Positions 1 to 64,000 of a DNA stretch of 64,000 bases are shown here, one piece after another. The notes under the pieces are model-generated. The model worked only from the letters and a program-made list of their open reading frames with translations. It made no database searches and was not told where the DNA came from. Position 1 is the stretch's first letter, and the number at the start of each line of letters is the position of its first letter. The DNA is from Pseudomonadota bacterium (GTDB lineage: Bacteria; Bdellovibrionota_C; UBA2361; SZUA-149; DAOLCO01). The translations under genes and the position numbers were made by a program. The stretch spans positions 70,148 through 134,147 of the forward strand of contig JAIYCX010000013.1 in NCBI GenBank assembly GCA_027487795.1, given 5' to 3'.

Positions 1-3000
1 CAATGCCATCACCGTTTACATCTCCACTATCTAGTGAGCTAATACCAGCGCCAGCTACAAAACTAGCTACAGCCTTGAATGTACTATTGCCATTTCCAAA
101 TACTACACTTATAGCCCCCGAAGATCCGGCAGCGATATCTTTATCACCATCATTATTAAAGTCGCCAATAATTAACTGATCGGCAGCAGCGGATAAATTT
201 GCTAAAGTTTCAGCTGCTTTAAAAGTACCTGTTCCATTATTTACTAAGATTTTTAGTGCATTTCCTGTTGTAGTAGAGATAACAAGATCCATATCTCCAT
301 CATCGTCAAAATCTGCGATCAAACCTGATGTTGGAGTTCCCGTTACTGCATAGGAAATACCAGCCTTAAATGAGCTATCACCATTTCCATATAATATGCT
401 TACTGAGTCACCATTACTTGAAACAATATCAATATTACCATCATTGTTCAGATCTCCTGAAGCAATTTGTACAGCAGCTGTTCCAGCTTTATATCCTCCA
501 GCGCCTGAGATTAAATGAGTATTACCGAGATAAACTTGAATATCATCATCTAAATTTGAAGTTGTTACGAAGTCCGTTGACCCATCAGCATTAATATCCC
601 CTAGCGCTAGACCAAAATTACCTTGGCCGCCTGTATAAGAAACTCCGGTTTTGAAACTACCATTACCGTTTCCTAAGAAAACACGAGTTTTATTATCTGA
701 GCCGGTAGTTGTTACTACATCATCAAAACCGTCTAAGTTAAAGTCAGAAACTTTAGAAGTTTTAATATCATCTCCAGTTCTAAAAGATAGAGCAGACTTA
801 TAAGTACCCGCAGCATTACCAAATAAAATATTTACGGTATCATTGCCGCTAGTAACACTACCAACAGAAAGATCCTGAATTCCATCTTCATTGAAATCTC
901 CAAAAGAAATACTATTTGCGTTTCCAGCTACTTGATATGAAGTTCTTTGTTTAAATGTTCCATTTGAATTACCTAACAATACACTTACTGTATTTGTTGT
1001 ACTATCAGTAGTGACCACATCTAAGAAAGTATCTCCGTTAATATCCCGAACCTCAACAGCACTTGCTCCAGCACCAGCAACGTAAGAAACCGCACTTTTA
1101 AATGTTCCGTTATTATTACCTGCATAAAATAAAACTTTTCCGTTAGTAGTGTCCGTCGCGATTATATCTTCAAAAGTATCGCCGTTAAAGTCTACTACTG
1201 AGACATCTGAGATATTACCGCTGCCTGCATAAGAGATAGCAGCAGCATAAGATCCGTCATTATTTGCAAATAATACTCTTACGGAATTTGATGTGCCACC
1301 AGCTGCGATCAAATCTTCACGAACAGTAGGGCCACCGATATCGGCAAGTGCAAACTCTCCGATATCAGTTCCGACGACATAACTTATTCTACTTTTAAAA
1401 GTTCCATTCCCGTTTCCTGCAAGGACACTAATTGTTGAAGTACCGGTACCAACAGTTGCAACAAGTGCATCTATACTACTATCTCCATTCGCATCATATA
1501 ACTGAACATATTCTGGCGCATCTTCTGTTTTAAATCCTCCACCTGATCCGGTAGTGTTTCCAACTAAAATTCTTACATCATTAGAAGTAAAGTTTGTTGC
1601 AGCTATATCTAAGGCATCATCACCGTTTAGATCGCCGACTGCTAGACCGTAAGCATCTCCTTGAATATTATAAGTTACACGCGTTTTGAAAGTGCCGTTA
1701 TTGTTATTATGGAAAATTTCTACTGACTGGCCAGTAGAAGAAGCTACTGCAATGTCGATGTCCCCATCAGCATCAAAGTCACCAGTACGGATATCTTTTG
1801 CACCGGCGGAGGTGACGTAGGAGATTGCGGATTTGAATGAGCCGTTTGAGTTTCCGAAGGAGACTAAGAGTTTGTTGGTGCTGGTGTCTAGGGCGGCGAT
1901 GTCGCTGATGTTGTCGCCGTTTAGGTCGGCTAGAGTTGTAGACGTGGTGGCGGTGCCTAGGTCGTAAGTGGGGGTTAACGAAGAACCGTTTCCGAGCATT
2001 ACGCTTAAAGTACTGTTATCAAAATCAGCCGAAATAAGATCAGAAACACCATCGCCGTTTAAATCACCTAGTGTTAATGAATAAGGAGAACCACCGGTAG
2101 TAATAGAAGACCTTGACTTAAAACTACCATCTCCGTTCCCGATCATAATACTTAGAGAAGCGCTAAAAGCATCAGCAGAGATAAGATCAGAAACACCATC
2201 GCCGTTTAAATCACCTAGCATTACTGAACTAGGATTACTGCCAGTAACGAAAGAAGACCTTAATTTAAAACTACCATCACCGTTCCCGATCATGATGCTA
2301 AGAGAGGCGCTACCAGTATCGGCAGAGATAAGATCGGAAATGCCATCGCTGTTTAAATCGCCCAGCTTGACCGAAGCAGGATTCGTACCAGTAACTAAAG
2401 AATACCTTGACTTAAAACTACCATCACCATTGCCGATCATGATGCTAAGAGAGGCGCTACCATTATCAGCAGAGATAAGATCAGAAACACCATCGCCGTT
2501 TAAATCTCCTAGAGTGACCGAAAAAGGACTCGTGCCAGTAACGAAAGATGACCTTGACTTAAAACTACCATCACCGTTGCCGATCATTACGCTTAAAGAG
2601 TTGCTGCTTGAATCAGCCGCGACAAGATCAGAAACACCATCACCGTTTAAATCCCCTAACGTGACTGAACGAGGACCGTTACCAGCGGCAAAAGAAGTGC
2701 TTGACTTAAAACTACCATCTCCATTACCGATCATTACGCTAAGAGAGGCGCTGCTTTGATCAGTCGAGATAAGATCAGTAACCCCATCTCCGTTTAAATC
2801 ACCTAGAGTAACGAAACTAGGGGCACCGGCAGTGGTGTAGGAAGACCTTGACTTAAAACTACCATCTCCGTTGCCGATCATTACGCTAAGATGAGTGCTA
2901 TCTTGATCAGCCGAAATAAGATCAGAAATACCATCTCCGTTTAAATCTCCTAACGTGACTGAAGTAGGCTCACTGCCAGTAGAAAAAGAAACCCTCCCCT

Positions 3001-6000
3001 TAAACGTCCCATTCCCCAACCCAATACTCTGAACAAATCCCCCAGCTCCATTTCCAAATAAAACCTTAGCCTCACCGGTGCTACTATCAGTCGCAACAAT
3101 ATCATAATTCCCATCGCCATCTACATCAGAAACATTCACATCACTAATATTCCCACCTAAACTAATACTTACCCGGGCCTTATACGATCCATCGCTATTC
3201 CCAATATAAACCGAAACCGTGCCCGCCGCCCCATCCGCTGTTACAATATCCCTTGTATTCCCCGCATTAAAAGTACCATACGCAAGCGCTGTTGCATTTG
3301 CACTTGCCGCAAAAGAAATCCCAGCAACAAATGTCCCATCACTATTTCCAGATAAAACATTAATAACTCCGTACTGACCGACTGTCGCATTACCTAAAAA
3401 TATATCTACTGTAGTATTAGTGAAATCTGTGGCTGCTATATCTGCATAGCCATCTGCGTTAAGATCGCCGACCGCTACACCGAAAGATTGACCTCCAACA
3501 TTATAGGTAACCCGCGATTCAAATGTTCCAGTGCCGTTATTTTTAAAGACTGAAACACTTTGACCAGTACTTGAACTTACGAAGATATCCGTATCACCGT
3601 CATCGTCAAAATCTTCTGCGCGGATATCCGTGGCGCCGGCTGGGGCGATGTAGGAGATTGCGGATTTGAAAGAGCCGTTTGAGTTTCCGAAGGAGACTAG
3701 GAGTTTGTTAGTGCTGGTATCTAGGGCGGCTAGGTCGTTAATGTTATCATTATTTATGTCACTTAGTATGACTTGGGAGGGAGTCGTCCCTAATTTGTAA
3801 GTAGAGACAGAACTTATACCATTCCCAAGTAAAATCGAAACTCCGTTACCTGGAGTGTTCCCTCCAGAAAGTATATCCGCGATGCCGTCACCGTTAAGAT
3901 CTGCTACTGCTATCGCGGCTGGGTTCCCAGAAGTATTATAGTTAGTAAACCCTCCAAACGTACCGTCACCGACACCCAACGCAACGGAGACAGCAGGCCC
4001 CGCTCCCGATGCAATTACTACATCTAGAATACTATCACCATCAAAGTCTGCAACTTTTAAATCTTGAAGTGCGGCTCCCGCCGTCGCTTTTGTCTGCAAC
4101 GCTTGAAAAGTACCGTCAGAGTTCCCAAGATGAATACCAAGTCTTGATGCGGAACCAGCTATTAATATATCTTGAATACCGTCCTTATTTATATCTGCAC
4201 TTGTAATAGCTTCTGGATCCGTAACGGTTGCTATTGTCTTCTTTCCACCAAACGTTCCGTCACCATTACCGAAAAATATGCCCAAGTCATCACTTACCGA
4301 ATTTGAAATTATTGCAATATCTATATTGCCATCATTATTAAAATCCCTGGCTATTGAATACCTGGCACTAGTGAAAGCATCATTATAAATGCTAGTTTCT
4401 GCCTTAAATGTACCATCACCATTACCTAAAGCTATTCTATACTGATATCCACCATCAGCAGAGTTATATGCAATATCTAAATTACCGTCATTATTGAAAT
4501 CCGCTGATTCAACATCAAAAGTAAGTGCAAAAGTTTTATTTATTGATACAGCTGATTTGAAAGTACCATCGCCATTACTTAAGATCAGTTTATTAGTGGC
4601 ATGACCAGTCGCGAACAGATCTGAGAATCCATCATTATTAAAGTCTCCAATCGCCACATCGTAAGTGCTATTCCCCCTTAATAAAGTCACTTGGGTAAGA
4701 AAAGAACCATCGCCATTGCCTATTGCTATTGATACGTTAGATCCAGAGCCGGAATCATCAGCAGAAATTAAATCAAGTACTCCATCTCTATTAAAATCAT
4801 AGGCAAGAATATTACCATTAGCTTCAAGATTAAACGTATTACGCCCCTTAAAACTTCCATCCCCAAGCCCAATACTCTGAACAAACCCCCCAGTCCCAGT
4901 CCCTAATAAAACCTTCGCTTCACCTGTGCTACTATCAGTAGCCACAATATCATCATTACCATCCGCATTCACATCATGCACACTTACATCACTAATAGTC
5001 CCACCAAGACTAATACTAACCCGCGCCTTATAACTTCCATTATTATTTCCAATATAAACCGAAACCGTCCCCGCCGCCCCGTCCGCCGTTACGATATCAT
5101 TAGTGCTGCCTGCATTAAAAGTCCCATAAGCAAGTGCCGTTGCAGTGCTACTTGCGACAAAAGAAACCCTCGTTGAAAATGATCCGTTTGCATTACCACT
5201 CAAGACATTTAGAGAGGAACTCCCCGCACCTTGATTTCCTAAAAATACTCTCACATCATTTTGATCTTGGTTACTTGCTGCAATATCAAGAATACCATCC
5301 GCGTTTACATCACCGACCGCGACACCATAGGAAGAACCAGCTACGTTTAAAGTTACTCGACTCTTGAAAGTTCCATTTCCGTTATTTGTAAATACTGAAA
5401 CATTTTGACCAGTACTGGTGGAGACTATTATATCTGTTTTGTTATCAGCGTTGACGTCACCTGTTTTAATGTCAGTGGCGCCGGCTGGGGCAGCGTAAGA
5501 GATAGCAGATTTGAAAGAGCCGTTTGCATTTCCGAAAGAGACTAGAAGTTTGTTGGTGCTGGTGTCTAGGGCAGCTAGGTCGGTGATGTTGTCGCCGTTT
5601 AGGTCGGCTAGGGTGGTGGAGGTGGTGGCGGTGCCTAGATCGTAGGTGGAGGTAAAGCTACTTCCGTTTCCTAATAATACGCTGAGAGTATTACTAGTAA
5701 TATTCGCAGAAATCAGATCAGTTACCCCATCTCCATTTAAATCGCCTAGCGTTACTGAGCTTGGAGAACTTCCACTAGCAAAAGACACTCTACTTTTAAA
5801 TGTTCCATCACCGTTTCCAGATAATACGCTTATAGTATTGCTGCTTTGATCCGCGGAAATCAGATCACTAATCCCATCTCCATTTAAATCTCCTAGCATT
5901 ACTGAGCTTGGCGCACTTCCACTTGCAAAAGAGACTCTACTTTTAAATGTTCCATCCCCGTTCCCTGTATATACGCTCAGAGAAAGCCCATCTCCATCAG

Positions 6001-9000
6001 CAGAAATAAGATCACTAATCCCATCCCCATTTAAATCACCTAGAGTTACTGAGTTTGGTGTAGCTCCACTGGCAAATGAGGCTCTTCTTTTAAATGTTCC
6101 ATCCCCGTTTCCTATTAATACGCTTAGAGTATTGATGTTACGATCCGCTGAAACCAGATCACTAACACCATCCCCATTTAAATCACCTATTGTTACCGAA
6201 CTCGGCCCAGCTCCAATAGAAAAAGAGACTCTGCTTTTAAATGTTCCATTACCGTTTCCTATTAATACACTTAGAGAGTTATCGCCTTGATCAGAGGAAA
6301 TCAGATCAGTGACACCATCACCATTCAAATCACCTAGCTGAACTGAGCTTGGTATATTTCCACTAGCAAAAGAGACTCTGCTTTTAAATGTTCCATCCCC
6401 GTTCCCTATTAATATGCTAAGAGTATCGCCACTAGAATCAGCAGAAATAAGATCTATGACGCCATCCCCATTTAAATCACTTAGCTTGACTGAGCTCGGC
6501 GTAATTCCACTAGCAAAAGTGACTCTGCTTTTAAATGTTCCATTCCCATTTCCTATCAATACGCTTAAAGTATTAGTAGTTTCATCTGAGGAAATAAGAT
6601 CTCTAATCCCGTCACCATTTAAATCACCTAGCGTTACTGAGGTTGGCCTAGTTCCACTAGCAAAAGAGACTCTACTTTTAAAACTCCCATCCCCCAACCC
6701 AATACTATTAACAAACCCCCCAGCCCCGTTTCCAAATAAAACAACGGCTTCACCTGTACTCTTCTTAGTCGCTACTATATCATTATTCCCGTCGCCGTTT
6801 ACATCATGCAAATTAACATCCGATACTTCTCCGCCGATGGCATAAGAAACAGACGATTTATAACTACCATTACTATTAGCAGTCATGACATAAACAGAAT
6901 TGGAGGTTCCTCCAGCGATAACTAAATCTTCAAAAACATCCGCATTTATATTACCTTTTACAAAGCTTGAAGCAGCCGAACCTACATTATAACTAATTCC
7001 AGATTTAAAACTTCCCGTATTATTTCCAGCTAGGACATTTATAGTAGCTGTACCACTTGCACCAACTACAGTATTTAAAAATACGTTCAAATCAGCAGTC
7101 GTATCCATAGTAGTGACAAAATCAAGATCGCCGTCGTTATCAACGTCACCGGTTGTTGCATTATTCGCCCTACCTCCCACCGATACTGTTATAGCTTTTT
7201 TAAATGATCCATCTCCATTTGAGACTAATACTTCGGAGCCAACATTTGTATTAATTAAAAGATCTTGCCTTCCATCACTATTAAAGTCTGAAAACTGAAT
7301 TCCCCTACCAGTTCCGTTAATAGCTATCGTTGTTTTTGCCTTATAGGTACCATTACTATTAGCTAAAGATACAAATGCCTCACTTCCCCCGACACTAACT
7401 AAATCTAAATATGTATCTCCATTCGTATCCCTAAATGCAAAAGTATCGGAGTTGAAATTATTATATAAAGTAGTCCAAGAATTAAAAGTCCCATTAGCGT
7501 TACCAGTAATTACTCTAAGAGAACTAGTAGAAGTTTCATAAGCGATAATATCTTTGATACTATCATTATTAACATCCGCGATCTCTGCACCAAACATACT
7601 GACACTTCCAGATATCATGCGATATGTGGCTTTAGCTTTAAAGCTCCCGTTTGCATTTCCTAATAGTACTGAGACTGTAGAACTGCCACTAGCATTTGTT
7701 ACTATATCTAAAAACCCATCTGCGTTTAAGTCAGAGGCAGAAAAACCTGCGGTAGACAAACCAGTATCATATGAAATACCCGCAGCAAAAGTTCCATTGC
7801 TATTACCTTTTGCTACATAGATAACAGAAGAACCTGCATGCTGAGTTATTAAATCTTCAAATGTATCGCCATCAATATCAGTTAGATTAATGTCAGTACC
7901 AGTCAGCTGAGTAGCAGTAGCAAAGCTGTTTCTAGCTTTAAATGTTCCATTCCCATTTCCGAACAATACATCTATAGAGTTTGTACCAGCTACAGTAACT
8001 GCATCTAAGTTTCCATCTCCATTGATATCCGCAAGCTTAACAGCGTTAGGATTAGCACCAGTATCATAGCCTCCGGGAGCACTGCCGTTACCAAGTAAAA
8101 TTTCAAATCTAGTATCACCACCACCCGTATTAGCAATGTCAGTAATTCCATCTTCGTTAAAATCAGCTATCGCTAAATCTCCAGAAGCCATCGCTGATAT
8201 AAAACTATTTTTAGCCTTGAAAGTACCATTTCCATTACCTAAGAAAATAGCATGACGAGTGTAAGGGAATCCGAATTCATCTTCGACTAAAAAGTCTATA
8301 TTCCCATCACCGTTAAAATCACTAATAATAATATCTTGGGGCGTTATACCTGACCCAGAACTAAGATAGTTTATTGATATAGTACTTTTAAAACTACCAT
8401 TTGAGTTTCCTATTAAAAGGTTTCCAGTATTTGCATTAGTATTATAGTCACTAGTAAATGCTACAATATCAGCGATACCGTCCCCTGTGAAATCACCAAC
8501 AGAGAGTTTTGAGAATGAAGTTCCCTGTAACCTATAGCTTATATCTGTTTTAAAAGTACCATCTCCATTACCTAAAATAATCCAGGTTCTAGCTTCCTCT
8601 GTAGTTGTATCAAAACCTCCTGCTACTATATCTATAAATCCATCATTATTAACATCACGAGTCACTGCTTGTGTTATAGGAGCTGTAGAATTAGATATTT
8701 GAACATCTGCCTTAAAAGTACCATCTCCATTAGAGAGTCTAGTCATAACTCTATCAGTATTACTTATATATACTAAATCATCTGAGGTATTATTATCAAA
8801 TTTTCCAAATGTTACTCCCAAGTTTGTTAGACTTTGTGAAGAAGAAGTCTTAAAAGTACCATCAGAGTTTGCTACACTAATATATATATTACTTGACGTA
8901 ACTCCAACAATATCAACGATACTATCAGTTCCAGTATTTATATTAGCCGAATGTAAACTTCCAGCGGTAAAGCTCGCATTTATAAAATATGTTGTTAAAG

Positions 9001-11160
9001 ATTTAAATGTTCCATTTCCATTACCTAGATTTACAGCGATCCTTCCGTCTGTCTTAGAGTTAATAACGTCATCAAAACCATCTCCGTTAAAGTCCCCAAC
9101 TAACATTTCAGTATTTCCGAATGAGGTAGCTCCAAAAGAAATCGCTGCTTTAAAAGTACCATCTGATCCGCCAGATATACCTTTAAAAGTAAAAGCAGGA
9201 GATCCTGCGACTTGCACGGTACTTAATGAAATTATCTCCGCCCCTGCTGTTCCATTAGTATTTCCAACTAAAATATCAACTTGACCGGTTAAGGTAGTAG
9301 CAGAAATAGCAGCCTTAAAACTGCCTCCACTATTACCAAGTTGAACTGAAATATTCGTACCAGTTCCAGAAGCTCCAACATCAGTTGTTATTATATCTAA
9401 AAATGTATCACTATTAACGTCAAATAGTTCGACCTTACTCGCTCCAACTGTTGTTTCATAACTTGAAGCTGCTTTAAAAGTGCCATCTGCATTGCCAGTG
9501 ATTTGGCTAATAGTAACTATATCCGCAGTACCATTATTATTTGTATCTAATACTGAAAAATCAATTACTCCAGACCCAGCTACATATGAAATAACTCTTT
9601 TAAATGTCCCGTTACCATTCCCAAGTTGGATACCAAGAGTTGTGCCATTTCCAGTAGAACCGACATCACTAGTAATTAAATCTTTAAAACCATCCCCGTT
9701 TAGATCGTAAAGCTCTACTTTTTTTGCAGCTGCGTTAGTTGCATAACTTGCAGAGTTTTTAAATGTTCCATCAGTGCTATTACTGTTTGCGACACTAAGA
9801 ACTACAATATCTTGATATCCATTGTTGTTAGTATCAAGAATGGCAAGATCTTCCATCCCAGCAATACCAGTATAAGTTACCTTAGCTTTGAAAGATCCAT
9901 CGCCGTTACCTCTCTGCACACTAATAGTATTTCCAGTACCCGTTGCTCCGTAATCTGTGGTTATAAGATCTAGGAAGGTATCGTTATTTAAATCATATAA
10001 TTCAACATTTGTTGGCCCTGTCGTAGTCGCATAAGAAGTAGAAGAATTTTTAAAAGTACCATCAGCATTTGCTAAACCCACACTGGTTACAGAAGTAAAA
10101 GTTCCATCCCCCGATACTCCACTAACCCCGCCTGGACTAACTCTATCAAAGGCAGCAGTACCTGTTCGTTCTAAAATCCCGCCTGTTTGATTATTTGCAA
10201 TAAATACCCTTACAATATCCTCTTCAAGATCACTAGTTACAATATCTAGCGCACCATCTCCATTCAAATCAGTAACAGAAAAGGCATGCACCGAAGAACC
10301 CGCACTAGCACTAAGCGTAGATTTAAAACTACCATCTCCGTTGCCTCTTAGTAATTGTATAGAGCCGATTTCTGCACCTACTCCGAGACCAACAAGAATA
10401 TCAAAATTAGTATCCGCGTCATAATCTACTATTTGTAAGCTCTGTGCTCCTGTTCCTACAAAGTAGGATATCGCAGACTTAAAAGTGCCGTTACCATTGT
10501 TTAAACCAACTCTAACTTGGCCCGTTGTACTACTAACAGAAACAAAATCAGCGTAGCCATCTTTATTAAAATCTACACTTGATATTTCTGTTGGATTAAG
10601 TCCCACGTTATAACTTTGCCCTGCGGTAAAAGTTCCACTTCCAGAATTATAGAAAGTATCAATACTTCCACCAGTATTCGATGATACTAAAAGATCTGGA
10701 GTAGTATTTCCATCGATGTCTCGAATTGTAATACTAGTTGGTGATGCGGTTGTTCCAACTAATGTCACTGACTTAAATGATCCATCAGCATTACCAAATC
10801 TAATACTAGCTCCACTTGCTGATGAATTTACATAGGCTAGATCTTGAATTCCATCAGAGTTTAAATCTCCCCTTGTGATATCACTTCCAACACCTGTTCC
10901 CGCATATGAAACTGCACTGTTAAAACTTCCATTTGCATTTCCCTTAAGAAATCTAACTTCACTATTAGAATCGTTAAAAGCAATTAAATCTTCAAATCCA
11001 TCTGTATCAGCATCGTAATAAAGAATCTCAGAAACAGCTCCTCCGACAGCATACGAAATAGGGCTTTTTAATGTTCCGTTTGAATTAGCTTGTAGAATGC
11101 TAATAGTATTTGTTCCTGCATCAGCTGTTATAATATCAACACGCCCATCTGAGTTTACGT
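1..11160 (-). repeat. Tandem FG-GAP/VCBS coding repeats, period about 147 nt
   Basis: The coding region consists of back-to-back units of about 49 codons; some units are a few codons longer. Each unit carries a 'FKxxxSY' strand and a DxNxDG-type calcium loop. Between about 1975-2990 and 5640-6690 neighbouring units are nearly identical at DNA level, indicating recent tandem amplification. Elsewhere only the protein motif is conserved. I estimate 70-75 units from length divided by period. Confidence 0.85.
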
Positions 11161-11812
11161 CTGCTGTTAAAAGGTCGATAGCAGATGATGTTGATACATA
11201 AGATGCACTACTTGAGAAACTACCAGTGGCAGTAGTTTCAGTTTGCTCTACTTGATGCCTAACGGTTCTTCTCTTTTTTACGAATCCATCTACTTGAACA
11301 TCTTTAGCTTTAATTTTTTCAGTACCCAATAGAGTATCAGTACCAGCAATCTGTGATAGAGCAATAACAAGTTCCGAGCTTTGCTCTACATCGATACCGA
11401 TACCCTTCATGGCATTAGTAAGCTGATCTTTATCAAGTAAGTTTATGCCCTGCTCTTTTGCTCTACTGAGAACTCTCTTAAAACTTTTTATATGTCTTTG
11501 AAATTCAGTATCCAAAGCATTTCGCTCAGCATCTCCTAGATTCTCATCACTAGCTCTCTCAGCTAAAGGAATTAGCTTTTCAGTAAGGTATAAAAGTTCT
11601 TCTAATGAGTCTTTAGAAATCTGTGCAGTTTCAACTGCGGAGTTTAATTTAAAAAAGGAGTTACTAAAAGCCGTATTGATCGAAGATAGCGTAGTAAGTA
11701 CTTCTTGATTTTTTGAATCAAAGCTCGCACTAAGACCTTTACCACCGATGGTGGAAGTTCTACCCGATACTTGTGCCGGTGCCGCTGCGTTTATACTTTT
11801 AATGTCGCTCAT
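1..11812 (-). CDS. Giant flagellin-like / FG-GAP repeat protein (3' end outside window)
   Basis: The minus-strand frame from the ATG at 11810-11812 can be followed to position 1. The start and the left edge lie in the same codon phase, and I met no stop in the stretches I translated. That gives at least 3,937 residues, with the C-terminus beyond the window. Residues about 38-127 read like a flagellin/FlgL D0-D1 helical segment (SINTAFSN, DSLEELLYLTEKLIPLAERA, EFQRHIKSFKRVLSRA, GINLLD). From about residue 217 onward the protein is a chain of roughly 49-residue FG-GAP/VCBS-type repeats with calcium-binding DxNxDGxxD loops, as in beta-propeller and integrin-alpha repeats. No classical signal peptide is visible, so export by a flagellar or type I route is conceivable. 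Likely a cell-surface or released adhesin-like protein; function inferred from domain type only. Confidence 0.88.
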   Translation of the reverse strand, partial: MSDIKSINAAAPAQVSGRTSTIGGKGLSASFDSKNQEVLTTLSSINTAFSNSFFKLNSAVETAQISKDSLEELLYLTEKLIPLAERASDENLGDAERNALDTEFQRHIKSFKRVLSRAKEQGINLLDKDQLTNAMKGIGIDVEQSSELVIALSQIAGTDTLLGTEKIKAKDVQVDGFVKKRRTVRHQVEQTETTATGSFSSSASYVSTSSAIDLLTADVNSDGRVDIITADAGTNTISILQANSNGTLKSPISYAVGGAVSEILYYDADTDGFEDLIAFNDSNSEVRFLKGNANGSFNSAVSYAGTGVGSDITRGDLNSDGIQDLAYVNSSASGASIRFGNADGSFKSVTLVGTTASPTSITIRDIDGNTTPDLLVSSNTGGSIDTFYNSGSGTFTAGQSYNVGLNPTEISSVDFNKDGYADFVSVSSTTGQVRVGLNNGNGTFKSAISYFVGTGAQSLQIVDYDADTNFDILVGLGVGAEIGSIQLLRGNGDGSFKSTLSASAGSSVHAFSVTDLNGDGALDIVTSDLEEDIVRVFIANNQTGGILERTGTAAFDRVSPGGVSGVSGDGTFTSVTSVGLANADGTFKNSSTSYATTTGPTNVELYDLNNDTFLDLITTDYGATGTGNTISVQRGNGDGSFKAKVTYTGIAGMEDLAILDTNNNGYQDIVVLSVANSNSTDGTFKNSASYATNAAAKKVELYDLNGDGFKDLITSDVGSTGNGTTLGIQLGNGNGTFKRVISYVAGSGVIDFSVLDTNNNGTADIVTISQITGNADGTFKAASSYETTVGASKVELFDVNSDTFLDIITTDVGASGTGTNISVQLGNSGGSFKAAISATTLTGQVDILVGNTNGTAGAEIISLSTVQVAGSPAFTFKGISGGSDGTFKAAISFGATSFGNTEMLVGDFNGDGFDDVINSKTDGRIAVNLGNGNGTFKSLTTYFINASFTAGSLHSANINTGTDSIVDIVGVTSSNIYISVANSDGTFKTSSSQSLTNLGVTFGKFDNNTSDDLVYISNTDRVMTRLSNGDGTFKADVQISNSTAPITQAVTRDVNNDGFIDIVAGGFDTTTEEARTWIILGNGDGTFKTDISYRLQGTSFSKLSVGDFTGDGIADIVAFTSDYNTNANTGNLLIGNSNGSFKSTISINYLSSGSGITPQDIIISDFNGDGNIDFLVEDEFGFPYTRHAIFLGNGNGTFKAKNSFISAMASGDLAIADFNEDGITDIANTGGGDTRFEILLGNGSAPGGYDTGANPNAVKLADINGDGNLDAVTVAGTNSIDVLFGNGNGTFKARNSFATATQLTGTDINLTDIDGDTFEDLITQHAGSSVIYVAKGNSNGTFAAGISYDTGLSTAGFSASDLNADGFLDIVTNASGSSTVSVLLGNANGSFKAKATYRMISGSVSMFGAEIADVNNDSIKDIIAYETSTSSLRVITGNANGTFNSWTTLYNNFNSDTFAFRDTNGDTYLDLVSVGGSEAFVSLANSNGTYKAKTTIAINGTGRGIQFSDFNSDGRQDLLINTNVGSEVLVSNGDGSFKKAITVSVGGRANNATTGDVDNDGDLDFVTTMDTTADLNVFLNTVVGASGTATINVLAGNNTGSFKSGISYNVGSAASSFVKGNINADVFEDLVIAGGTSNSVYVMTANSNGSYKSSVSYAIGGEVSDVNLHDVNGDGNNDIVATKKSTGEAVVLFGNGAGGFVNSIGLGDGSFKSRVSFASGTRPTSVTLGDLNGDGIRDLISSDETTNTLSVLIGNGNGTFKSRVTFASGITPSSVKLSDLNGDGVIDLISADSSGDTLSILIGNGDGTFKSRVSFASGNIPSSVQLGDLNGDGVTDLISSDQGDNSLSVLIGNGNGTFKSRVSFSIGAGPSSVTIGDLNGDGVSDLVSADRNINTLSVLIGNGDGTFKRRASFASGATPNSVTLGDLNGDGISDLISADGDGLSLSVYTGNGDGTFKSRVSFASGSAPSSVMLGDLNGDGISDLISADQSSNTISVLSGNGDGTFKSRVSFASGSSPSSVTLGDLNGDGVTDLISANITSNTLSVLLGNGSSFTSTYDLGTATTSTTLADLNGDNITDLAALDTSTNKLLVSFGNANGSFKSAISYAAPAGATDIKTGDVNADNKTDIIVSTSTGQNVSVFTNNGNGTFKSRVTLNVAGSSYGVAVGDVNADGILDIAASNQDQNDVRVFLGNQGAGSSSLNVLSGNANGSFSTRVSFVASSTATALAYGTFNAGSTNDIVTADGAAGTVSVYIGNNNGSYKARVSISLGGTISDVSVHDVNADGNDDIVATDSSTGEAKVLLGTGTGGFVQSIGLGDGSFKGRNTFNLEANGNILAYDFNRDGVLDLISADDSGSGSNVSIAIGNGDGSFLTQVTLLRGNSTYDVAIGDFNNDGFSDLFATGHATNKLILSNGDGTFKSAVSINKTFALTFDVESADFNNDGNLDIAYNSADGGYQYRIALGNGDGTFKAETSIYNDAFTSARYSIARDFNNDGNIDIAIISNSVSDDLGIFFGNGDGTFGGKKTIATVTDPEAITSADINKDGIQDILIAGSASRLGIHLGNSDGTFQALQTKATAGAALQDLKVADFDGDSILDVVIASGAGPAVSVALGVGDGTFGGFTNYNTSGNPAAIAVADLNGDGIADILSGGNTPGNGVSILLGNGISSVSTYKLGTTPSQVILSDINNDNINDLAALDTSTNKLLVSFGNSNGSFKSAISYIAPAGATDIRAEDFDDDGDTDIFVSSSTGQSVSVFKNNGTGTFESRVTYNVGGQSFGVAVGDLNADGYADIAATDFTNTTVDIFLGNATVGQYGVINVLSGNSDGTFVAGISFAASANATALAYGTFNAGNTRDIVTADGAAGTVSVYIGNSDGSYKARVSISLGGNISDVNVSDVDGDGNYDIVATDSSTGEAKVLFGNGAGGFVQSIGLGNGTFKGRVSFSTGSEPTSVTLGDLNGDGISDLISADQDSTHLSVMIGNGDGSFKSRSSYTTAGAPSFVTLGDLNGDGVTDLISTDQSSASLSVMIGNGDGSFKSSTSFAAGNGPRSVTLGDLNGDGVSDLVAADSSSNSLSVMIGNGDGSFKSRSSFVTGTSPFSVTLGDLNGDGVSDLISADNGSASLSIMIGNGDGSFKSRYSLVTGTNPASVKLGDLNSDGISDLISADTGSASLSIMIGNGDGSFKLRSSFVTGSNPSSVMLGDLNGDGVSDLISADAFSASLSIMIGNGDGSFKSRSSITTGGSPYSLTLGDLNGDGVSDLISADFDNSTLSVMLGNGSSLTPTYDLGTATTSTTLADLNGDNISDIAALDTSTNKLLVSFGNSNGSFKSAISYVTSAGAKDIRTGDFDADGDIDIAVASSTGQSVEIFHNNNNGTFKTRVTYNIQGDAYGLAVGDLNGDDALDIAATNFTSNDVRILVGNTTGSGGGFKTEDAPEYVQLYDANGDSSIDALVATVGTGTSTISVLAGNGNGTFKSRISYVVGTDIGEFALADIGGPTVREDLIAAGGTSNSVRVLFANNDGSYAAAISYAGSGNISDVSVVDFNGDTFEDIIATDTTNGKVLFYAGNNNGTFKSAVSYVAGAGASAVEVRDINGDTFLDVVTTDSTTNTVSVLLGNSNGTFKQRTSYQVAGNANSISFGDFNEDGIQDLSVGSVTSGNDTVNILFGNAAGTYKSALSFRTGDDIKTSKVSDFNLDGFDDVVTTTGSDNKTRVFLGNGNGSFKTGVSYTGGQGNFGLALGDINADGSTDFVTTSNLDDDIQVYLGNTHLISGAGGYKAGTAAVQIASGDLNNDGNIDIVSSNGDSVSILYGNGDSSFKAGISYAVTGTPTSGLIADFDDDGDMDLVISTTTGNALKILVNNGTGTFKAAETLANLSAAADQLIIGDFNNDGDKDIAAGSSGAISVVFGNGNSTFKAVASFVAGAGISSLDSGDVNGDGI
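1798..6830 (-). repeat. Higher-order repeat, period about 1.84 kb, within the FG-GAP gene
   Basis: A distinctive G-rich block (plus-strand view) occurs at about 1798, 3634 and 5473, spaced 1,836 and 1,839 nt. A second C-rich block recurs at about 2990, 4850 and 6690. Each super-unit therefore holds about 12-13 FG-GAP units in the same order: variable calcium-loop units, then block A, then a run of near-identical units, then block B. The third copy diverges after block B. This indicates segmental duplication of about 1.84 kb in addition to single-unit amplification. Confidence 0.75.
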
Positions 11813-12415
11813 CAGCTAAGCAAAAAATCCTAAAAAAAATTCAAAAAACTCGTTGTAAAAAAAGCACTGCATTATAACGAGGAACTCTTAGTGTTAGTAA
11901 CGACTTAAAATAGCCATAACTGGAGCCTTTTTAGTGGGTTTTAGTGACTTTAGGAGTATTTTTTAACTACGTTTTTTAAGTAAGAAAAACTGCTAAAAAC
12001 TGGGCTAGATTTCAGTGGGTTATATTGGTTTTTCATGACTAGTTTTTGGCTAGTGTCACGGAATTGTAATAGATTGTAATGGTTTTTACCAGCCGCCTCG
12101 TCCGAGTTCCAGAGCATTAAATCTTCCTGTCTACATTCTCGCAAGTTCCGTTGGAACTTAAGCTCCGAGGTGCCCTAAATTTTTTCCAGCTAAATCTAGC
12201 TGAGGAAAAAAAATTTACTCGAAGTCCGGCCAGTAAGATTTAATGCTCCGGAACTCTTTTCGTTCTTTTTTTGAAATTTTGAATGAATTTTCAGAAATGA
12301 AATTTAGAAAATATTATTATAATTTAATCATATTAAAAATTTAAAAAGTATAGTAAAAAAAACTGTGAACGAAGTACTCTTATAAAATTAAATAAAAAGT
12401 AACTAAAATTATATA
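11813..12415. other. Divergent intergenic region with one structured repeat
   Basis: This 603-nt gap separates the divergent giant FG-GAP gene and the membrane protein at 12416. It must hold both promoters, but I cannot place them with confidence. The only clear structure is the repeat unit at 12104-12256. The parts either side are AT-rich and no convincing gene is seen. Confidence 0.6.
12104..12256 (+). repeat. Structured intergenic repeat, unit 1 (solitary, forward)
   Basis: Imperfect inverted arms of about 26 nt (GAGTTCC...ATCTT / AAGAT...GGAACTC) enclose the family core. The core has a first hairpin (AAGTTCC/GGAACTT loop stem flanked by CTCG/CGAG), the conserved CTCCGAGGTGCC, and a second A/T-rich hairpin around CCAGCTAAATCTAGCTGAGG, then ACTCGAAGTCCGGCC. 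It has no inverted partner nearby, unlike the other six units. Confidence 0.85.
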
Positions 12416-14113
12416 ATGCTCTTAAGCTTATTAACATTTTCATATATAGTTTTAGCTAGCATTATGGGAGCCCTCCTGCCTATCCTTCTAGGTCAATTTT
12501 TTTATAAAGGTAAAAATTTAGTTCTATTTGAGAATTATATCGCAGGACTAATAACTCTGACTTTAGTAGTATTTACTTATTTGCTTACTAATGGTTCTTT
12601 GATAGCGTTTTATTTAGCGAGCTCTTTTTTATTGTTAGGCTCTTTAAAATACTACAAAGAGAGCTTATCTCTTATAAAAAGTAACTCCTCTATAATCATC
12701 ATCTGGATTGCATTTTCATGTTTTGGCGTTTGTTCTTTAGCTTCTGAAAAATTTCTTGTCTCAGATTTTACTGCTGCAAATATTCAAAATAAATTTGCAT
12801 TACCTATAGATAATCTTCTTCAATATCAGACAATACGTTACATAACAGAGATGATAAATCCTGTAACTACCGCACCTGTACCTACATGGAGTTTTGGGGA
12901 TAGAGGGCCATTAGCTGGGATAATTATTAGTTTTTACTTTTTACTTTTTGCTCTCAGAGAGACAGCTCCTTGGCTAGGGAGTACTGGACAAACATTTTTA
13001 CTTTTTGAAGTTATGATGGTTTTATTAAATTCAATGATTTTACTGCCTTTTTCTAGTATTCTTAATTTTAATAATACTTCACATAAGAAACTTGGGTTAT
13101 TAGTTCTCCTAACTAGTCCCTTTATTTTTATTAATACTTTCTTCACTTGGCCTAAGTTGTTTTCTGCTTCACTCATGCTTCATGTTTTGTATAAGATCAT
13201 TTTAGATAAAGATGCCAAAAACAGAGATTTTTTTTTCTACGGTTTTCTAATCGCACTTTCTCTACTTGCTCATGAGCAAAGTATTTTTATACTTCCAGGT
13301 TTATTTGTTTACCTAGCTTGGAAATTTAAATTAAAAAAGGCGTTAACAATACTACTTGCTAGCATAACTACTTATTCACCCTGGCTGATATTCAGAGCTA
13401 TCACAGGACTAGGTGGAATGGGAACTTTTGTTTGCAATGCTTTATGTATGAGCACTTCTGCTACTGAAAATAAAAGTAGTTTTGACTTAATAAAACTATA
13501 CTTTCAGAGTCATAGCATTATCGAAATACTTAAAACTAGATTTTACAATCTACTCTATCCAATAGATTTATTACATTACGATTGGCTAAGTTTCTTTTCA
13601 AAACCTAGTCTTGAACGTTTTATTCTGGGTACAGCTAGCTTAAATTTTTATCAATTAGTTTTTGGGCTTGGAGTAATTTTATTTCTTAGATTGTTATTTA
13701 TTATTCCACTGAACCTAAAAAAGTCTTTTAAAACCAGTGAAAATCAAATGCTTTTAACAGTAATGAGTTCACTTCCAGTAGCAGCACTTCTAAGTGGATG
13801 CGAGCTAATGACAACAAATCACATCTGGGCATATTCTTTAATTGTTTATCTAATGGCTTATAGTAGTAACAAAAGTAAGTTTGTAACATTAGATTATTTA
13901 TGCCTCGGCGCTCAAATTGTATTTAACCTACTAACTCTTTCACTCTACCTATGGGGCTCTCCACTTGCTCCGGTGCTATCACCCTACGGACTGAGAGCGG
14001 AAAATTATTTCTCAATCAGAGAGTTTTATATGTTGTTATTTTTTATTATTCTTGGTTTTAGTTTTTTTAAGATTAAATTTAGTACCACTCCCCACATAGT
14101 TCCGAACCCCTGA
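12416..14113 (+). CDS. Polytopic membrane protein, possible GT-C type glycosyltransferase
   Basis: 565 residues with about a dozen hydrophobic segments starting at the N-terminus (SLLTFSYIVLASIMGALLPI). A loop contains GDRGPLAG, and a central block reads FINTFFTWPKLFSASLMLH followed by a helix with HEQSIFILPG. The overall pattern resembles lipid-linked-sugar GT-C enzymes or O-antigen-processing membrane proteins. I do not see a family-defining motif, so the enzyme call is tentative. The stop codon and last few codons lie in the left arm of structured repeat unit 2, so the C-terminus (HIVPNP) may have been shaped by that insertion. Monocistronic; followed by the paired repeats and then trpE. 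Confidence 0.7.
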   Translation: MLLSLLTFSYIVLASIMGALLPILLGQFFYKGKNLVLFENYIAGLITLTLVVFTYLLTNGSLIAFYLASSFLLLGSLKYYKESLSLIKSNSSIIIIWIAFSCFGVCSLASEKFLVSDFTAANIQNKFALPIDNLLQYQTIRYITEMINPVTTAPVPTWSFGDRGPLAGIIISFYFLLFALRETAPWLGSTGQTFLLFEVMMVLLNSMILLPFSSILNFNNTSHKKLGLLVLLTSPFIFINTFFTWPKLFSASLMLHVLYKIILDKDAKNRDFFFYGFLIALSLLAHEQSIFILPGLFVYLAWKFKLKKALTILLASITTYSPWLIFRAITGLGGMGTFVCNALCMSTSATENKSSFDLIKLYFQSHSIIEILKTRFYNLLYPIDLLHYDWLSFFSKPSLERFILGTASLNFYQLVFGLGVILFLRLLFIIPLNLKKSFKTSENQMLLTVMSSLPVAALLSGCELMTTNHIWAYSLIVYLMAYSSNKSKFVTLDYLCLGAQIVFNLLTLSLYLWGSPLAPVLSPYGLRAENYFSIREFYMLLFFIILGFSFFKIKFSTTPHIVPNP

Positions 14114-14247
14114 GTCTCCCTGAGCTCATTCTCGCGCATCCCACCTGGGATGCAGCTCCGAGGTGCCCCAAATTTTTTCCAGCTAAATCTAGCTGAGGAA
14201 AAAATTTGCTTGAAGTCCGCTCAGCGAAACTCAGGGGTTCGGAACTA
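14097..14247 (+). repeat. Structured intergenic repeat, unit 2 (forward)
   Basis: Arms TAGTTCCGAACCCCTGAG and CTCAGGGGTTCGGAACTA are perfect complements over 18 nt and continue imperfectly inward to GAGC/GCTC. The core carries the hairpin GCATCCCA/TGGGATGC, CTCCGAGGTGCC, and the A/T-rich hairpin around CCAGCTAAATCTAGCTGAGG. The left arm contains the TGA stop of the upstream gene. Forms a head-to-head pair with unit 3. Confidence 0.88.
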
Positions 14248-14260
14248 TCACGCCCTCCCC

Positions 14261-14296
14261 ACCCTTGTTCTTAATATTTTTATTTAAAACAAGGGT
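14261..14296. terminator. Spacer hairpin between repeat units 2 and 3
   Basis: ACCCTTGTT and AACAAGGGT form a 9-bp stem around an 18-nt A/T loop inside the AT-rich spacer of the composite element. There is no clean T-run after it, so a terminator role for the upstream membrane-protein gene is only possible. It has no obvious equivalent in the other two spacers. Confidence 0.35.
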
Positions 14297-14363
14297 AAAT
14301 ATTTAGGCTTTAATTCTGAAGAAAATAAATTATATATTAAAAAATAATAATAAGGTGGGGCTG

Positions 14364-14521
14364 GAAGAGTTTGGGAAGTTTAAGTCTTTCTGGCCGGACT
14401 TCGAGTAAATTTTTTTCCTTAGCTAAGTATTGCTGGAAAAAATTTAGGGCACCTCGGAGCTGCATCCCAGGTGGGATGCGCGAGAATGAGGCCAGGAAGA
14501 CTTAAACTTCCCAAACTCTTC
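14364..14521 (-). repeat. Structured intergenic repeat, unit 3 (reverse)
   Basis: Arms GAAGAGTTTGGGAAGTTTAA and TTAAACTTCCCAAACTCTTC are fully complementary over 20 nt, and the pairing continues to GGCC. The core is in the opposite orientation to unit 2: GGACTTCGAG, A/T-rich hairpin, GGCACCTCGGAGC, hairpin GCATCCCA/TGGGATGC, then GAGAATGAG. Just upstream of trpE, so it could sit in the trp leader. Confidence 0.88.
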
Positions 14522-14607
14522 GAAGAAGTTCATAAATTATTACATAAAATTTTAAATATATTCCTTCCAAATGAGACAAGACATAATCTTTAGGATATAA
14601 GTTTTCC

Positions 14608-16026
14608 ATGTCTTTAAAATCTTATATTAAAACTTTCTTAGGTGACCTTAGTACCCCTGTGGGTATTTATTTACGGATTAGAGATTTGTATCCGGAAAGT
14701 TGCTTGCTTGAAAGTGGTCATGATGATGAGCACTTTAATGGGCAAGATAATAGCTCTACGATTGTTGGAATTAATCCTATTAAAACTTACAGGAAAGATT
14801 CTAGAAGTAGTGATCCTAGCAAAGGGGATAACACAGAAAATGCTTTTGAAGGCTTGAAGGAGTTTTATAAAAGCTTAGTACCTGTTGTTAATTATATCAA
14901 TAAGCCAGAAAAAAATTATAAAAGCTTTAATGGCCTGATTGGGTATATAAGTTTTAACGCTATACCACATCTAGAAAATATTAAATTTTCAGGTACCAGA
15001 CAAGAGTGTCGAAGAATTCCTGAAATTCAATATTCTCTTTATGAGTATGTGATTCAAGTAAATCATTTTTCAAATATACTAACTATTACTTATAGTGACT
15101 TAGATAATACTAGCGAGTCTGAGATAGTTTCTAAGATAGATGCTCTGTATGAAGTCATCACTAATAAAACTATTCTAGTAAATGAATTTTCTTTGAATGG
15201 GGCAGAGTCGTCTAATATGGATGATGAGCGACATTATAAAATAATTGATAAGTGTAAAGAGCATATTCAACGTGGGGATATTTTTCAGATAGTAACTTCT
15301 AGAAGATATTCACAGGAGTTTAGTGGAGATGATTTTGAGGTTTATAGGGCTCTTAGATCAATAAATCCTTCACCTTACTTGTATTATTATGACGGGGGAG
15401 GTTTTAAATTATTTGGATCTTCACCTGAAGCACAGTTAAAATTAAAGAATGGTATTGCTTCAAGCTTTCCAATTGCTGGAACTTACGCACGTACTGGGGA
15501 TAATACATTAGACAAAAAAAATGCTGATGCATTAATGCTAGATCCTAAAGAAAACGCGGAACATGTTATGCTAGTTGATCTTGCTAGAAATGATCTTAGT
15601 CGTTTTTGTAGTGAGGTTAAGGTTCCTATTTTTAAAGAAGTACAATATTATTCTCATGTGACTCATTTGGTGTCACGAGTTGATGGCAAAGTTAATGACT
15701 CATCTTCTCCTATAGATCTGCTAACTTCTACTTATCCTGCTGGTACTTTAAGCGGAGCTCCTAAATATAGAGCAATGCAAATAATTAATGAGCTTGAACC
15801 AGATAGTAGAGAGAATTATGCAGGGGCGATTGGATTAATTGATTTTAGTGGGGATTTAATACATGCGATTATGATTAGATCTTTTTTATCTAAAGATAAT
15901 ACTCTTCATTACCAAGCAGGGGCAGGTATTGTTTCTGAATCTGATCCTAGTAGCGAAATACAGGAAGTTAAAAATAAACTTGGAGCGCTTAAGAAAGCTT
16001 TATTGATGGCGGAAGGAAGTCTATGA
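14608..16026 (+). CDS. trpE: Anthranilate synthase component I
   Basis: Converts chorismate and ammonia (or glutamine, with TrpG) to anthranilate, the first committed step of tryptophan synthesis. At 472 residues it is a normal length. The N-terminal regulatory part keeps the LLES tryptophan-binding motif (SCLLESG), so feedback inhibition is likely. The chorismate-binding domain shows FGSSPEAQL, PIAGTYARTG, DPKENAEHVMLVDLARND, THLVSRVDG and PAGTLSGAPKYRAMQII. Overlaps trpG by 4 nt (ATGA), indicating translational coupling. First gene of the trp operon, lying 86 nt after structured repeat unit 3. I saw no obvious trp leader peptide with tandem Trp codons. Confidence 0.97.
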   Translation: MSLKSYIKTFLGDLSTPVGIYLRIRDLYPESCLLESGHDDEHFNGQDNSSTIVGINPIKTYRKDSRSSDPSKGDNTENAFEGLKEFYKSLVPVVNYINKPEKNYKSFNGLIGYISFNAIPHLENIKFSGTRQECRRIPEIQYSLYEYVIQVNHFSNILTITYSDLDNTSESEIVSKIDALYEVITNKTILVNEFSLNGAESSNMDDERHYKIIDKCKEHIQRGDIFQIVTSRRYSQEFSGDDFEVYRALRSINPSPYLYYYDGGGFKLFGSSPEAQLKLKNGIASSFPIAGTYARTGDNTLDKKNADALMLDPKENAEHVMLVDLARNDLSRFCSEVKVPIFKEVQYYSHVTHLVSRVDGKVNDSSSPIDLLTSTYPAGTLSGAPKYRAMQIINELEPDSRENYAGAIGLIDFSGDLIHAIMIRSFLSKDNTLHYQAGAGIVSESDPSSEIQEVKNKLGALKKALLMAEGSL

Positions 16027-16613
16027 GTTCAGCTGAAGCGCAAAACTTAGTAGTCATAGATAACTACGACTCATTTACCTACAACCTAGTACATTTAATC
16101 AAAGAAATTTCAGGCTCCGAAGTAGCTGTAATTAGAAATGATCAATTTGAATTAGATGAAATAGAAAAGTTTTCACATATAGTTCTTTCACCAGGGCCAG
16201 GGCTGCCGAGCGAAGCTGGAAAAATGCCGGATGTAGTAAAGCTATTCGCGCCTACTAAAAAAATTCTTGGCGTTTGTCTTGGGCATCAGTGTATAGGTGA
16301 AATATTTGGTGCTAGTTTAAGTAATCTAGATAAGGTTGTTCATGGTAAGGGGATTGAAACTATAAAAACGGTTCAAGATGAAATCCTTTATCAGGGGCTA
16401 AATGATAAGTTCATGACTGGAAGATATCATTCTTGGGTAGTAGATAAGAAGAACCTGCCTAGTTGTTTGGAAATCACTAGTGAAGATGACAAGGGTTATA
16501 TAATGTCTTTAAGGCATAAAGAATATAACGTCAGAGGTGTTCAATTTCACCCAGAATCTGTTCTAACTCCCGATGGATATTCTATGATTAAAAATTGGTT
16601 AGAAGCTGTTTAG
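16023..16613 (+). CDS. trpG: Anthranilate synthase component II (glutamine amidotransferase)
   Basis: Supplies ammonia from glutamine to TrpE. 196 residues, a stand-alone class I amidotransferase. Visible motifs are DNYDSFTYNLVH at the N-terminus, the oxyanion-strand SPGPGLPSEAG, the nucleophile elbow GVCLGHQCIGE with the catalytic Cys, and the His-Glu pair in FHPESVLTPDG. Its ATG overlaps the trpE stop, and trpD begins 2 nt after its own stop. It could also serve para-aminobenzoate synthesis, as trpG/pabA do in some bacteria, but the operon position favours tryptophan. Confidence 0.96.
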   Translation: MSSAEAQNLVVIDNYDSFTYNLVHLIKEISGSEVAVIRNDQFELDEIEKFSHIVLSPGPGLPSEAGKMPDVVKLFAPTKKILGVCLGHQCIGEIFGASLSNLDKVVHGKGIETIKTVQDEILYQGLNDKFMTGRYHSWVVDKKNLPSCLEITSEDDKGYIMSLRHKEYNVRGVQFHPESVLTPDGYSMIKNWLEAV

Positions 16614-16615
16614 TT

Positions 16616-17590
16616 ATGATGGTAAATTCTGCTGGTAAAGAGATTTGTAGAGAATTATTAGATGAGAATCTAAGCCTCACTAAAAAAGCTTATATCCTAG
16701 GCCAACTCTCGTTAAGAGAACCTACGGCTTCTGAGGTATTTGCTTTTAGAGAGGAGATATATAGTAGAGCAACTTTGCTTGATCTAGGTAAGCAAAAAAA
16801 TCTAACAGATATCTGCGGTACTGGTGGGGACGGTAAAGACTCTTTTAATATTTCTACATGTGCAGCATTTGTTCTTGCAAGTCTTGGTATTAAAGTAGCA
16901 AAACATGGAAATGCTGCTTCAACTTCTACCCATGGTTCTTCTGATATCTTAAATGCGCTTGGAGTAAGTCTGACTTCTAGTAAAGATATAATTTCAAAAC
17001 AACTTGAAGAAACGAATCTAAGTTTCTTACACGCTCCCCTTTTTCATCCGTGTTTAAAAGTACTAGCACCATTAAGACGTGAGCTAAAAGTTAAAACTAT
17101 TTTTAATATGCTAGGGCCGCTTTTAAATCCTGCTAGTATAAACTACAACATAGCCGGAGTATCTAGTTATTCACTTTATAAGACTTATAGAGTTGTTTTA
17201 AACCAATTAGAAAAGAACTTCCTAGTTCTATATTCTAGAGATGGATATGATGAAATCTCATTAACTGATCATTTTTACATAGGTAGCAAAACATCTGATC
17301 GCTACTATGATATAAATAATTTTAAGATAGATGGAAAAAGTCTACGTCTTGATCCAAAAGAAATAAGCTCTAAAAAGACCCCGGAAGAATCTGTTACACT
17401 TGTAGAATCTATTCTAAAAGGTGAGGCTAGTAGTCAGTGTATCAATGTAGTTGCTATAAACGTTGGTGCGGCTATTTCCTTGGTACAAGAGGTTTCACTT
17501 GAAGAAGGATTTATGGTGGCGAAAAAACAACTACTAAGCGGCAGTGCTTTTAATATTTTAGAAAAATTGAGGCTAATCAATGCTAACTAA
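16616..17590 (+). CDS. trpD: Anthranilate phosphoribosyltransferase
   Basis: Transfers phosphoribosyl from PRPP to anthranilate. The ATG at 16616 is preferred over an in-frame TTG at 16595 that overlaps trpG; it gives 324 residues and an M-M-V-N start. The PRPP/anthranilate site reads DICGTGGDGKDSFNISTCAA, then KHGNAAS, GSSDILNALG, and FNMLGPLLNPA. The usual KHGNRxVSS reads KHGNAASTST, a small departure at the substrate loop. Not fused to TrpG, and overlaps trpF by 11 nt. Confidence 0.95.
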   Translation: MMVNSAGKEICRELLDENLSLTKKAYILGQLSLREPTASEVFAFREEIYSRATLLDLGKQKNLTDICGTGGDGKDSFNISTCAAFVLASLGIKVAKHGNAASTSTHGSSDILNALGVSLTSSKDIISKQLEETNLSFLHAPLFHPCLKVLAPLRRELKVKTIFNMLGPLLNPASINYNIAGVSSYSLYKTYRVVLNQLEKNFLVLYSRDGYDEISLTDHFYIGSKTSDRYYDINNFKIDGKSLRLDPKEISSKKTPEESVTLVESILKGEASSQCINVVAINVGAAISLVQEVSLEEGFMVAKKQLLSGSAFNILEKLRLINAN

Positions 17591-18224
17591 AGTTTGTGGT
17601 CTAACTCAAGAAAAAAATATTAAAGATGTCTTAGCTTTAGGTATAAATTACTTTGGCCTAATACATTATAATAAATCTCCAAGGCATGTGACTATTGAAG
17701 AGATTAATGCAGTAACAACAAAAGATAATAATAGAAAAAGAGCTGTTGTAGTTTCTGTTAATCAAAATTTAAAATTTTTCATAAAATTAGCTGAACTTGG
17801 TATTTATAATTTTCAACTTCATGGGCAAGAATCAAAAGCTTTTATTAAAGAAATTAAAGAGACTATTAAAGGCTGTAATATATTTAAAGCCTTACACTTA
17901 GGTGAGCTCAACAATATAGATGAAATATCAGTTGAAATACAGAAATATCAAGAACATGCAGACTTCATATTACTTGATTCTGGTAACTCAAATAAACTAG
18001 GCGGTACCGGGGAAAAGTTTAATTGGAAAATGCTTTCGACCCTAGAAACATCAGCAAACCTGATATTAAGCGGTGGGTTGCAGCCAGAAGATTATTCTTT
18101 AGTAAGTAAATGCTTTGATGCATGTCAAAACTTAGCTGGTATAGATTTAAATAGTGGCTTTGAAACAAGCCCTGGCAAAAAAGATATAAATAAACTTTCT
18201 AATTTTTTAGATAATTTAAGATAA
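17580..18224 (+). CDS. trpF: Phosphoribosylanthranilate isomerase
   Basis: TIM-barrel isomerase producing CdRP from phosphoribosylanthranilate. 214 residues, close to family length. Key motifs are LTKVCGLT with the catalytic Cys, [29 protein letters not shown] and LSGGLQPED, with a C-terminal phosphate-site [13 protein letters not shown] including the acidic catalytic position. Start overlaps the trpD end by 11 nt; trpB follows after 2 nt. The trpC gene that normally acts after this enzyme is not in the cluster. Confidence 0.95.
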
Positions 18225-18226
18225 GT

Positions 18227-19426
18227 ATGGAACAAAATAAATACACAGTAGACGCGGAAGGATACTTTGGACAATTTGGAGGAGCGTATATTCCAGAAAT
18301 GCTTCATCCTAATATTTCGGAATTACAGGCTAAGTATTTAGATATTATTAACTCAGATGAATTCCAAAAAGAGTATAAAACTATACTGCAAGACTATGTA
18401 GGAAGGCCCTCACCGCTGGGCTATGCTAGTCGGCTATCTGAAAAATTTGGATACAATATCTACCTCAAAAGAGAAGATCTAAATCATACTGGCTCACATA
18501 AAATTAATAACACTGTCGGTCAAATACTGCTTGCAAAAAAACTTGGTAGAACAAGAATCATTGCAGAAACAGGAGCAGGTCAACACGGGGTCGCTACTGC
18601 TACAGTCTGTGCTCTAATGGGTATTGAATGTGTTGTCTACATGGGGAAACTTGATACAGAAAGACAAGCTCCTAATGTAGAGAGAATGAAATTATTAGGT
18701 GCAAGTGTAGTACCTGTGACTTCAGGTAGTATGACATTAAAAGATGCTACAAATGAAGCAATGAGAGATTGGATCTGCAATCCTGTAAGCACGCATTATA
18801 TAATAGGCTCAGTTGTAGGACCTCATCCTTTTCCTGATATGGTTGCGAAATTTCATTCAATCATCAGCGAAGAAATGAAGACTCAATTTAGAGAAAAATC
18901 TTCTAAAGAAAATCCAGATTATGTCATTGCCTGCGTTGGGGGAGGTAGTAATGCGATGGGGATTTTTTATCATTATTTAGATAATACAGATGTAAAACTT
19001 ATTGGAGTAGAAGCAGCTGGGCACGGTGTAGATACTCAATTCTCTGCTGCTACAACTGCACTTGGTAGAGTTGGGGTTCTTCATGGCTCTAAGACTTTAC
19101 TAATGCAAACTTCTGATGGACAAGTTCTAGAAGCGCATTCAATATCAGCAGGGCTTGATTATCCAGGAATTGGGCCGCAACATGCACACTTTCATGAATC
19201 AGGTAGAGTGCAATATGTAAACGTCACTGATGATGAAGCAGTAAAAGCTGCTCTTTTAGTAAGCGAACTAGAGGGGATTATTCCTGCTCTTGAAACTGCT
19301 CATGCTTTTGCTTATTTGCCTAAGCTTCAATGTGATAAGGATAGCAATGTTGTGGTTTGTCTTTCTGGAAGAGGCGATAAGGATCTTCAAACTTTTATGG
19401 ATTATAAGGCAAAGCATACGTTGTAA
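18227..19426 (+). CDS. trpB: Tryptophan synthase beta chain
   Basis: PLP enzyme that condenses indole with serine. 399 residues, the TrpB1 type that pairs with TrpA. Visible: N-terminal [15 protein letters not shown], the PLP lysine in [41 protein letters not shown] phosphate-binding loop, [13 protein letters not shown] and the C-terminal CLSGRGDKD. Last gene of the contiguous E-G-D-F-B block; two structured repeats then separate it from trpA by 489 nt. Confidence 0.98.
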
Positions 19427-19449
19427 ATACTTCATGCCTCCACCACCAC

Positions 19450-19599
19450 GAGTTATGAAACTTTTGTCTAATTATGCTCATTCTCGCAAGTTCCGCTGGA
19501 ACTTAAGCTCCGAGGTGCCACAAATTTTTTCCAGCTAAATTTAGCTAAGGAAAAAAATTTGCTTGAAGTCCGCATAATTAGACAAAAGTTTCATAACTC
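19450..19599 (+). repeat. Structured intergenic repeat, unit 4 (forward), inside trp operon
   Basis: Arms GAGTTATGAAACTTTTGTCT and AGACAAAAGTTTCATAACTC are perfectly complementary, and pairing continues to AATTATGC/GCATAATT, about 28 bp without mismatch. The core has hairpin AAGTTCC/GGAACTT, CTCCGAGGTGCC, and the A/T-rich hairpin around CCAGCTAAATTTAGCTAAGG. Lies 23 nt after the trpB stop; forms a head-to-head pair with unit 5. Confidence 0.9.
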
Positions 19600-19726
19600 T
19601 TACCACAACCCCATATCTATTTTTTACTTCCTTGATTCTTTCTTAATATTTTAATTAAATATATTCTCATAGCTTATTTTTTGAATTCTTATTTAATAAT
19701 AGTAAGATAAAAAACATTTAGGGGGG

Positions 19727-19877
19727 GAGTTCAGAGCGTTTTAGTCTCAATGTGCGGACTTCGAGTAGATTTTTTTCCTCAGCTATTTTTAGCTAAAAAA
19801 ATCTAGGGCACCTCGGAGCTACATCCCAGGTGGGATGTGCGAGAATGAGCACAGGGAGACTAAAATGATCTGAACTC
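19727..19877 (-). repeat. Structured intergenic repeat, unit 5 (reverse), inside trp operon
   Basis: Arms GAGTTCAGAGCGTTTTAGTC and GACTAAAATGATCTGAACTC pair with two mismatches and continue to TGTGC/GCACA. The reversed core includes GGACTTCGAG, an A/T-rich hairpin, GGCACCTCGGAGC, hairpin ACATCCCA/TGGGATGT and GAGAATGAGC. A run of seven G precedes it and GGTGGGGC follows it. Ends 38 nt before the trpA ATG. Confidence 0.9.
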
Positions 19878-19915
19878 TGGTGGGGCAAATAAATACTTAA
19901 CGTAGATCCTAAATC

Positions 19916-20692
19916 ATGACAACAGATAGAATAAACACGACACTAAAAGATAACGACAAAATCTTATCTATATTTTTAACGGCGGGGTTTCCGAAGTTGA
20001 ATAGTTTGATGCAGAACTGTATTGAGCTTCAGCAGGCTGGGGTGAAGATGATTGAAATTGGGTTTCCTTTTTCAGATCCTATTGCGGATGGAGAGACTAT
20101 TCAGAAGAGTAGCGAAGTTGCTATTAAGAATGGGATGAATCTTGGGGTTTTATTTAATCAGCTTAGTGAGTATAGATATAAGGTTTCTATTCCTACACTG
20201 CTTATGGGATATTTAAATCCAGTTGTGCAGTACGGGGTAGATCGTTTTCTAGATGATGCTAAAAGAGTAGGAATAGATGGGCTGATTATTCCTGATCTTC
20301 CAATGTATGAGTTTAAAAATGTTTGGAAGGAGAAACTCGCAGAGCGAAATATTTCTTTTGTTTTTTTAATTACTCCACAAACTAGTGAAGAGAGAATAAG
20401 AGAGATTGATGAGATGAGTACTTCGTTTATTTATGCAGTTTCTAGTCAGGCCGTAACGGGCGGTGAGAATTCAGTAGAAAATAAAGATAATACGAAAGTG
20501 ACTAATTTTTATAAATATCTGAATGATCTAAATTTAAAACATCCGATTATTATTGGATTCGGAATATCAGATAAAAGTTCTTTTCAGCAAGCAACTGAAT
20601 TTGCAAAAGGTGCGATTATAGGTAGTGCGTTTATTAGGGCTATAGATAAGGGTGAAAAAGTTAGTAGTTTTGTTTCTAAGATATTAGATTAA
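19916..20692 (+). CDS. trpA: Tryptophan synthase alpha chain
   Basis: Cleaves indole-3-glycerol phosphate to indole for TrpB. 258 residues, TIM barrel. The catalytic Glu and Asp are in MIEIGFPFSDPIADGETIQ. The phosphate site is visible as GFGISDKSS and GSAFIRAID, with YAVSSQAVTGG replacing the usual YLVSRxGVTG. Separated from trpB by the paired structured repeats, so its expression may depend on read-through of, or a promoter near, that element. A bidirectional terminator follows it. Confidence 0.95.
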   Translation: MTTDRINTTLKDNDKILSIFLTAGFPKLNSLMQNCIELQQAGVKMIEIGFPFSDPIADGETIQKSSEVAIKNGMNLGVLFNQLSEYRYKVSIPTLLMGYLNPVVQYGVDRFLDDAKRVGIDGLIIPDLPMYEFKNVWKEKLAERNISFVFLITPQTSEERIREIDEMSTSFIYAVSSQAVTGGENSVENKDNTKVTNFYKYLNDLNLKHPIIIGFGISDKSSFQQATEFAKGAIIGSAFIRAIDKGEKVSSFVSKILD

Positions 20693-20699
20693 AAAAGGT

Positions 20700-20728
20700 G
20701 GGTTATACGCCAATCGTACATATAACCC
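20700..20728. terminator. Bidirectional intrinsic terminator after trp operon
   Basis: GGGTTATA and TATAACCC form an 8-bp stem, flanked by an A-run on the left and AAAGTTTTCTTT on the right. It sits between the convergent trpA and the coiled-coil gene at 20766 and can serve both. Confidence 0.75.
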
Positions 20729-20765
20729 TTAAAGTTTTCTTTAAACCGAATGAATCGAACAGTAT

Positions 20766-21431
20766 CTATCTTGAGCGATAGTAATAAGTTTTTTTAGGAG
20801 CAGGTGCAGGTTGTACAACGCGGCGTACTACAGGAGCTGCTTGAGTAGCTGGCCTAGAGTAACTTTGCTGTACTTGTCTTTGTTGAGGTTGAGCAGCTTG
20901 CCGATTACCCATAACAGTAACTTTGTACTCAACTTCCCGAAGATCCGGAATAATCCGTTGTAACGTTTTATCCAGCATCTCAACCTTACTTGCTAGTTCA
21001 GAAATTTTTCTGTCCTGACCATTTATCCTCTCTTCCATTCTTCGAAGTTGAGGAGCCAGACGTTTCTCTGCTGAATTAGCATCTTCGAGAGTATATTCCT
21101 GAAATCTTGATTGAGGTACAGGTTTTGGAGCAGGGATATCTTCTGCCGGCACAGGATTAGATTTAGGAAAAGGGCTAGGAGGAGTATAAGTTCTACCTTC
21201 ACTCATTGCCTCATTTACTTTTTCTTGTTCAGCTCTTTTGCGATCCAAATTTTTTTTAGCTTCCTTCCAATCCTCAGGAGGCTCAACTTTATTATCTGGA
21301 TCAGCAAAAAGTTCTTCTAAATCAGGGCCATCTACGTCCTGACTCACCTCATTATCAATACTTCCCAAAACTGGCTGTACGAATAAAGACAAAAACAACA
21401 TTACACAAATAACTTTCGAAAAACTTTTCAT
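20766..21431 (-). CDS. Exported coiled-coil, proline-rich protein of unknown function
   Basis: The ATG at 21431 is chosen over a TTG two codons upstream because CGGAG lies six bases before it. The 221-residue product begins with a signal peptide (SFSKVICVMLFLSLFVQPVLG). It then has an acidic stretch, a charged helix (KKNLDRKRAEQEKVNEAM), a Pro-rich linker, a coiled coil around residues 115-170 (ERINGQDRKISELASKVEML) and a Gln/Pro-rich tail ending YYYRSR. The coiled coil aligns with the one in the product at 23155 (shared T/S-L-x-D-A and DR...L...V..L spacing), so the two are probably paralogs. Possible envelope or matrix component; no family recognised. Confidence 0.75.
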   Translation of the reverse strand: MKSFSKVICVMLFLSLFVQPVLGSIDNEVSQDVDGPDLEELFADPDNKVEPPEDWKEAKKNLDRKRAEQEKVNEAMSEGRTYTPPSPFPKSNPVPAEDIPAPKPVPQSRFQEYTLEDANSAEKRLAPQLRRMEERINGQDRKISELASKVEMLDKTLQRIIPDLREVEYKVTVMGNRQAAQPQQRQVQQSYSRPATQAAPVVRRVVQPAPAPKKTYYYRSR

Positions 21432-21686
21432 GTTCAACTCCGTGCCGTTTCGCGGCTATATGTGATTCAAAAAAACCATAAACGAAAACCATTTCGTATT
21501 GGCGTATTCCCAGATAGGCCTAAGGGTACTTAGGTGATGATATAGAACTAATTAACGATTATTTGAGTGTATTTATAATAAATTATCAAACTTATCAAGT
21601 ATGAATGGTGATTATGGAATATTTATAAGTAGTTACTAAATTCTAAGGCTTGAAAAACAGGAAGCTTAGAAAAATGGAAGGGTCTT

Positions 21687-23057
21687 TTATGGGATTTCTA
21701 TAAAGACTGGCCTTCTACCTTGTACTAGTAAATTGTTAAACTTATCGCTCTTTAAAGTAAATAATTTATCTGGCGAGTTGTTTATAAGATTTTTAACATT
21801 ATTAGCATCATGCACAGTACTTTCTGTTGTATCAAATTTAAAAATCTTCTCACCATTTTGATTAAAAAACTCTCCGCTAGACTTGCTGTATGATACAAGA
21901 TTTAATTTAGGATGATTTACTGTTTTTGCATCTTTCCAGATATCTTTTCCATTAGCATCTTTTCCAACAAAAACTTCTAGAATTTCTTTTTTATTATTAT
22001 CTAGAGATTTTCTAACGTAGGCATCTTTAGTCATCCATAGGCCATTTTCTAATTCATGATAAGTGACTTTTGACCAAGGGGGTTGTTTGGATTGAGTTTG
22101 TTTTACTTCGTCTTTTTTAATATCTTGTTTTTCATCTTGCTTAACAACTGCATCAGCCGTTTTAGCATCCGTTGCTTTTGCAAATATTACTTGCTTTCCA
22201 TTGTGTCTAAAATTATTTAACTGCCCTGCTTGAAGTCCAGAGAGCCCTTTTGCATTTAATAAGTCTTTATCTATTTTATTTGCGTAGTAATCTGCGCTTA
22301 CTTTACTAAAATCATTTTCTAATAAAGTAACAATTTTACCATTTTGGTCTTTGATTTTATTATCTTTATCTAAATATAAAACGGTAAAGTTTTTAGATAG
22401 ATCTTGCTTTGTATTTTTATCTATAACACTTAATTTCCCATCAGAAGTTAGAGAAGCTTTTACATCATAGCCTTGGTAAGTATCGTGGGCTATTTTTCTT
22501 GAGAATGAGAGTTCTGCTGTTTTTGTTTCAGTAGTAGGATTAACTATCGTTGCTTCTACTACAGGTAGGCTAACTTTTGGTAATGTTAGATCAGATGAAT
22601 ATAATTCTTTTTTACTATTAAGATCTTCAATTATATTGCGAGTAGTTTTTATAATTTCACTTAAAGTCTGTGCTTCTTTTTCTCGCTCAGCTAATAAAGC
22701 TTCTATAGGGGCTAACAATAACTCGCCTTGTCTTTTTTTAGCCCATTCTTTGTTTCCTTTTCGCTCAGGGTAAGCAGGATCATTTGATTCTTCAATAACT
22801 TGATTATATCTCTTCTGTGTAGCTATTGCTTCTTCTATTGCTTGTTCTAATAATTTCTCGTACCTACTTTCTTGCCAATCTTTATTTCCTTTACGCTCCG
22901 GATAATTAGCATCTAATGATTCTTTGTTAACTTGATCAATTATCTCTAGCTTAGTTTCTTTTGAGATATTTATTTCTTCAGACACGTCAACATTTTCAGA
23001 AGCAGCTGCTTCATTTTGATCAGATTTTTTCTTAGTTAAGCTTGATAAATAGGTCAT
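21687..23057 (-). CDS. Hypothetical protein with tandem YPERKGNK motif
   Basis: 456 residues, hydrophilic, no signal peptide or membrane segment visible. The N-terminal third contains two copies of a helical module of about 50 residues centred on YPERKGNK(D/E)W, each followed by a Glu/Lys-rich helix ending in LLxxxIExxLA. The remainder is rich in Lys, Asp and Asn, with beta-type segments such as YQGYDVKASLTSDGKLSVID and KVTYHELENGLWMTKDAYV. Lies between the two exported coiled-coil genes on the same strand, but with independent spacing. I do not recognise the family; a cytoplasmic or non-classically secreted effector-like protein is possible but unsupported. Confidence 0.65.
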   Translation of the reverse strand: MTYLSSLTKKKSDQNEAAASENVDVSEEINISKETKLEIIDQVNKESLDANYPERKGNKDWQESRYEKLLEQAIEEAIATQKRYNQVIEESNDPAYPERKGNKEWAKKRQGELLLAPIEALLAEREKEAQTLSEIIKTTRNIIEDLNSKKELYSSDLTLPKVSLPVVEATIVNPTTETKTAELSFSRKIAHDTYQGYDVKASLTSDGKLSVIDKNTKQDLSKNFTVLYLDKDNKIKDQNGKIVTLLENDFSKVSADYYANKIDKDLLNAKGLSGLQAGQLNNFRHNGKQVIFAKATDAKTADAVVKQDEKQDIKKDEVKQTQSKQPPWSKVTYHELENGLWMTKDAYVRKSLDNNKKEILEVFVGKDANGKDIWKDAKTVNHPKLNLVSYSKSSGEFFNQNGEKIFKFDTTESTVHDANNVKNLINNSPDKLFTLKSDKFNNLLVQGRRPVFIEIP

Positions 23058-23102
23058 GTAGGAGTTATTAATAAAAAGAATTGTTGCGTGATTTAAAAAA
23101 GA

Positions 23103-23131
23103 AGGGTCTACGCCATGTAGTAACGGACCCT
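23103..23131 (-). terminator. Intrinsic terminator downstream of the 23155 gene
   Basis: AGGGTC and GACCCT form the stem; read on the minus strand it is followed by CTTCTTTTTT. It lies 24 nt after the end of the coiled-coil gene. Confidence 0.65.
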
Positions 23132-23154
23132 AAAAAGTTTAAGAAAATCTCAAA

Positions 23155-24072
23155 TTACCTGCAACCACCTGATCCACAAGTACCGTAACGTCTTTGTGGT
23201 TGGGGATTGTAAGGAAAGTTCTGCTCAGGATAGTACTGTTGTGCATAATGCTGTTGCATTGGTGCACCTTGGTACTGATTCATAGGCGGATAATTTGGAG
23301 TAGAAACAGCAGGTACTGATGTTCTCCTTGGAATCATAGTACCATCTGCTTTGAGGATATAAACAGTACCTTCGCTACCATTAGGAAAGAACTGGCCATC
23401 GACCCTTTTCATATCCCCCGAGGCAAAAGTAACCTCGAAATCTCCGTAAGCGTGCGTCCTAAAGATCAGTCGATCTTCAGCGCCAGCATTAGCTTTAACT
23501 GACGAAGTACCTTTGGAATCTGCAACCGAAGTTACTCCTGCCGCATTCTTTACTTCCAAAGCCGCAAAGCGTTTTTCGTTTGCAGCCTTTTCTGCAGCAA
23601 TCTGCTTCTGAATTTCCGCGACGCTTCCGGTAAGAGTTTTGACCTCTTCCCTCAAAGTTGCAACAGAGCGATCGGTAGCATCGACTTGCCCCTTCAGAGC
23701 ATTAAGCCGATCTTTCATTTTCTCCTCTACGGCTGTGGCATCAGCCAAAGAGAAAGTCTTCAGCTCTTCCCTCATACCTTCCAGCACTTGTTTGGCGATT
23801 ATATCGCCCTCAAGCTGCGGATCGTATGTCTCCGCATTAATAGGCTGTGGAGCACCGTTCACCGGCCCCAAACTTAGCGGAGCAGTTGCTCCCCCTGTTT
23901 TTGGTGCCGGTGCCGGTAGCTGCGGCGGCGAGGCTGGCGCGCTGATCTGTCGTTCCCCTGCTACCGTGATATCGGGAATCGCTTTCGCGGATCCGTTTAC
24001 CGAGGAAAAAGAAGAAAACAAACCAAAAACTCCTAAACCTAATACCGCTGCACTCACAAAAAATGTCTTCAC
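23155..24072 (-). CDS. Exported coiled-coil protein with Cys-rich tail
   Basis: GTG start at 24072, preceded by AGGAG at good spacing. 305 residues: signal peptide (SAAVLGLGVFGLFSSFSSVN), Pro/Ala-rich linker, coiled coil at about residues 95-170 (EEVKTLTGSVAEIQKQIAAE), a compact beta-type domain (FEVTFASGDMKRVDGQFF, GTVYILKADGTMIPRR), then a Tyr/Gln/Pro-rich tail ending in YGTCGSGGCR. Base composition is visibly richer in G+C than its neighbours, especially the 5' half, suggesting high expression or transfer. Paralogous coiled coil to the 20766 product. The terminal C-x4-C has the same spacing as the U-x4-C motifs of the predicted selenoprotein at 51739. Function unknown. Confidence 0.75.
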   Translation of the reverse strand: MKTFFVSAAVLGLGVFGLFSSFSSVNGSAKAIPDITVAGERQISAPASPPQLPAPAPKTGGATAPLSLGPVNGAPQPINAETYDPQLEGDIIAKQVLEGMREELKTFSLADATAVEEKMKDRLNALKGQVDATDRSVATLREEVKTLTGSVAEIQKQIAAEKAANEKRFAALEVKNAAGVTSVADSKGTSSVKANAGAEDRLIFRTHAYGDFEVTFASGDMKRVDGQFFPNGSEGTVYILKADGTMIPRRTSVPAVSTPNYPPMNQYQGAPMQQHYAQQYYPEQNFPYNPQPQRRYGTCGSGGCR

Positions 24073-24281
24073 GATTTTTTCTCCTGCTCTTTTTGAGCAA
24101 AAAAGATTTCTTTTGGGTAAACCTACTAAAAAACCTCCATGTTACATTACATGGTGTAGTACCCAGATGTGGCTTAAATAAAATTTAAGCGAGTATAGAG
24201 ATCAAGGAATATAAAATATTCCTAACTCACAGGTTATTGATGATTGATTGTGATTGGTGACTTAAAGTAGGACTAAAAAAA

Positions 24282-24500
24282 TTAAGCTAAAGATCTTAAA
24301 GTTCCTGACAGACCTTTTTTGTTTATTGTCCTTAGAGCTCTAGTTGAGATCTTAAGTTTTAGCCAACCGCCTGTTTTTGAATCAAAAATTCTCTTTGTTA
24401 CAAGATTAGCTTCTGACATTTTAATAGTCTTATTATTAGCGTGACTGACTTTATTGCCCTTTAATCGCCCCTTACCTGTGATCTGACATCTTTTAGACAT
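24282..24500 (-). CDS. rpmB: 50S ribosomal protein L28
   Basis: 72 residues with the L28 start SKRCQITGKGRLKGNKVSHA, basic core and C-terminal ISTRALRTINKKGL. Structural protein of the large ribosomal subunit. Only one Cys is present near the N-terminus, so this is a zinc-free form. Monocistronic; no adjoining rpmG. Confidence 0.96.
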   Translation of the reverse strand: MSKRCQITGKGRLKGNKVSHANNKTIKMSEANLVTKRIFDSKTGGWLKLKISTRALRTINKKGLSGTLRSLA

Positions 24501-24572
24501 AACAATTTTCTTTTGCTGCAGTTTAATTTACTGTATTATATTTGTGGCCGCTAGGTACTATATTAAATAGTA

Positions 24573-25640
24573 TTAGTAAACCCGAGTCCGCCTAACTGAG
24601 GCTACCTTTTTTCCAAATCCGCTTTGAACTATCACATCTGATTCCAGCCACTTAGTCATAGAAACAGTCTTTGCCCGAGCTAAGATTCTGAAATTATTAC
24701 TATTTGTCGTTGCATTACGGGCCAAACTAGCAGATCCTCTAGTTAATTGCTGTAGCTCTTCAGGGGCGATACTTCCTGCTGCTCTTTTATTAATTATTTC
24801 TGCTGCTTCCTGATCTTGAAAACCAATGGCCTTTAGGACTTGAATTGAGGCGGTATTTATATTCACTCTAAAATCAGACCCTATTCCAGCTCTGACATGT
24901 GGGCCTAGTCTTTGCAAAAATCCTGGTGGTAGTCCCTGAACTCTTGAAAGTTCTTCGATGGATTTTATTTGTTTATTTAAAAATAAACCCGTTGTCGAAG
25001 GAGTTTCTATTCCCCGCCCGGGGAATGTAGAACTTTGATGTGCAATACTGTCGATATCTAAATTATCATGAATAATCGCAACTGTATTTTCAGAAGCTTG
25101 AACACCAAGCTGAGCAAACAAACTAGCAAGTGCTACTTTCCAGCCTTCCGAAGCTTCATCTTGGCCTTGCGTGATACCGGATCCGACTCCTGCAATTTGA
25201 TTGCTGCCCAAACTAGATCCGGGAAAAGCATCATTAGAACTTACTATTGAATTTATATTAATCTTTCCTCCTTCATCTATGATCTGAACTCTAAGCTCAC
25301 CTTGATATCCGGGGATAGGAACAGATGGAAGTGAATTAAACATCTGCCAAGGTTGTAACGGTGTTGATGGATCCTCGGGTAATTCTAAAATACTTAATGC
25401 TAAAGTTAAAGCAGATCTAGCTGCAAGCTCAGCTTCTAAGCCATCTGAGATAGTACGGTTTGATCTAATAAAAGCAAATGTCTCTGAGCTAAAAGAAGTG
25501 ACAATAATAGTAGCAAGAGCGATTACAAAAACAACCATGAGAAGAGCAAAGCCCTTTTCATTTGGCTTTTTAAAACCTACATCAATATTTTTTTTATAAA
25601 TATCCAGAAATACTTTCAACCATTTTTTTAATCTGCTCAC
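24573..25640 (-). CDS. gspK: Type II secretion minor pseudopilin GspK
   Basis: 355 residues. After a 30-residue basic leader comes a prepilin-type site and hydrophobic helix, EKG/FALLMVVFVIALATII, as expected for processing by prepilin peptidase. The periplasmic part has the GspK pattern ALTLALSILE, GGKININS, and INTASIQVLKAIG near the C-terminus (helix-hairpin-helix-like segment). GspK caps the pseudopilus of the type II secretion system. No other gsp genes lie alongside. Its start overlaps the 3' end of metF by 47 nt, so the two are probably co-transcribed. The leader is long, and a shorter non-ATG start cannot be excluded. Confidence 0.88.
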   Translation of the reverse strand: MSRLKKWLKVFLDIYKKNIDVGFKKPNEKGFALLMVVFVIALATIIVTSFSSETFAFIRSNRTISDGLEAELAARSALTLALSILELPEDPSTPLQPWQMFNSLPSVPIPGYQGELRVQIIDEGGKININSIVSSNDAFPGSSLGSNQIAGVGSGITQGQDEASEGWKVALASLFAQLGVQASENTVAIIHDNLDIDSIAHQSSTFPGRGIETPSTTGLFLNKQIKSIEELSRVQGLPPGFLQRLGPHVRAGIGSDFRVNINTASIQVLKAIGFQDQEAAEIINKRAAGSIAPEELQQLTRGSASLARNATTNSNNFRILARAKTVSMTKWLESDVIVQSGFGKKVASVRRTRVY

Positions 25641-26481
25641 TTTTATTTAAAGTATACAGGTGCACTCCTGGAGCTCCTGCATCCAATAAAGTCTTGATTT
25701 GTTTTATCGCATACTGGGTGCCGTATTCAATAACTTTTTCTTTATCTTGCTCCACTTTTTTAAGCTCTGCAAGCATTGTAGCTGGAATAGTAGAGCCACA
25801 CATTGAAGTAAAGCGCTCCAATTGAGATACACTTTGTACAGGCATAATCCCTGGCATTATCGGAATATCAATTCCGATTTTTTTAGCATCATTACAGAAA
25901 TTTAAATAAATCTCAGGATCGAAGAATATTTGAGTTAGTATGCACTCAGAAGGAACTTTTGATTTTTCTAGTAGATATGCAAATTCTTCTTCTTTACTTT
26001 TAGCATCGCGGTGACCCTCTGGGTAAGCTGCCACTGCCACACTAAAGTCTCCCTCTGATTTTACAAAGCGTGCTAAATCTCTTGCACAGCTAAAGCCGCC
26101 CTCTTCTGGAGTAAAATGAGTTTGCCCTGCTGGCAAATCACCTCTTAATGCTAAGATATGACTTACTCCAACTTCTTTAAGCTGTTTTAAAATATTACTA
26201 ATTTCACTTTGAGTATGTCCCACACAAGTTAGGTGAGAAACTGCCGGTATATTTGTTTTTTCAGTTATAAAACTAACTAGTCGCTTAGTGTATTCCCTAG
26301 TTCCTCCACCCGCTCCATAAGTAACTGTCATGAAGTCAGGATTTAAACTTGCAAGATCTAAAATTAATGCTTCAGTAGCAGCGAGCGATTCTTCTTTCTT
26401 TGGAGGAAAGAATTCAAATGATAATACTTTTTTATTCTCTTTTTTCTTCGTTTCGAAGATATCTTTAAAAAACTGGGACAT
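25594..26481 (-). CDS. metF: 5,10-methylenetetrahydrofolate reductase
   Basis: Flavoprotein reducing methylene-THF to methyl-THF for methionine synthesis. 295 residues, the usual bacterial length. Motifs: LSFEFFPPKKEES with the catalytic Glu, DFMTVTYGAGGGTREYT, HLTCVGHTQSEI, ILALRGDLPAG, VAAYPEGH, ILTQIFFDPEIY, PIMPGIMPV and GVHLYTLN. A small hairpin (GTCCGTA/TACGGAC, 26520-26542) lies just upstream of its start. Followed by the overlapping gspK. Confidence 0.97.
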   Translation of the reverse strand: MSQFFKDIFETKKKENKKVLSFEFFPPKKEESLAATEALILDLASLNPDFMTVTYGAGGGTREYTKRLVSFITEKTNIPAVSHLTCVGHTQSEISNILKQLKEVGVSHILALRGDLPAGQTHFTPEEGGFSCARDLARFVKSEGDFSVAVAAYPEGHRDAKSKEEEFAYLLEKSKVPSECILTQIFFDPEIYLNFCNDAKKIGIDIPIMPGIMPVQSVSQLERFTSMCGSTIPATMLAELKKVEQDKEKVIEYGTQYAIKQIKTLLDAGAPGVHLYTLNKSEQIKKMVESISGYL

Positions 26482-26588
26482 CTTTAAATATACTTTAATG
26501 ATCTAATTAATTTAGATCCGTCCGTAACACTATAATACGGACAAGAAAACTACATTTATGATATGAGAATTAGGCTAAGAAATACAAA

Positions 26589-27179
26589 TTACGACGACTT
26601 CCCGAATATCGCCTGAAGCAATGAAGCCCAGAATCCTTTCTTAGGTGCACCCGATGTTTGAGTTGTTGAAGTACCAAGCGCTCCTCTACTACCTGCTTTA
26701 CTTGCAGCGGAAGTGATGCTCCCAGAAGAATTATTAGATGCAAGTTGAGTATCTGGCAATCCTTTTTTACCATTACGCTTAGCTTCCAACTCTCTCCTCT
26801 TAGCTTCTTTTTTTTCTAGAGCTTCTTTCTTCTTTGCTAGCTTAAGATTTTCTTTATATTTTTTATCTTCCCACTTAGCTAGTTTCTGCTCATATTTATG
26901 ATTTGCAACTACTAACTTCATTGTTGCAGGAACTCCGCCAAGCGGCCTAGCTTTAAGATTATTTCCGCCGGACCTTCTCATGATTTGAGTTGATCTTCTT
27001 ACTACGTATTGTTGCATATTACTTTGCACCCCACCTATTCGAATAACATTTCTGTTATTACGAAATAAAACACCCGCATTTGAATCCTTAACGTAAAGGA
27101 TCTGAGAGCAAATAAAGCAAATGAAGAAAATTACTATTCTTGAAAACTTGATAATTGAAGGTATATTTTTTAGAGCCAT
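26589..27179 (-). CDS. Small exported or membrane-anchored basic protein
   Basis: 196 residues. A hydrophobic N-terminal segment (IVIFFICFICSQILYVKDSNA) is a signal peptide or anchor. The middle is a highly charged Lys/Glu helix (residues about 95-135, KENLKLAKKKEALEKKEAKR), followed by a Ser/Thr/Gly-rich stretch and a short amphipathic end (GFWASLLQAIFGKSS). No family recognised. On the same strand as metF-gspK but over 100 nt upstream of metF. Confidence 0.65.
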   Translation of the reverse strand: MALKNIPSIIKFSRIVIFFICFICSQILYVKDSNAGVLFRNNRNVIRIGGVQSNMQQYVVRRSTQIMRRSGGNNLKARPLGGVPATMKLVVANHKYEQKLAKWEDKKYKENLKLAKKKEALEKKEAKRRELEAKRNGKKGLPDTQLASNNSSGSITSAASKAGSRGALGTSTTQTSGAPKKGFWASLLQAIFGKSS

Positions 27180-27236
27180 AATCCTAATATATATTACATT
27201 AGGTTATGAACCCACATCAATAGGTTGTGCTGTTTA

Positions 27237-27299
27237 AAAACTAATCAGATTAAGCATCTTGCTTAATTTAAAATATTCCCTAACTTACTGATTAGTTTT
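27237..27299 (-). terminator. Intrinsic terminator of the 27298 gene
   Basis: AAAACTAATCAG and CTGATTAGTTTT pair over 12 bp with an inner TAAGCAAGATGCTTA hairpin; on the minus strand the stem ends in a T-run. The stop codon of the gene lies inside the stem. Confidence 0.65.
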
Positions 27300-27960
27300 A
27301 TGCCGAAGTAATATCCCCAGACAGTAACTTAACAACTGATTTTGGATTTATCTTATCATTATGAGCACTTAATGCATCCTTTGGTTTAAATCGAATTTGA
27401 GATCCTGCTTCCTTAGCTAGACCAACTACCTTATTTAAATCTTCTGGACTTGCATTTGATGCTTCAAAATTAGAATCTACTACAGTAACCTGATCTGTCT
27501 TCTCTTTTAGAGATTCAAAAAGCGCTTTAATGTCAGCCTTTAGAGCATCTAAGTCCTTAGCTAACTGCATTATTTCTGATTTTTGAGACTTTCCAGGACC
27601 ATCGACAGCGTTAGCAACTACTTCCGAAACTGACTCAACATTTGATTCCGAGCTAGCTTCATCTACAGACTCACTTCCTTCCGATCCACTAAGTTTCTTT
27701 ATAGATTGAAGCGCATCTTTCGATAATGTAACCGCATCTTGAAGTTTATTTAGACCTGACTTACCCGCTGCGACTTGTGGTTTAACTTGCCCGCTAACTT
27801 TTACTGTAGTTTCAACTAGTTGATTTGCAAGTTCTGGTTTATTTGCCAGTTTTTCAAAACTCTTAGTTAAAGCTTCAGTATCTTTAGCTTGCCTATTTGA
27901 TTTATCTGAGGATAGGGCTTGAGCTGAGGGTGCTCTTACTCCATTTATATTGTCAACCAT
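27298..27960 (-). CDS. Hypothetical acidic helical protein
   Basis: 220 residues, hydrophilic, without signal peptide or membrane segment. Predominantly Ser/Lys/Glu/Ala helices (KSFEKLANKPELANQLVETT, LNKLQDAVTLSKDALQSIKK) and a Ser/Glu-rich centre. The start MVDNINGVRAPSAQ is unfolded-looking. This composition recalls flagellar or type III chaperone-like or secreted proteins, and the N-terminus of the giant FG-GAP gene is similar in style (MSDIKSINAAAPAQ), but no homology is demonstrated. Monocistronic with its own terminator. Confidence 0.65.
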   Translation of the reverse strand: MVDNINGVRAPSAQALSSDKSNRQAKDTEALTKSFEKLANKPELANQLVETTVKVSGQVKPQVAAGKSGLNKLQDAVTLSKDALQSIKKLSGSEGSESVDEASSESNVESVSEVVANAVDGPGKSQKSEIMQLAKDLDALKADIKALFESLKEKTDQVTVVDSNFEASNASPEDLNKVVGLAKEAGSQIRFKPKDALSAHNDKINPKSVVKLLSGDITSA

Positions 27961-28103
27961 GACACTACTTCCTTACATACTGCTAACAATCAAGTAGCCG
28001 TTAATAAACAGTGAATATCTTATTCACCAAATACAGATTTTAACGTCTGATAAGAGTTTAATCGGCAGTAGAGGGAAAATACTTTAGGGTAATTCGCAAC
28101 AAA

Positions 28104-29525
28104 CTACTCATAAACCCGTTTTTTAGAGTCGACACAGGAACTACCTTCCATAAAATACATATACATACGCCTAGAGGAACCAGATGCTCCGTTTAACTTC
28201 CAGTCATCATAAGTCTTTGCTTTTAAAGCATATTCTTTGGTTTCGACATCAAAAAAGCTCGCCCCATCTATAGGGAAAACAAAATAAAAGGCATAAAGAA
28301 ATTTATAAACGAAAAATAAAGATAAAACTGAGACTATTAATATAGAGTATTTAAAATGTTCTTGGATTTTAGCGAGGCCATATGCTGAAAGTATCGCAAA
28401 AAATGGCCAGGCACTGGATGCCCTCAGAGCGTGAGGCAATGAGTCCCAAGTTAAAGCAGCTGGAGAAAGTCCTGCGAAAACTCCAATAACTAGCAGCGCT
28501 AATGTATTTCGTTCTCTAAGAGATTCTTCTTTATTCTGCCTGCTTGATAATAATAAAGCAAAAGGCAGAAAACCTATTCCTAATATTTGAGGCCAGCTCA
28601 ATGCTCCAAAAAGTTTGGTTGAATGTCTATAATTTATATAGTCCCCATCTATCACTAAAAAATTCCAGCTTAGAAATTTCGATAAATTAAATAAAAACAA
28701 CTTAAAAATATCAACGTAAGTTTCTAGTCCGTTCTCAGCCCTATAAGTAGCTCCAAAAATAGATACAGTCTCAATGCGCGAAGATAAAAGACCGTACTTC
28801 ATGGAATATGCGAGCGGTAGGAACAAAAAAAACATAGTTATAAAATAAGAACAGTATTTTAGTTTAGACTTTTTAACAGCTGCAAAATCATAAAAACAAA
28901 GTGCAAAAATAAGAATAGGCACTGTAACTCTAGCAGCTGCATAGGTGTAACATGCAGCAGTGAAAAAAAATAATGACAAAATAAGATTAAACTTTCCGCT
29001 CTTTCTTAAAAAAAACAAAACTCCTAGGATTACATAAGTTGGCACTAGTGACGCATCCCAAGAAAGTTTAGAATTATGAAAAGCCCATGGACTGCAACTT
29101 GCTATTAATAGAGCATAAAAAGCGACACTTTTATTGAACAAAATGCGTGATAAATAATAAACACCAATCACTCCAATTAGAACTATAGTTGCAGAAAAAA
29201 GTCTTAGCGTAAAAATCGAAAAACCAAAAATAGATCCCCAAGCAGCCAAAGGATAAATATAGAAAGGTCCATGAATACCACTAGTGTCTGCCTGAAAGAA
29301 TAAAGGCAAGAACTTATCATGCCAAGCATCGTGCAAAGTTTGGCTGACACATAATGCATGTATCGCCCCTGTTGCTTCATCTATATAAAAACCAGGAGGA
29401 CTAGTTTCCAAGTAAGTTAGTCTAAAAAAATTCATTACTAAAATACATAAACATAGTACTAAGAATGCACTAGTTGTAAGAAAATTTCTTTGCTGCCCTT
29501 TTAAAAGGAAGGTGTTAGATATCAA
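28104..29525 (-). CDS. GT-C (ArnT/PMT-like) membrane glycosyltransferase
   Basis: 473 residues with about ten hydrophobic segments. Read from TTG at 29525, the only start after an in-frame stop. The first extracytoplasmic loop has PPGFYIDEATGAIHAL with the acidic residue typical of GT-C enzymes that use polyprenyl-phosphate sugars; then HGPFYIYPLAAW and a SPWAFHNSKLSWDASLVPTY block. Likely transfers a sugar from a lipid carrier to protein or lipid on the outer face. Divergent from a dolichyl-phosphate-mannose-synthase-like gene 40 nt away, which could make its donor. Confidence 0.82.
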   Translation of the reverse strand: MISNTFLLKGQQRNFLTTSAFLVLCLCILVMNFFRLTYLETSPPGFYIDEATGAIHALCVSQTLHDAWHDKFLPLFFQADTSGIHGPFYIYPLAAWGSIFGFSIFTLRLFSATIVLIGVIGVYYLSRILFNKSVAFYALLIASCSPWAFHNSKLSWDASLVPTYVILGVLFFLRKSGKFNLILSLFFFTAACYTYAAARVTVPILIFALCFYDFAAVKKSKLKYCSYFITMFFLFLPLAYSMKYGLLSSRIETVSIFGATYRAENGLETYVDIFKLFLFNLSKFLSWNFLVIDGDYINYRHSTKLFGALSWPQILGIGFLPFALLLSSRQNKEESLRERNTLALLVIGVFAGLSPAALTWDSLPHALRASSAWPFFAILSAYGLAKIQEHFKYSILIVSVLSLFFVYKFLYAFYFVFPIDGASFFDVETKEYALKAKTYDDWKLNGASGSSRRMYMYFMEGSSCVDSKKRVYE

Positions 29526-29564
29526 GACTTAGACTCTGAATTATAAAGTATTTAAAGTTACAAA

Positions 29565-30320
29565 TTGGACTTATCATTAATTATCCCCGCATATAACTCA
29601 TCAGAGTTTATTTTAACCAGTATAAATCTTGTTTCAGATTATTTATTAAATTTAGAGCTAGATTATGAGATAGTCCTAGTTGATGATGGTAGCTCAGATA
29701 ATACAGTTGCAGTAGCTGAAAAATCAGGCATTCGGAATTTAAAGATCATAAAACAGCCTAAAAACATAGGGAAGTACGCAGCTATTAAAGAAGGAGTAAA
29801 AAATGCTTCTGGTAGAGTTATAATATTTACAGATGCGGATATTCCATTCGACCTAGAGGCAATTAATTATATTTATAAACTAGTATCAAAAAGAAATTTC
29901 CATATAGTAATTGGAGATAGATCTATAGCTGAGTCTAGCTACTTACAACTACCAATAGCAAGAAGACTCGGAACATTTATTTTCTCTGGTCTTGTTAGAA
30001 TGTTAGTTACTGGGGGCTTATTTGATACTCAATGTGGATTAAAAGGTTTTAGAAAAGATATAGCAAAAGAAATATTTTCACTAGTCAGAGCTGATGGTTT
30101 TTCTGGTGATGTTGAGCTTCTCTACATTGCTTTAAAATATAATCTAGAAATAAAAAGAATCCCAGTCAGACTAAGAAATGCAGCCCCTAGTTCAGTAAAC
30201 ATTCTAAAACACGGACTAAGTATGACTGCGAAAATTATAGGGCTAAAGAAGAACTGGCAATTAGGATATTATAATTCTGATTCACTTAAGAAATTATCTA
30301 GTCAGAAATACTGGGAATGA
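29565..30320 (+). CDS. GT2 family polyprenyl-phosphate sugar synthase (DPM1-like)
   Basis: 251 residues from a TTG start, the only available start after an in-frame stop at 29553. GT-A fold motifs: LSLIIPAYNSSEFI, EIVLVDDGSSDNTV with the first Asp cluster, NIGKYAAIKEGVKNA, IIFTDADIPFD with the metal-binding DxD, and GGLFDTQCGLKGFRK followed by GFSGDVELL. Expected to load a hexose from a nucleotide sugar onto polyprenyl phosphate at the cytoplasmic membrane. Its divergent neighbour is the probable acceptor-side GT-C enzyme. Confidence 0.88.
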   Translation: MDLSLIIPAYNSSEFILTSINLVSDYLLNLELDYEIVLVDDGSSDNTVAVAEKSGIRNLKIIKQPKNIGKYAAIKEGVKNASGRVIIFTDADIPFDLEAINYIYKLVSKRNFHIVIGDRSIAESSYLQLPIARRLGTFIFSGLVRMLVTGGLFDTQCGLKGFRKDIAKEIFSLVRADGFSGDVELLYIALKYNLEIKRIPVRLRNAAPSSVNILKHGLSMTAKIIGLKKNWQLGYYNSDSLKKLSSQKYWE

Positions 30321-30338
30321 TTAAAGAAGCTAGAATGA

Positions 30339-31688
30339 TTAAAACAACTCATACTCTTTTATCTTAGTAAGCAAAGTTTTATAACTGACTCCTAGATCTT
30401 TAGCAGCCTTTGTCTTATTCCCCTTAGAATTAGTAAGAGCTTCTAATATTGCACGCACTTCTGTATTTTTTTGTGCAATTTGAGAAAGTTCTAATAGTCC
30501 AGTACTCGCTGCTTTTTCAACATTACTCTCTTGTTTATTCAATGCTAAATGTTGTCTATCGATTACCCCATCAGATAAGATCACTGCACGTTCTATCGTA
30601 TTTTGAAGCTCTCTAATATTCCCTGGCCAATCATAAGAATAAAGATCTCTCATTGCCTCGTTGGTAACTTGTACTTTAGGAAGGTGAGCTCTACTAGTAT
30701 CATCACTACTAAAATTCACACTATTACTAAAGTCAGTTAAAAAGTGATCAACTAATAAAGGAATATCATCTTTTCTATCTCTAAGCGGCGGAATCCGAAC
30801 GCTAAAAACACATATTCTATAAAATAAATCCTCTCTAAAATTCCCCTTAGAAACCTCTACTTCTAGATCTCTGTTCGTAGCTGAAATTAATCTCACATTT
30901 ACTGGTTTTGCTTTTGTGCTTCCTACTCTTCTATTTTCTCCCTCTTGCACTGCTCTAAGTAACTTAACTTGAGCAGCTGGAGTCATCTCCCCTATTTCAT
31001 CTAAAAATAAAGTTCCATTATTAGCAGCCTCAAAAAAACCTTCCTTAGCTACAGTCGCTCCCGTAAACGCGCCAGCTTCATAACCAAAAAATTCGCTCTC
31101 TATTAAATTCTTTGGAATGCTTCCGCAATTTACTCCAACGAATGGATTATTAGACCTGCTATGATTGTGAATATACCTAGCTAATACTTCCTTCCCTACT
31201 CCACTCTCTCCAGTTATAAGTATTGGTGTATCAAGTTTAATCGCCTTAGATACTAATCTAATTAGCTCTAGCATCTTAGGATTTTTTGTTACTATTTCTC
31301 CTGATAAACTTTTTCTTCTGACGGAAATTCCAACATCTAAATATTTTGAAACAGTCTTTTCTAAAAACTCTAAATCAAAAGGCTTCATGAAAAAATCTTG
31401 GGCACCAAGCTTTATCGCAGAGACTGCAAGATCGACAGTACCATATGCCGTCATCAACAATATTGGTGTAAGAGAATTAAATTCTCTTACTTCTCTTACA
31501 AAATCTATTCCTGTTTTTTTTCCTAGCTTTAAATCAGTAAGCACTAAATCAAACTCTGCCTCTCTCATGGCAACAATGCCTTTTTCGGCGCAGTCAAAAG
31601 CCCAGACCTCATGCGTTGAAGACCTAAGCACCTCAGCAATAATTTGCCTTAGTGAGGTGTCATCTTCAATGAGTAAAATTTTAGCCAT
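30339..31688 (-). CDS. NtrC-family sigma-54-dependent response regulator
   Basis: 449 residues in the full three-domain layout. The receiver has the acidic pair (IEDD), phosphoacceptor Asp52 in VLTDLKLG and a KPF lysine. The AAA+ domain has Walker A GESGVGKE, the sigma-54 contact loop GAFTGA, Walker B GTLFLDEIGEM and the arginine-rich sensor region IRVPPLRDRKDDIP-like (here FSVRIPPLRDRKDDIPLL). The C-terminus is a Fis-type helix-turn-helix (NKTKAAKDLGVSYKTLLTKI). Activates sigma-54 promoters when phosphorylated. No cognate kinase adjoins. Divergent from galU. Confidence 0.95.
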   Translation of the reverse strand: MAKILLIEDDTSLRQIIAEVLRSSTHEVWAFDCAEKGIVAMREAEFDLVLTDLKLGKKTGIDFVREVREFNSLTPILLMTAYGTVDLAVSAIKLGAQDFFMKPFDLEFLEKTVSKYLDVGISVRRKSLSGEIVTKNPKMLELIRLVSKAIKLDTPILITGESGVGKEVLARYIHNHSRSNNPFVGVNCGSIPKNLIESEFFGYEAGAFTGATVAKEGFFEAANNGTLFLDEIGEMTPAAQVKLLRAVQEGENRRVGSTKAKPVNVRLISATNRDLEVEVSKGNFREDLFYRICVFSVRIPPLRDRKDDIPLLVDHFLTDFSNSVNFSSDDTSRAHLPKVQVTNEAMRDLYSYDWPGNIRELQNTIERAVILSDGVIDRQHLALNKQESNVEKAASTGLLELSQIAQKNTEVRAILEALTNSKGNKTKAAKDLGVSYKTLLTKIKEYELF

Positions 31689-31893
31689 TTGTATATAATA
31701 AAGTCATAAATGCTGCTTTTAATAGAATCGGTATAATTTGCTATTTACTGGAGTAGGATATCAATAGAAAATCTTTAATAATAATAACTACTTAAGCGAT
31801 TTTAATTTTTCCATAACTCCAAACGTGCATGCTTAACAGCTTTAGAATATAGTCCCGACACTAAAATTCTTTTTTCATCTGGAGCTTCATTTT

Positions 31894-32766
31894 ATGCGAA
31901 TTCGAAAGGCTGTAATCCCAGCAGCAGGCTTAGGGACTAGATTTCTTCCTGCAACAAAGGCTGTGCCTAAAGAAATGTTACCGATCATCGACACACCAAC
32001 TATTCAATACATAGTTAAAGAAGTTGTAGATTCCGGAATTGAAGAAATTATTTTTGTAACTAGCAAAGGAAAAGATTCTATCCTTGATCACTTTGATACT
32101 TATGATGATCTAGAAAAGAAACTAGAGCGCGAAGGTAAAACAGATCTTGTAAATCTTCTTAAAGAAACTAGCCAAATGGCAAAGTTTGTTTCAATCAGAC
32201 AGCCTCAACCAAAAGGTCTTGGTCATGCGGTACTTTGCGCAAAAGATTTAATTGGAGATGAACCATTTGTTGTTTTGCTTGGAGATGATCTAGTTGACTC
32301 TTCAATACCTTGTACTAAGCAAATGATTGATGTTTATGAAAAAGAGAATAAATCAGTTGTAGCTCTGATGAGAGTTGGAGACGAGGATGTACCTAAATTT
32401 GGAATTTGTGGGGGTCATCAGGATACTGAAAGAGTTTATACACTAGACACTATGGTAGAAAAACCAAGTCTTGCAGAAGCTCCATCAAATCTTGCTATTG
32501 TTGGAAGATACATTCTAAAACCTTCAATTTTTAAATATCTAGAGCAGATAGATTTAGGAAAAGGCGGAGAGCTTCAACTTACAGATGCAATGGCTAGAAT
32601 GATGAAAGTAGAAGGCTTCGTAGGTTACGAGTTCGTTGGAGATAGATATGATGCCGGTGATAAGTTCGGATTTATTCAAGCTAATATTGCTTACGCGCTA
32701 AAAAGAAGAGACATAGCACCTAGATTACGAAGTTACTTAAAAGAACTTGTAGCAAATATGAAATAA
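31894..32766 (+). CDS. galU: UTP--glucose-1-phosphate uridylyltransferase
   Basis: Makes UDP-glucose for envelope glycans. 290 residues. The nucleotide loop GLGTRFLPATKAVPKEMLPI is exact for GalU, followed by IQYIVKEVVDSGIEEIIFVT, QPKGLGHAVLCAKDLIGDEP, VLLGDDLVD, VEKPSLAEAPSNLAIVGRY and GELQLTDAM. prmA follows after 25 nt on the same strand, and the aldose-epimerase-like gene after that, making a probable operon. Confidence 0.97.
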   Translation: MRIRKAVIPAAGLGTRFLPATKAVPKEMLPIIDTPTIQYIVKEVVDSGIEEIIFVTSKGKDSILDHFDTYDDLEKKLEREGKTDLVNLLKETSQMAKFVSIRQPQPKGLGHAVLCAKDLIGDEPFVVLLGDDLVDSSIPCTKQMIDVYEKENKSVVALMRVGDEDVPKFGICGGHQDTERVYTLDTMVEKPSLAEAPSNLAIVGRYILKPSIFKYLEQIDLGKGGELQLTDAMARMMKVEGFVGYEFVGDRYDAGDKFGFIQANIAYALKRRDIAPRLRSYLKELVANMK

Positions 32767-32791
32767 GCTAAATTTTATTAGTTCTAAAACT

Positions 32792-33670
32792 TTGGAAACT
32801 TTTGCATATCAGTTAGAACTAAGATTTAATGAAAACGAATACGATCAAGTTACATCCTTACTTTACGAAGTTGAGGTAACAAGTTTTTCTGAGGGCGAGC
32901 AAATCAGAGACGAAAACGGAGATATTCAATTAATCAATGAATACTCCGTTATAACCTGTTTCTTTGAAGCAAAAGATCAGGCGCAAAAATTAGAAGAATT
33001 AATAAAACTAAATTTTTCAAATATCTCTTCTAAAATTTTAGAAATCACAGACGACTATCAAAATGCTTGGAAGGAATGGGCGAAAGAAGTTGATATCAAT
33101 GAAAGAATAAGCATCATTCCAAAGTGGATAACAGATTCTAAAGATATAAATAAAAAAATCACTATAAGAATAGATCCAGCATATGCCTTTGGATCAGGAA
33201 GTCATCCAACTACAATAATGTGCCTTAAGTATTTAGATAAATATAGAAATATATTTTCAGAAATTGAATCATCGACAGTAATAGATATAGGCTCAGGATC
33301 AGGAGTACTCAGTATTCTAGCCAGTAAACTCGGTGCGAAATCTATAACTGGTATAGATATAGATGAACTTGCAGTCGTCGCGGCAAAGGAAAATGCCATG
33401 ATTAACGACTGTAGTAATATCAATTTTTCAACCAACACTCTTAGTAATATTAATACTGAATTTGATATAGTTGTAGTCAATATCATCAGCTCAGTGATTA
33501 CTGGATTATTACCCGATATCCTTAGAATAGTTAAAACGAATGGCATACTTATCATCTCTGGATTACTAGAATCGGAAACGGATGTTCTTGAAATTCCCCA
33601 AAATTTCGAACTACTAGAAAGTGATACTCTTGATGGCTGGTTAGCGCTGAGTTATAAGTTGCGCATATGA
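32792..33670 (+). CDS. prmA: Ribosomal protein L11 methyltransferase
   Basis: SAM-dependent trimethylation of L11 lysines. 292 residues from a TTG start; there is no ATG in the open stretch before it. Motifs: IRIDPAYAFGSGSHPTT, the SAM-binding VIDIGSGSGVLSILASKLGA, GIDIDELAVVAAKENA, and DIVVVNIISSVI in place of the usual NIL motif. The N-terminal domain is shorter and more divergent than the E. coli type. TGA stop overlaps the next ATG (ATGA). Confidence 0.92.
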   Translation: METFAYQLELRFNENEYDQVTSLLYEVEVTSFSEGEQIRDENGDIQLINEYSVITCFFEAKDQAQKLEELIKLNFSNISSKILEITDDYQNAWKEWAKEVDINERISIIPKWITDSKDINKKITIRIDPAYAFGSGSHPTTIMCLKYLDKYRNIFSEIESSTVIDIGSGSGVLSILASKLGAKSITGIDIDELAVVAAKENAMINDCSNINFSTNTLSNINTEFDIVVVNIISSVITGLLPDILRIVKTNGILIISGLLESETDVLEIPQNFELLESDTLDGWLALSYKLRI

Positions 33671-34590
33671 TATATACGATACAAAACGACAGATTTACAT
33701 TATCAGTCTCAGACAAAGGGGCGATAGTAACAAATCTCATTCTTGATGGTAAACAGATAACTAAGTCTGTTGAGACAATGACACAATTTGAAAAAGGTGG
33801 GCTTTTTAGTTGTCCTCAAATTTTTGGCAGATTATTAGGTCGAGAACTTTGGTTCCGCGGAAAATCTTATAAACTCCACTATCCTAAACAATTCGATAGC
33901 GAAACACTTGATCCTAGTAATATTTTTATTCATGGGTTTGAACATTTCCTAACATGGGATCTAGTGCAGCAAACTGAAAACTCTCTTCACTTTGAACTAC
34001 CGAAGGAAAGATTTGAGGAGAACTTCCCCTTTCCACATACTAGCTTTATTAAATACGATCTTAGTGAATTAGGTCTTAATATATCAGTAGGTATTAAAGA
34101 CTGTGAAATAGATACTCCAGCCGCATTGGTATTTCATCCTTTCTTTAATTGGACTATCGACGGTCAGACTCCAAGTTTAAAAGCTAATCTGGATCGTAAG
34201 TTTAAAGTTCCAGAAGAATCTGAATTTCCTATGCCTTGGTCAGCCCCTGTTAGTGCTAACAGTATCTTCAATGAAAATGAATTTGTTCTACTTAGCAAAG
34301 ATCTAGATCAAAGTTTTCTTTCATCAAATGGCATTTACGACATTAAATGGGGTTCAGATTTCGGAATTAGAATTCAAGATACAACTAAAAAGACCACAAG
34401 CAGTATTTACCCAGTACAAGTTTGGACTACAGGTGCAGATTCTAGAGGGTTATTTGGAGTAGAACCTGGCGGCCTTGCAAATATCTTTTGGCTTGCCAGT
34501 CAAAATGTTATTCCTGAAGAATGGCTGCCGATTTGTCAAAAAGGTAAAAGTATATCTAGAGATATGCTGATTAGTGTACTTTCATTTTAG
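33667..34590 (+). CDS. Aldose 1-epimerase family protein
   Basis: 307 residues of beta-sandwich type (galactose mutarotase-like superfamily). Family features: FIHGFEHFLTW, a catalytic-type His in LVFHPFFNW, PVQVWTTGAD, and EPGGLANIF near the C-terminus containing the expected catalytic Glu. It is divergent from GalM and closer in look to YeaD/Apf or uncharacterised mutarotase-like proteins, so the substrate is not assigned. ATG overlaps the prmA stop by 4 nt, suggesting translational coupling in a galU-prmA operon. Confidence 0.82.
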   Translation: MIYTIQNDRFTLSVSDKGAIVTNLILDGKQITKSVETMTQFEKGGLFSCPQIFGRLLGRELWFRGKSYKLHYPKQFDSETLDPSNIFIHGFEHFLTWDLVQQTENSLHFELPKERFEENFPFPHTSFIKYDLSELGLNISVGIKDCEIDTPAALVFHPFFNWTIDGQTPSLKANLDRKFKVPEESEFPMPWSAPVSANSIFNENEFVLLSKDLDQSFLSSNGIYDIKWGSDFGIRIQDTTKKTTSSIYPVQVWTTGADSRGLFGVEPGGLANIFWLASQNVIPEEWLPICQKGKSISRDMLISVLSF

Positions 34591-34707
34591 TCTACTATTC
34601 TAAGAAAAATCCATAATAAGGAAACAAAACTTTAAAATATCTTATAATTATTTAAGTTTTATTTCAGATATGACGATCAAATAAGATTAGTTGTCTATAA
34701 TCTGTAC

Positions 34708-37700
34708 ATGCTGTATCTTACTAAATATAAGTATCTAGTTTTATTGTCTTTGCTATTTTCTGTCTTAAGCAGTCAATATGTATCAGCTCAAGAACGACCT
34801 ACAAATTCCAGAATAAGAGTAAATACCCTCGGCACTATCTACTGCCTAAAAGCTAAAACAGGCATCTTAAATGGTAAAAGATTTAGAGAAGTTAGCAGTG
34901 GTTCTATAAAAATTAGGAACCAAAAAACAAGAAAAAAAGCAGTTGATAACTATGCTAGAGCTAAAATATTTTGTGATAAATTTATTCCACCAACAAAACA
35001 ACCTTCAATCCCTACCCCTACTGCTACATTAGTACCCGTTACTACTCCATCAACTTCAGCTTTTCCTAGCACTAGTGCAAGCGAAAATTCTAGTTCAAGC
35101 CCTGTAGCTAGTTCAAGTCCAGCAATTAGCTCAAGTCCTATAGCCAGCTCCACCCCAATTGCTAGTTCTAGTTCTGCTATATCAGCATCTCCTAGTTCTT
35201 CAGCTAGTTCAGTACCAAGCCCCACTCCCGAGCCTGAATCCCTCTGCGTTACTCAAACTTTATTATATAATGATTCATTTTCTAATAACAGCTTACAAAC
35301 TGGAGGTAATGGAATTTCATGGCAGGTAGAAAATGGTACTGCTCTTGAATCTAATTCTCAATTAGTTATTTATAGAAATAATTCTAGAGTTTTATCTACT
35401 CAAAATTTTAGTGAAAAAAGTTTAACTATTAAAGCACAAACCAGAATAAGCTGGTCTAGTCCATCTAAATTAGTTTTTCTTTACCAAGATATTGCCAATC
35501 ACTATTTTATTGGTATTTCTGGTAGTCAAGTAGGCTTATATAGAGTCTTAAATAATACTACTACGAGAATCGATGACGGTTACTTGGATAAATTTATTAG
35601 AATTCATCATGCTAGCGGAGCGAGCAGAAGTTATAAAATATTTTATCAAATAACATCAGGCGTTATTAGATTTAAGATAGACAGTAACCTTCTAGAAGAT
35701 GGGACAGATTTTGAATACGAAATTTCTGATTCTAATCAAGCTGCAGTAACTAAATTTGCTTCCGGTGGAAAACTTGGATTTATAGATTATTCAAGCGTAA
35801 GCCCATCAACCGCTGGGATTATTATTCCAGAAATCGATATATATGGTGGATGTCATGCCGAGCCTGCTAGAGAATTAAAAGAAATTTTCGTCTCTGACTC
35901 TTCGGGAAATGATCTAAATGTGGGAACATCAGCACAACCTTTAAAAACCATAAAACATGCAGCTAGCTTGGCAAAAGCTGGAGATCAAATAAAAGTATTT
36001 CCAGGGGTGTACTCAGAGAGTAATATTAAAACTACATTTTCAGGCAAACAAGGCCTGCCTATTAAATTTATACCTACCGATTCCTTAAATAAACCTATAA
36101 TTACAGGCGCACTTCCTTCTACCAATGTTAGTTGGCAAAATATAAGTTTAAATAGAATAAATACTTCAATATCAAGACCACCTGGGAAAATATATGGTAG
36201 TCAATTTGAAATGCAAGTTTCGCAATATCCTAACTCTAGTGATCCAGAAAATCCAGATTATGTAAATGACTTCTTAGCAGTACCTAATCAAGGAAGTAAT
36301 AATGGACCTAGGATTAGATTAATAGATTCAACTATACTTTCACAATATGCAGATGGAAGCCTAATTGGAGGAACTTTAACTGTCTGGGATAATGAATCAA
36401 ATTCAATGGCCAGCGCTTTGATTTTAGATAATATTGCCTCTACAGGTACCCTCATTACAACGGGTGTTAATGCTATTACAAATGGTGATAAATATGTAAT
36501 TAGAAACCTAAAAGAACTTATCGATGTCGACAAAGAATATAGTATTGATGCAGGCAAACTTAATGTTGTCAGCTTCACTCAAACGAACAGTAATTTAAGT
36601 ATTACATTATCGGGAACAAATTTAATATCAGATATAAATGAAATTACCTTACACATATTTGAAGGGAATAATATATCAAGCACTCAAAGTAGTACTGCGA
36701 TACTGAAGAACGAAGTAAAAACTATTAATATAGACGTACCTACTGGCATGACAACAGTATCTAGTGTTTATGCCTCAGTTAGCGATTCAGATCTTTATGA
36801 AATAACAGCAAGAATACCAAGTAATACGAATGCTAGTGATCTAAAAATCGCAGTTGAAGATTCTGCATTTAATTTTTCTAATGGGAATACAGATTACATC
36901 GAGATAGATGGTTTTAAAATTAACTACTTTAAAGGAAATGCAATTAACGTTTCATCCTCTGGTACCGCAAGAAATATAGTAATTAAAAATTGTGAAATTC
37001 ATAATAACGGTTCCAGTGGTGTTTCCGCTAGAACAAACTCTCATGGTTTAAAAGTAGTCAATTCCAAGCTTTATTCAAATTTTTCAAATGGCATAAGTAT
37101 AGGCGGAGGAGAAAATTATTTAATAGATAATAATGAAATTTATTTGAATGAAGATAATGGAATCTGGTTAGGCAATGGCGGAACTGGTCAATATTCTGGA
37201 GGCCTATATCATGTCAGAAATGTATTAGTATCTAATAATTATATCCATGATCATATATCAAGAAGAAGACATCCAGATGGTTTTCAATGTCAACAAGTAG
37301 ATGAGCTAATATTAGACAGTAATGTATTTGAACAACCAGGTCATCAGAATATGTGGTTACAGTACAATGGAAAAGTAAGCTTAATTAATAATATATATAG
37401 AAATGGTCCACTAGGGGTTAATAGCGTAAGGCAGGGTTTTCTTTTCAATAATACATTCTATAATTCGACAGTTAGATTTGATAGCTGGCAAGATAGAGAA
37501 GAGTTCCAGCCTAGGCTAGTAGAAATAAGAGGTAATACTTTTATCGGAAGTGGAATTACAAGACCTCCAGAACATCTTTGGCCAGCTCTACAGTATTCGC
37601 ATAATTTTATTAGCATAGTTAATGGAGCTAATGACCTAAAACTAGGTTACAAAACTATAGTAAATTCAACTCCATCTGATGCAAATAGCTTAAATAATTA

Positions 37701-38805
37701 TTTCGTCAGCGTGCCTAGTAATTTTAACTTAAAAGAAAATAGTCCTTTAATAGATAAAGGTTATAGAAAAATTAACTTCTCTCATGACATGCTAAACCAA
37801 ATCAGATTTCAAGGAACAGCACCAGATATAGGTGCACTTGAGTATTCTAATACGGCTAAGGGTAGTCGTTGTAATAACGGAGTTTTAGATTTATCTGAAG
37901 AAGGGATCGATTGTGGTGGAGTTTGTAAACATGACGATGATAACGATGGATTTCATGAGGGCGCTTGTCAAATATCACAAAATGATTGTAATGATGAAGA
38001 TGCAAGTATTAATCCTAGCTTTATAGACTTACTTGATGGAGTAGATAGAAATTGTGATGGCAGAGTACATCAAGATTGCGACTTAGACTATGATAATGAT
38101 AGTATTAAAAATTGCAATGACAACTGCCCATCAGTATCAAACGTAAATCAAAATAATCGCGACTCTGATCTTTTAGGCGACGCCTGTGATAATTCTTTTA
38201 ACTTAGTTGATGATTTTGAAAAAAGAAATACCGGGACAGCTGATCTATCAAGCACTTCAAATCTGACCTCAAAAATAGCCTGGACTAATGTACTAGGTTC
38301 ATCTGGGGTGGTTTATGAAGAAGGCTTCAAAAGATTACAAATACCAGCAACGACCGCAAACGCTGGAATTAAAAATGTAATAGTTACAGATTTACCTAGC
38401 AGTATAAAAAATTATACCTTTGAAGTTAAGATTGCTAAACGCTTTACCATTCCTAGAAGTGGAATAGTTTTGCATTACGAATCATATGAAAACTATTATC
38501 TATTCGATATTAGAACTGGTCAATTAGTTAGATATGTTGGAGGGGTACCAACAGTATTAGCGACAAATAGTTCGGTTTCGCTAGCTCACAATGATAATGA
38601 ATTTCATACTTTTTCGATAACAGCGATGACAAATTCAAATACTATATCATTTACAATTAAAAAAGATTCAGGAACTGCTGTGATTCTATCTGACACAAGT
38701 CCGCTATGGCTAGATGGAGTTGTTGGTATTCAGAGGGATATACATGTGAATAATGGTCTTTTTAAGATAACTGTTGAAGAAAGTAAATTAGAAATTTTTA
38801 ATTAA
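34708..38805 (+). CDS. Large exported mosaic protein: beta-helix, MopE-like and TSP3 repeats
   Basis: 1,365 residues. Signal peptide (YLVLLSLLFSVLSSQYVSA), then a Ser/Thr/Pro-rich low-complexity linker at about 95-178. A jelly-roll-like domain follows at about 190-385 (LVFLYQDIANHYFIGIS). Next is a DUF1565-type start of a right-handed beta-helix at about 395-460 (VGTSAQPLKTIKHAASLAKA), and helix coils with NxxIxxN patterns at about 720-1050. A MopE-like acidic Cys motif around 1071 (DDDNDGFHEGACQ, NDCNDEDASINP, DGVDRNCDG) leads into a thrombospondin type 3 repeat (DYDNDSIKNCNDNCP, DSDLLGDACDN). A second jelly-roll-like domain closes the protein (IVLHYESYENYYLFDI). Likely a calcium- or metal-binding surface glycan-acting protein; catalytic activity not shown. 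Confidence 0.88.
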   Translation: MLYLTKYKYLVLLSLLFSVLSSQYVSAQERPTNSRIRVNTLGTIYCLKAKTGILNGKRFREVSSGSIKIRNQKTRKKAVDNYARAKIFCDKFIPPTKQPSIPTPTATLVPVTTPSTSAFPSTSASENSSSSPVASSSPAISSSPIASSTPIASSSSAISASPSSSASSVPSPTPEPESLCVTQTLLYNDSFSNNSLQTGGNGISWQVENGTALESNSQLVIYRNNSRVLSTQNFSEKSLTIKAQTRISWSSPSKLVFLYQDIANHYFIGISGSQVGLYRVLNNTTTRIDDGYLDKFIRIHHASGASRSYKIFYQITSGVIRFKIDSNLLEDGTDFEYEISDSNQAAVTKFASGGKLGFIDYSSVSPSTAGIIIPEIDIYGGCHAEPARELKEIFVSDSSGNDLNVGTSAQPLKTIKHAASLAKAGDQIKVFPGVYSESNIKTTFSGKQGLPIKFIPTDSLNKPIITGALPSTNVSWQNISLNRINTSISRPPGKIYGSQFEMQVSQYPNSSDPENPDYVNDFLAVPNQGSNNGPRIRLIDSTILSQYADGSLIGGTLTVWDNESNSMASALILDNIASTGTLITTGVNAITNGDKYVIRNLKELIDVDKEYSIDAGKLNVVSFTQTNSNLSITLSGTNLISDINEITLHIFEGNNISSTQSSTAILKNEVKTINIDVPTGMTTVSSVYASVSDSDLYEITARIPSNTNASDLKIAVEDSAFNFSNGNTDYIEIDGFKINYFKGNAINVSSSGTARNIVIKNCEIHNNGSSGVSARTNSHGLKVVNSKLYSNFSNGISIGGGENYLIDNNEIYLNEDNGIWLGNGGTGQYSGGLYHVRNVLVSNNYIHDHISRRRHPDGFQCQQVDELILDSNVFEQPGHQNMWLQYNGKVSLINNIYRNGPLGVNSVRQGFLFNNTFYNSTVRFDSWQDREEFQPRLVEIRGNTFIGSGITRPPEHLWPALQYSHNFISIVNGANDLKLGYKTIVNSTPSDANSLNNYFVSVPSNFNLKENSPLIDKGYRKINFSHDMLNQIRFQGTAPDIGALEYSNTAKGSRCNNGVLDLSEEGIDCGGVCKHDDDNDGFHEGACQISQNDCNDEDASINPSFIDLLDGVDRNCDGRVHQDCDLDYDNDSIKNCNDNCPSVSNVNQNNRDSDLLGDACDNSFNLVDDFEKRNTGTADLSSTSNLTSKIAWTNVLGSSGVVYEEGFKRLQIPATTANAGIKNVIVTDLPSSIKNYTFEVKIAKRFTIPRSGIVLHYESYENYYLFDIRTGQLVRYVGGVPTVLATNSSVSLAHNDNEFHTFSITAMTNSNTISFTIKKDSGTAVILSDTSPLWLDGVVGIQRDIHVNNGLFKITVEESKLEIFN

Positions 38806-38938
38806 ATTTTGACAAAACGAATTTATAAAATTTCTTAAGTTAAATTCTGAAAATTATCTTCCGTAATTCAATACCTTTAGTAAAAATGTAACAGAGACGA
38901 TCCCATATGTAATATAAATGTAATTTTCTGGGGTCAGC

Positions 38939-39673
38939 ATGTTATCAAAGTTAATAAAAAAGATTTCGCTAGTTATAGTTAGTACTTTCTTAGCTAATTT
39001 CACTTTTGTCACTGATTCTAATGCTCAGTCAAATTCATGGAGTTCAACGATGACAAATTCTAATGTAGGATTTATCCCCTCGGCCGAGCCAAATTGTCGT
39101 ACAGGATATTGTCCTAATAGCTTTAGTGGGATATCTGGGCAAACCATAGCAAATTATCTCTCACAACCAAATTCAAGAGTATCTGTATCTGCTTCTTCTA
39201 ACACTTATTATGTAGCTGCATTAACTCCATCAAATCAATATACAAAATACGTTTTCTTTACTACTAACAACAATACACTACCTGTTATAAATGAATACTA
39301 TGAGTCCGAAGGAGCTGGAACCTCAAACGGTGCAGTCACAGTCTATAACGTGACTAATAATGGATGGAGTATGGTTAGTTGCTCAGCTGATAATATAAAA
39401 ACTACAGGCTTTAAGATTATTAGCTACTCAGCTAATTCTTTTGTAGCAAAATATTTTGTGAATTGTACTAAAATAGACACTAGCGGAAATAAATTTACTA
39501 CTTTTACTGAAAGTTCAAATATAGTATTCAGACCTGTCTCAGCAGTTAATCCTCTTGAAAATGAATCTTTTGACTTGAGACTAAAACTTGCTCAATCAAA
39601 AAGTCAGCGAACCTTGACATCTCAAAATGGAATTGGCTGGTTTCAAAAATATGCAGCTAAGGTATTTCCTTAA
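38939..39673 (+). CDS. Small secreted protein of unknown function
   Basis: 244 residues with a signal peptide (MLSKLIKKISLVIVSTFLAN, cleavage near SNAQ). The mature part is Ser/Asn/Thr-rich and beta-type, with a likely disulphide pair in NCRTGYCPNSFSG near its start and two more Cys (VSCSADN, VNCTKID). Segments like YYVAALTPSNQYTKYVFFTT and SANSFVAKYFVNC suggest a compact beta domain. Follows the mosaic protein by 133 nt on the same strand and ends before a bidirectional terminator. No family recognised. Confidence 0.72.
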   Translation: MLSKLIKKISLVIVSTFLANFTFVTDSNAQSNSWSSTMTNSNVGFIPSAEPNCRTGYCPNSFSGISGQTIANYLSQPNSRVSVSASSNTYYVAALTPSNQYTKYVFFTTNNNTLPVINEYYESEGAGTSNGAVTVYNVTNNGWSMVSCSADNIKTTGFKIISYSANSFVAKYFVNCTKIDTSGNKFTTFTESSNIVFRPVSAVNPLENESFDLRLKLAQSKSQRTLTSQNGIGWFQKYAAKVFP

Positions 39674-39685
39674 TCGGTCAAACGT

Positions 39686-39723
39686 TTACGATTTAAATTC
39701 CTACTATGGAATTTAAATCGTAA
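39686..39723. terminator. Bidirectional hairpin terminator
   Basis: TTACGATTTAAATTCC and GGAATTTAAATCGTAA form a perfect 16-bp stem around a 6-nt loop (TACTAT), between two convergent genes. AT-rich for an intrinsic terminator, but its placement and perfection support that role. Confidence 0.7.
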
Positions 39724-39759
39724 CTTATTAACTAAACAATATTTAATTAAGTAATATAT

Positions 39760-40419
39760 TTACTGCGTATCTTCCAACTTCTTTCTAGCACTCTTAGAGA
39801 ATATTTTATAAAGATCTAAAGCTTTCTTCTCTAGTCTTTCTTTTGGAGATAAGGTTGCTAATTCTTCAGCAGCTCCGTTAACGGTGAACTCATCATTTTC
39901 TGTTTCAAAAATACTACAAGCATTTTTTACAGCTTTTAAAATGCTACTACCTTCTATTACTCTATTTTGTTTATCTAAGAAGCTTTTAACGTTTAAACTC
40001 GTTGCAACTTTAAGTCTTGCAAAAGACCCCTTTTTACTAAGTTGATCTGATATTTTTAATACTTCTATAATAGATTTTTGACTAAAGGGTTTTAGCAGAA
40101 AACCTGAAAATCCAATTGATAAATATTTACTAATATTTGCATCTGTTGCAACTTCACTATCTAATATGATGATAACTTTAATTTTATCCTTAGATGACTT
40201 CTCCCTTATAACAGACATCATGGAAGTTAAGGCCATTATATCCTCAGTATAATCAATTAAAACCATTGATAAATCTGAAGACGATCTAAGTTCTTTAATG
40301 AGATCTGCTTGAGTTCTAAAAAATTTAGCTAATATATTAGGCGACACATCTCTTAGCACCTGACCTAAAGAGGTTTTTGTACTGTTGTCTTCAGTAAGTG
40401 CTAGTATGTAACTACCCAT
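39760..40419 (-). CDS. Receiver-like protein with a degenerate acidic pocket
   Basis: 219 residues. The first about 125 look like a CheY-type receiver: YILALTEDNSTKTSLGQVL, candidate phosphoacceptor in MVLIDYTED, and KVIIILDSE followed by GFSGFLLKPFS with the conserved Lys-Pro. The usual paired acidic residues after strand 1 are reduced to ED in an N-shifted position, so phosphorylation is uncertain. The C-terminal about 80 residues are helical and of no family I recognise (LATLSPKERLEKKALDLYKI). Possibly a signalling scaffold. Divergent from the M20 peptidase gene. Confidence 0.72.
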   Translation of the reverse strand: MGSYILALTEDNSTKTSLGQVLRDVSPNILAKFFRTQADLIKELRSSSDLSMVLIDYTEDIMALTSMMSVIREKSSKDKIKVIIILDSEVATDANISKYLSIGFSGFLLKPFSQKSIIEVLKISDQLSKKGSFARLKVATSLNVKSFLDKQNRVIEGSSILKAVKNACSIFETENDEFTVNGAAEELATLSPKERLEKKALDLYKIFSKSARKKLEDTQ

Positions 40420-40756
40420 TTGTAGACCTTTAATGACTTATAGTACTAATCGTGCGTAAGTACTTATTTCTTTAGGCATTTTAGTTTTTTGGCAAAGTAA
40501 ATGTAAAAAATAATATTTTATCTTAAGAAAATGGCTCCCAAATGGGATATTTTGAGACTTTCAGAAAAGTTGAGTTATTTACTGCTATTCATTTTCAAGA
40601 TAACTGTTCATTTTTGGACATCTATGTTTATGTGATCTTATTATCGGTCATAAGCAGTATATTAAGTACTGCGTTAATCCAAAAGACATATCAGTATCAC
40701 CTCAGAAATTAATAGCGCTGAATTTAAATACGCTAAAATTCAATCTAAGAGGGTAC
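40420..40756. other. Divergent intergenic region
   Basis: 337 nt between divergent genes; no gene seen. A short inverted repeat, GCAGTA/TACTGC at 40654-40672, lies about 85 nt before the M20 gene and could be an operator. No promoter boxes can be placed with confidence. Confidence 0.45.
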
Positions 40757-41842
40757 ATGATTTTCGGAAGAAGTAGAGAGACGTTTTTAAAAGAATTAAT
40801 AGACATCCCATCAGTATCAGGAAAAGAAGAAGGTATATTAAAATTTCTAAAACATTTATTTGACCGCGAAGGTTGGACCAACTTTGAAATAAATGTAAAA
40901 GAGGAAGCTTCTGGAATACTAGTAGTATTCGGTACTCCAAAAGTTTTATTCACTACTCACGTCGATGTCGTTGAAGCGTCAAAAGAACTTTTTAACGCGC
41001 GAGAAGAAAACGGTATAATATATGGCAGAGGAGCATGTGATGCAAAAGCTTCTATCGTGTCTATGATATGTGCTTGCCAACATTTAAAAGCAAGTGGCGC
41101 TACTGACTTTGGACTTTTCTTATTTACTGGAGAAGAAAGAGGCGGAAAAGGAGCTGAGGCCTGCATGGGATACTTGCAAGGCTTCGGAATAGAACATGTT
41201 ATCATGGGTGAGCCTACTAAATGTAGACTAGCAACTTCACAGCTTGGGGCACTTTGCCTTGATGTGAAATTTCATGGCTCCGCTTGTCACTCGGCATATT
41301 CTAATAAAGGAATTGACGCTAATAGAATAATGATCAGAGCTGCAGATAAGATTTGTTCTCTAGATGAAGCAATATTCTCAATGAGCGGCATCTGGTCAGT
41401 GAACTTAGGTAGATTCTATGGTGGAATGTCTGCAAATACAATCTCGCCTTTTGCAGCAATGGAAATTTATATTAGAACTAGTAAGAATAATCACGAAGAA
41501 GTAATTTCTTTAGTCAAATCTTTAGCTCCGATAGCTACAATTGAGACAGTATTCTCAGCTCCGAAAATGGACTTAACTACACTTGATGGCTTTGCAACCA
41601 CAGAAGCTAGAATGTGCAGCGCGCTACATCATTTTGAAGTATTAAATGCGAATCTAATGATGGCAGGTCCTGGAGATCCGAAACTTGCGCACACAAAAGA
41701 TGAGTGCGTAGAAATTTCTGAATTATACAAAGCTAGTGATTTGTATGTAAATATGTATCAAGAAATTACTACCGGTCAAGAATTTGATATTGGATACCAA
41801 GCTTTTAGAAATCAGGCTGAAATGCTTTGGACGGAGCATTAA
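40757..41842 (+). CDS. M20-family metallohydrolase (ArgE/DapE-like)
   Basis: 361 residues with the dizinc M20 signature: HVDVVEA (metal His and Asp), GRGACDAKASIVSMI (bridging Asp), and the catalytic/metal Glu pair in GEERGGKGAEA. MGEPTKCRLATSQLGA and AHTKDECVEISEL near the C-terminus match the acetylornithine deacetylase/succinyl-diaminopimelate desuccinylase group. It opens IPSVSGKEEGILKFL like the family. The substrate cannot be told from sequence alone; Lys or Arg biosynthesis is most likely. Followed by a strong bidirectional terminator. Confidence 0.9.
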   Translation: MIFGRSRETFLKELIDIPSVSGKEEGILKFLKHLFDREGWTNFEINVKEEASGILVVFGTPKVLFTTHVDVVEASKELFNAREENGIIYGRGACDAKASIVSMICACQHLKASGATDFGLFLFTGEERGGKGAEACMGYLQGFGIEHVIMGEPTKCRLATSQLGALCLDVKFHGSACHSAYSNKGIDANRIMIRAADKICSLDEAIFSMSGIWSVNLGRFYGGMSANTISPFAAMEIYIRTSKNNHEEVISLVKSLAPIATIETVFSAPKMDLTTLDGFATTEARMCSALHHFEVLNANLMMAGPGDPKLAHTKDECVEISELYKASDLYVNMYQEITTGQEFDIGYQAFRNQAEMLWTEH

Positions 41843-41853
41843 AAATAAAAAAA

Positions 41854-41880
41854 GGGCTACCTATGTATCATAGGAAGCCC
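41854..41880. terminator. Bidirectional intrinsic terminator
   Basis: GGGCTACCTATG and CATAGGAAGCCC make a 12-base-arm stem (one mismatch) with a TAT loop, preceded by an A-rich run. It serves the convergent M20 gene and the 41910 gene. Confidence 0.85.
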
Positions 41881-41909
41881 AGATGTTTAGCGACAGATCA
41901 AAACCTTAA

Positions 41910-42755
41910 TCATGAAAAGGCACCTTGGAGTGACTTTTTATTCGTAGTTGATTTGCTTTTAGTAAAGATGTGAACTTTTTGCTGACTTAACAAATTGATT
42001 ACGTCTAAGTAATAATCTGGGTAAGCAGTTTCAAGCGCTCCGCTCTCAGCTAACTTAAATAAAGACGAGAGGTCAATTAAGTTATCCTTTCTAAAGGTAA
42101 AAACTTCCTCGGCAACCAACAAAGCCAAAAGCAACTTTCTGGTATAAGGAAGGGATCCCCAATTAAAACCATCTTCGCCAAAACCCTCAACATCCAAAAA
42201 ATCGCCCTTAAAGACCGGATGTTCTTGAAGCTGAGAATCTGGTGGAATTCCTAGTTTTAGTGCAACCACGGGTTTACCGTTTACATTTACGAATGGTTTG
42301 AGCTTCTGCTGCGAAGTCGCCAGATTCACCCTCTTCACAGTTTCAACCTGATCAATCTCACCATCTACCCAAACCATAACTGCGGCATCGTGCACAAGCG
42401 TTCGAAGTGATTTGAAGTATCTGGAATTAGACTGTAGAGGCTTTTTTGCAACTTCCTCTACAAGTTCTTCAGGAGAACATTCACTGGCGTTCCGAGCTTT
42501 AAAATGTTGATCTCTTTGGCTAGAGACAACTTTCTTCTTTTCTCTTAGCTCTTCGCAAATCGCACGAGCTAAAGGATCTGGCATCTTAAATATCTCTACA
42601 AAACGCTCGAATGCAATATGCCTTAGTGCTCCTAATGCTCCTGCAGTTGTACTTTCCAAAAACTCAACAAAATCAGCCTCGGCAACGTTTACCTTGGTCG
42701 CAGACTTCAACAATGCAATCGCAGCTTGCACTCGGCTGTCTTCTTTGAATGACAT
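41910..42755 (-). CDS. Hypothetical cytoplasmic protein
   Basis: The ATG at 42755 is preferred: AAAGGAG lies seven bases upstream, whereas the ATG two codons earlier is too close. 281 residues, helical, no signal peptide. Conserved-looking patches are AAIALLKSATKVNVAEADFV, LVHDAAVMVWVDGEIDQVE and YTRKLLLALLVAEEVFTFRK. The mid-protein segment MVWVDGEID recalls TerB-type helical proteins, weakly. One of several genes here that combine a strong Shine-Dalgarno sequence, their own hairpin terminator and no recognised family. Function unknown. Confidence 0.68.
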   Translation of the reverse strand: MSFKEDSRVQAAIALLKSATKVNVAEADFVEFLESTTAGALGALRHIAFERFVEIFKMPDPLARAICEELREKKKVVSSQRDQHFKARNASECSPEELVEEVAKKPLQSNSRYFKSLRTLVHDAAVMVWVDGEIDQVETVKRVNLATSQQKLKPFVNVNGKPVVALKLGIPPDSQLQEHPVFKGDFLDVEGFGEDGFNWGSLPYTRKLLLALLVAEEVFTFRKDNLIDLSSLFKLAESGALETAYPDYYLDVINLLSQQKVHIFTKSKSTTNKKSLQGAFS

Positions 42756-43003
42756 GGTCATTCTCCTTTTGGTTAGAAGACTCTCTCTCTCACAGGTTAC
42801 AGCAACAAAAAACCTTTTTTTCTGTCACCAACCGATTTGAATTACTAATTTTTAAGCAATCTAAATCGACTGGTAAAGACATTCTTCTACCCACTATATG
42901 TTTAGTCTTAGCATGAAAAAATTAAAAATCAACTAGCTAAACTTATCCAACTAAGTATCTAAGGTGACTCAAAAAATAAATAAAATAACCTTGAGCATGC
43001 ACT

Positions 43004-43030
43004 AGGGAGAGAGTAGCAACTCTGCTCCCT
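43004..43030 (-). terminator. Hairpin downstream of the 43055 gene
   Basis: AGGGAGAGAGT and ACTCTGCTCCCT pair with one bulge, 25 nt after the stop. A T-rich stretch (CTTTTT) precedes rather than follows it on the minus strand, so termination is plausible but not ideal. Confidence 0.45.
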
Positions 43031-43054
43031 AAAAAGTTTAAACTTTTAGAAATC

Positions 43055-44116
43055 CTACCACATACTAAGAACGCCCATTAACCGAGACCACTGCGCTTCC
43101 CCGATACTATAGGCCAGGTGCAAAAAATTAATGTCATCAGCATTTTCACACTTTCGCCATTTTACGACTTCTGGACTTTGCTTAAAAGCATAAGGTTCGT
43201 AGTTCAAAGCTTCTAGTAAGAGACAAAAGTCATCTAACTTTTTTTGTCGACCAAATTGACCTAATGCATTCTTAGTAAAGCTAAGCTTTTCAAGCTTAGC
43301 TTCTCGTTCAGTCGGTAGCACTTCCGCTTCACCTTCTACTGTATCATCCTTGCCAGATCTGATTGACTTCATTAAGCTTTTAACCAAATCAGGTCTGATA
43401 TCTTTTAAGCATTGTTGCACCGCTGTAAAACACTCAAAAGTAAGTCCGTCTTGATATTGTGGAAATACTTCTAATATTGAATACTTATCAAATTGTGATT
43501 CAAGTGAAATGATTCTTCCATTAAACAAGTAACTACACTGAAACTCAATTAGTTTCAGGAAAAACGCATTTAAAGCAAGAGTATGAAATGCATCTATCAT
43601 TGCATCTTTTGGATAACTCTCACTAAAGTTCACTAAGCTCGCTTTAACTTTCATCCAATTCTCTAATGAAAACTCCGGAAGTGGAACAAAATTTTTGTAA
43701 ACTGATTGAAATATACTTTGGTATATTTCAACTTTTATATTACCACTAATTTTTTTTTCAAAAGACGGCTCGTACAAAGAATGTACTTTGGGCAGCTTAA
43801 ATTTTAAATAAATCGCACCTGGCTTTGGAATATAATCTCCAAGTTCAGAGCTACTGACAATCGCCCGTACGGGAATATTTCCAACTTGTACTGATGTAAA
43901 TCCTCCCATGGATTCGCATCTTGTTAAAGTAAGCCTATTTTTATCTTGGTATGTTCTGGATAAAAGATTTCCATCAAACATTTCAAAAATACGATTCGCG
44001 TATTCATTCTCGCAATCAAACGGAAGCGCGACACCAACAGTAATAAAATTTTCATCCCAAAACTTAGATTCTTCAATATCAAGTTTTTGACGTTCTAACT
44101 TTGACAGGATTCTCAT
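43055..44116 (-). CDS. Hypothetical cytoplasmic protein
   Basis: Three consecutive ATGs (44122, 44119, 44116) follow AAGGAG; the third has the best spacing and is used here, and the exact start is uncertain by two codons. About 354 residues, mixed alpha/beta with no signal peptide. Segments include NFITVGVALPFDCENEYANR, KPGAIYLKFKLPKVHSLYEP and LALNAFFLKLIEFQCSYLF, and an acidic linker (GKDDTVEGEAEVLP). I recognise no family. Preceded by a hairpin plus T-run in the leader and followed by another hairpin. Its neighbour at 41910 has the same style, and the two may be functionally linked. Confidence 0.68.
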   Translation of the reverse strand: MRILSKLERQKLDIEESKFWDENFITVGVALPFDCENEYANRIFEMFDGNLLSRTYQDKNRLTLTRCESMGGFTSVQVGNIPVRAIVSSSELGDYIPKPGAIYLKFKLPKVHSLYEPSFEKKISGNIKVEIYQSIFQSVYKNFVPLPEFSLENWMKVKASLVNFSESYPKDAMIDAFHTLALNAFFLKLIEFQCSYLFNGRIISLESQFDKYSILEVFPQYQDGLTFECFTAVQQCLKDIRPDLVKSLMKSIRSGKDDTVEGEAEVLPTEREAKLEKLSFTKNALGQFGRQKKLDDFCLLLEALNYEPYAFKQSPEVVKWRKCENADDINFLHLAYSIGEAQWSRLMGVLSMW

Positions 44117-44155
44117 CATCATACTCCTTAAAAAACCAAAAAAAACGAATTGAGT

Positions 44156-44179
44156 CACCAAATAAAAGTTTATTTGGTG
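44156..44179 (-). promoter_or_regulatory. Leader hairpin (attenuator-like) before the 43055 gene
   Basis: CACCAAATAAA and TTTATTTGGTG form an 11-bp stem about 35 nt upstream of the Shine-Dalgarno sequence. On the minus strand it is followed after about 12 nt by a run of eight T. The arrangement resembles a terminator placed in a 5' leader. Confidence 0.45.
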
Positions 44180-44392
44180 AGCTAAAACTTCTACCTAGAT
44201 AAGATTTTAAAAGAACGGAAATACTTGCATTAAATAGCACTAATAAAAACATTGTCAAACTCTAAGAACTTCTCCTAATAATATTTCTGAATTTCATATA
44301 GTTACGATTTAAACCATAAAGTTTTGAAGCAAAACTGCCGTAACTTTTTTTATAGTTGTGTGTGTTCTTGTGTTTCAAAAAAGGGGTTTTTT

Positions 44393-46156
44393 ATGAAGTC
44401 TAAGTTTTCGCTTGTTTTACTTTCTCTATTCTTAATTTCTAATATTTCTAAAGCTAGTAACGAAATTAAAGATGGGGTCATTGATGATTTTAAAAAAATT
44501 GGCTCTGTTGTTAGTTTAGAAGGAGACTCTAACAAAAGAGGTCCTAGTGGTTTAGGAATTCAGTCTGGTCGTGCTAGTAGTTTATCATTTGAATATACTG
44601 GAGAGGAGTATGGAAGTAGTAAAGCAATTTATGTAAAAGATGGAGCTAGTCAAGAGTCTCCAAGTACAAACAGACTTGATGTAGATAAAGATAATCGCAT
44701 TAGTCCGCTTGATGTATTAATGTTAATAAATGCTCTGAATAGAGGAGATCAATATAATATAGACTTAGATGCTAATTCTGATGGTTATGTAAGTCCTATA
44801 GATGTATTACTGATTATTAATTACTTAAATCGCGATCCTGCGACTAATCAGGGAGGTACATATACTGGAAATAATAGAGTATCGGACACTACCGATTCTT
44901 CATTTTCACTAGCAAACTATGGTAGAGGACAATCCAAAGCCAGCGTTAGTTATAATACACAGGCAAAAAAAGAACTATTAACTGGCTATACAGGTTTTAG
45001 TCTTAAAATTAAATTTAATGGTCTTGAAGCTTATAGTACGAATGATCCAGAAATTAAAATCGGTTTAACTACAAGAGATGAAAGAGGATATATCGCAGGA
45101 TCCTCAGTCTGCTCTACTAAAATAGAAACAGTTATGGCCGAAAGCGGAAGAGCAAGAATAAATAAAAATGCTAAAGTCGAGATACCATTTGCGAATTGTG
45201 TAAAAGGAGCAAATGCCAGCTCAGCAGCTGATTTAAAAAATATTTCTGAAATTGGATTAAGTTTAATAAATAAAGATTTTCTTTCAGAGTTTTCTGTACA
45301 GGAATTTTCTCTTACTGGAAAAATTGAAGTAATGGGGCCAGAAGATATTTATACACCTAACGCAACCAATATTCCTCTCCTACCGACAAGAAGAATACAA
45401 TGTGACGTTATTGACTTAGCAGAGATGGAAAGAAAGACAAATGAGGAATTAGAGAATTACATGAGAGTACACGGGGGAAAAGTAGATTTCGAGGGAGAAA
45501 CGTCCTGTTTTAGAAATCCATATTTCGATGCTTCACTAGGAAATGGAACAAATGTATATGTCCCACCAGCTCAATTCGGTGAATTATTAAATATGTATAC
45601 AGGAGATAACGCTAATTATAATAACAGCATTGAACAAAGCAAATCATACTGGATAAATTCTAATGCAAATAATGCTGCTGTAAAGAGCGCATGTTTTATA
45701 TGCTTGTTAAGAAGAGATAGTGGATGTTATCCACGCGGAGTACAAGTATCTCTAGCTAACGGAGATAGTAAAAAAGTCGAAGATATCGCAGTCGGAGATC
45801 TAATAAGTAACCCAGTTACAGGAGAAGCTCGTAAGGTTTTAAAAATTGTAGAAGGACCAGAAAAGTTAGGAATAGTAGAATATGGTTTTGGAGATACTTT
45901 AGCTAAGGTAACCCAAAAGCATCCAATACTTACTAAAAATGGACTTAAGACAGCTATTGAACTTAGTCTATCAGACGAAGTGAAAGATAAAGAAGGTAAA
46001 CTTCATCAATTAAGACACCTAAAAGTACTAGAAGTTCAAGAAGGTGAGACTGTTATCAACTTCGTCCTCGAAGGCGAAAATAAAGATGATCACTACATGC
46101 TAGCAGATGGCATAGTTGTAGGAGATTTATATCTACAGAAAGAGCTAGGGAAGTAA
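44393..46156 (+). CDS. Exported dockerin- and Hint-domain protein
   Basis: The ATG at 44393 is preferred over one 23 codons upstream: AAGGGG precedes it and it opens a signal peptide (KSKFSLVLLSLFLISNISKA). 587 residues. A type I dockerin-like pair of calcium loops lies at about residues 96-150 (DVDKDNRISPLDVLMLINAL and DANSDGYVSPIDVLLIINYL). A beta domain occupies the centre. A C-terminal Hedgehog/intein (Hint) module starts at about residue 446: CYPRGVQVSLANGDSKKVED, IAVGDLISNP, TQKHPILTKNG, and ends HYMLADGIVVGD. Hint modules cleave themselves at the N-terminal Cys; the usual terminal His-Asn is replaced by Gly-Asp. Likely cell-surface attached. Confidence 0.88.
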   Translation: MKSKFSLVLLSLFLISNISKASNEIKDGVIDDFKKIGSVVSLEGDSNKRGPSGLGIQSGRASSLSFEYTGEEYGSSKAIYVKDGASQESPSTNRLDVDKDNRISPLDVLMLINALNRGDQYNIDLDANSDGYVSPIDVLLIINYLNRDPATNQGGTYTGNNRVSDTTDSSFSLANYGRGQSKASVSYNTQAKKELLTGYTGFSLKIKFNGLEAYSTNDPEIKIGLTTRDERGYIAGSSVCSTKIETVMAESGRARINKNAKVEIPFANCVKGANASSAADLKNISEIGLSLINKDFLSEFSVQEFSLTGKIEVMGPEDIYTPNATNIPLLPTRRIQCDVIDLAEMERKTNEELENYMRVHGGKVDFEGETSCFRNPYFDASLGNGTNVYVPPAQFGELLNMYTGDNANYNNSIEQSKSYWINSNANNAAVKSACFICLLRRDSGCYPRGVQVSLANGDSKKVEDIAVGDLISNPVTGEARKVLKIVEGPEKLGIVEYGFGDTLAKVTQKHPILTKNGLKTAIELSLSDEVKDKEGKLHQLRHLKVLEVQEGETVINFVLEGENKDDHYMLADGIVVGDLYLQKELGK

Positions 46157-46160
46157 ACTT

Positions 46161-46952
46161 ATGAAACTGAATATATTAAAATTAGTTATAAGTTTAACAA
46201 GTACGCTAATGCTGAGTATCTCAGCATTAGCAGAATCCATAGATAGAGAGATAGAAAGGAATTTAGGTTTAGAATATGCAAATGTATCAAAAGGTGTGAT
46301 AAAAGTAACGATTAAGCCTGAAGGACGATGTTTCTTTGGCGACCTTGATGCAATGATTTTAGAGCTAGGGACTAGTGCAAAAGACACTAAATATTACTTA
46401 AGTTTAGAGTCTATGGATAATACAAGTAGCCAAAGTACTAATTTCACAGAACTTCCAAGTCTAATGAAATTAGCTTCAGAACCTAATACTTTTGAATTAG
46501 CAATTCCTAATAAAGATTCAAAACTTCTTGGTTTATATCTGTGCAAATCTTCGTCAAGTAACTTCACGACTTGCAAAGATAAGAAGGTAGTGAGTTATAA
46601 TGAAATTCTAAAACGATATCAGGTTAATTATAACAAGAAAGATAAAACTGTTCAGAATGTATCAAACTCTCCAGAGTATCTAACGAACTCTGCTGATAAA
46701 ATTTATTTTTATAAACCAATAATTGTTCAAGACTATAAAGTAGCAGTTCCTACTAAGGCCATGAGCAATAGTCGTTATGAATCAATGAATAGTATGCTTA
46801 GTAAATTAGATGTAAATAATAAGTCATTAGAAAGCGATATGAAGACTATGCTTCAGTTATCATCAACCTTAGAATCTATTCCGTTGCAAGTAAAAAAAGG
46901 CGAAGTGGTGATTACACTGCCAGGTTTTAGTGCAAAAAAATGTGGGCTCTAG
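46161..46952 (+). CDS. Secreted protein, probable partner of the dockerin/Hint protein
   Basis: 263 residues with a signal peptide (LNILKLVISLTSTLMLSISA, cleaved near ALA). Mature protein has four Cys (GRCFFGD, LYLCKSSSSNFTTCK, KKCGL at the very end), a beta-type first half and a helical second half (ESMNSMLSKLDVNNKSLESD). Begins 4 nt after the Hint gene, so the two should be co-translated; it may be a ligand, chaperone or substrate of that protein. Its 3' end overlaps the convergent ppa gene by 4 nt. No family recognised. Confidence 0.72.
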   Translation: MKLNILKLVISLTSTLMLSISALAESIDREIERNLGLEYANVSKGVIKVTIKPEGRCFFGDLDAMILELGTSAKDTKYYLSLESMDNTSSQSTNFTELPSLMKLASEPNTFELAIPNKDSKLLGLYLCKSSSSNFTTCKDKKVVSYNEILKRYQVNYNKKDKTVQNVSNSPEYLTNSADKIYFYKPIIVQDYKVAVPTKAMSNSRYESMNSMLSKLDVNNKSLESDMKTMLQLSSTLESIPLQVKKGEVVITLPGFSAKKCGL

Positions 46953-47599
46953 GAGCTGATTAATTTCTGGTAGTCTAACTGACTACTAGAAATTACTTCT
47001 TTTGCAATATTTGCAGAATAAATATCTGTAATTTCTACTACCGAAGTATTTTGATCAGGCGACCTTTTATAATTTAAAAAATAGTGTCGAAGCCTATCAA
47101 TTAACTCCTCAGGAATACTCGAAATATCTTTGATATTTCCATAAACTGAGTCATCCTTTAAAACAGCAATGATCTTATCGTCAGCCTCATTATCATCAAT
47201 TAGCCTAAGCCCACCGACAGGAATAGCTTCAACTATAATATCGCCATGAGTAATAGTTTTTTCCGTAAGAACACAAATATCAAGAGGATCCCCATCCCCA
47301 ACTATATTACTTCTTGAAACTTTGTTCCCACAATAGTTCCCCACCTCAGTTCCACAATAAGTTTGAGGCACAAAACCATACAGCATAGGACATTGATTAG
47401 AATATTTTTGTGGGCGATCTATTTTAAGATAACCAGACTCTTTATCAATTTCATACTTCACAGAGTCAGTAGGAACGATTTCAATAAAAACTGTTATAAT
47501 ATCAGGAGCTGCTATGCCGATAGAAATGCCGTGCCAGGGATGAGATTTGTAGGGCTGGGATTTATAGAGCTGTGATTTGTATTTATTATTTTCTTGCAT
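46949..47599 (-). CDS. ppa: Inorganic pyrophosphatase (family I)
   Basis: Hydrolyses pyrophosphate, driving biosynthesis. 216 residues with the metal-binding core GDGDPLDICVLTE, the active-site lead MLYGFVPQTYCG, EIVPTDSVKYEIDKESGYLK and KRSPDQNTSVVEI. The first about 20 residues hold three imperfect copies of YKSQ/HPW-type sequence (KSQLYKSQPYKSHPWHG), an unusual N-terminal extension. Separated from selB by two structured repeats. Confidence 0.95.
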   Translation of the reverse strand: MQENNKYKSQLYKSQPYKSHPWHGISIGIAAPDIITVFIEIVPTDSVKYEIDKESGYLKIDRPQKYSNQCPMLYGFVPQTYCGTEVGNYCGNKVSRSNIVGDGDPLDICVLTEKTITHGDIIVEAIPVGGLRLIDDNEADDKIIAVLKDDSVYGNIKDISSIPEELIDRLRHYFLNYKRSPDQNTSVVEITDIYSANIAKEVISSSQLDYQKLISS

Positions 47600-47688
47600 G
47601 TTTTAATTTATTTTTTAATTCTTTGCCTACATACTTTTGCAACTTCTATCTAAATTATGCAAAGACAAAAAGTAGCCGCTCACTCGAT

Positions 47689-47840
47689 AAGTTCTGACCC
47701 CTTAAGTCTTAATCTGCTCATTCTCGCACATTCCACCTGGAATGTAGCTCCGAGGTGCCACAAATTTTTTCCAGCTAAATTTAGCTAAGGAAAAAAATTT
47801 GCTCGAAGTCCGCCGATTAAGACTTAAAGGGTCAGAACTT
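47689..47840 (+). repeat. Structured intergenic repeat, unit 6 (forward)
   Basis: Arms AAGTTCTGACCCCTTAAGTC and GACTTAAAGGGTCAGAACTT pair with one shift and continue to TTAATC/GATTAA. Core: GCTCATTCTCG, hairpin ACATTCCA/TGGAATGT, CTCCGAGGTGCC, A/T-rich hairpin around CCAGCTAAATTTAGCTAAGG, GCTCGAAGTCCGC. Inverted pair with unit 7. Confidence 0.9.
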
Positions 47841-47975
47841 ATTTCATCACTTAATTTTTATAAATAAGACTTTATAAGGTCTTTCTTAATTTAGTTAATA
47901 CTAAGTATTGTAACTCTACAAACCTTATCTTCTATTGCAGTGTATTTAATATAACAAAACATAGACGGGGCAATA

Positions 47976-48128
47976 GAGTTTCAAATCCTTGAGTCTTATT
48001 GGCCGGACTTCGAGTAAATTTTTTTCCTCAGCTAAATTTAGCTGGAAAAAATTTAGGGCACCTCGGAGCTGCATTCCCAGCGGGAATGCGCGAGAATGAG
48101 GCCAAAAAGACTCAAGGATTTGAAACTC
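47976..48128 (-). repeat. Structured intergenic repeat, unit 7 (reverse)
   Basis: Arms GAGTTTCAAATCCTTGAGTC and GACTCAAGGATTTGAAACTC are perfect complements. Reversed core: GGCCGGACTTCGAG, A/T-rich hairpin, GGCACCTCGGAGC, hairpin GCATTCCC/GGGAATGC, GAGAATGAGGCC. Followed by GGGTGGGG. Lies 62 nt beyond the 3' end of selB. Confidence 0.9.
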
Positions 48129-48190
48129 GGGTGGGGTAGTAAACGTTAAACTCGAGAATTATTTGCTCATGCTCACTGATAGTGTCTATC

Positions 48191-50113
48191 CTAAAGAACC
48201 TTTCTCAGATCCCCAACTCTTATTGTTAATTTATTACTATCAAAATTTTCCAAAACTGGAACTGCCAGGTTTCTACTTAGTGCTGTCTTACCTCTAAAAT
48301 CTATTAACGAAAAGCCCTCGGGATGGCTTTGTTTTAACTCTAACAAAACAGATTTGTAAAAATTTAACTTCGTAGTGGAAAAAACATATGTTTGGATATT
48401 TGTTATCAAGCCTTCAGACTCTAGCAGTTTTTGAATTGGTTTAAATTCTTGTTCTGTAAACTTTATTTCTTCCAATAAATTAACTTTTGATATACCAGAT
48501 ACCACTTCTAATATGCGAAGTACTTTTTCGTAAGCTTCTAAGTCTTTTTTTGAAATTTCGGGCTTGAATGTTTTTAATGAAAAGTATGTTTTGTTGTAGG
48601 TTAATCTTTCATCTTTTAAAATAAAACTTCTAAATTTTTCCTCATCTAGACTTTCTACATTAAAACTTTCTGCGCTAAAGTACTTACATATCTCGTACAA
48701 ACTCAGTCCAAGCTTTAATGGATTTTTTAAGTGATACTTACTTATTATTGAAAATATTTTATTCTTAAGTGCTTCTTCTTTATAAGCATTAATCCAAGAA
48801 GTTTTCCCAATTCTTATTAGTAAAGATTGTGCCTCAAATTGAGCTAACTTCTCCTCATAATAGCCTTCATTTAATCCAAGTAATGCGACAAGATCTTTTT
48901 TATAAATAAAAATCCTCTCCCCTGCTAAGAGTTCAGATGAAGTAAAATTTCCGCTTAAATTAAAGCTACTAGAAGTATTAAAATCCTCTATTCTCTTTTC
49001 ACTATAACGCTTTCTAATCGGCCTTGAGGAGATAGATAAAACAGAGCCTCCTGCTACTGTATATGAATCTCTTAGAATGAACTTATCCCCTGCACTTACT
49101 ACGACTTCCTTACTAAATAATATCCTGCCTGCTGCTTCCATTCCTGGTTCTATTGTATTTCCACCAACTGGATAAACTCTACATGCTGCAGACAATGTTC
49201 CAAGGCAAAAAGTAAACTGCCTTCCTCTAACAATATGCTCGTTCTCAGAAGAATTTTTTAGCCAGACATTTATACTTTTTGTTTGATTAAAAACATTTGG
49301 CGTAGCCAAACAGACTCCTCGTTCAAAATCTTCTACCTCGGCACTTCTTAAATTTATAGCCGAGCTAATTCCCTGACTTGTAGCTAAAACCTCAGTCCTA
49401 TAATTTTGAATGCTTCTTATATCTAATTTATTTCTCGTATGTGATGTAATAAGCTCTAATTCTTGATCTTTTAAAACCATACCCTGACAAGGTATGCCAG
49501 TAACGACTACTCCTGCACCTTTCATAATGAATGCAGACCTAACATACATTCTAAAAGGAATGTTATTAGTTGTTTTTTCTATTTTTATACTTGTGAGTAC
49601 TGCTTCCTCTATTAGAAGTCGCAGTTCAGAAATTCCATAATTTGTTATAGAAGAAACTATGCTAATTCTAGAATCGTCAGAAATTAAAAATTCAACTAAA
49701 AGCTCTTCAATTTCTTGCTCAACTTCTTTAATTCTAAATTCAGAAACTAAATCTTTTTTTGTTATCACCGGTAAGATTTTCTTAGCACCTAAGTGAGATA
49801 AAATTTGTAGATGCTCTCTAGTCTGTGGCATGACACCATCATCTGCTGCGACTATTAAAAGAGCGATTTCGATAGAAGAAGCGCCGGCTGTCATATTTTT
49901 TATAAAATCTTGATGCCCAGGAACATCTACTAAGCCAATGACATCTCCATTAGATAAAACAAAAGGTGCCACTGCAAAGTCAATACTAACCCCCCTGAGC
50001 TTCTCTTCTGGGTGCCTATCGGTTTCAAACCCAGTTAAGGCTTTTACTAAAGAAGTTTTCCCATGGTCAACATGGCCGGCAGTGCCAATAATTATAGGTA
50101 AGGCTCGTGACAA
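48191..50113 (-). CDS. selB: Selenocysteine-specific translation elongation factor
   Basis: GTPase that carries Sec-tRNA to the ribosome and binds the SECIS hairpin. 640 residues, TTG start 7 nt after the selA stop. N-terminal EF-Tu-like part has G1 [18 protein letters not shown]2-region [15 protein letters not shown]3 [12 protein letters not shown] and G4 ITKKDLV. The long C-terminal part (from about residue 380) is the winged-helix array that recognises SECIS RNA, ending with [20 protein letters not shown]. Complete, with no missing motif seen, implying that the genome decodes UGA as Sec. Confidence 0.97.
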
Positions 50114-50120
50114 AATATGA

Positions 50121-51476
50121 CTATTGAAAATTATTTATACTGTTAATTATTTCAGTATCTTCAATATCAGAGACACCGCGAAGATCAAAATAAATCGCGC
50201 CATCATGAGTCCTAGTAAAAATACTTGGAGTTTGATTTCTTAAATAATTAGCAAATTTTTCAACTTGTTTATGCTTTATTCGAAACCCATAAGACTGAAT
50301 TGCTCTATCTGGAGTTGAGCCTCCACCTAGATAACTATCCATCATAACGACTTCGGCATTATCAACAGATATTTCTGATAAAATCTTATTAGCTCTATTT
50401 TTTAATTCTTTATTAGAGACACTTAAAAATTTATAAATAGGAATTTCCTCACTAACTTTATTATTTAGAAAACTAAGAAGGGTACCCTCTAATGCTCTTA
50501 AAGTAAGCTTGCAGGATCTGAACATTCTAGAAAATTCATTCTTTCTAATTCTATTAATTAAAGTTTCTTCACCGCTTAAAATCCCAGCTTGAGGTCCTCC
50601 AATTAATTTATCCCCACTATAACAACAAACAGAAACTCCGAATTTTACACAATCTTCGACTGTTAACTCTCTCTCCAGTCCCCACTTAGATAAATCAACC
50701 AAAGCCCCACTACCAAGATCTGCAAAAACAGGAATTTTATGTTTTTTCCCTAGCTCACACAATTCTTCTAAGCTCGGAATAGACGCAAAACCAGATATTC
50801 TAAAATTTGATTGATGCACAAACAATAATGCTGAAGTATTGGAAGTTATCGCTTTTTCATAATCTAATAAATGTGTTTTATTAGTAGTCCCAACTTCTAC
50901 CATCTTACAACCACTAGCAGCCATAATATCTGGCATACGGTAACAGCCTCCGATTTCAACTAAATGTCCTCGGCTAATAATAACTTCACGACCATCGCAA
51001 AGCTCTTTTAACATTATAAAAGTAGCTGCAGCGTTATTGTTAATTACAGTTGTAGCCTCAGCACCTGTTAATTCTTTTATAATTTCTTCAATGAAATCTT
51101 CTCGTTTCGATCTTTCTCCGCTTGATCTATCAGCCTGAACTAAATTATAGCCAGCTCCTACTTCTAAAAATTCAGTTGCTAAGTCAGATAGTGGTGCCCT
51201 ACCAAGACCAGTGTGCAGTAAAATTCCCGTACAATTGATTGCCCGTTTTCCTCCAAGGAAAACATGAGAGACTTCTTCTTTAATTTTTTTAATTATTTTT
51301 TCAAAACTAGGAACTGTCTTTTTCTTCAGTTTAATTTCTGAACGAATCTGATCTAGTACTCGATTAGCAATTAACTTAACTAATCCGATTCCTGTTTTTT
51401 GTATTAAATCACTTAGCTCCGTACAAGATAAAACTTTAGTGACCGCCGGTATATTCCGGTATGTATTTTCTTCCAT
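50121..51476 (-). CDS. selA: L-seryl-tRNA(Sec) selenium transferase
   Basis: PLP enzyme converting Ser-tRNA(Sec) to Sec-tRNA(Sec) using selenophosphate. 451 residues. N-terminal tRNA-binding domain begins NIPAVTKVLSCTELS; the core shows NCTGILLHTGLGRAPL, EATTVINNNAAATFIML, FADLGSGALVDL and the PLP lysine in CYSGDKLIGGPQAGIL. Begins 17 nt downstream of tRNA-Sec on the same strand, with selB next: one tRNA-Sec-selA-selB transcription unit. No selD in the window. Confidence 0.97.
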   Translation of the reverse strand: MEENTYRNIPAVTKVLSCTELSDLIQKTGIGLVKLIANRVLDQIRSEIKLKKKTVPSFEKIIKKIKEEVSHVFLGGKRAINCTGILLHTGLGRAPLSDLATEFLEVGAGYNLVQADRSSGERSKREDFIEEIIKELTGAEATTVINNNAAATFIMLKELCDGREVIISRGHLVEIGGCYRMPDIMAASGCKMVEVGTTNKTHLLDYEKAITSNTSALLFVHQSNFRISGFASIPSLEELCELGKKHKIPVFADLGSGALVDLSKWGLERELTVEDCVKFGVSVCCYSGDKLIGGPQAGILSGEETLINRIRKNEFSRMFRSCKLTLRALEGTLLSFLNNKVSEEIPIYKFLSVSNKELKNRANKILSEISVDNAEVVMMDSYLGGGSTPDRAIQSYGFRIKHKQVEKFANYLRNQTPSIFTRTHDGAIYFDLRGVSDIEDTEIINSINNFQ

Positions 51477-51493
51477 TTACCCCTCTATGATTT

Positions 51494-51588
51494 TGGCGGA
51501 AGTATATGGGGATCGAACCCACCCAGAGCTTTTTAGGCCCTGCAACGGTTTTGAAGACCGCAAGCATCACCAGACACTTCATACTTCC
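51494..51588 (-). tRNA. selC: tRNA-Sec (anticodon TCA)
   Basis: 95 nt with encoded CCA. The 8-bp acceptor stem GGAAGTAT/ATACTTCC, a 5-bp T stem (GTGGG/CCCAT) closing loop TTCGATC, anticodon loop CTTCAAA with TCA, and a long variable arm (AGGGCC...) are all diagnostic for bacterial selenocysteine tRNA (8+5 geometry). Discriminator G. Directly upstream of selA. Confidence 0.97.
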
Positions 51589-51738
51589 AGAGGATTAATA
51601 AGTTAAGATTTCAATAACTTAGATTACCATACACAAGTTTTGGTTTCTATAAAAATGATAATTAATTAAAGAACTTAAAAAAAGTCGCTAATGTACCGAT
51701 TTACATCATAATATTCTATATTTAGACTAGTTTAATTA

Positions 51739-54700
51739 ATGCTTATTTCAAAAACAAATTCTTTCGGCTACATGCTCAAAGTATACTTGTTTTTGTTCGC
51801 GTTTATTTCTTACTTTTATAGCACGGATACTCAAAGCCAAAACAGTCAAAACGACAACTACGTCCCATACGAACCTAAAACTGGCGGAAATCCAAACTCA
51901 ACGACTCGTCCTGAAAAAATGGTCGAACAGAATATTGATAGGGCTTATCAAAACTTAGATAAATTCGTAAACAAAAACGGCAAAAGAATTTCAAATATTC
52001 CTCCTCAACAAAAAAACAAAGTAAGTAGATATGGTGAAAGAGGACCAGATAAAAATCCGCTAGAAAAAAACAACATAAACGGCACACTTGACAGGGCAAA
52101 GTCTTGGAATGAATATGTAATGGATAGTAGGGTCATTCTTAATGATTTAACATTTCCGCAATGTATGGAGCCTAGACTACTAGCTGAAAGAAGAAACGGA
52201 AGTGTTATATTACATGATCCTGCAAACGCTTTATACGCAGCTGCCTGTGCATTTAATTGCCCAAGAAGATTACTTCTAATCCCTATGAATAGAAATTGGC
52301 AAGTAACTTCCTATTATTGGCCTGAGTATCAAATTAGTGTTAACAGAGCTGGTGCTCAAATGATAGATACAGAAATCGTTAACGAGAACAGAGGTCCTAG
52401 TGAACTTTATAGAAACCCAACATCTATTAAAGAGGAAAGTGACGGAGAGCGCGGAAGAGCAGCTCAGCTTGCAATTCTTGATAGAATGGGAATCCCTGCA
52501 ACTAATCAAGATAATTTCAAAAGTCCTAATTATCACAGAGCAACTAGTGAGTTTCACCTAAGACAGGATGGAGAATTAAGATATCCAAGTGCCATGAGAC
52601 CAAATGCATTTTGGCGAGCTGCTAATGCAAGAAGAAGACAAAATATTGGCTACAGAAGAAACGATAGTTGCTTATTTAATGCATTAGATCCAACAACTGC
52701 AAATAGAAAAGTAGTCGCAAATAGATTTGATCAAGGAGTATACTCTCTACTTGCTAGATATCCTGAATTAAGAAAAAGAACAGATAGAGAAAGATACAGA
52801 TACACCACGCCTGCCGCAAGCAATCTTCAAGACTACAGAAATTTCACACCTCAACAATTCAAACAAAGTTTATGTGCATCATGGAGAATGAGTTCTAATC
52901 CAGAAGTATACCAAGAACTAGAAAGAGCAGGATTTAGCTCACAAAATGATCCCAAATTCAGAGATTACTGCCTACCAGGTGGTCTAGACCTTAGCGGATC
53001 AATGCTTGCAGAGGAAAATACGCCAATATTACAGGCAGACGCAGCAAGAGCTGTAATGGGCGCGATTTGGTTTGGATCAGATCAATCTCAATTTCAACGA
53101 ATGAACAAAAATGGTAGAAGAACAGCTAAATACTCTCTATATAAAAATAGAAGGAGCTCATCAGTTAATAGATATGTAAACTTCGAAAGCAACCCTAGTG
53201 AAAATGAATCAAAAATTGTTTTCCTAGATAAATTTCAAAGAATATACCCCACCCAATCTTTAACTGGAGGAGATGGAGAAGCAGGAGCAAGTAGTAAAAA
53301 TTTTAGAACTGATATCAATCAACGAGGTTCGCACTGCTTCAGACCAGAAGATATTCCAAATTGGTCTAGTGAAGGTAGAACTACAAAATCTGAGTGGCCG
53401 CTTGGTTTAATGCTGGACTCCTCAGAACACTTCGGAGAAACTAGATGGGCAGTATGGAATAGAAGAATAGTTTGTAGCTGCGAAGATTTAGGTATTTTCT
53501 CAGGTTGTTTAAATTTAAATGACGGAGATCACGATGAAGAAGTTTTCGCTGGAACACTTGGATTCACCGGAAGAAAAATGCCTCCTGCATTTGAGAAGGC
53601 TATACCTATAGTTAGAGGATTAGCTAATCAAACGAGTGCACCAAGCGCTCGTAGTGGCGGGTCAAAAGGATTTGATTTGAGTAGTGTCACTGTTGATTCA
53701 AGAATAGCAGGTAGCACATTACCAATAATGCCAGGGGGTGGACAATCTACTCCTCAAGTATCGGAAGCAAACCAACAACCTCAAGATATGTTCATCTGTA
53801 TGGCTGCGGAAGAACAACAAGATCAGAACAATCAAAACGGTCAAAATAACCAAAACAATAACCAGTCTCAAAATGGACAAAATAGCAATTCAAATACTGG
53901 TAGCAATACTACGACCGGAGGTAACACAACTACAGGTAGCACCGGTGGAACAGCGGGACCAGCAACTGGCTCTACTGGGGGTGGTACAATTAGTGGTGGT
54001 AGTGGAGGAGCCGCTGGTGGTGGAATAACTGGTGGCGGTAGCGCGCCTACAACCGGAGGTGGTGGAGGTAGTTTTGGTTCCGGCAGTTCTTCTGGTGGCT
54101 TCGGTGGCGGATTTGGGGGAGGGTTTGGCGGAGGGTTTGGAGGAGGATTCGGCGGTGGACCACCCACCTGAGTAGGTAATTCATGCAATAGAGCTTTCGC
54201 CGGGCGCGAGGGACCACAAAGAACAGTAAGATTAAAAAGGGTAAGAACAGAAGCCAACGGTTCTATCAGCGCCGTACAAATTGGTAGTGGCTTTAATTGT
54301 CGAGGTGAAGATTGTATTTTTGGGGCCAGAAAACTAATCTCTTCTAATGTTGGTGAAAAACCTTTCACTAAAACTACCTGCACCGAAACTCAAAATTTAG
54401 ATGGATTGTCATCAATTTATTGTGGTGACGCAGTGCAGCGAAAAATGCAAGAAAGGGAAAAAAGCTGAGGCGGCGGATCTTGCGACACCGGTGGTGGCGC
54501 GTATGATAGTGGGTACTCAGACGGAGGAGGATATTCTTCCGGAGGTGGCCAAGGATTCTACCAACAAGGTCAGAATGGTCTAGAATATTGTCAGCCAGTA
54601 TCTTCAGAAGATTATAATAACTCTGGAGGAAATTCGGGCGGTGGTGGCGGAGGTAGTGGATGTGCCGGTGGTAACTGCGGTGGTGGTGGCGGTGGTGGAT

Positions 54701-55269
54701 CTGGTGGCGGTTGCGCAGGTGGCAACTGTGGTGGTGGCGGAGGAAGTGGAGGTTCAGGTGCAGGCTCTGACGGCGGCTTAGGTGGTATTGGAGGTATTGG
54801 CGGAATCGGAGGTATCGGTAATGGACTCGGCGGAGTTGGGGGCATTATTGGTATCGGTGGAATTGGCGGTATATTAAATGGATCTCAAGGAAATTCTGGC
54901 TCTGATACAAGTAATGGAAGCAATCCTTCAAGCAGCCCCTTACCTATAGTTCCGATAGAACAACCAGCTTCACAAACTGGAGCTCAACAACAAAATGGAC
55001 AGCAGGCCGTGACTCAACCTCAATTCAATCCAAGTCCACAGTCTATAGTACCAAATATCGCACCAGTTACGATAACAGATCCACAGATAGTAACTCCGCA
55101 GCAAGTTAGTCCTGCTCAAAATAATACCATTCAGGATAATACCCCTCAAATTGAGCAACCAAACATACCTAGCTCTAATCCTTCTCCTTTACCGATAGTG
55201 CCACAGCGCACCATTAATAATTCTAATTCCGGCGAAAAGAAAAAGTCATTTGGAAATTTATTCGATTAG
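51739..55269 (+). CDS. Predicted exported two-selenocysteine Gly-rich protein (in-frame UGA at 54169 and 54466)
   Basis: A single reading frame runs from ATG 51739 to TAG 55267 (1,176 residues), interrupted only by TGA at codons 811 and 910. A conventional reading would stop at 54171 and call an 810-residue protein. N-terminus: signal peptide (MLKVYLFLFAFISYFYSTDT; a second ATG at codon 12 is possible). Residues about 130-650 form a domain I do not recognise, with FPQCMEPRLLAERR, ACAFNCPRRLLLIPMNR, YYWPEYQ and WAVWNRRIVCSCEDLG. Residues about 680-808 are Gln/Asn/Thr- then FGGG-rich. The tail holds five [U/C]-x4-C pairs: U811-C816, C854-C859, U910-C915, C975-C980 and C992-C997, then Gly/Ile- and Pro/Gln-rich segments ending FGNLFD. 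SECIS-like hairpins follow both UGAs, and tRNA-Sec, selA and selB adjoin divergently. A split pair of genes or a disabled gene are the alternatives. Confidence 0.82.
54194..54212 (+). promoter_or_regulatory. Candidate bacterial SECIS hairpin 1
   Basis: Stem CTTTCGC/GCGAGGG (7 bp including two G-U pairs) with apical loop CGGGC. The loop starts 29 nt after the UGA at 54169-54171, with G at the second loop position, within the range usually described for bacterial SECIS elements. Paired by eye only. Confidence 0.5.
54482..54500 (+). promoter_or_regulatory. Candidate bacterial SECIS hairpin 2
   Basis: Stem GCGACACC/GGTGGCGC (8 positions, one A-G mismatch) with a GGU apical loop, starting 21 nt after the UGA at 54466-54468. 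The GGU loop and spacing match bacterial SECIS expectations better than hairpin 1. Confidence 0.6.
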
Positions 55270-55285
55270 GTATTATAATTTAAGA

Positions 55286-56242
55286 ATGAAAAAAATTTTA
55301 TCGTTCTTATTTATTCTAATATTATCAAGTAGCCCTGTACTTGCTGATAATGATCCCTTCTCAAGTCCGACCGTAGTTTATGTTATCGCAAGCGGAAGTA
55401 ATTTAAATCATGTAAGAGAAGTGGTAGATAATACAGTTCGCCTCTCAGCTAAAGTTCCTATTAGAAGTTTTACTCTAGTACAAAAACTGAGTGAGATATC
55501 AGCAACTGCAACAGACGACAAAGAAAGCTCAATTAAATCTTACGACTCTGCAATTTCTCCGATAAAGCAACTAGGACTTGAAGAAACTAGTACAGACTCA
55601 AGTTTAACTACAGTTAAAGAACTAAGACTATCATACTCTCCTACTTGGATAGTAAAAGCTAATGGCAGAGAATATGTATACGAGGGCTACCAAGATATTT
55701 CTAAATTTTTTACTAGAGATGGAATATTTTTAAATAAAATAGAAGGTACTTCAGAAACTGAAAATCTCGGTAATATTGCACTTCATGAAAAAAGATCTAC
55801 AAGTATAAATTTCCCCCTAACATCAGAAAAACAAACTACTGAAAATTTAAATATCGGTATAATATTTAAACCTGGAGCAAACGACCCCTATCCAGATCTT
55901 GATGATAAAGTAGAAAACTTTATAGCCTTACCAAAATGCATCACAGCAAAAACAGAGCTTGATGAAGTCTTTCATGACACTCCCGGCAGTGAAAGTTTAG
56001 ACACTATCATATACGATCCTAGAATTATGAAAGAACAGAAATTAGCGTCAAGTCAAAAAGTTGCGACAATCCCTTGGGATCCCAACTACGACACAAGCGC
56101 CGGACATGAATCTGCCGATGCAAAACTTCAAGATCTTGCCAGAGTATTAAATCCAAGATGTTTACCTGCAAGATTTAGCTTTACCTATTCTGGCAGCAAA
56201 CGTTATCAAAAAATACAGTACGGCGACAAAGCGTGGGAGTAG
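55286..56242 (+). CDS. Exported protein, weakly thioredoxin/TrbC-like, downstream of the selenoprotein
   Basis: The ATG at 55286 gives a clean signal peptide (MKKILSFLFILILSSSPVLA); an upstream in-frame start would overlap the selenoprotein end. 318 residues. The N-terminal half (VVYVIASGSNLNHVREVVDN, VPIRSFTLVQKL, LRLSYSPTWIVKANGREYVY followed by EGYQDISKFF) has the strand-helix rhythm and a cis-Pro-like SPTW of thioredoxin-fold proteins, in particular F-type conjugation TrbC. There is no CxxC, and only two Cys are present (LPKCITA, NPRCLPA). Starts 16 nt after the selenoprotein stop, so almost certainly the same operon; a partner or redox target of the selenoprotein is plausible. The fold call is tentative. 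Confidence 0.7.
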   Translation: MKKILSFLFILILSSSPVLADNDPFSSPTVVYVIASGSNLNHVREVVDNTVRLSAKVPIRSFTLVQKLSEISATATDDKESSIKSYDSAISPIKQLGLEETSTDSSLTTVKELRLSYSPTWIVKANGREYVYEGYQDISKFFTRDGIFLNKIEGTSETENLGNIALHEKRSTSINFPLTSEKQTTENLNIGIIFKPGANDPYPDLDDKVENFIALPKCITAKTELDEVFHDTPGSESLDTIIYDPRIMKEQKLASSQKVATIPWDPNYDTSAGHESADAKLQDLARVLNPRCLPARFSFTYSGSKRYQKIQYGDKAWE

Positions 56243-56703
56243 CATTAAAAAAGCGCGCAATTATTAAGTCATGGATACTACGCTATGCTCCTTCTGAAAT
56301 ATTTGGCACCATCACCGCGATCCTAGGTGTTCTACTAGCTGGATTTTTATTTGGAGAAGATAATAAAATCTTAACTGCCTACTTCGGAACAATGGGTGAG
56401 AATGTTGGTTTTTATTCATTAATTATTTTAAAAGAATACAAAGAAGTAAGACTTAGAAATCCAAACGCGCCTATCTTTTCAAATATCTGGAAAACAATCA
56501 TCGGAATCATCTTCGAATTCGGCCCCGCCGAAGCCCTTGATAGCCTAGCACTCCGACCCTTTTTTATGTTTCTAGGATTATCTTATTTTGGAAACGTGAG
56601 CGTTGGTACGATCGTAGGAAAGATCTGTGCAGATGTGACTTTTTACATTCCAACTATATTTTTGTTTGAGGTAAAGAAGAGGATCGTTAAAAAAATCTCC
56701 TAA
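56233..56703 (+). CDS. Small integral membrane protein, third gene of selenoprotein operon
   Basis: 156 residues from a GTG start that overlaps the preceding stop by 10 nt, so translationally coupled. Four or so hydrophobic segments (GTITAILGVLLAGFLFG, NVGFYSLIILKEY, PFFMFLGLSYFGNVSVGTIV, ADVTFYIPTIFLFEV), with RYAPSE and FGPAEALD motifs between them. No family recognised with confidence. Could anchor or transport for the two exported proteins upstream; this is inference from position only. Ends just before a hairpin terminator. Confidence 0.72.
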   Translation: MGVALKKRAIIKSWILRYAPSEIFGTITAILGVLLAGFLFGEDNKILTAYFGTMGENVGFYSLIILKEYKEVRLRNPNAPIFSNIWKTIIGIIFEFGPAEALDSLALRPFFMFLGLSYFGNVSVGTIVGKICADVTFYIPTIFLFEVKKRIVKKIS

Positions 56704-56704
56704 C

Positions 56705-56762
56705 CTCCTATCCTTCCTGTTTTTTATTAAAAGAAATGACAGGAAGCGTAGGAAGATAGGAG
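56705..56762 (+). terminator. Hairpin terminator after the selenoprotein operon
   Basis: CTCCTATCCTTCCTGT pairs with ACAGGAAG...GATAGGAG (an eight-base insertion in the right arm). A close copy lies at 57659-57719 in the neighbouring cassette, where the arms are more nearly perfect. Confidence 0.65.
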
Positions 56763-56773
56763 AGTTTTAAAAC

Positions 56774-56807
56774 GGAGGTGTGTTTGGGACAACCAAAAAC
56801 AACCTCC
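56774..56807 (-). terminator. Terminator of the 56842 gene (cassette copy A)
   Basis: GGAGGT/ACCTCC outer stem with TGTTTTTGG/CCCAAACA inner pairing; on the minus strand followed by GTTTTAAAA. Nearly identical to the hairpin at 57741-57774. Confidence 0.75.
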
Positions 56808-56841
56808 AGTTTTAAATTTTCATTATTTGAAATAAACTCTG

Positions 56842-57489
56842 TTAAAATTCTTCATCTTCTTCATCTGGCAAGGCTACAAGTACAGCACCTGTTCCACAGT
56901 TAATAAAGGTCTCAACATGTTCTGCATTCAAATCAGCAGCAACCGACTCGAGATCTAGAAACATTCCAAAATATGACCGATGATAGACTATTTCTCGTAG
57001 TCTAAAAAAGATTTCATACTGTCGAGGACTTAGATCAACGAACGGGGCAACCATTTTCTCTAGCTCCTTGTTTAGTTCCCCAAGCAGCTCTAAATCTTTT
57101 GAGAATACAAGCGGCGAGATAGCTTTTTGAATCGCCAAAAAATATTCTGTAGAATCTTCTGCCAAATCTTCTGACGAATCTCTAGATTCAAGCTTACTCA
57201 AGTAAAAATCTTGTACTAAGGTACCAATCGATATATCAAGAAGAGCTAATGCTCTAGTTACTCGGTCAAAATCTTCGGTCACCTCTTTATTATTCCGTAC
57301 CACGTTCAAATAGAAGCTTTTCGTATAAATCCAGCTCCTATCTTCCCCATCTTCGTAAAGCTCGCCTGCGTAGCCTGGTATTACTTCTTTCAAATCATCT
57401 AAAAAGCCATCCAAGGAATCACCCAATTCACTTAGATCATCATCACCGTTTACTTTAATAGAAAAAAGATAATCAAACTTTGTCATCAT
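56842..57489 (-). CDS. Hypothetical protein, tandem paralog A
   Basis: The ATG at 57489 follows AAAGGA at five bases; upstream in-frame starts lie in the conserved leader. 215 residues, acidic and helical, with no signal peptide. FDYLFSIKV, LGDSLDGFLDDLKEVIPGYA, YTKSFYLNVVRNN and FDRVTRALALL align with the product of the next gene (57802). The C-terminal half diverges and ends in an acidic DEEDEEF. No family recognised. Sits in a cassette with conserved 5' leader hairpin and 3' terminators shared with its paralog. Confidence 0.75.
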   Translation of the reverse strand: MMTKFDYLFSIKVNGDDDLSELGDSLDGFLDDLKEVIPGYAGELYEDGEDRSWIYTKSFYLNVVRNNKEVTEDFDRVTRALALLDISIGTLVQDFYLSKLESRDSSEDLAEDSTEYFLAIQKAISPLVFSKDLELLGELNKELEKMVAPFVDLSPRQYEIFFRLREIVYHRSYFGMFLDLESVAADLNAEHVETFINCGTGAVLVALPDEEDEEF

Positions 57490-57526
57490 CAAAATCCTTT
57501 CAGAAAAACCAGAAACAAAACACACC

Positions 57527-57580
57527 ACCGATTTCAGAACCTAAAAAAGACTAAGCAAAAAATATAGCTCTAAAATCGGT
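57527..57580 (-). promoter_or_regulatory. Conserved 5' leader hairpin, cassette A
   Basis: ACCGATTTTAGAG and TTCTGAAATCGGT (minus strand) form a stem of about 12 bp with one wobble, followed by GGTGTGTTTTGTTT and the Shine-Dalgarno sequence. The same leader occurs before the paralog (58480-58520), with a shorter loop. Confidence 0.6.
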
Positions 57581-57658
57581 AGTTTAAAAAACTTCTACAC
57601 AGATTGGAATGTGATTGAATAGTATTAACAAAGGTATCTTTAGTCAATAAATACTCCT

Positions 57659-57719
57659 CCTAACCTCCTATCCTTCCTGTCGTTATATTTTAAAAAACAG
57701 GAAGGATTAGGAGGTTAGG
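57659..57719. terminator. Large hairpin in cassette copy B
   Basis: CCTAACCTCCTATCCTTCCT pairs with AGGAAGGATTAGGAGGTTAGG almost perfectly (about 20 bp) around an A/T loop. Equivalent to the hairpin at 56705-56762. It lies between the two paralogous genes, upstream of the leader of copy A. Confidence 0.65.
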
Positions 57720-57740
57720 AGAGATAGAGAAATAAAAAAC

Positions 57741-57774
57741 GGAGGTGTGTTTGGGACAACCAAAAACAACCTCC
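57741..57774 (-). terminator. Terminator of the 57802 gene (cassette copy B)
   Basis: Same hairpin as at 56774-56807, with ACGGAGGTGTGTTTGGGACA and CCTCCAGTTTTAAA shared, placed 28 nt after the gene end on the minus strand. Confidence 0.75.
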
Positions 57775-57801
57775 AGTTTTAAAATCAAATCTTGCTAGTA
57801 G

Positions 57802-58434
57802 CTATGAATTCATTTTTTTCCAAATTGTTAACTCGAGAGAATCCCGTACCTCAGCGTCCAATACCCTCGGAGCAGCTTGAGCTAATGCCTGATCGTAACA
57901 CCGACGAAATTCAAAAACGCACTGTTCATTCAAGTCGAGTCGATCAATTGTTGCAAAGATTATCGATGCGCTAGCTTCTTGCTGATACTTACATAGCATA
58001 ACTACCAATGCATGGTAAAAATACATTTGAGTACTTGTAAGTTCCACAAGAGGAGCGAGCATCGAAGCCACGCCAAGCGTATCTTCCTTGATTTCAGCCT
58101 CCAAATTATCTTTCAAACTTTTCGGACCAGAAACAACTCGATCTAAAAAAGCTACTTTCTCTTCTTCTTCTAACGCCGGAACAGTAAGAGCTAGCGCTCT
58201 AGCTGCTTGGCTAAAGTCGTAGTAACTTCCGTTTTTACTTTGGACAACAATCAAAAAGAAAGATTTGATAAACTTCCAAGTGTCTTCATCTTTCGGAAGT
58301 CTCGGTACTGCTGTTATCAGATCATCATAAAAATTGTCCAATGAACTACTAAGCGTTTCCAAGCTCTTGTGCTTAACCGTAAAAAAATACGCAAAACTTC
58401 TACGCTGATGAGCCGCGGATGTTCGGATTGTCAT
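57802..58434 (-). CDS. Hypothetical protein, tandem paralog B
   Basis: The ATG at 58434 follows GAAGGGAG at seven bases and is chosen over an upstream start inside the leader. 210 residues, mostly helical, no signal peptide. FAYFFTVKH, LSSSLDNFYDDLITAVP, WKFIKSFFLIVVQ and FSQAARALAL match the 56842 product position by position, so the genes are tandem duplicates with diverged C-termini. Function unknown; the strong Shine-Dalgarno sequence and private terminator suggest an abundant product. Confidence 0.75.
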   Translation of the reverse strand: MTIRTSAAHQRRSFAYFFTVKHKSLETLSSSLDNFYDDLITAVPRLPKDEDTWKFIKSFFLIVVQSKNGSYYDFSQAARALALTVPALEEEEKVAFLDRVVSGPKSLKDNLEAEIKEDTLGVASMLAPLVELTSTQMYFYHALVVMLCKYQQEASASIIFATIDRLDLNEQCVFEFRRCYDQALAQAAPRVLDAEVRDSLELTIWKKMNS

Positions 58435-58479
58435 AACAAAACTCCCTTCAAAAACCCCATAAAAAAAACAAAACACACC

Positions 58480-58520
58480 ACCGATATCAGAACGCTAGAA
58501 AGCAAAGCTCTAAAATCGGT
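58480..58520 (-). promoter_or_regulatory. Conserved 5' leader hairpin, cassette B
   Basis: ACCGATTTTAGAGC and GTTCTGATATCGGT (minus strand) pair, followed by GGTGTGTTTTG as in cassette A. Conservation of both sides of the stem in a duplicated non-coding leader suggests a regulatory RNA structure or shared transcription signal. Confidence 0.6.
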
Positions 58521-58934
58521 AGCTAAATACTCTTCTGCCCAGATGAAGAATTAAGTAATGTGTGATGTAAATTTAGATTGAGTTTTTTTAGATCAATTTA
58601 TACTTAGAATCATATGCAAAACAAAAATACAGAAAATGTATTTAGTTACAGAAAATATGACTTAAACTAAGAATAAAAAAGCTAAGGTTGTATAAAGATC
58701 AATTATATAGATGTAGTGAAAAAGATGTTTGGTGAATAAACTACCAAATAAAAACAAGAAAAAACGATTTTTAAATTATGATTTAAATAAAAGATAAGCT
58801 ATCTGCCATCGAATTCACCATATATAAACTTGTTATACATAGAAAACTCAATAAAGACTTACTATCACAGCATCTACTCAGATTCGAATGTTTTTAAATT
58901 ATAGTCAGTCTTATATTTTTAGTCAAGCGGCTAA
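58521..58934. other. AT-rich intergenic region
   Basis: 414 nt upstream of the cassette B leader and downstream of the histidine kinase gene. No coding potential, RNA gene or repeat recognised. The cassette B promoter should be at its left end. Confidence 0.5.
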
Positions 58935-60107
58935 TTAATTAAGTGGCAAAGTTACCACAACTAAAAGCCCCACTCCATCATCCGGCCTTTCAAATTTAAT
59001 ACTGCCCGAATGATATTTTATATAGTGGTTTGCAATACTTACCCCGAGTCCGCATCCTTGCTGCTCATGTAAATCCCTTTTAATTTGAAAAAATCTCTGG
59101 TCATCCTCCATTAAAGATAAAGCCTCACCTTCAAGCCCTCGGCCATAATCTCTAATATAAATTTTTAGATCATTCTCCTCTCTTATAAAAGAAACACTTA
59201 TTTCTTTTCTTTCCTCTGTAGAAAATTTTAGAGCATTATCAATTAACCTCACTAAGGCATCTACTAGTTGCTGCATGAAAGGATTAAAACTTTGCTTTTT
59301 AAGTTCCTCTTCGCAGGATAAAGAAATCATAAAGTCAGTATAGATTTCTCCAAATTTTTCTTTTATAACTTCAGAAATAGCTTCGACTATTTCTCCGACC
59401 TTTGTAGGAGATCGAAATTTTTCAAATCCAATTTTTGCCTCTCCTATATCTATCTGCTGAAGTACTATAAAATCTTCAACTAACCTTTCAAGCCGTTGAC
59501 CGCCTCGAAGTATAGAAACTAAAAGATTTTTTACTTGTGAATCTTGAAGCGAATCAAACTCTTCTAATAAAAGCTCAGATCCTGTAGTTATCGCTACAAG
59601 TGGTGTTCTAAACTCATGAGAAAGTGTATGAACAACGCGCTTTTTAAAAGCTCCAATTACTTGATCTTTATTATTTTCTACGGATTTTAATTTAATAATC
59701 TGTCCTTTTACAGCAGATACTAATTCTTGAATATCAAATGGTTTTTGAATAAAATATGCACCACCAGCAGAAAGAGATGACTGAAGAGTATCAGCACTAT
59801 TATCACCTGATATAAAAATAAATGGAATTTGCGACCAAACTGGATTAGTTCTAAACTCAGAAAATAAATCTAATCCAGATTTTCCTGGTAGCCAAACATC
59901 TGCGAGTATTAAATCTGGTGTGCGTTCTGATAATTTAAGAATTGCTGATTTAGCATTTGTTGCACATATAACATTAAAACCTGCAAGACTTAATTGAGCC
60001 GAAATAGATTCAGAAACTGCAATATCATCTTCTATTAATAGAATCTCTGGCAAAGCTTCATTGCTGCTCAGATCATCTTCAGTATGTACATCTTTAGAGT
60101 TTAACAT
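58935..60107 (-). CDS. Receiver-histidine kinase hybrid
   Basis: 390 residues from the ATG at 60107, with AAGGAAG upstream. N-terminal receiver: LLIEDDIAVSES acidic pair, phosphoacceptor in LILADVWLPGKSG, KPFD lysine. A short helix leads to a HisKA domain with the phosphorylatable His in HTLSHEFRTPLVAI. The HATPase domain has the N box VDALVRLIDNALKFS, DYGRGLEG and GCGLGVSIANHY. The receiver-first order without a sensor domain suggests a relay intermediate or a kinase controlled by another kinase's phosphate. Soluble. No clear partner adjoins. Confidence 0.93.
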   Translation of the reverse strand: MLNSKDVHTEDDLSSNEALPEILLIEDDIAVSESISAQLSLAGFNVICATNAKSAILKLSERTPDLILADVWLPGKSGLDLFSEFRTNPVWSQIPFIFISGDNSADTLQSSLSAGGAYFIQKPFDIQELVSAVKGQIIKLKSVENNKDQVIGAFKKRVVHTLSHEFRTPLVAITTGSELLLEEFDSLQDSQVKNLLVSILRGGQRLERLVEDFIVLQQIDIGEAKIGFEKFRSPTKVGEIVEAISEVIKEKFGEIYTDFMISLSCEEELKKQSFNPFMQQLVDALVRLIDNALKFSTEERKEISVSFIREENDLKIYIRDYGRGLEGEALSLMEDDQRFFQIKRDLHEQQGCGLGVSIANHYIKYHSGSIKFERPDDGVGLLVVVTLPLN

Positions 60108-60371
60108 CAAACTACTTCCTTACTGCTAAAACTTCCTTGGCTAAATAATCGACGATTAATGCCTATTAAGTAACCTTAAGTAATGTAATCGGAGATAAAG
60201 CTAAAATTCTAAAGTACAAAATTACTCGGATATAAGCTAAGAAACTATCATTAACAAAAACAGTAAATTCAGCATGTTAGCCTATATCTTTAAACATTGT
60301 ATTAAGTTTACCACTCAATAATTTTCCGCTATACCCCGCGCTATATAATTTAAATTTTCAAGTTAAATAAC

Positions 60372-61295
60372 ATGGCAAAAATAGCAGCACTTTTTCCAGG
60401 ACAAGGATCTCAATCAGTAGGCATGGGCCAAGACTGGTTTAACAAAAGTAATGAGGCAAAAAAAATCTTTGCTCTCGCAGATGAAGTATTAAATTTCCCT
60501 CTATCAAAGCTTTGTTTTGAAGGACCGATAGAAGAACTTACTCTCACTGCTAATACTCAGCCAGCTCTTCTTACAGTATCTTATATTTCTTTTATGCTAA
60601 GCGATATCTCAGTTGATGTTGCAGCAGGTCATAGTTTAGGTGAATTCTCTGCTCTTGTTGCAGCAGGTGTTCTTAGCTTTGAAGATGCACTTGTGTTAGT
60701 GAGAAAGAGAGGTCAGTACATGCAAAGCGCGGTGCCTGCTGGTACTGGCTCCATGATAGCAGTAATGGGAAGCAGCGAAGATGATATTAGATCCTTAATA
60801 TCTGAAATAAATACAGGTGTAGTCGAAATAGCTAACCTAAATTGCCCAGGTCAAACAGTTCTTGCAGGGGAAAAAGAAGCTGTTCAAAAATTCTCAGAAG
60901 CGCTTTCTGCTAAAGGTGGTAAGTCAATTTTATTAAATGTTAGCGCTCCGTTTCATTGCAGCATGATGAAGCCAGTTGAAGACTTACTTAGCCCTGATCT
61001 AGATAAGACTACATTCAACGACCCTAAATTCCCAGTGTATGCAAATTATACTGCTTCAAAAATCAGCACAGGACTGGCAGCAAGAGAATTACTAAAAAAA
61101 CAAATTTGCGGCACTGTTAGATGGACGGAACAAGTAGAAAACTTAGTTAAAGAAAATGACATTACTAAAGTGTTAGAATTTGGGCCTGGTGGCGTCTTAA
61201 GCAAGTTAGTAAAAAGAATTAACTCTGGCTTAGAGAGGCTAGAAGTTTTTGATTGTACAAGTCTAGAAACAACAAAGAACAAATTAGAAAAATAA
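60372..61295 (+). CDS. fabD: Malonyl-CoA:ACP transacylase
   Basis: Loads malonyl units on acyl carrier protein for fatty-acid synthesis. 307 residues: ALFPGQGSQSVGMG, the active-site serine in AAGHSLGEFSALVAAG, QSAVPAGTGSMIAVMG, NCPGQTVLAG and the catalytic-type His in VSAPFHCSMMKP. Isolated from other fab genes; the aminotransferase gene starts 8 nt after its stop. Confidence 0.97.
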   Translation: MAKIAALFPGQGSQSVGMGQDWFNKSNEAKKIFALADEVLNFPLSKLCFEGPIEELTLTANTQPALLTVSYISFMLSDISVDVAAGHSLGEFSALVAAGVLSFEDALVLVRKRGQYMQSAVPAGTGSMIAVMGSSEDDIRSLISEINTGVVEIANLNCPGQTVLAGEKEAVQKFSEALSAKGGKSILLNVSAPFHCSMMKPVEDLLSPDLDKTTFNDPKFPVYANYTASKISTGLAARELLKKQICGTVRWTEQVENLVKENDITKVLEFGPGGVLSKLVKRINSGLERLEVFDCTSLETTKNKLEK

Positions 61296-61303
61296 AAATT
61301 AGA

Positions 61304-62596
61304 ATGAATACCAACCTAAATAAAGAAGAATTAAAAAAACTAAACTCACATTACGCTAGTGAACTTGAGGTTATAAAATCAAAAAAACTAAATCTAGACA
61401 TCACTAGAGGTAAACCTAGCGAAGAACAACTCACACTTGCAAACTCTATAGATGGTATCCTAGATGGAAACTATTTCACCGACAGCAAAGTAGACACAAG
61501 AAACTACGGTGGCCTAGACGGTCTTATTGAAGCAAAAAAGTTATTTGCTCCTTTGCTAGACGTATCAGAAGAAGAAATTCTAATTGGAGGAAATAGCAGT
61601 CTTACACTGATGTATCAGTACTTAGATTACTTTGTTAACCACTCTCTAAAAAATGAAAAAGGGGCGGAAGAAAGAAAAACTTTAAGTTTCATCTGTCCAG
61701 TACCTGGCTACGATAGACACTTTTCAATATGTGAATATCTAGGCATTAAAATGATTAATGTTCCTTTCTTAAACAACGCTGCTCCTGAAACTAGCGGCCC
61801 CGATATGGACCAAGTAGAAAAGCTCGTTAAAGAAGACCCTAGCATCTGCGGAATGTGGAATGTGCCAAAACATACAAACCCAGGCGGAGTAACTTACGGA
61901 GTAGAAACAGTTAAAAGATTAGCAAATCTTTCTAATCTAACTCAAAATAAAAACTTCAGAGTTATCTGGGATAATGCATATGCAGTTCATGACTTAGTGG
62001 AGAATGTAGAGCTAGAAAGTATTTATAATGAAGCAAAAAAATTAGGTACTACTGATTCTATTATTCAGTTTGCTTCAACTTCAAAAATAACTCATGCTGG
62101 TTCAGGTGTAGCTTTTGCCGGGATGAGTAAAGCAAACTTAAAGAATTTTTCACATTACCTATCTTTCCAAACCATAGGCCCAGATAAAGTAAATCAGTTA
62201 AGACATGTAAAATTTTTCAAGTCTTTAGACGGACTAAAAGCTCACATGCTAAAGCATCGTGAAATTCTAAAACCTAAGTTTGATGTAGTAGAATCTGCCT
62301 TAAGTAAGAATTTTTCAGATAACAAACTACTAAGTTGGACGACCCCTAAAGGTGGATATTTTGTTTCCGTTGATACCCTAGAAGGACTTGCATCCAGTGT
62401 AGTTTCCATGTGTAATTCTCTAGGGGTAAAGTTAACTCCAGCAGGATCTACCTATCCCTACGGTAAGGATCCTCAGGATACAAATATAAGAATAGCACCA
62501 AGCTTTCCAAAACTTGAAGATGTAGAGGCAGCAATTAATGTTTTCTGCTCTGTAGTAGGATTTTTATCTACTGAGAAATTACTGAAAAATCTTTAA
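61304..62596 (+). CDS. Class I PLP aminotransferase (aspartate aminotransferase 1C-like)
   Basis: The ATG at 61304 is chosen because an upstream ATG at 61253 lies inside fabD. 430 residues. LDITRGKPSEEQLTLAN at the N-terminus, DTRNYGGLDGL, CPVPGYDRHFSICEYLGI, WNVPKHTNPGGVTYG, WDNAYAVHDL and the PLP lysine in STSKITHAGSGVAF match the group usually annotated as aspartate or alanine-glyoxylate aminotransferase (subgroup 1C). RIAPSFP supplies the substrate Arg. Donor specificity is not certain. Tail overlaps the convergent 62579 gene by 18 nt. Confidence 0.92.
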   Translation: MNTNLNKEELKKLNSHYASELEVIKSKKLNLDITRGKPSEEQLTLANSIDGILDGNYFTDSKVDTRNYGGLDGLIEAKKLFAPLLDVSEEEILIGGNSSLTLMYQYLDYFVNHSLKNEKGAEERKTLSFICPVPGYDRHFSICEYLGIKMINVPFLNNAAPETSGPDMDQVEKLVKEDPSICGMWNVPKHTNPGGVTYGVETVKRLANLSNLTQNKNFRVIWDNAYAVHDLVENVELESIYNEAKKLGTTDSIIQFASTSKITHAGSGVAFAGMSKANLKNFSHYLSFQTIGPDKVNQLRHVKFFKSLDGLKAHMLKHREILKPKFDVVESALSKNFSDNKLLSWTTPKGGYFVSVDTLEGLASSVVSMCNSLGVKLTPAGSTYPYGKDPQDTNIRIAPSFPKLEDVEAAINVFCSVVGFLSTEKLLKNL

Positions 62597-63082
62597 TAAT
62601 CTTTTAAGAATTTGAGCTGAGTCATTATTTCTATCAGTAGCTTCACCTATTGGAGCTACTATCCAAGTTTCATTTTCAATCTTAGTAGACCCCGATGCAG
62701 TTCTTGCAGAATTAGCCTTAGGAGTTTCTCCGATAATCTGCGAAGCTGCTGGCTGATGACTTAATCCACCAAGTTTCTTTTCTGCCTCAGGTGCTTGATG
62801 ATTTATTAATCTCCAAAAAGCATATCTTCCGCAAGCTGATGAAAAAGTGCAGCTCACAGCAAAAGTCATAGTATGCAAATCTGAGATCACTTCGATATCA
62901 TAATCTCTTTCTAGCTCTAGTAGGAAATAATCATGAAGTACCTCTACCCATCTTCTCTTAGATCTCCAAGCAGACATCTCATCCTGATGTTTTCCAAATA
63001 AACAGACCCCATCGGCATCAAAAATGAGTCCTGGTTTAAATTTACTTAAATCTGCTGCTAATTCTGAATTTTCGCTTTTCAT
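62579..63082 (-). CDS. Hypothetical protein
   Basis: 167 residues, cytoplasmic-looking, with a first half of mixed alpha/beta character (KPGLIFDADGVCLFG, RRWVEVLHDYFLLELE, YDIEVISDLHTMTFAVSCTF, CGRYAFWRLINH) and a low-complexity second half rich in Ala, Ser and Glu. The FDADG start faintly recalls HAD or DUF-type Asp motifs, but there is no supporting second motif. No family recognised. 3' end overlaps the aminotransferase gene. Confidence 0.62.
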   Translation of the reverse strand: MKSENSELAADLSKFKPGLIFDADGVCLFGKHQDEMSAWRSKRRWVEVLHDYFLLELERDYDIEVISDLHTMTFAVSCTFSSACGRYAFWRLINHQAPEAEKKLGGLSHQPAASQIIGETPKANSARTASGSTKIENETWIVAPIGEATDRNNDSAQILKRLLKIFQ

Positions 63083-63280
63083 ATCTTTGTAGTTAGATGC
63101 TTAAACTTAGTGCTTATATTCCATTTAAAATCTCTAATAATTTGGCCTATTTTCGCTTTATATATACTTAGGCACTTACTATTAGATCCATATAAGGTTA
63201 TAAATCGGCAGCTTTTAAGAATTTCTAAATATAGATATAAAGGCGATCACTCAGTTTAAGTAAAAAGGTGCAAAATCAAC

Positions 63281-63991
63281 ATGATAGAAGAGCGAAGAAA
63301 CGAAGGGGAAGCAGAAACCCCACTAAATGCGACAGAAAGACTTGAAGTCACCTCTGGTTTAATAATATGCATGGATGAGTTCATGCTCACCAATTTGGAC
63401 TTTATTGAAGCCCTACCAAAGGACTTTCAACCAAATGATAGAAACTTCCTACAAGCTGTAGACGATGCAACGGCTGACTTCGGAGGAGTCTTCTTTCATC
63501 TCCCACCAGGAATACTAACAGTATTTAGAGATCCTTACCAAAGATGCTTAGCAGTATTTCCAGAGTTTCATGCGAAGTCTATCAGCTCAGATAGCCTAAG
63601 AGCAGAAGAAGAAACTTACGAAGACGTAGGTCATGTAATAGTAGACACTAGAAGAATTGGAATAGCAGACATATCGCTTTGTTATAAAGCAAGATTAATT
63701 CAAGAATGCAGAGAAGCTAGAAAGTTAGGAGACAGTAAGTCCTCTAGAGATTTACTTAGAAACGCTGGCGCTTCTGTAAGATACGGATTTGATAAACGTC
63801 CAGGCGAAACTCTTGATGTGAAATTTGATAAATCAAAAGACACTCTAGTAATTTTTGGAAGACAAAATAACTTTGATAGATTCGAAGATGCTCCAGATGG
63901 AAATAGAGCAGATGAAAATAATGCCCCGAATGATAACAATTACGATGATGCAGACACTTCAGAAATAAATGAAGAATCTATATCTAATTGA
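63281..63991 (+). CDS. Hypothetical acidic protein
   Basis: 236 residues, strongly acidic, no signal peptide. A folded-looking part at about 20-200 (LEVTSGLIICMDEFMLTNLD, FGGVFFHLPPGILTVFRDP, GHVIVDTRRIGIADISLCYK, TLVIFGRQNNFDRF) is followed by an Asp/Asn-rich tail (DENNAPNDNNYDDAD). The core pattern 'MDEFMLTNLDF...GIADISLCY' looks like a small regulatory beta domain, but I cannot name it. Start chosen for AAAAAGGTG upstream. Stops 9 nt before the window end. Confidence 0.65.
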   Translation: MIEERRNEGEAETPLNATERLEVTSGLIICMDEFMLTNLDFIEALPKDFQPNDRNFLQAVDDATADFGGVFFHLPPGILTVFRDPYQRCLAVFPEFHAKSISSDSLRAEEETYEDVGHVIVDTRRIGIADISLCYKARLIQECREARKLGDSKSSRDLLRNAGASVRYGFDKRPGETLDVKFDKSKDTLVIFGRQNNFDRFEDAPDGNRADENNAPNDNNYDDADTSEINEESISN

Positions 63992-64000
63992 TGGCTCCGG

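What the first reader, a model, noticed from the sequence alone, without database searches (positions are those of the whole stretch)
51739..55269. New exported protein with two in-frame UGA codons, probably selenocysteines 811 and 910
Seen directly: from ATG 51739 the frame reads through TGA at 54169 and 54466 and ends at TAG 55267, with no other stop in the 1.1 kb after the first TGA. Composition stays Gly/Cys-rich and protein-like on both sides of both TGAs. Known: tRNA-Sec, SelA and SelB are sufficient for UGA decoding when selenophosphate is available, and all three genes adjoin. I do not recognise this architecture among known selenoprotein families. A standard gene caller would cut the protein at residue 810 and lose the last 366 residues, including all five paired U/C motifs.
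Basis: partly seen in the sequence, partly recalled or inferred. Interest (0 to 1): 0.96.

Follow-up and report, generated by a model that had tools for sequence, protein, structure and literature searches.

The report
New multi-selenocysteine exported protein family
A gene from an uncultured bacterium with relatives named Oligoflexia has two in-frame UGA "stop" codons that are likely read as selenocysteine; relatives carry cysteine or UGA in the same kind of pair, one of them six UGA codons, which points to a likely new family of many-selenium proteins, predicted to be exported and possibly part of a pilus-like secretion machine.

Summary
The frame 51739-55269 is open for 1,176 residues apart from TGA at 54169 (residue 811) and 54466 (910). 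tRNA-Sec, SelA and SelB adjoin; SelD lies elsewhere in the genome. Both U begin a UX4C pair, beside three CX4C pairs. Relatives P0005 and P0010 align Cys to U811, P0010 also to U910. Another genus (G001) has UGA in the corresponding pairs by motif and order, on its tRNA-Sec contig; G010 has six in-frame UGA. Seven of 11 UGA sit in UX4C/CX4U (0 of 20,000 random placements). Nine of 11 are followed by a hairpin with GG in its loop, against 270 of 3,731 other codons, a definition made after a first look; generic SECIS tests did not discriminate. A tRNA-Sec of 75 bits or more occurs in 5 of 45 class genomes, the same five with strong family members. No Pfam or NCBIfam model fits the window protein, and a 2026 table of 119 families lists none with UX4C. 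Neighbours encode a Cys-less thioredoxin fold and, in relatives, VirB2-like pilins. A redox or metal-binding role in an F-type-like apparatus is inferred, not shown.

The parts
51739..55269 (+). single reading frame, 1,176 residues, two in-frame UGA, stop TAG
51916..53658 (+). conserved N-terminal domain (about residues 60-640) with conserved Cys 142, 170, 174, 533, 579, 581; no recognised family, no solved-fold match
54169..54171 (+). UGA 811, likely Sec, first residue of UVGNSC
54196..54210 (+). candidate SECIS hairpin for U811: 5 pairs (one G-U), loop CGGGC, 29 nt after the UGA
54172..54465 (+). conserved mini-domain between the two UGA codons (CRGEDC ... C ... C)
54466..54468 (+). UGA 910, likely Sec, first residue of UGGGSC
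54486..54496 (+). candidate SECIS hairpin for U910: CACC-GGU-GGUG, 21 nt after the UGA
54469..55266 (+). Gly-rich tail with CAGGNC twice
51494..51588 (-). tRNA-Sec, anticodon UCA
50121..51476 (-). SelA, L-seryl-tRNA selenium transferase
   Evidence: PF03841 2.3e-116
48191..50113 (-). SelB with C-terminal winged helix
   Evidence: GTP_EFTU 6e-35, SelB-wing_3 1.8e-10
55286..56242 (+). neighbour P1-P2: Cys-less part with predicted thioredoxin fold fused to a second part; separate genes in relatives

Best explanation
The frame 51739-55269 encodes one 1,176-residue protein, predicted to be exported, in which the two in-frame UGA codons (811 and 910) are likely read as selenocysteine by the SelA, SelB and tRNA-Sec encoded next to it. 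Shown: the open frame, the machinery genes, Cys aligned to U811 in two relatives and to U910 in one, UGA in corresponding pairs in another genus, the UX4C/CX4U pattern, and tRNA-Sec on the contig of family genes in three genomes. Inferred: hairpins 21 to 33 nt after the UGA act as SECIS elements for SelB, placing Sec as one partner of UX4C (elsewhere CX4U, CXXU) pairs in a glycine-rich, probably flexible tail. Inferred and less certain (about 0.40): the pairs close as selenenylsulfide bonds, or bind a metal, outside the inner membrane as part of the F-type-like pilus/secretion apparatus of this class, with the Cys-less thioredoxin-fold neighbour as a chaperone, much as TraF or TrbB are thought to serve the F system.
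For: Frame and motifs. Machinery: 3, 9, 10; SelD 22 (418 bits, no stop inside). Cys aligned to U811 in P0005 (CPDGKC) and P0010 (CADGSC), to U910 in P0010 (CQGGGC): 23, 45, 113. UGA in TSUGPNGC and DPUGGGDC plus a third in G001, six UGA in G010: 32, 45. P0018 ends at position 910: 67, 69, 73. P0019, an NCBI protein named from an Oligoflexia bacterium, is identical to part of the G001 frame and ends at its second UGA: 69, 105. Seven of 11 U have Cys five residues away, 0 of 20,000 random placements: 73. Hairpin after 9 of 11 UGA against 270 of 3,731 other codons and 145 of 1,228 tail codons: 58; two pairs with compensating changes among five elements, covariation score reached by 5 of 500 shuffles: 76. 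tRNA-Sec of 75 bits or more in 5 of 45 class genomes, the same five with family E of 1e-7 or better: 27, 29. tRNA-Sec on the contig of a family gene in G000, G001 and G014, and of pilin-like genes in G000, G001 and G010: 27, 29, 34, 74, 80. Pilus link: pilin-like genes in 41 of 45 (80), TraC_F_IV in 13 of 15 (81), TrbI 2.1e-14 with weak TraE and TraK in G000 (88), thioredoxin fold of P1 (90, 95, 96).
Against: No selenium or peptide data. At site 910 P0005 is not Cys in the alignment, and the G001 UGA are not placed in the columns of 811 and 910; those matches rest on motif and order. Generic folding does not single out the UGA sites (z -0.23 to 0.60), and the published bSECIS limits are met by 31, 40 and 51 of 70 background codons in the three genes. 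The hairpin definition was chosen after that look; neighbouring codons are not independent. The two UGA of WUPU in G010 lack the hairpin. In one search the number of pairs changed on both sides is reached by 56 of 500 shuffles. Twelve further genomes pass Rfam's tRNA-Sec cut-off at 47.2-48.8 bits without strong family members. Four of the five Sec-positive genomes are one family (f2). In G013 and G014 the family contigs seen with this architecture break before the tail. Against the pilus role: the N-domain matches no T4SS protein by sequence and no solved fold; two Sec-positive genomes, G001 and G014, gave no TraC match; the apparatus is far wider than the Sec trait; in the window's own genome the pilin cluster lies 17-18 kb away and the TraC set about 100 kb away.
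Confidence: 0.8

Rival explanations
1. UGA 811 is a true stop: the product is the 810-residue protein, and the rest is a remnant or a second protein with its own start.
For: In L060 and L063 the N-domain and the Cys-rich part are separate ORFs, the second with its own hydrophobic N-terminus; P0008 ends in the same GGPPT as the window before U811, which would also fit a conserved true stop.
Against: Tail open for 365 codons with one UGA (p 5.3e-9); tail mini-domain conserved in P0005, P0010 and G001 and in one ordinary frame with the N-domain in P0005 and P0010; no hydrophobic N-terminus after residue 811 in the window (by eye); the tail needs a second UGA read-through anyway.
Confidence: 0.06
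2. UGA is read as another amino acid (general reassignment or a suppressor tRNA).
For: In-frame UGA alone cannot tell Sec from another residue.
Against: 6 of 40 listed window ORFs end in TGA, followed by 3 to 57 open codons; the only tRNA found in the window is tRNA-Sec (the rest of the genome was not scanned for others); UGA pairs with Cys at a fixed distance and is replaced by Cys in relatives.
Confidence: 0.02
3. The protein does carry Sec, but it works as a metal, metalloid or selenium binding or storage protein of the periplasm or surface, not as a part of a pilus or secretion machine.
For: Many U/C pairs in a glycine-rich tail, varying in number (2, 3 and 6 UGA), and Cys-only paralogs in the same genomes, resemble repeated binding sites; the N-domain has no T4SS match; no TraC match in G001 and G014.
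Against: Association with the thioredoxin-fold P1 and with P2 in G000, G001 and G010, and in G001 with VirB2-like pilin genes in one run of genes beside tRNA-Sec.
Confidence: 0.4

Closest known systems
SelB-dependent bacterial selenoproteins (for example formate dehydrogenase FdhA, PMC13188914)
   Same: in-frame UGA, SelA/SelB/tRNA-Sec/SelD in the genome, candidate hairpin just downstream, Cys homologs
   Different: 27 molybdopterin matches in 15 genomes, many partial, have no stop in the matched part; 2, 3 and 6 UGA per gene; UX4C/CX4U pairs; no Pfam or NCBIfam match of the window protein
TsoB, rhodanese/DsbD fusion-like selenoprotein with UxxxxU (PMC13188914 Table 1)
   Same: four residues between the two positions; two Sec
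   Different: no rhodanese or DsbD match here; pairs are U with C, repeated in a glycine-rich tail
F-type type IV secretion (TraU, TrbC, TraW, TraF, TrbB of plasmid F)
   Same: predicted exported Cys-rich protein next to a thioredoxin-fold protein, with pilin-like, TraC and TrbI genes in the genome; P1 and P2 fused in one genome and apart in others, as PMC7555446 (passage) reports for TrbC and TraW
   Different: no sequence relation of the N-domain, P1 or P2 to 20 F-plasmid proteins by hhalign with single-sequence templates; the text of PMC7555446 does not hold the term selen-
Selenoprotein P of animals
   Same: many Sec in one secreted protein (abstracts seen)
   Different: eukaryotic; no relation tested; alike only in the number of Sec

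Membership tests
bacterial SelB-dependent selenoprotein | UGA inside one coding frame | tested here: met
bacterial SelB-dependent selenoprotein | Sec/Cys exchange at the same place in homologs | tested here: met
   of the 2 homologs that reach the sites, Cys aligned to U811 in 2 and to U910 in 1; the other has a CX4C further on
bacterial SelB-dependent selenoprotein | SelA, SelB, SelD and tRNA-Sec in the genome | tested here: met
bacterial SelB-dependent selenoprotein | bSECIS hairpin 16-37 nt downstream of the UGA | tested here: inconclusive
   hairpins at 29 and 21 nt in the window, 9 of 11 in the family (post hoc definition); published limits are met by 31 of 70 background codons of the window tail and z-scores are near zero
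bacterial SelB-dependent selenoprotein | selenium in the purified protein | not testable with these tools
   needs 75Se or mass spectrometry
any selenoprotein family with a Pfam or NCBIfam model | match to a model | tested here: not met
   P0001: 0 families at E 0.1 in Pfam and E 1 in NCBIfam. Other members: single weak Pfam hits only, best 0.0087; L055 hits its proline-rich end to SslE at 2.4e-4, 18.6 bits against a cut-off of 3000
F-type T4SS TraU | sequence similarity to TraU (PF06834 or the F protein) | tested here: not met
   absent from 21 members at E 10; not among the six best F proteins by hhalign
F-type TrbC/TraF-like assembly protein (P1) | thioredoxin fold | tested here: met
F-type TrbC/TraF-like assembly protein (P1) | sequence similarity to TrbC, TraF or TrbB | tested here: not met
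   TraF 0.44 and TrbB 0.39 percent probability, TrbC not among the six printed; no Pfam TrbC-F hit
VirB2/TrbC pilin (neighbours in relatives) | PF04956 over its cut-off | tested here: inconclusive
   best 3.1e-4, 21.4 bits against 27.9; others 0.01 to 0.17, several none

The most novel reading that the evidence does not exclude
A selenium-armed pilus or secretion machine: an exported family with two to six genetically encoded selenocysteines per chain (the 2026 review gives 2-3 as the upper range of its prokaryotic families) whose U/C pairs form selenenylsulfide links in an F-type-like apparatus, and which is the main client of the Sec machinery in this lineage.
Probability: 0.32. Interest if true: 0.93.

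Novelty: new variant of a known kind. Interest (0 to 1): 0.82.

Why it matters
Standard gene calling cuts such proteins at the first UGA, so exported multi-Sec proteins of this kind can stay hidden; nine of the 11 database homologs found here lack the tail, and one ends in the same GGPPT that precedes U811. The 2026 review that I read lists 119 prokaryotic families, most with one Sec and a small subset with two or three (it also mentions several Sec in some archaeal VhuD); a gene with six would extend that. It would bring selenium chemistry to the outside of the cell and perhaps to pilus assembly, and it offers eleven UGA contexts, some with natural Cys counterparts, for testing SelB and SECIS rules.

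Tried and rejected

Literature: PMC13188914 seen as outline, one passage search, section 5, and parts 1 and 2 of 3 of section 7; PMC7555446 and PMC7308576 passages only; the rest search listings. That this family is not in print rests and on Table 1 of PMC13188914, in which many rows give no motif.

Full report
Observation. The frame from ATG 51739 reads through TGA at 54169 (residue 811) and 54466 (residue 910) to TAG 55267, 1,176 residues. After the first TGA, 365 codons hold one further stop; at this base composition at most one has probability 5.3e-9, and the other five frames of that stretch hold 13, 17, 17, 18 and 28 stops. tRNA-Sec (51494-51588, minus strand), SelA and SelB lie next to the gene; SelD is on another contig of the same genome, 418 bits, without a stop. 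TGA also serves as an ordinary stop: 6 of 40 listed ORFs of the window end in it.

Motifs. Both U begin a UX4C pair (UVGNSC, UGGGSC). The same tail holds CRGEDC and CAGGNC twice, so all five pairs have the same spacing. In the eight tails counted, from window, relatives and paralogs, four residues is the commonest gap between neighbouring Cys or U. Over three UGA-bearing genes (window, G001, G010), 7 of 11 U have a Cys exactly five residues away; random placement of the U reached that in 0 of 20,000 trials, mean 0.43. Of the other four, two are CXXU (WCPTU in G001, VCTTU in G010) and two form WUPU in G010.

Homologs. The protein search gave 11 homologs among the 7,992 candidates that were scored. 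Two reach past residue 811, P0005 and P0010. In an alignment of the tails both have Cys in the column of U811 (CPDGKC, CADGSC); in the column of U910 P0010 has Cys (CQGGGC) and P0005 does not, its next pair (CTGPGC) lying further on. The full-length alignment A1 does not bring these sites together in the glycine-rich stretch. The other nine lack the tail: P0008 ends in GGGGPPT, the window reads GGGPPT before U811; P0002 ends in a similar glycine run; P0004, P0006 and P0009 end two residues after a Cys (CPS, CFD, CIT), P0003 ends otherwise, and P0007, P0011 and P0012 end earlier. Their DNA is not held, so I do not know which stop ends them. The mini-domain between the two sites is conserved: window against P0005 E 3.0e-4, against P0010 2.6e-5, against G001 0.037 (single comparisons). 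A profile of it found two proteins at E 0.1: P0018, 54 of 64 residues identical to the window and ending exactly at site 910, and P0019, an NCBI protein named from an Oligoflexia bacterium that is identical to part of the G001 frame and ends at its second UGA.

Relatives with DNA. Read with TGA as U, contig C215 of G001 has one frame of 1,380 residues, stop to stop, with UGA in TSUGPNGC, WCPTU and DPUGGGDC; the first and third flank the mini-domain as U811 and U910 do, by motif and order, though the aligner does not place them in those columns. Its tRNA-Sec and SelA lie on the same contig. Contig C105 of G010 has a 1,245-residue frame with six UGA: GUGPGGC just after the hydrophobic N-terminus, CTTU, WUPU (two), CTGPGU and CGGGGU. 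G001, G010 and G013 also hold paralogs with Cys only (L063, L060, L062). In G014 the family contigs, and in G013 the closest one, end before the tail. A tRNA-Sec of 75 bits or more is found in 5 of 45 genomes of the class, G000, G001, G010, G013 and G014, and these are the five with family matches of E 1e-7 or better. Twelve further genomes pass Rfam's cut-off at 47.2-48.8 bits and were not inspected; the two with weaker family matches, G007 and G003, are not among them. Four of the five are of one family, so this is fewer than five independent events.

SECIS. Generic tests do not help: folding z-scores are between -0.23 and 0.60, and the published limits are met by 31, 40 and 51 of 70 tail codons of the three genes, with the two window UGA matched or beaten by 26 and 15 of 70. 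That look showed a recurring hairpin, and I then counted it: a stem of at least 4 pairs without bulge, at most one G-U and at least 3 G-C, with GG in a loop of 3-5, 14-37 nt after the codon. It follows 9 of 11 UGA and 270 of 3,731 other codons of the three genes (Fisher 3e-9), or 145 of 1,228 tail codons (2.5e-7). Spacing is 21-23 nt in seven, 29 and 33 in two; the loop is GGU-type in six and CGGG-type in three. Five elements of equal spacing align without gaps; two pairs show compensating changes, 94 percent of cells pair, and the covariation score is reached by 5 of 500 shuffles, the number of doubly changed pairs by 56 of 500. The definition is post hoc, codons overlap and three of the five elements come from one gene, so these figures are a guide. 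The two UGA of WUPU lack the hairpin.

Known families. PMC13188914 (seen: outline, one passage search, section 5, two of three parts of section 7) lists 119 prokaryotic families, most with one Sec and a small subset with 2-3; none is listed with UX4C, many rows give no motif, and TsoB alone is listed with UxxxxU. Searches of papers for Oligoflexia with selenocysteine, for selenoproteins with several Sec in bacteria, for selenoproteins with pilin or type IV secretion, and for UxxxxC showed no title or abstract on this family.

Noticed in passing
L059 13942-17676: One frame with six in-frame UGA, among them WUPU (two U in three residues) and one U directly after the hydrophobic N-terminus.
   Followed up: partly
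window 2-11812 (-): An open frame of at least 3,937 residues, running off the window, with arrays of a 147-base unit (49 residues), 77-79 percent matches.
   Followed up: no
window 44324-46156 (+): Protein with a type I dockerin match and a weak Hint-like C-terminal match, followed by another probably exported protein 46161-46952.
   Followed up: no
L084 10652-19819, L085 2-2275, L086 9326-13281: Chromosomal F-type-like secretion gene set (TraC, TrbI, weak TraE and TraK, VirB2-like pilins); pilin-like genes in 41 of 45 class genomes, TraC in 13 of 15 order genomes.
   Followed up: partly
L060, L062, L063: Cys-only paralogs of the family in genomes that have tRNA-Sec; in L060 and L063 the Cys-rich part is a separate ORF with its own hydrophobic N-terminus.
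   Followed up: partly
G014:C48:7752-7838: A second tRNA-Sec-like match of 49.4 bits in G014, and matches of 47.2-48.8 bits in twelve genomes without strong family members.
   Followed up: no
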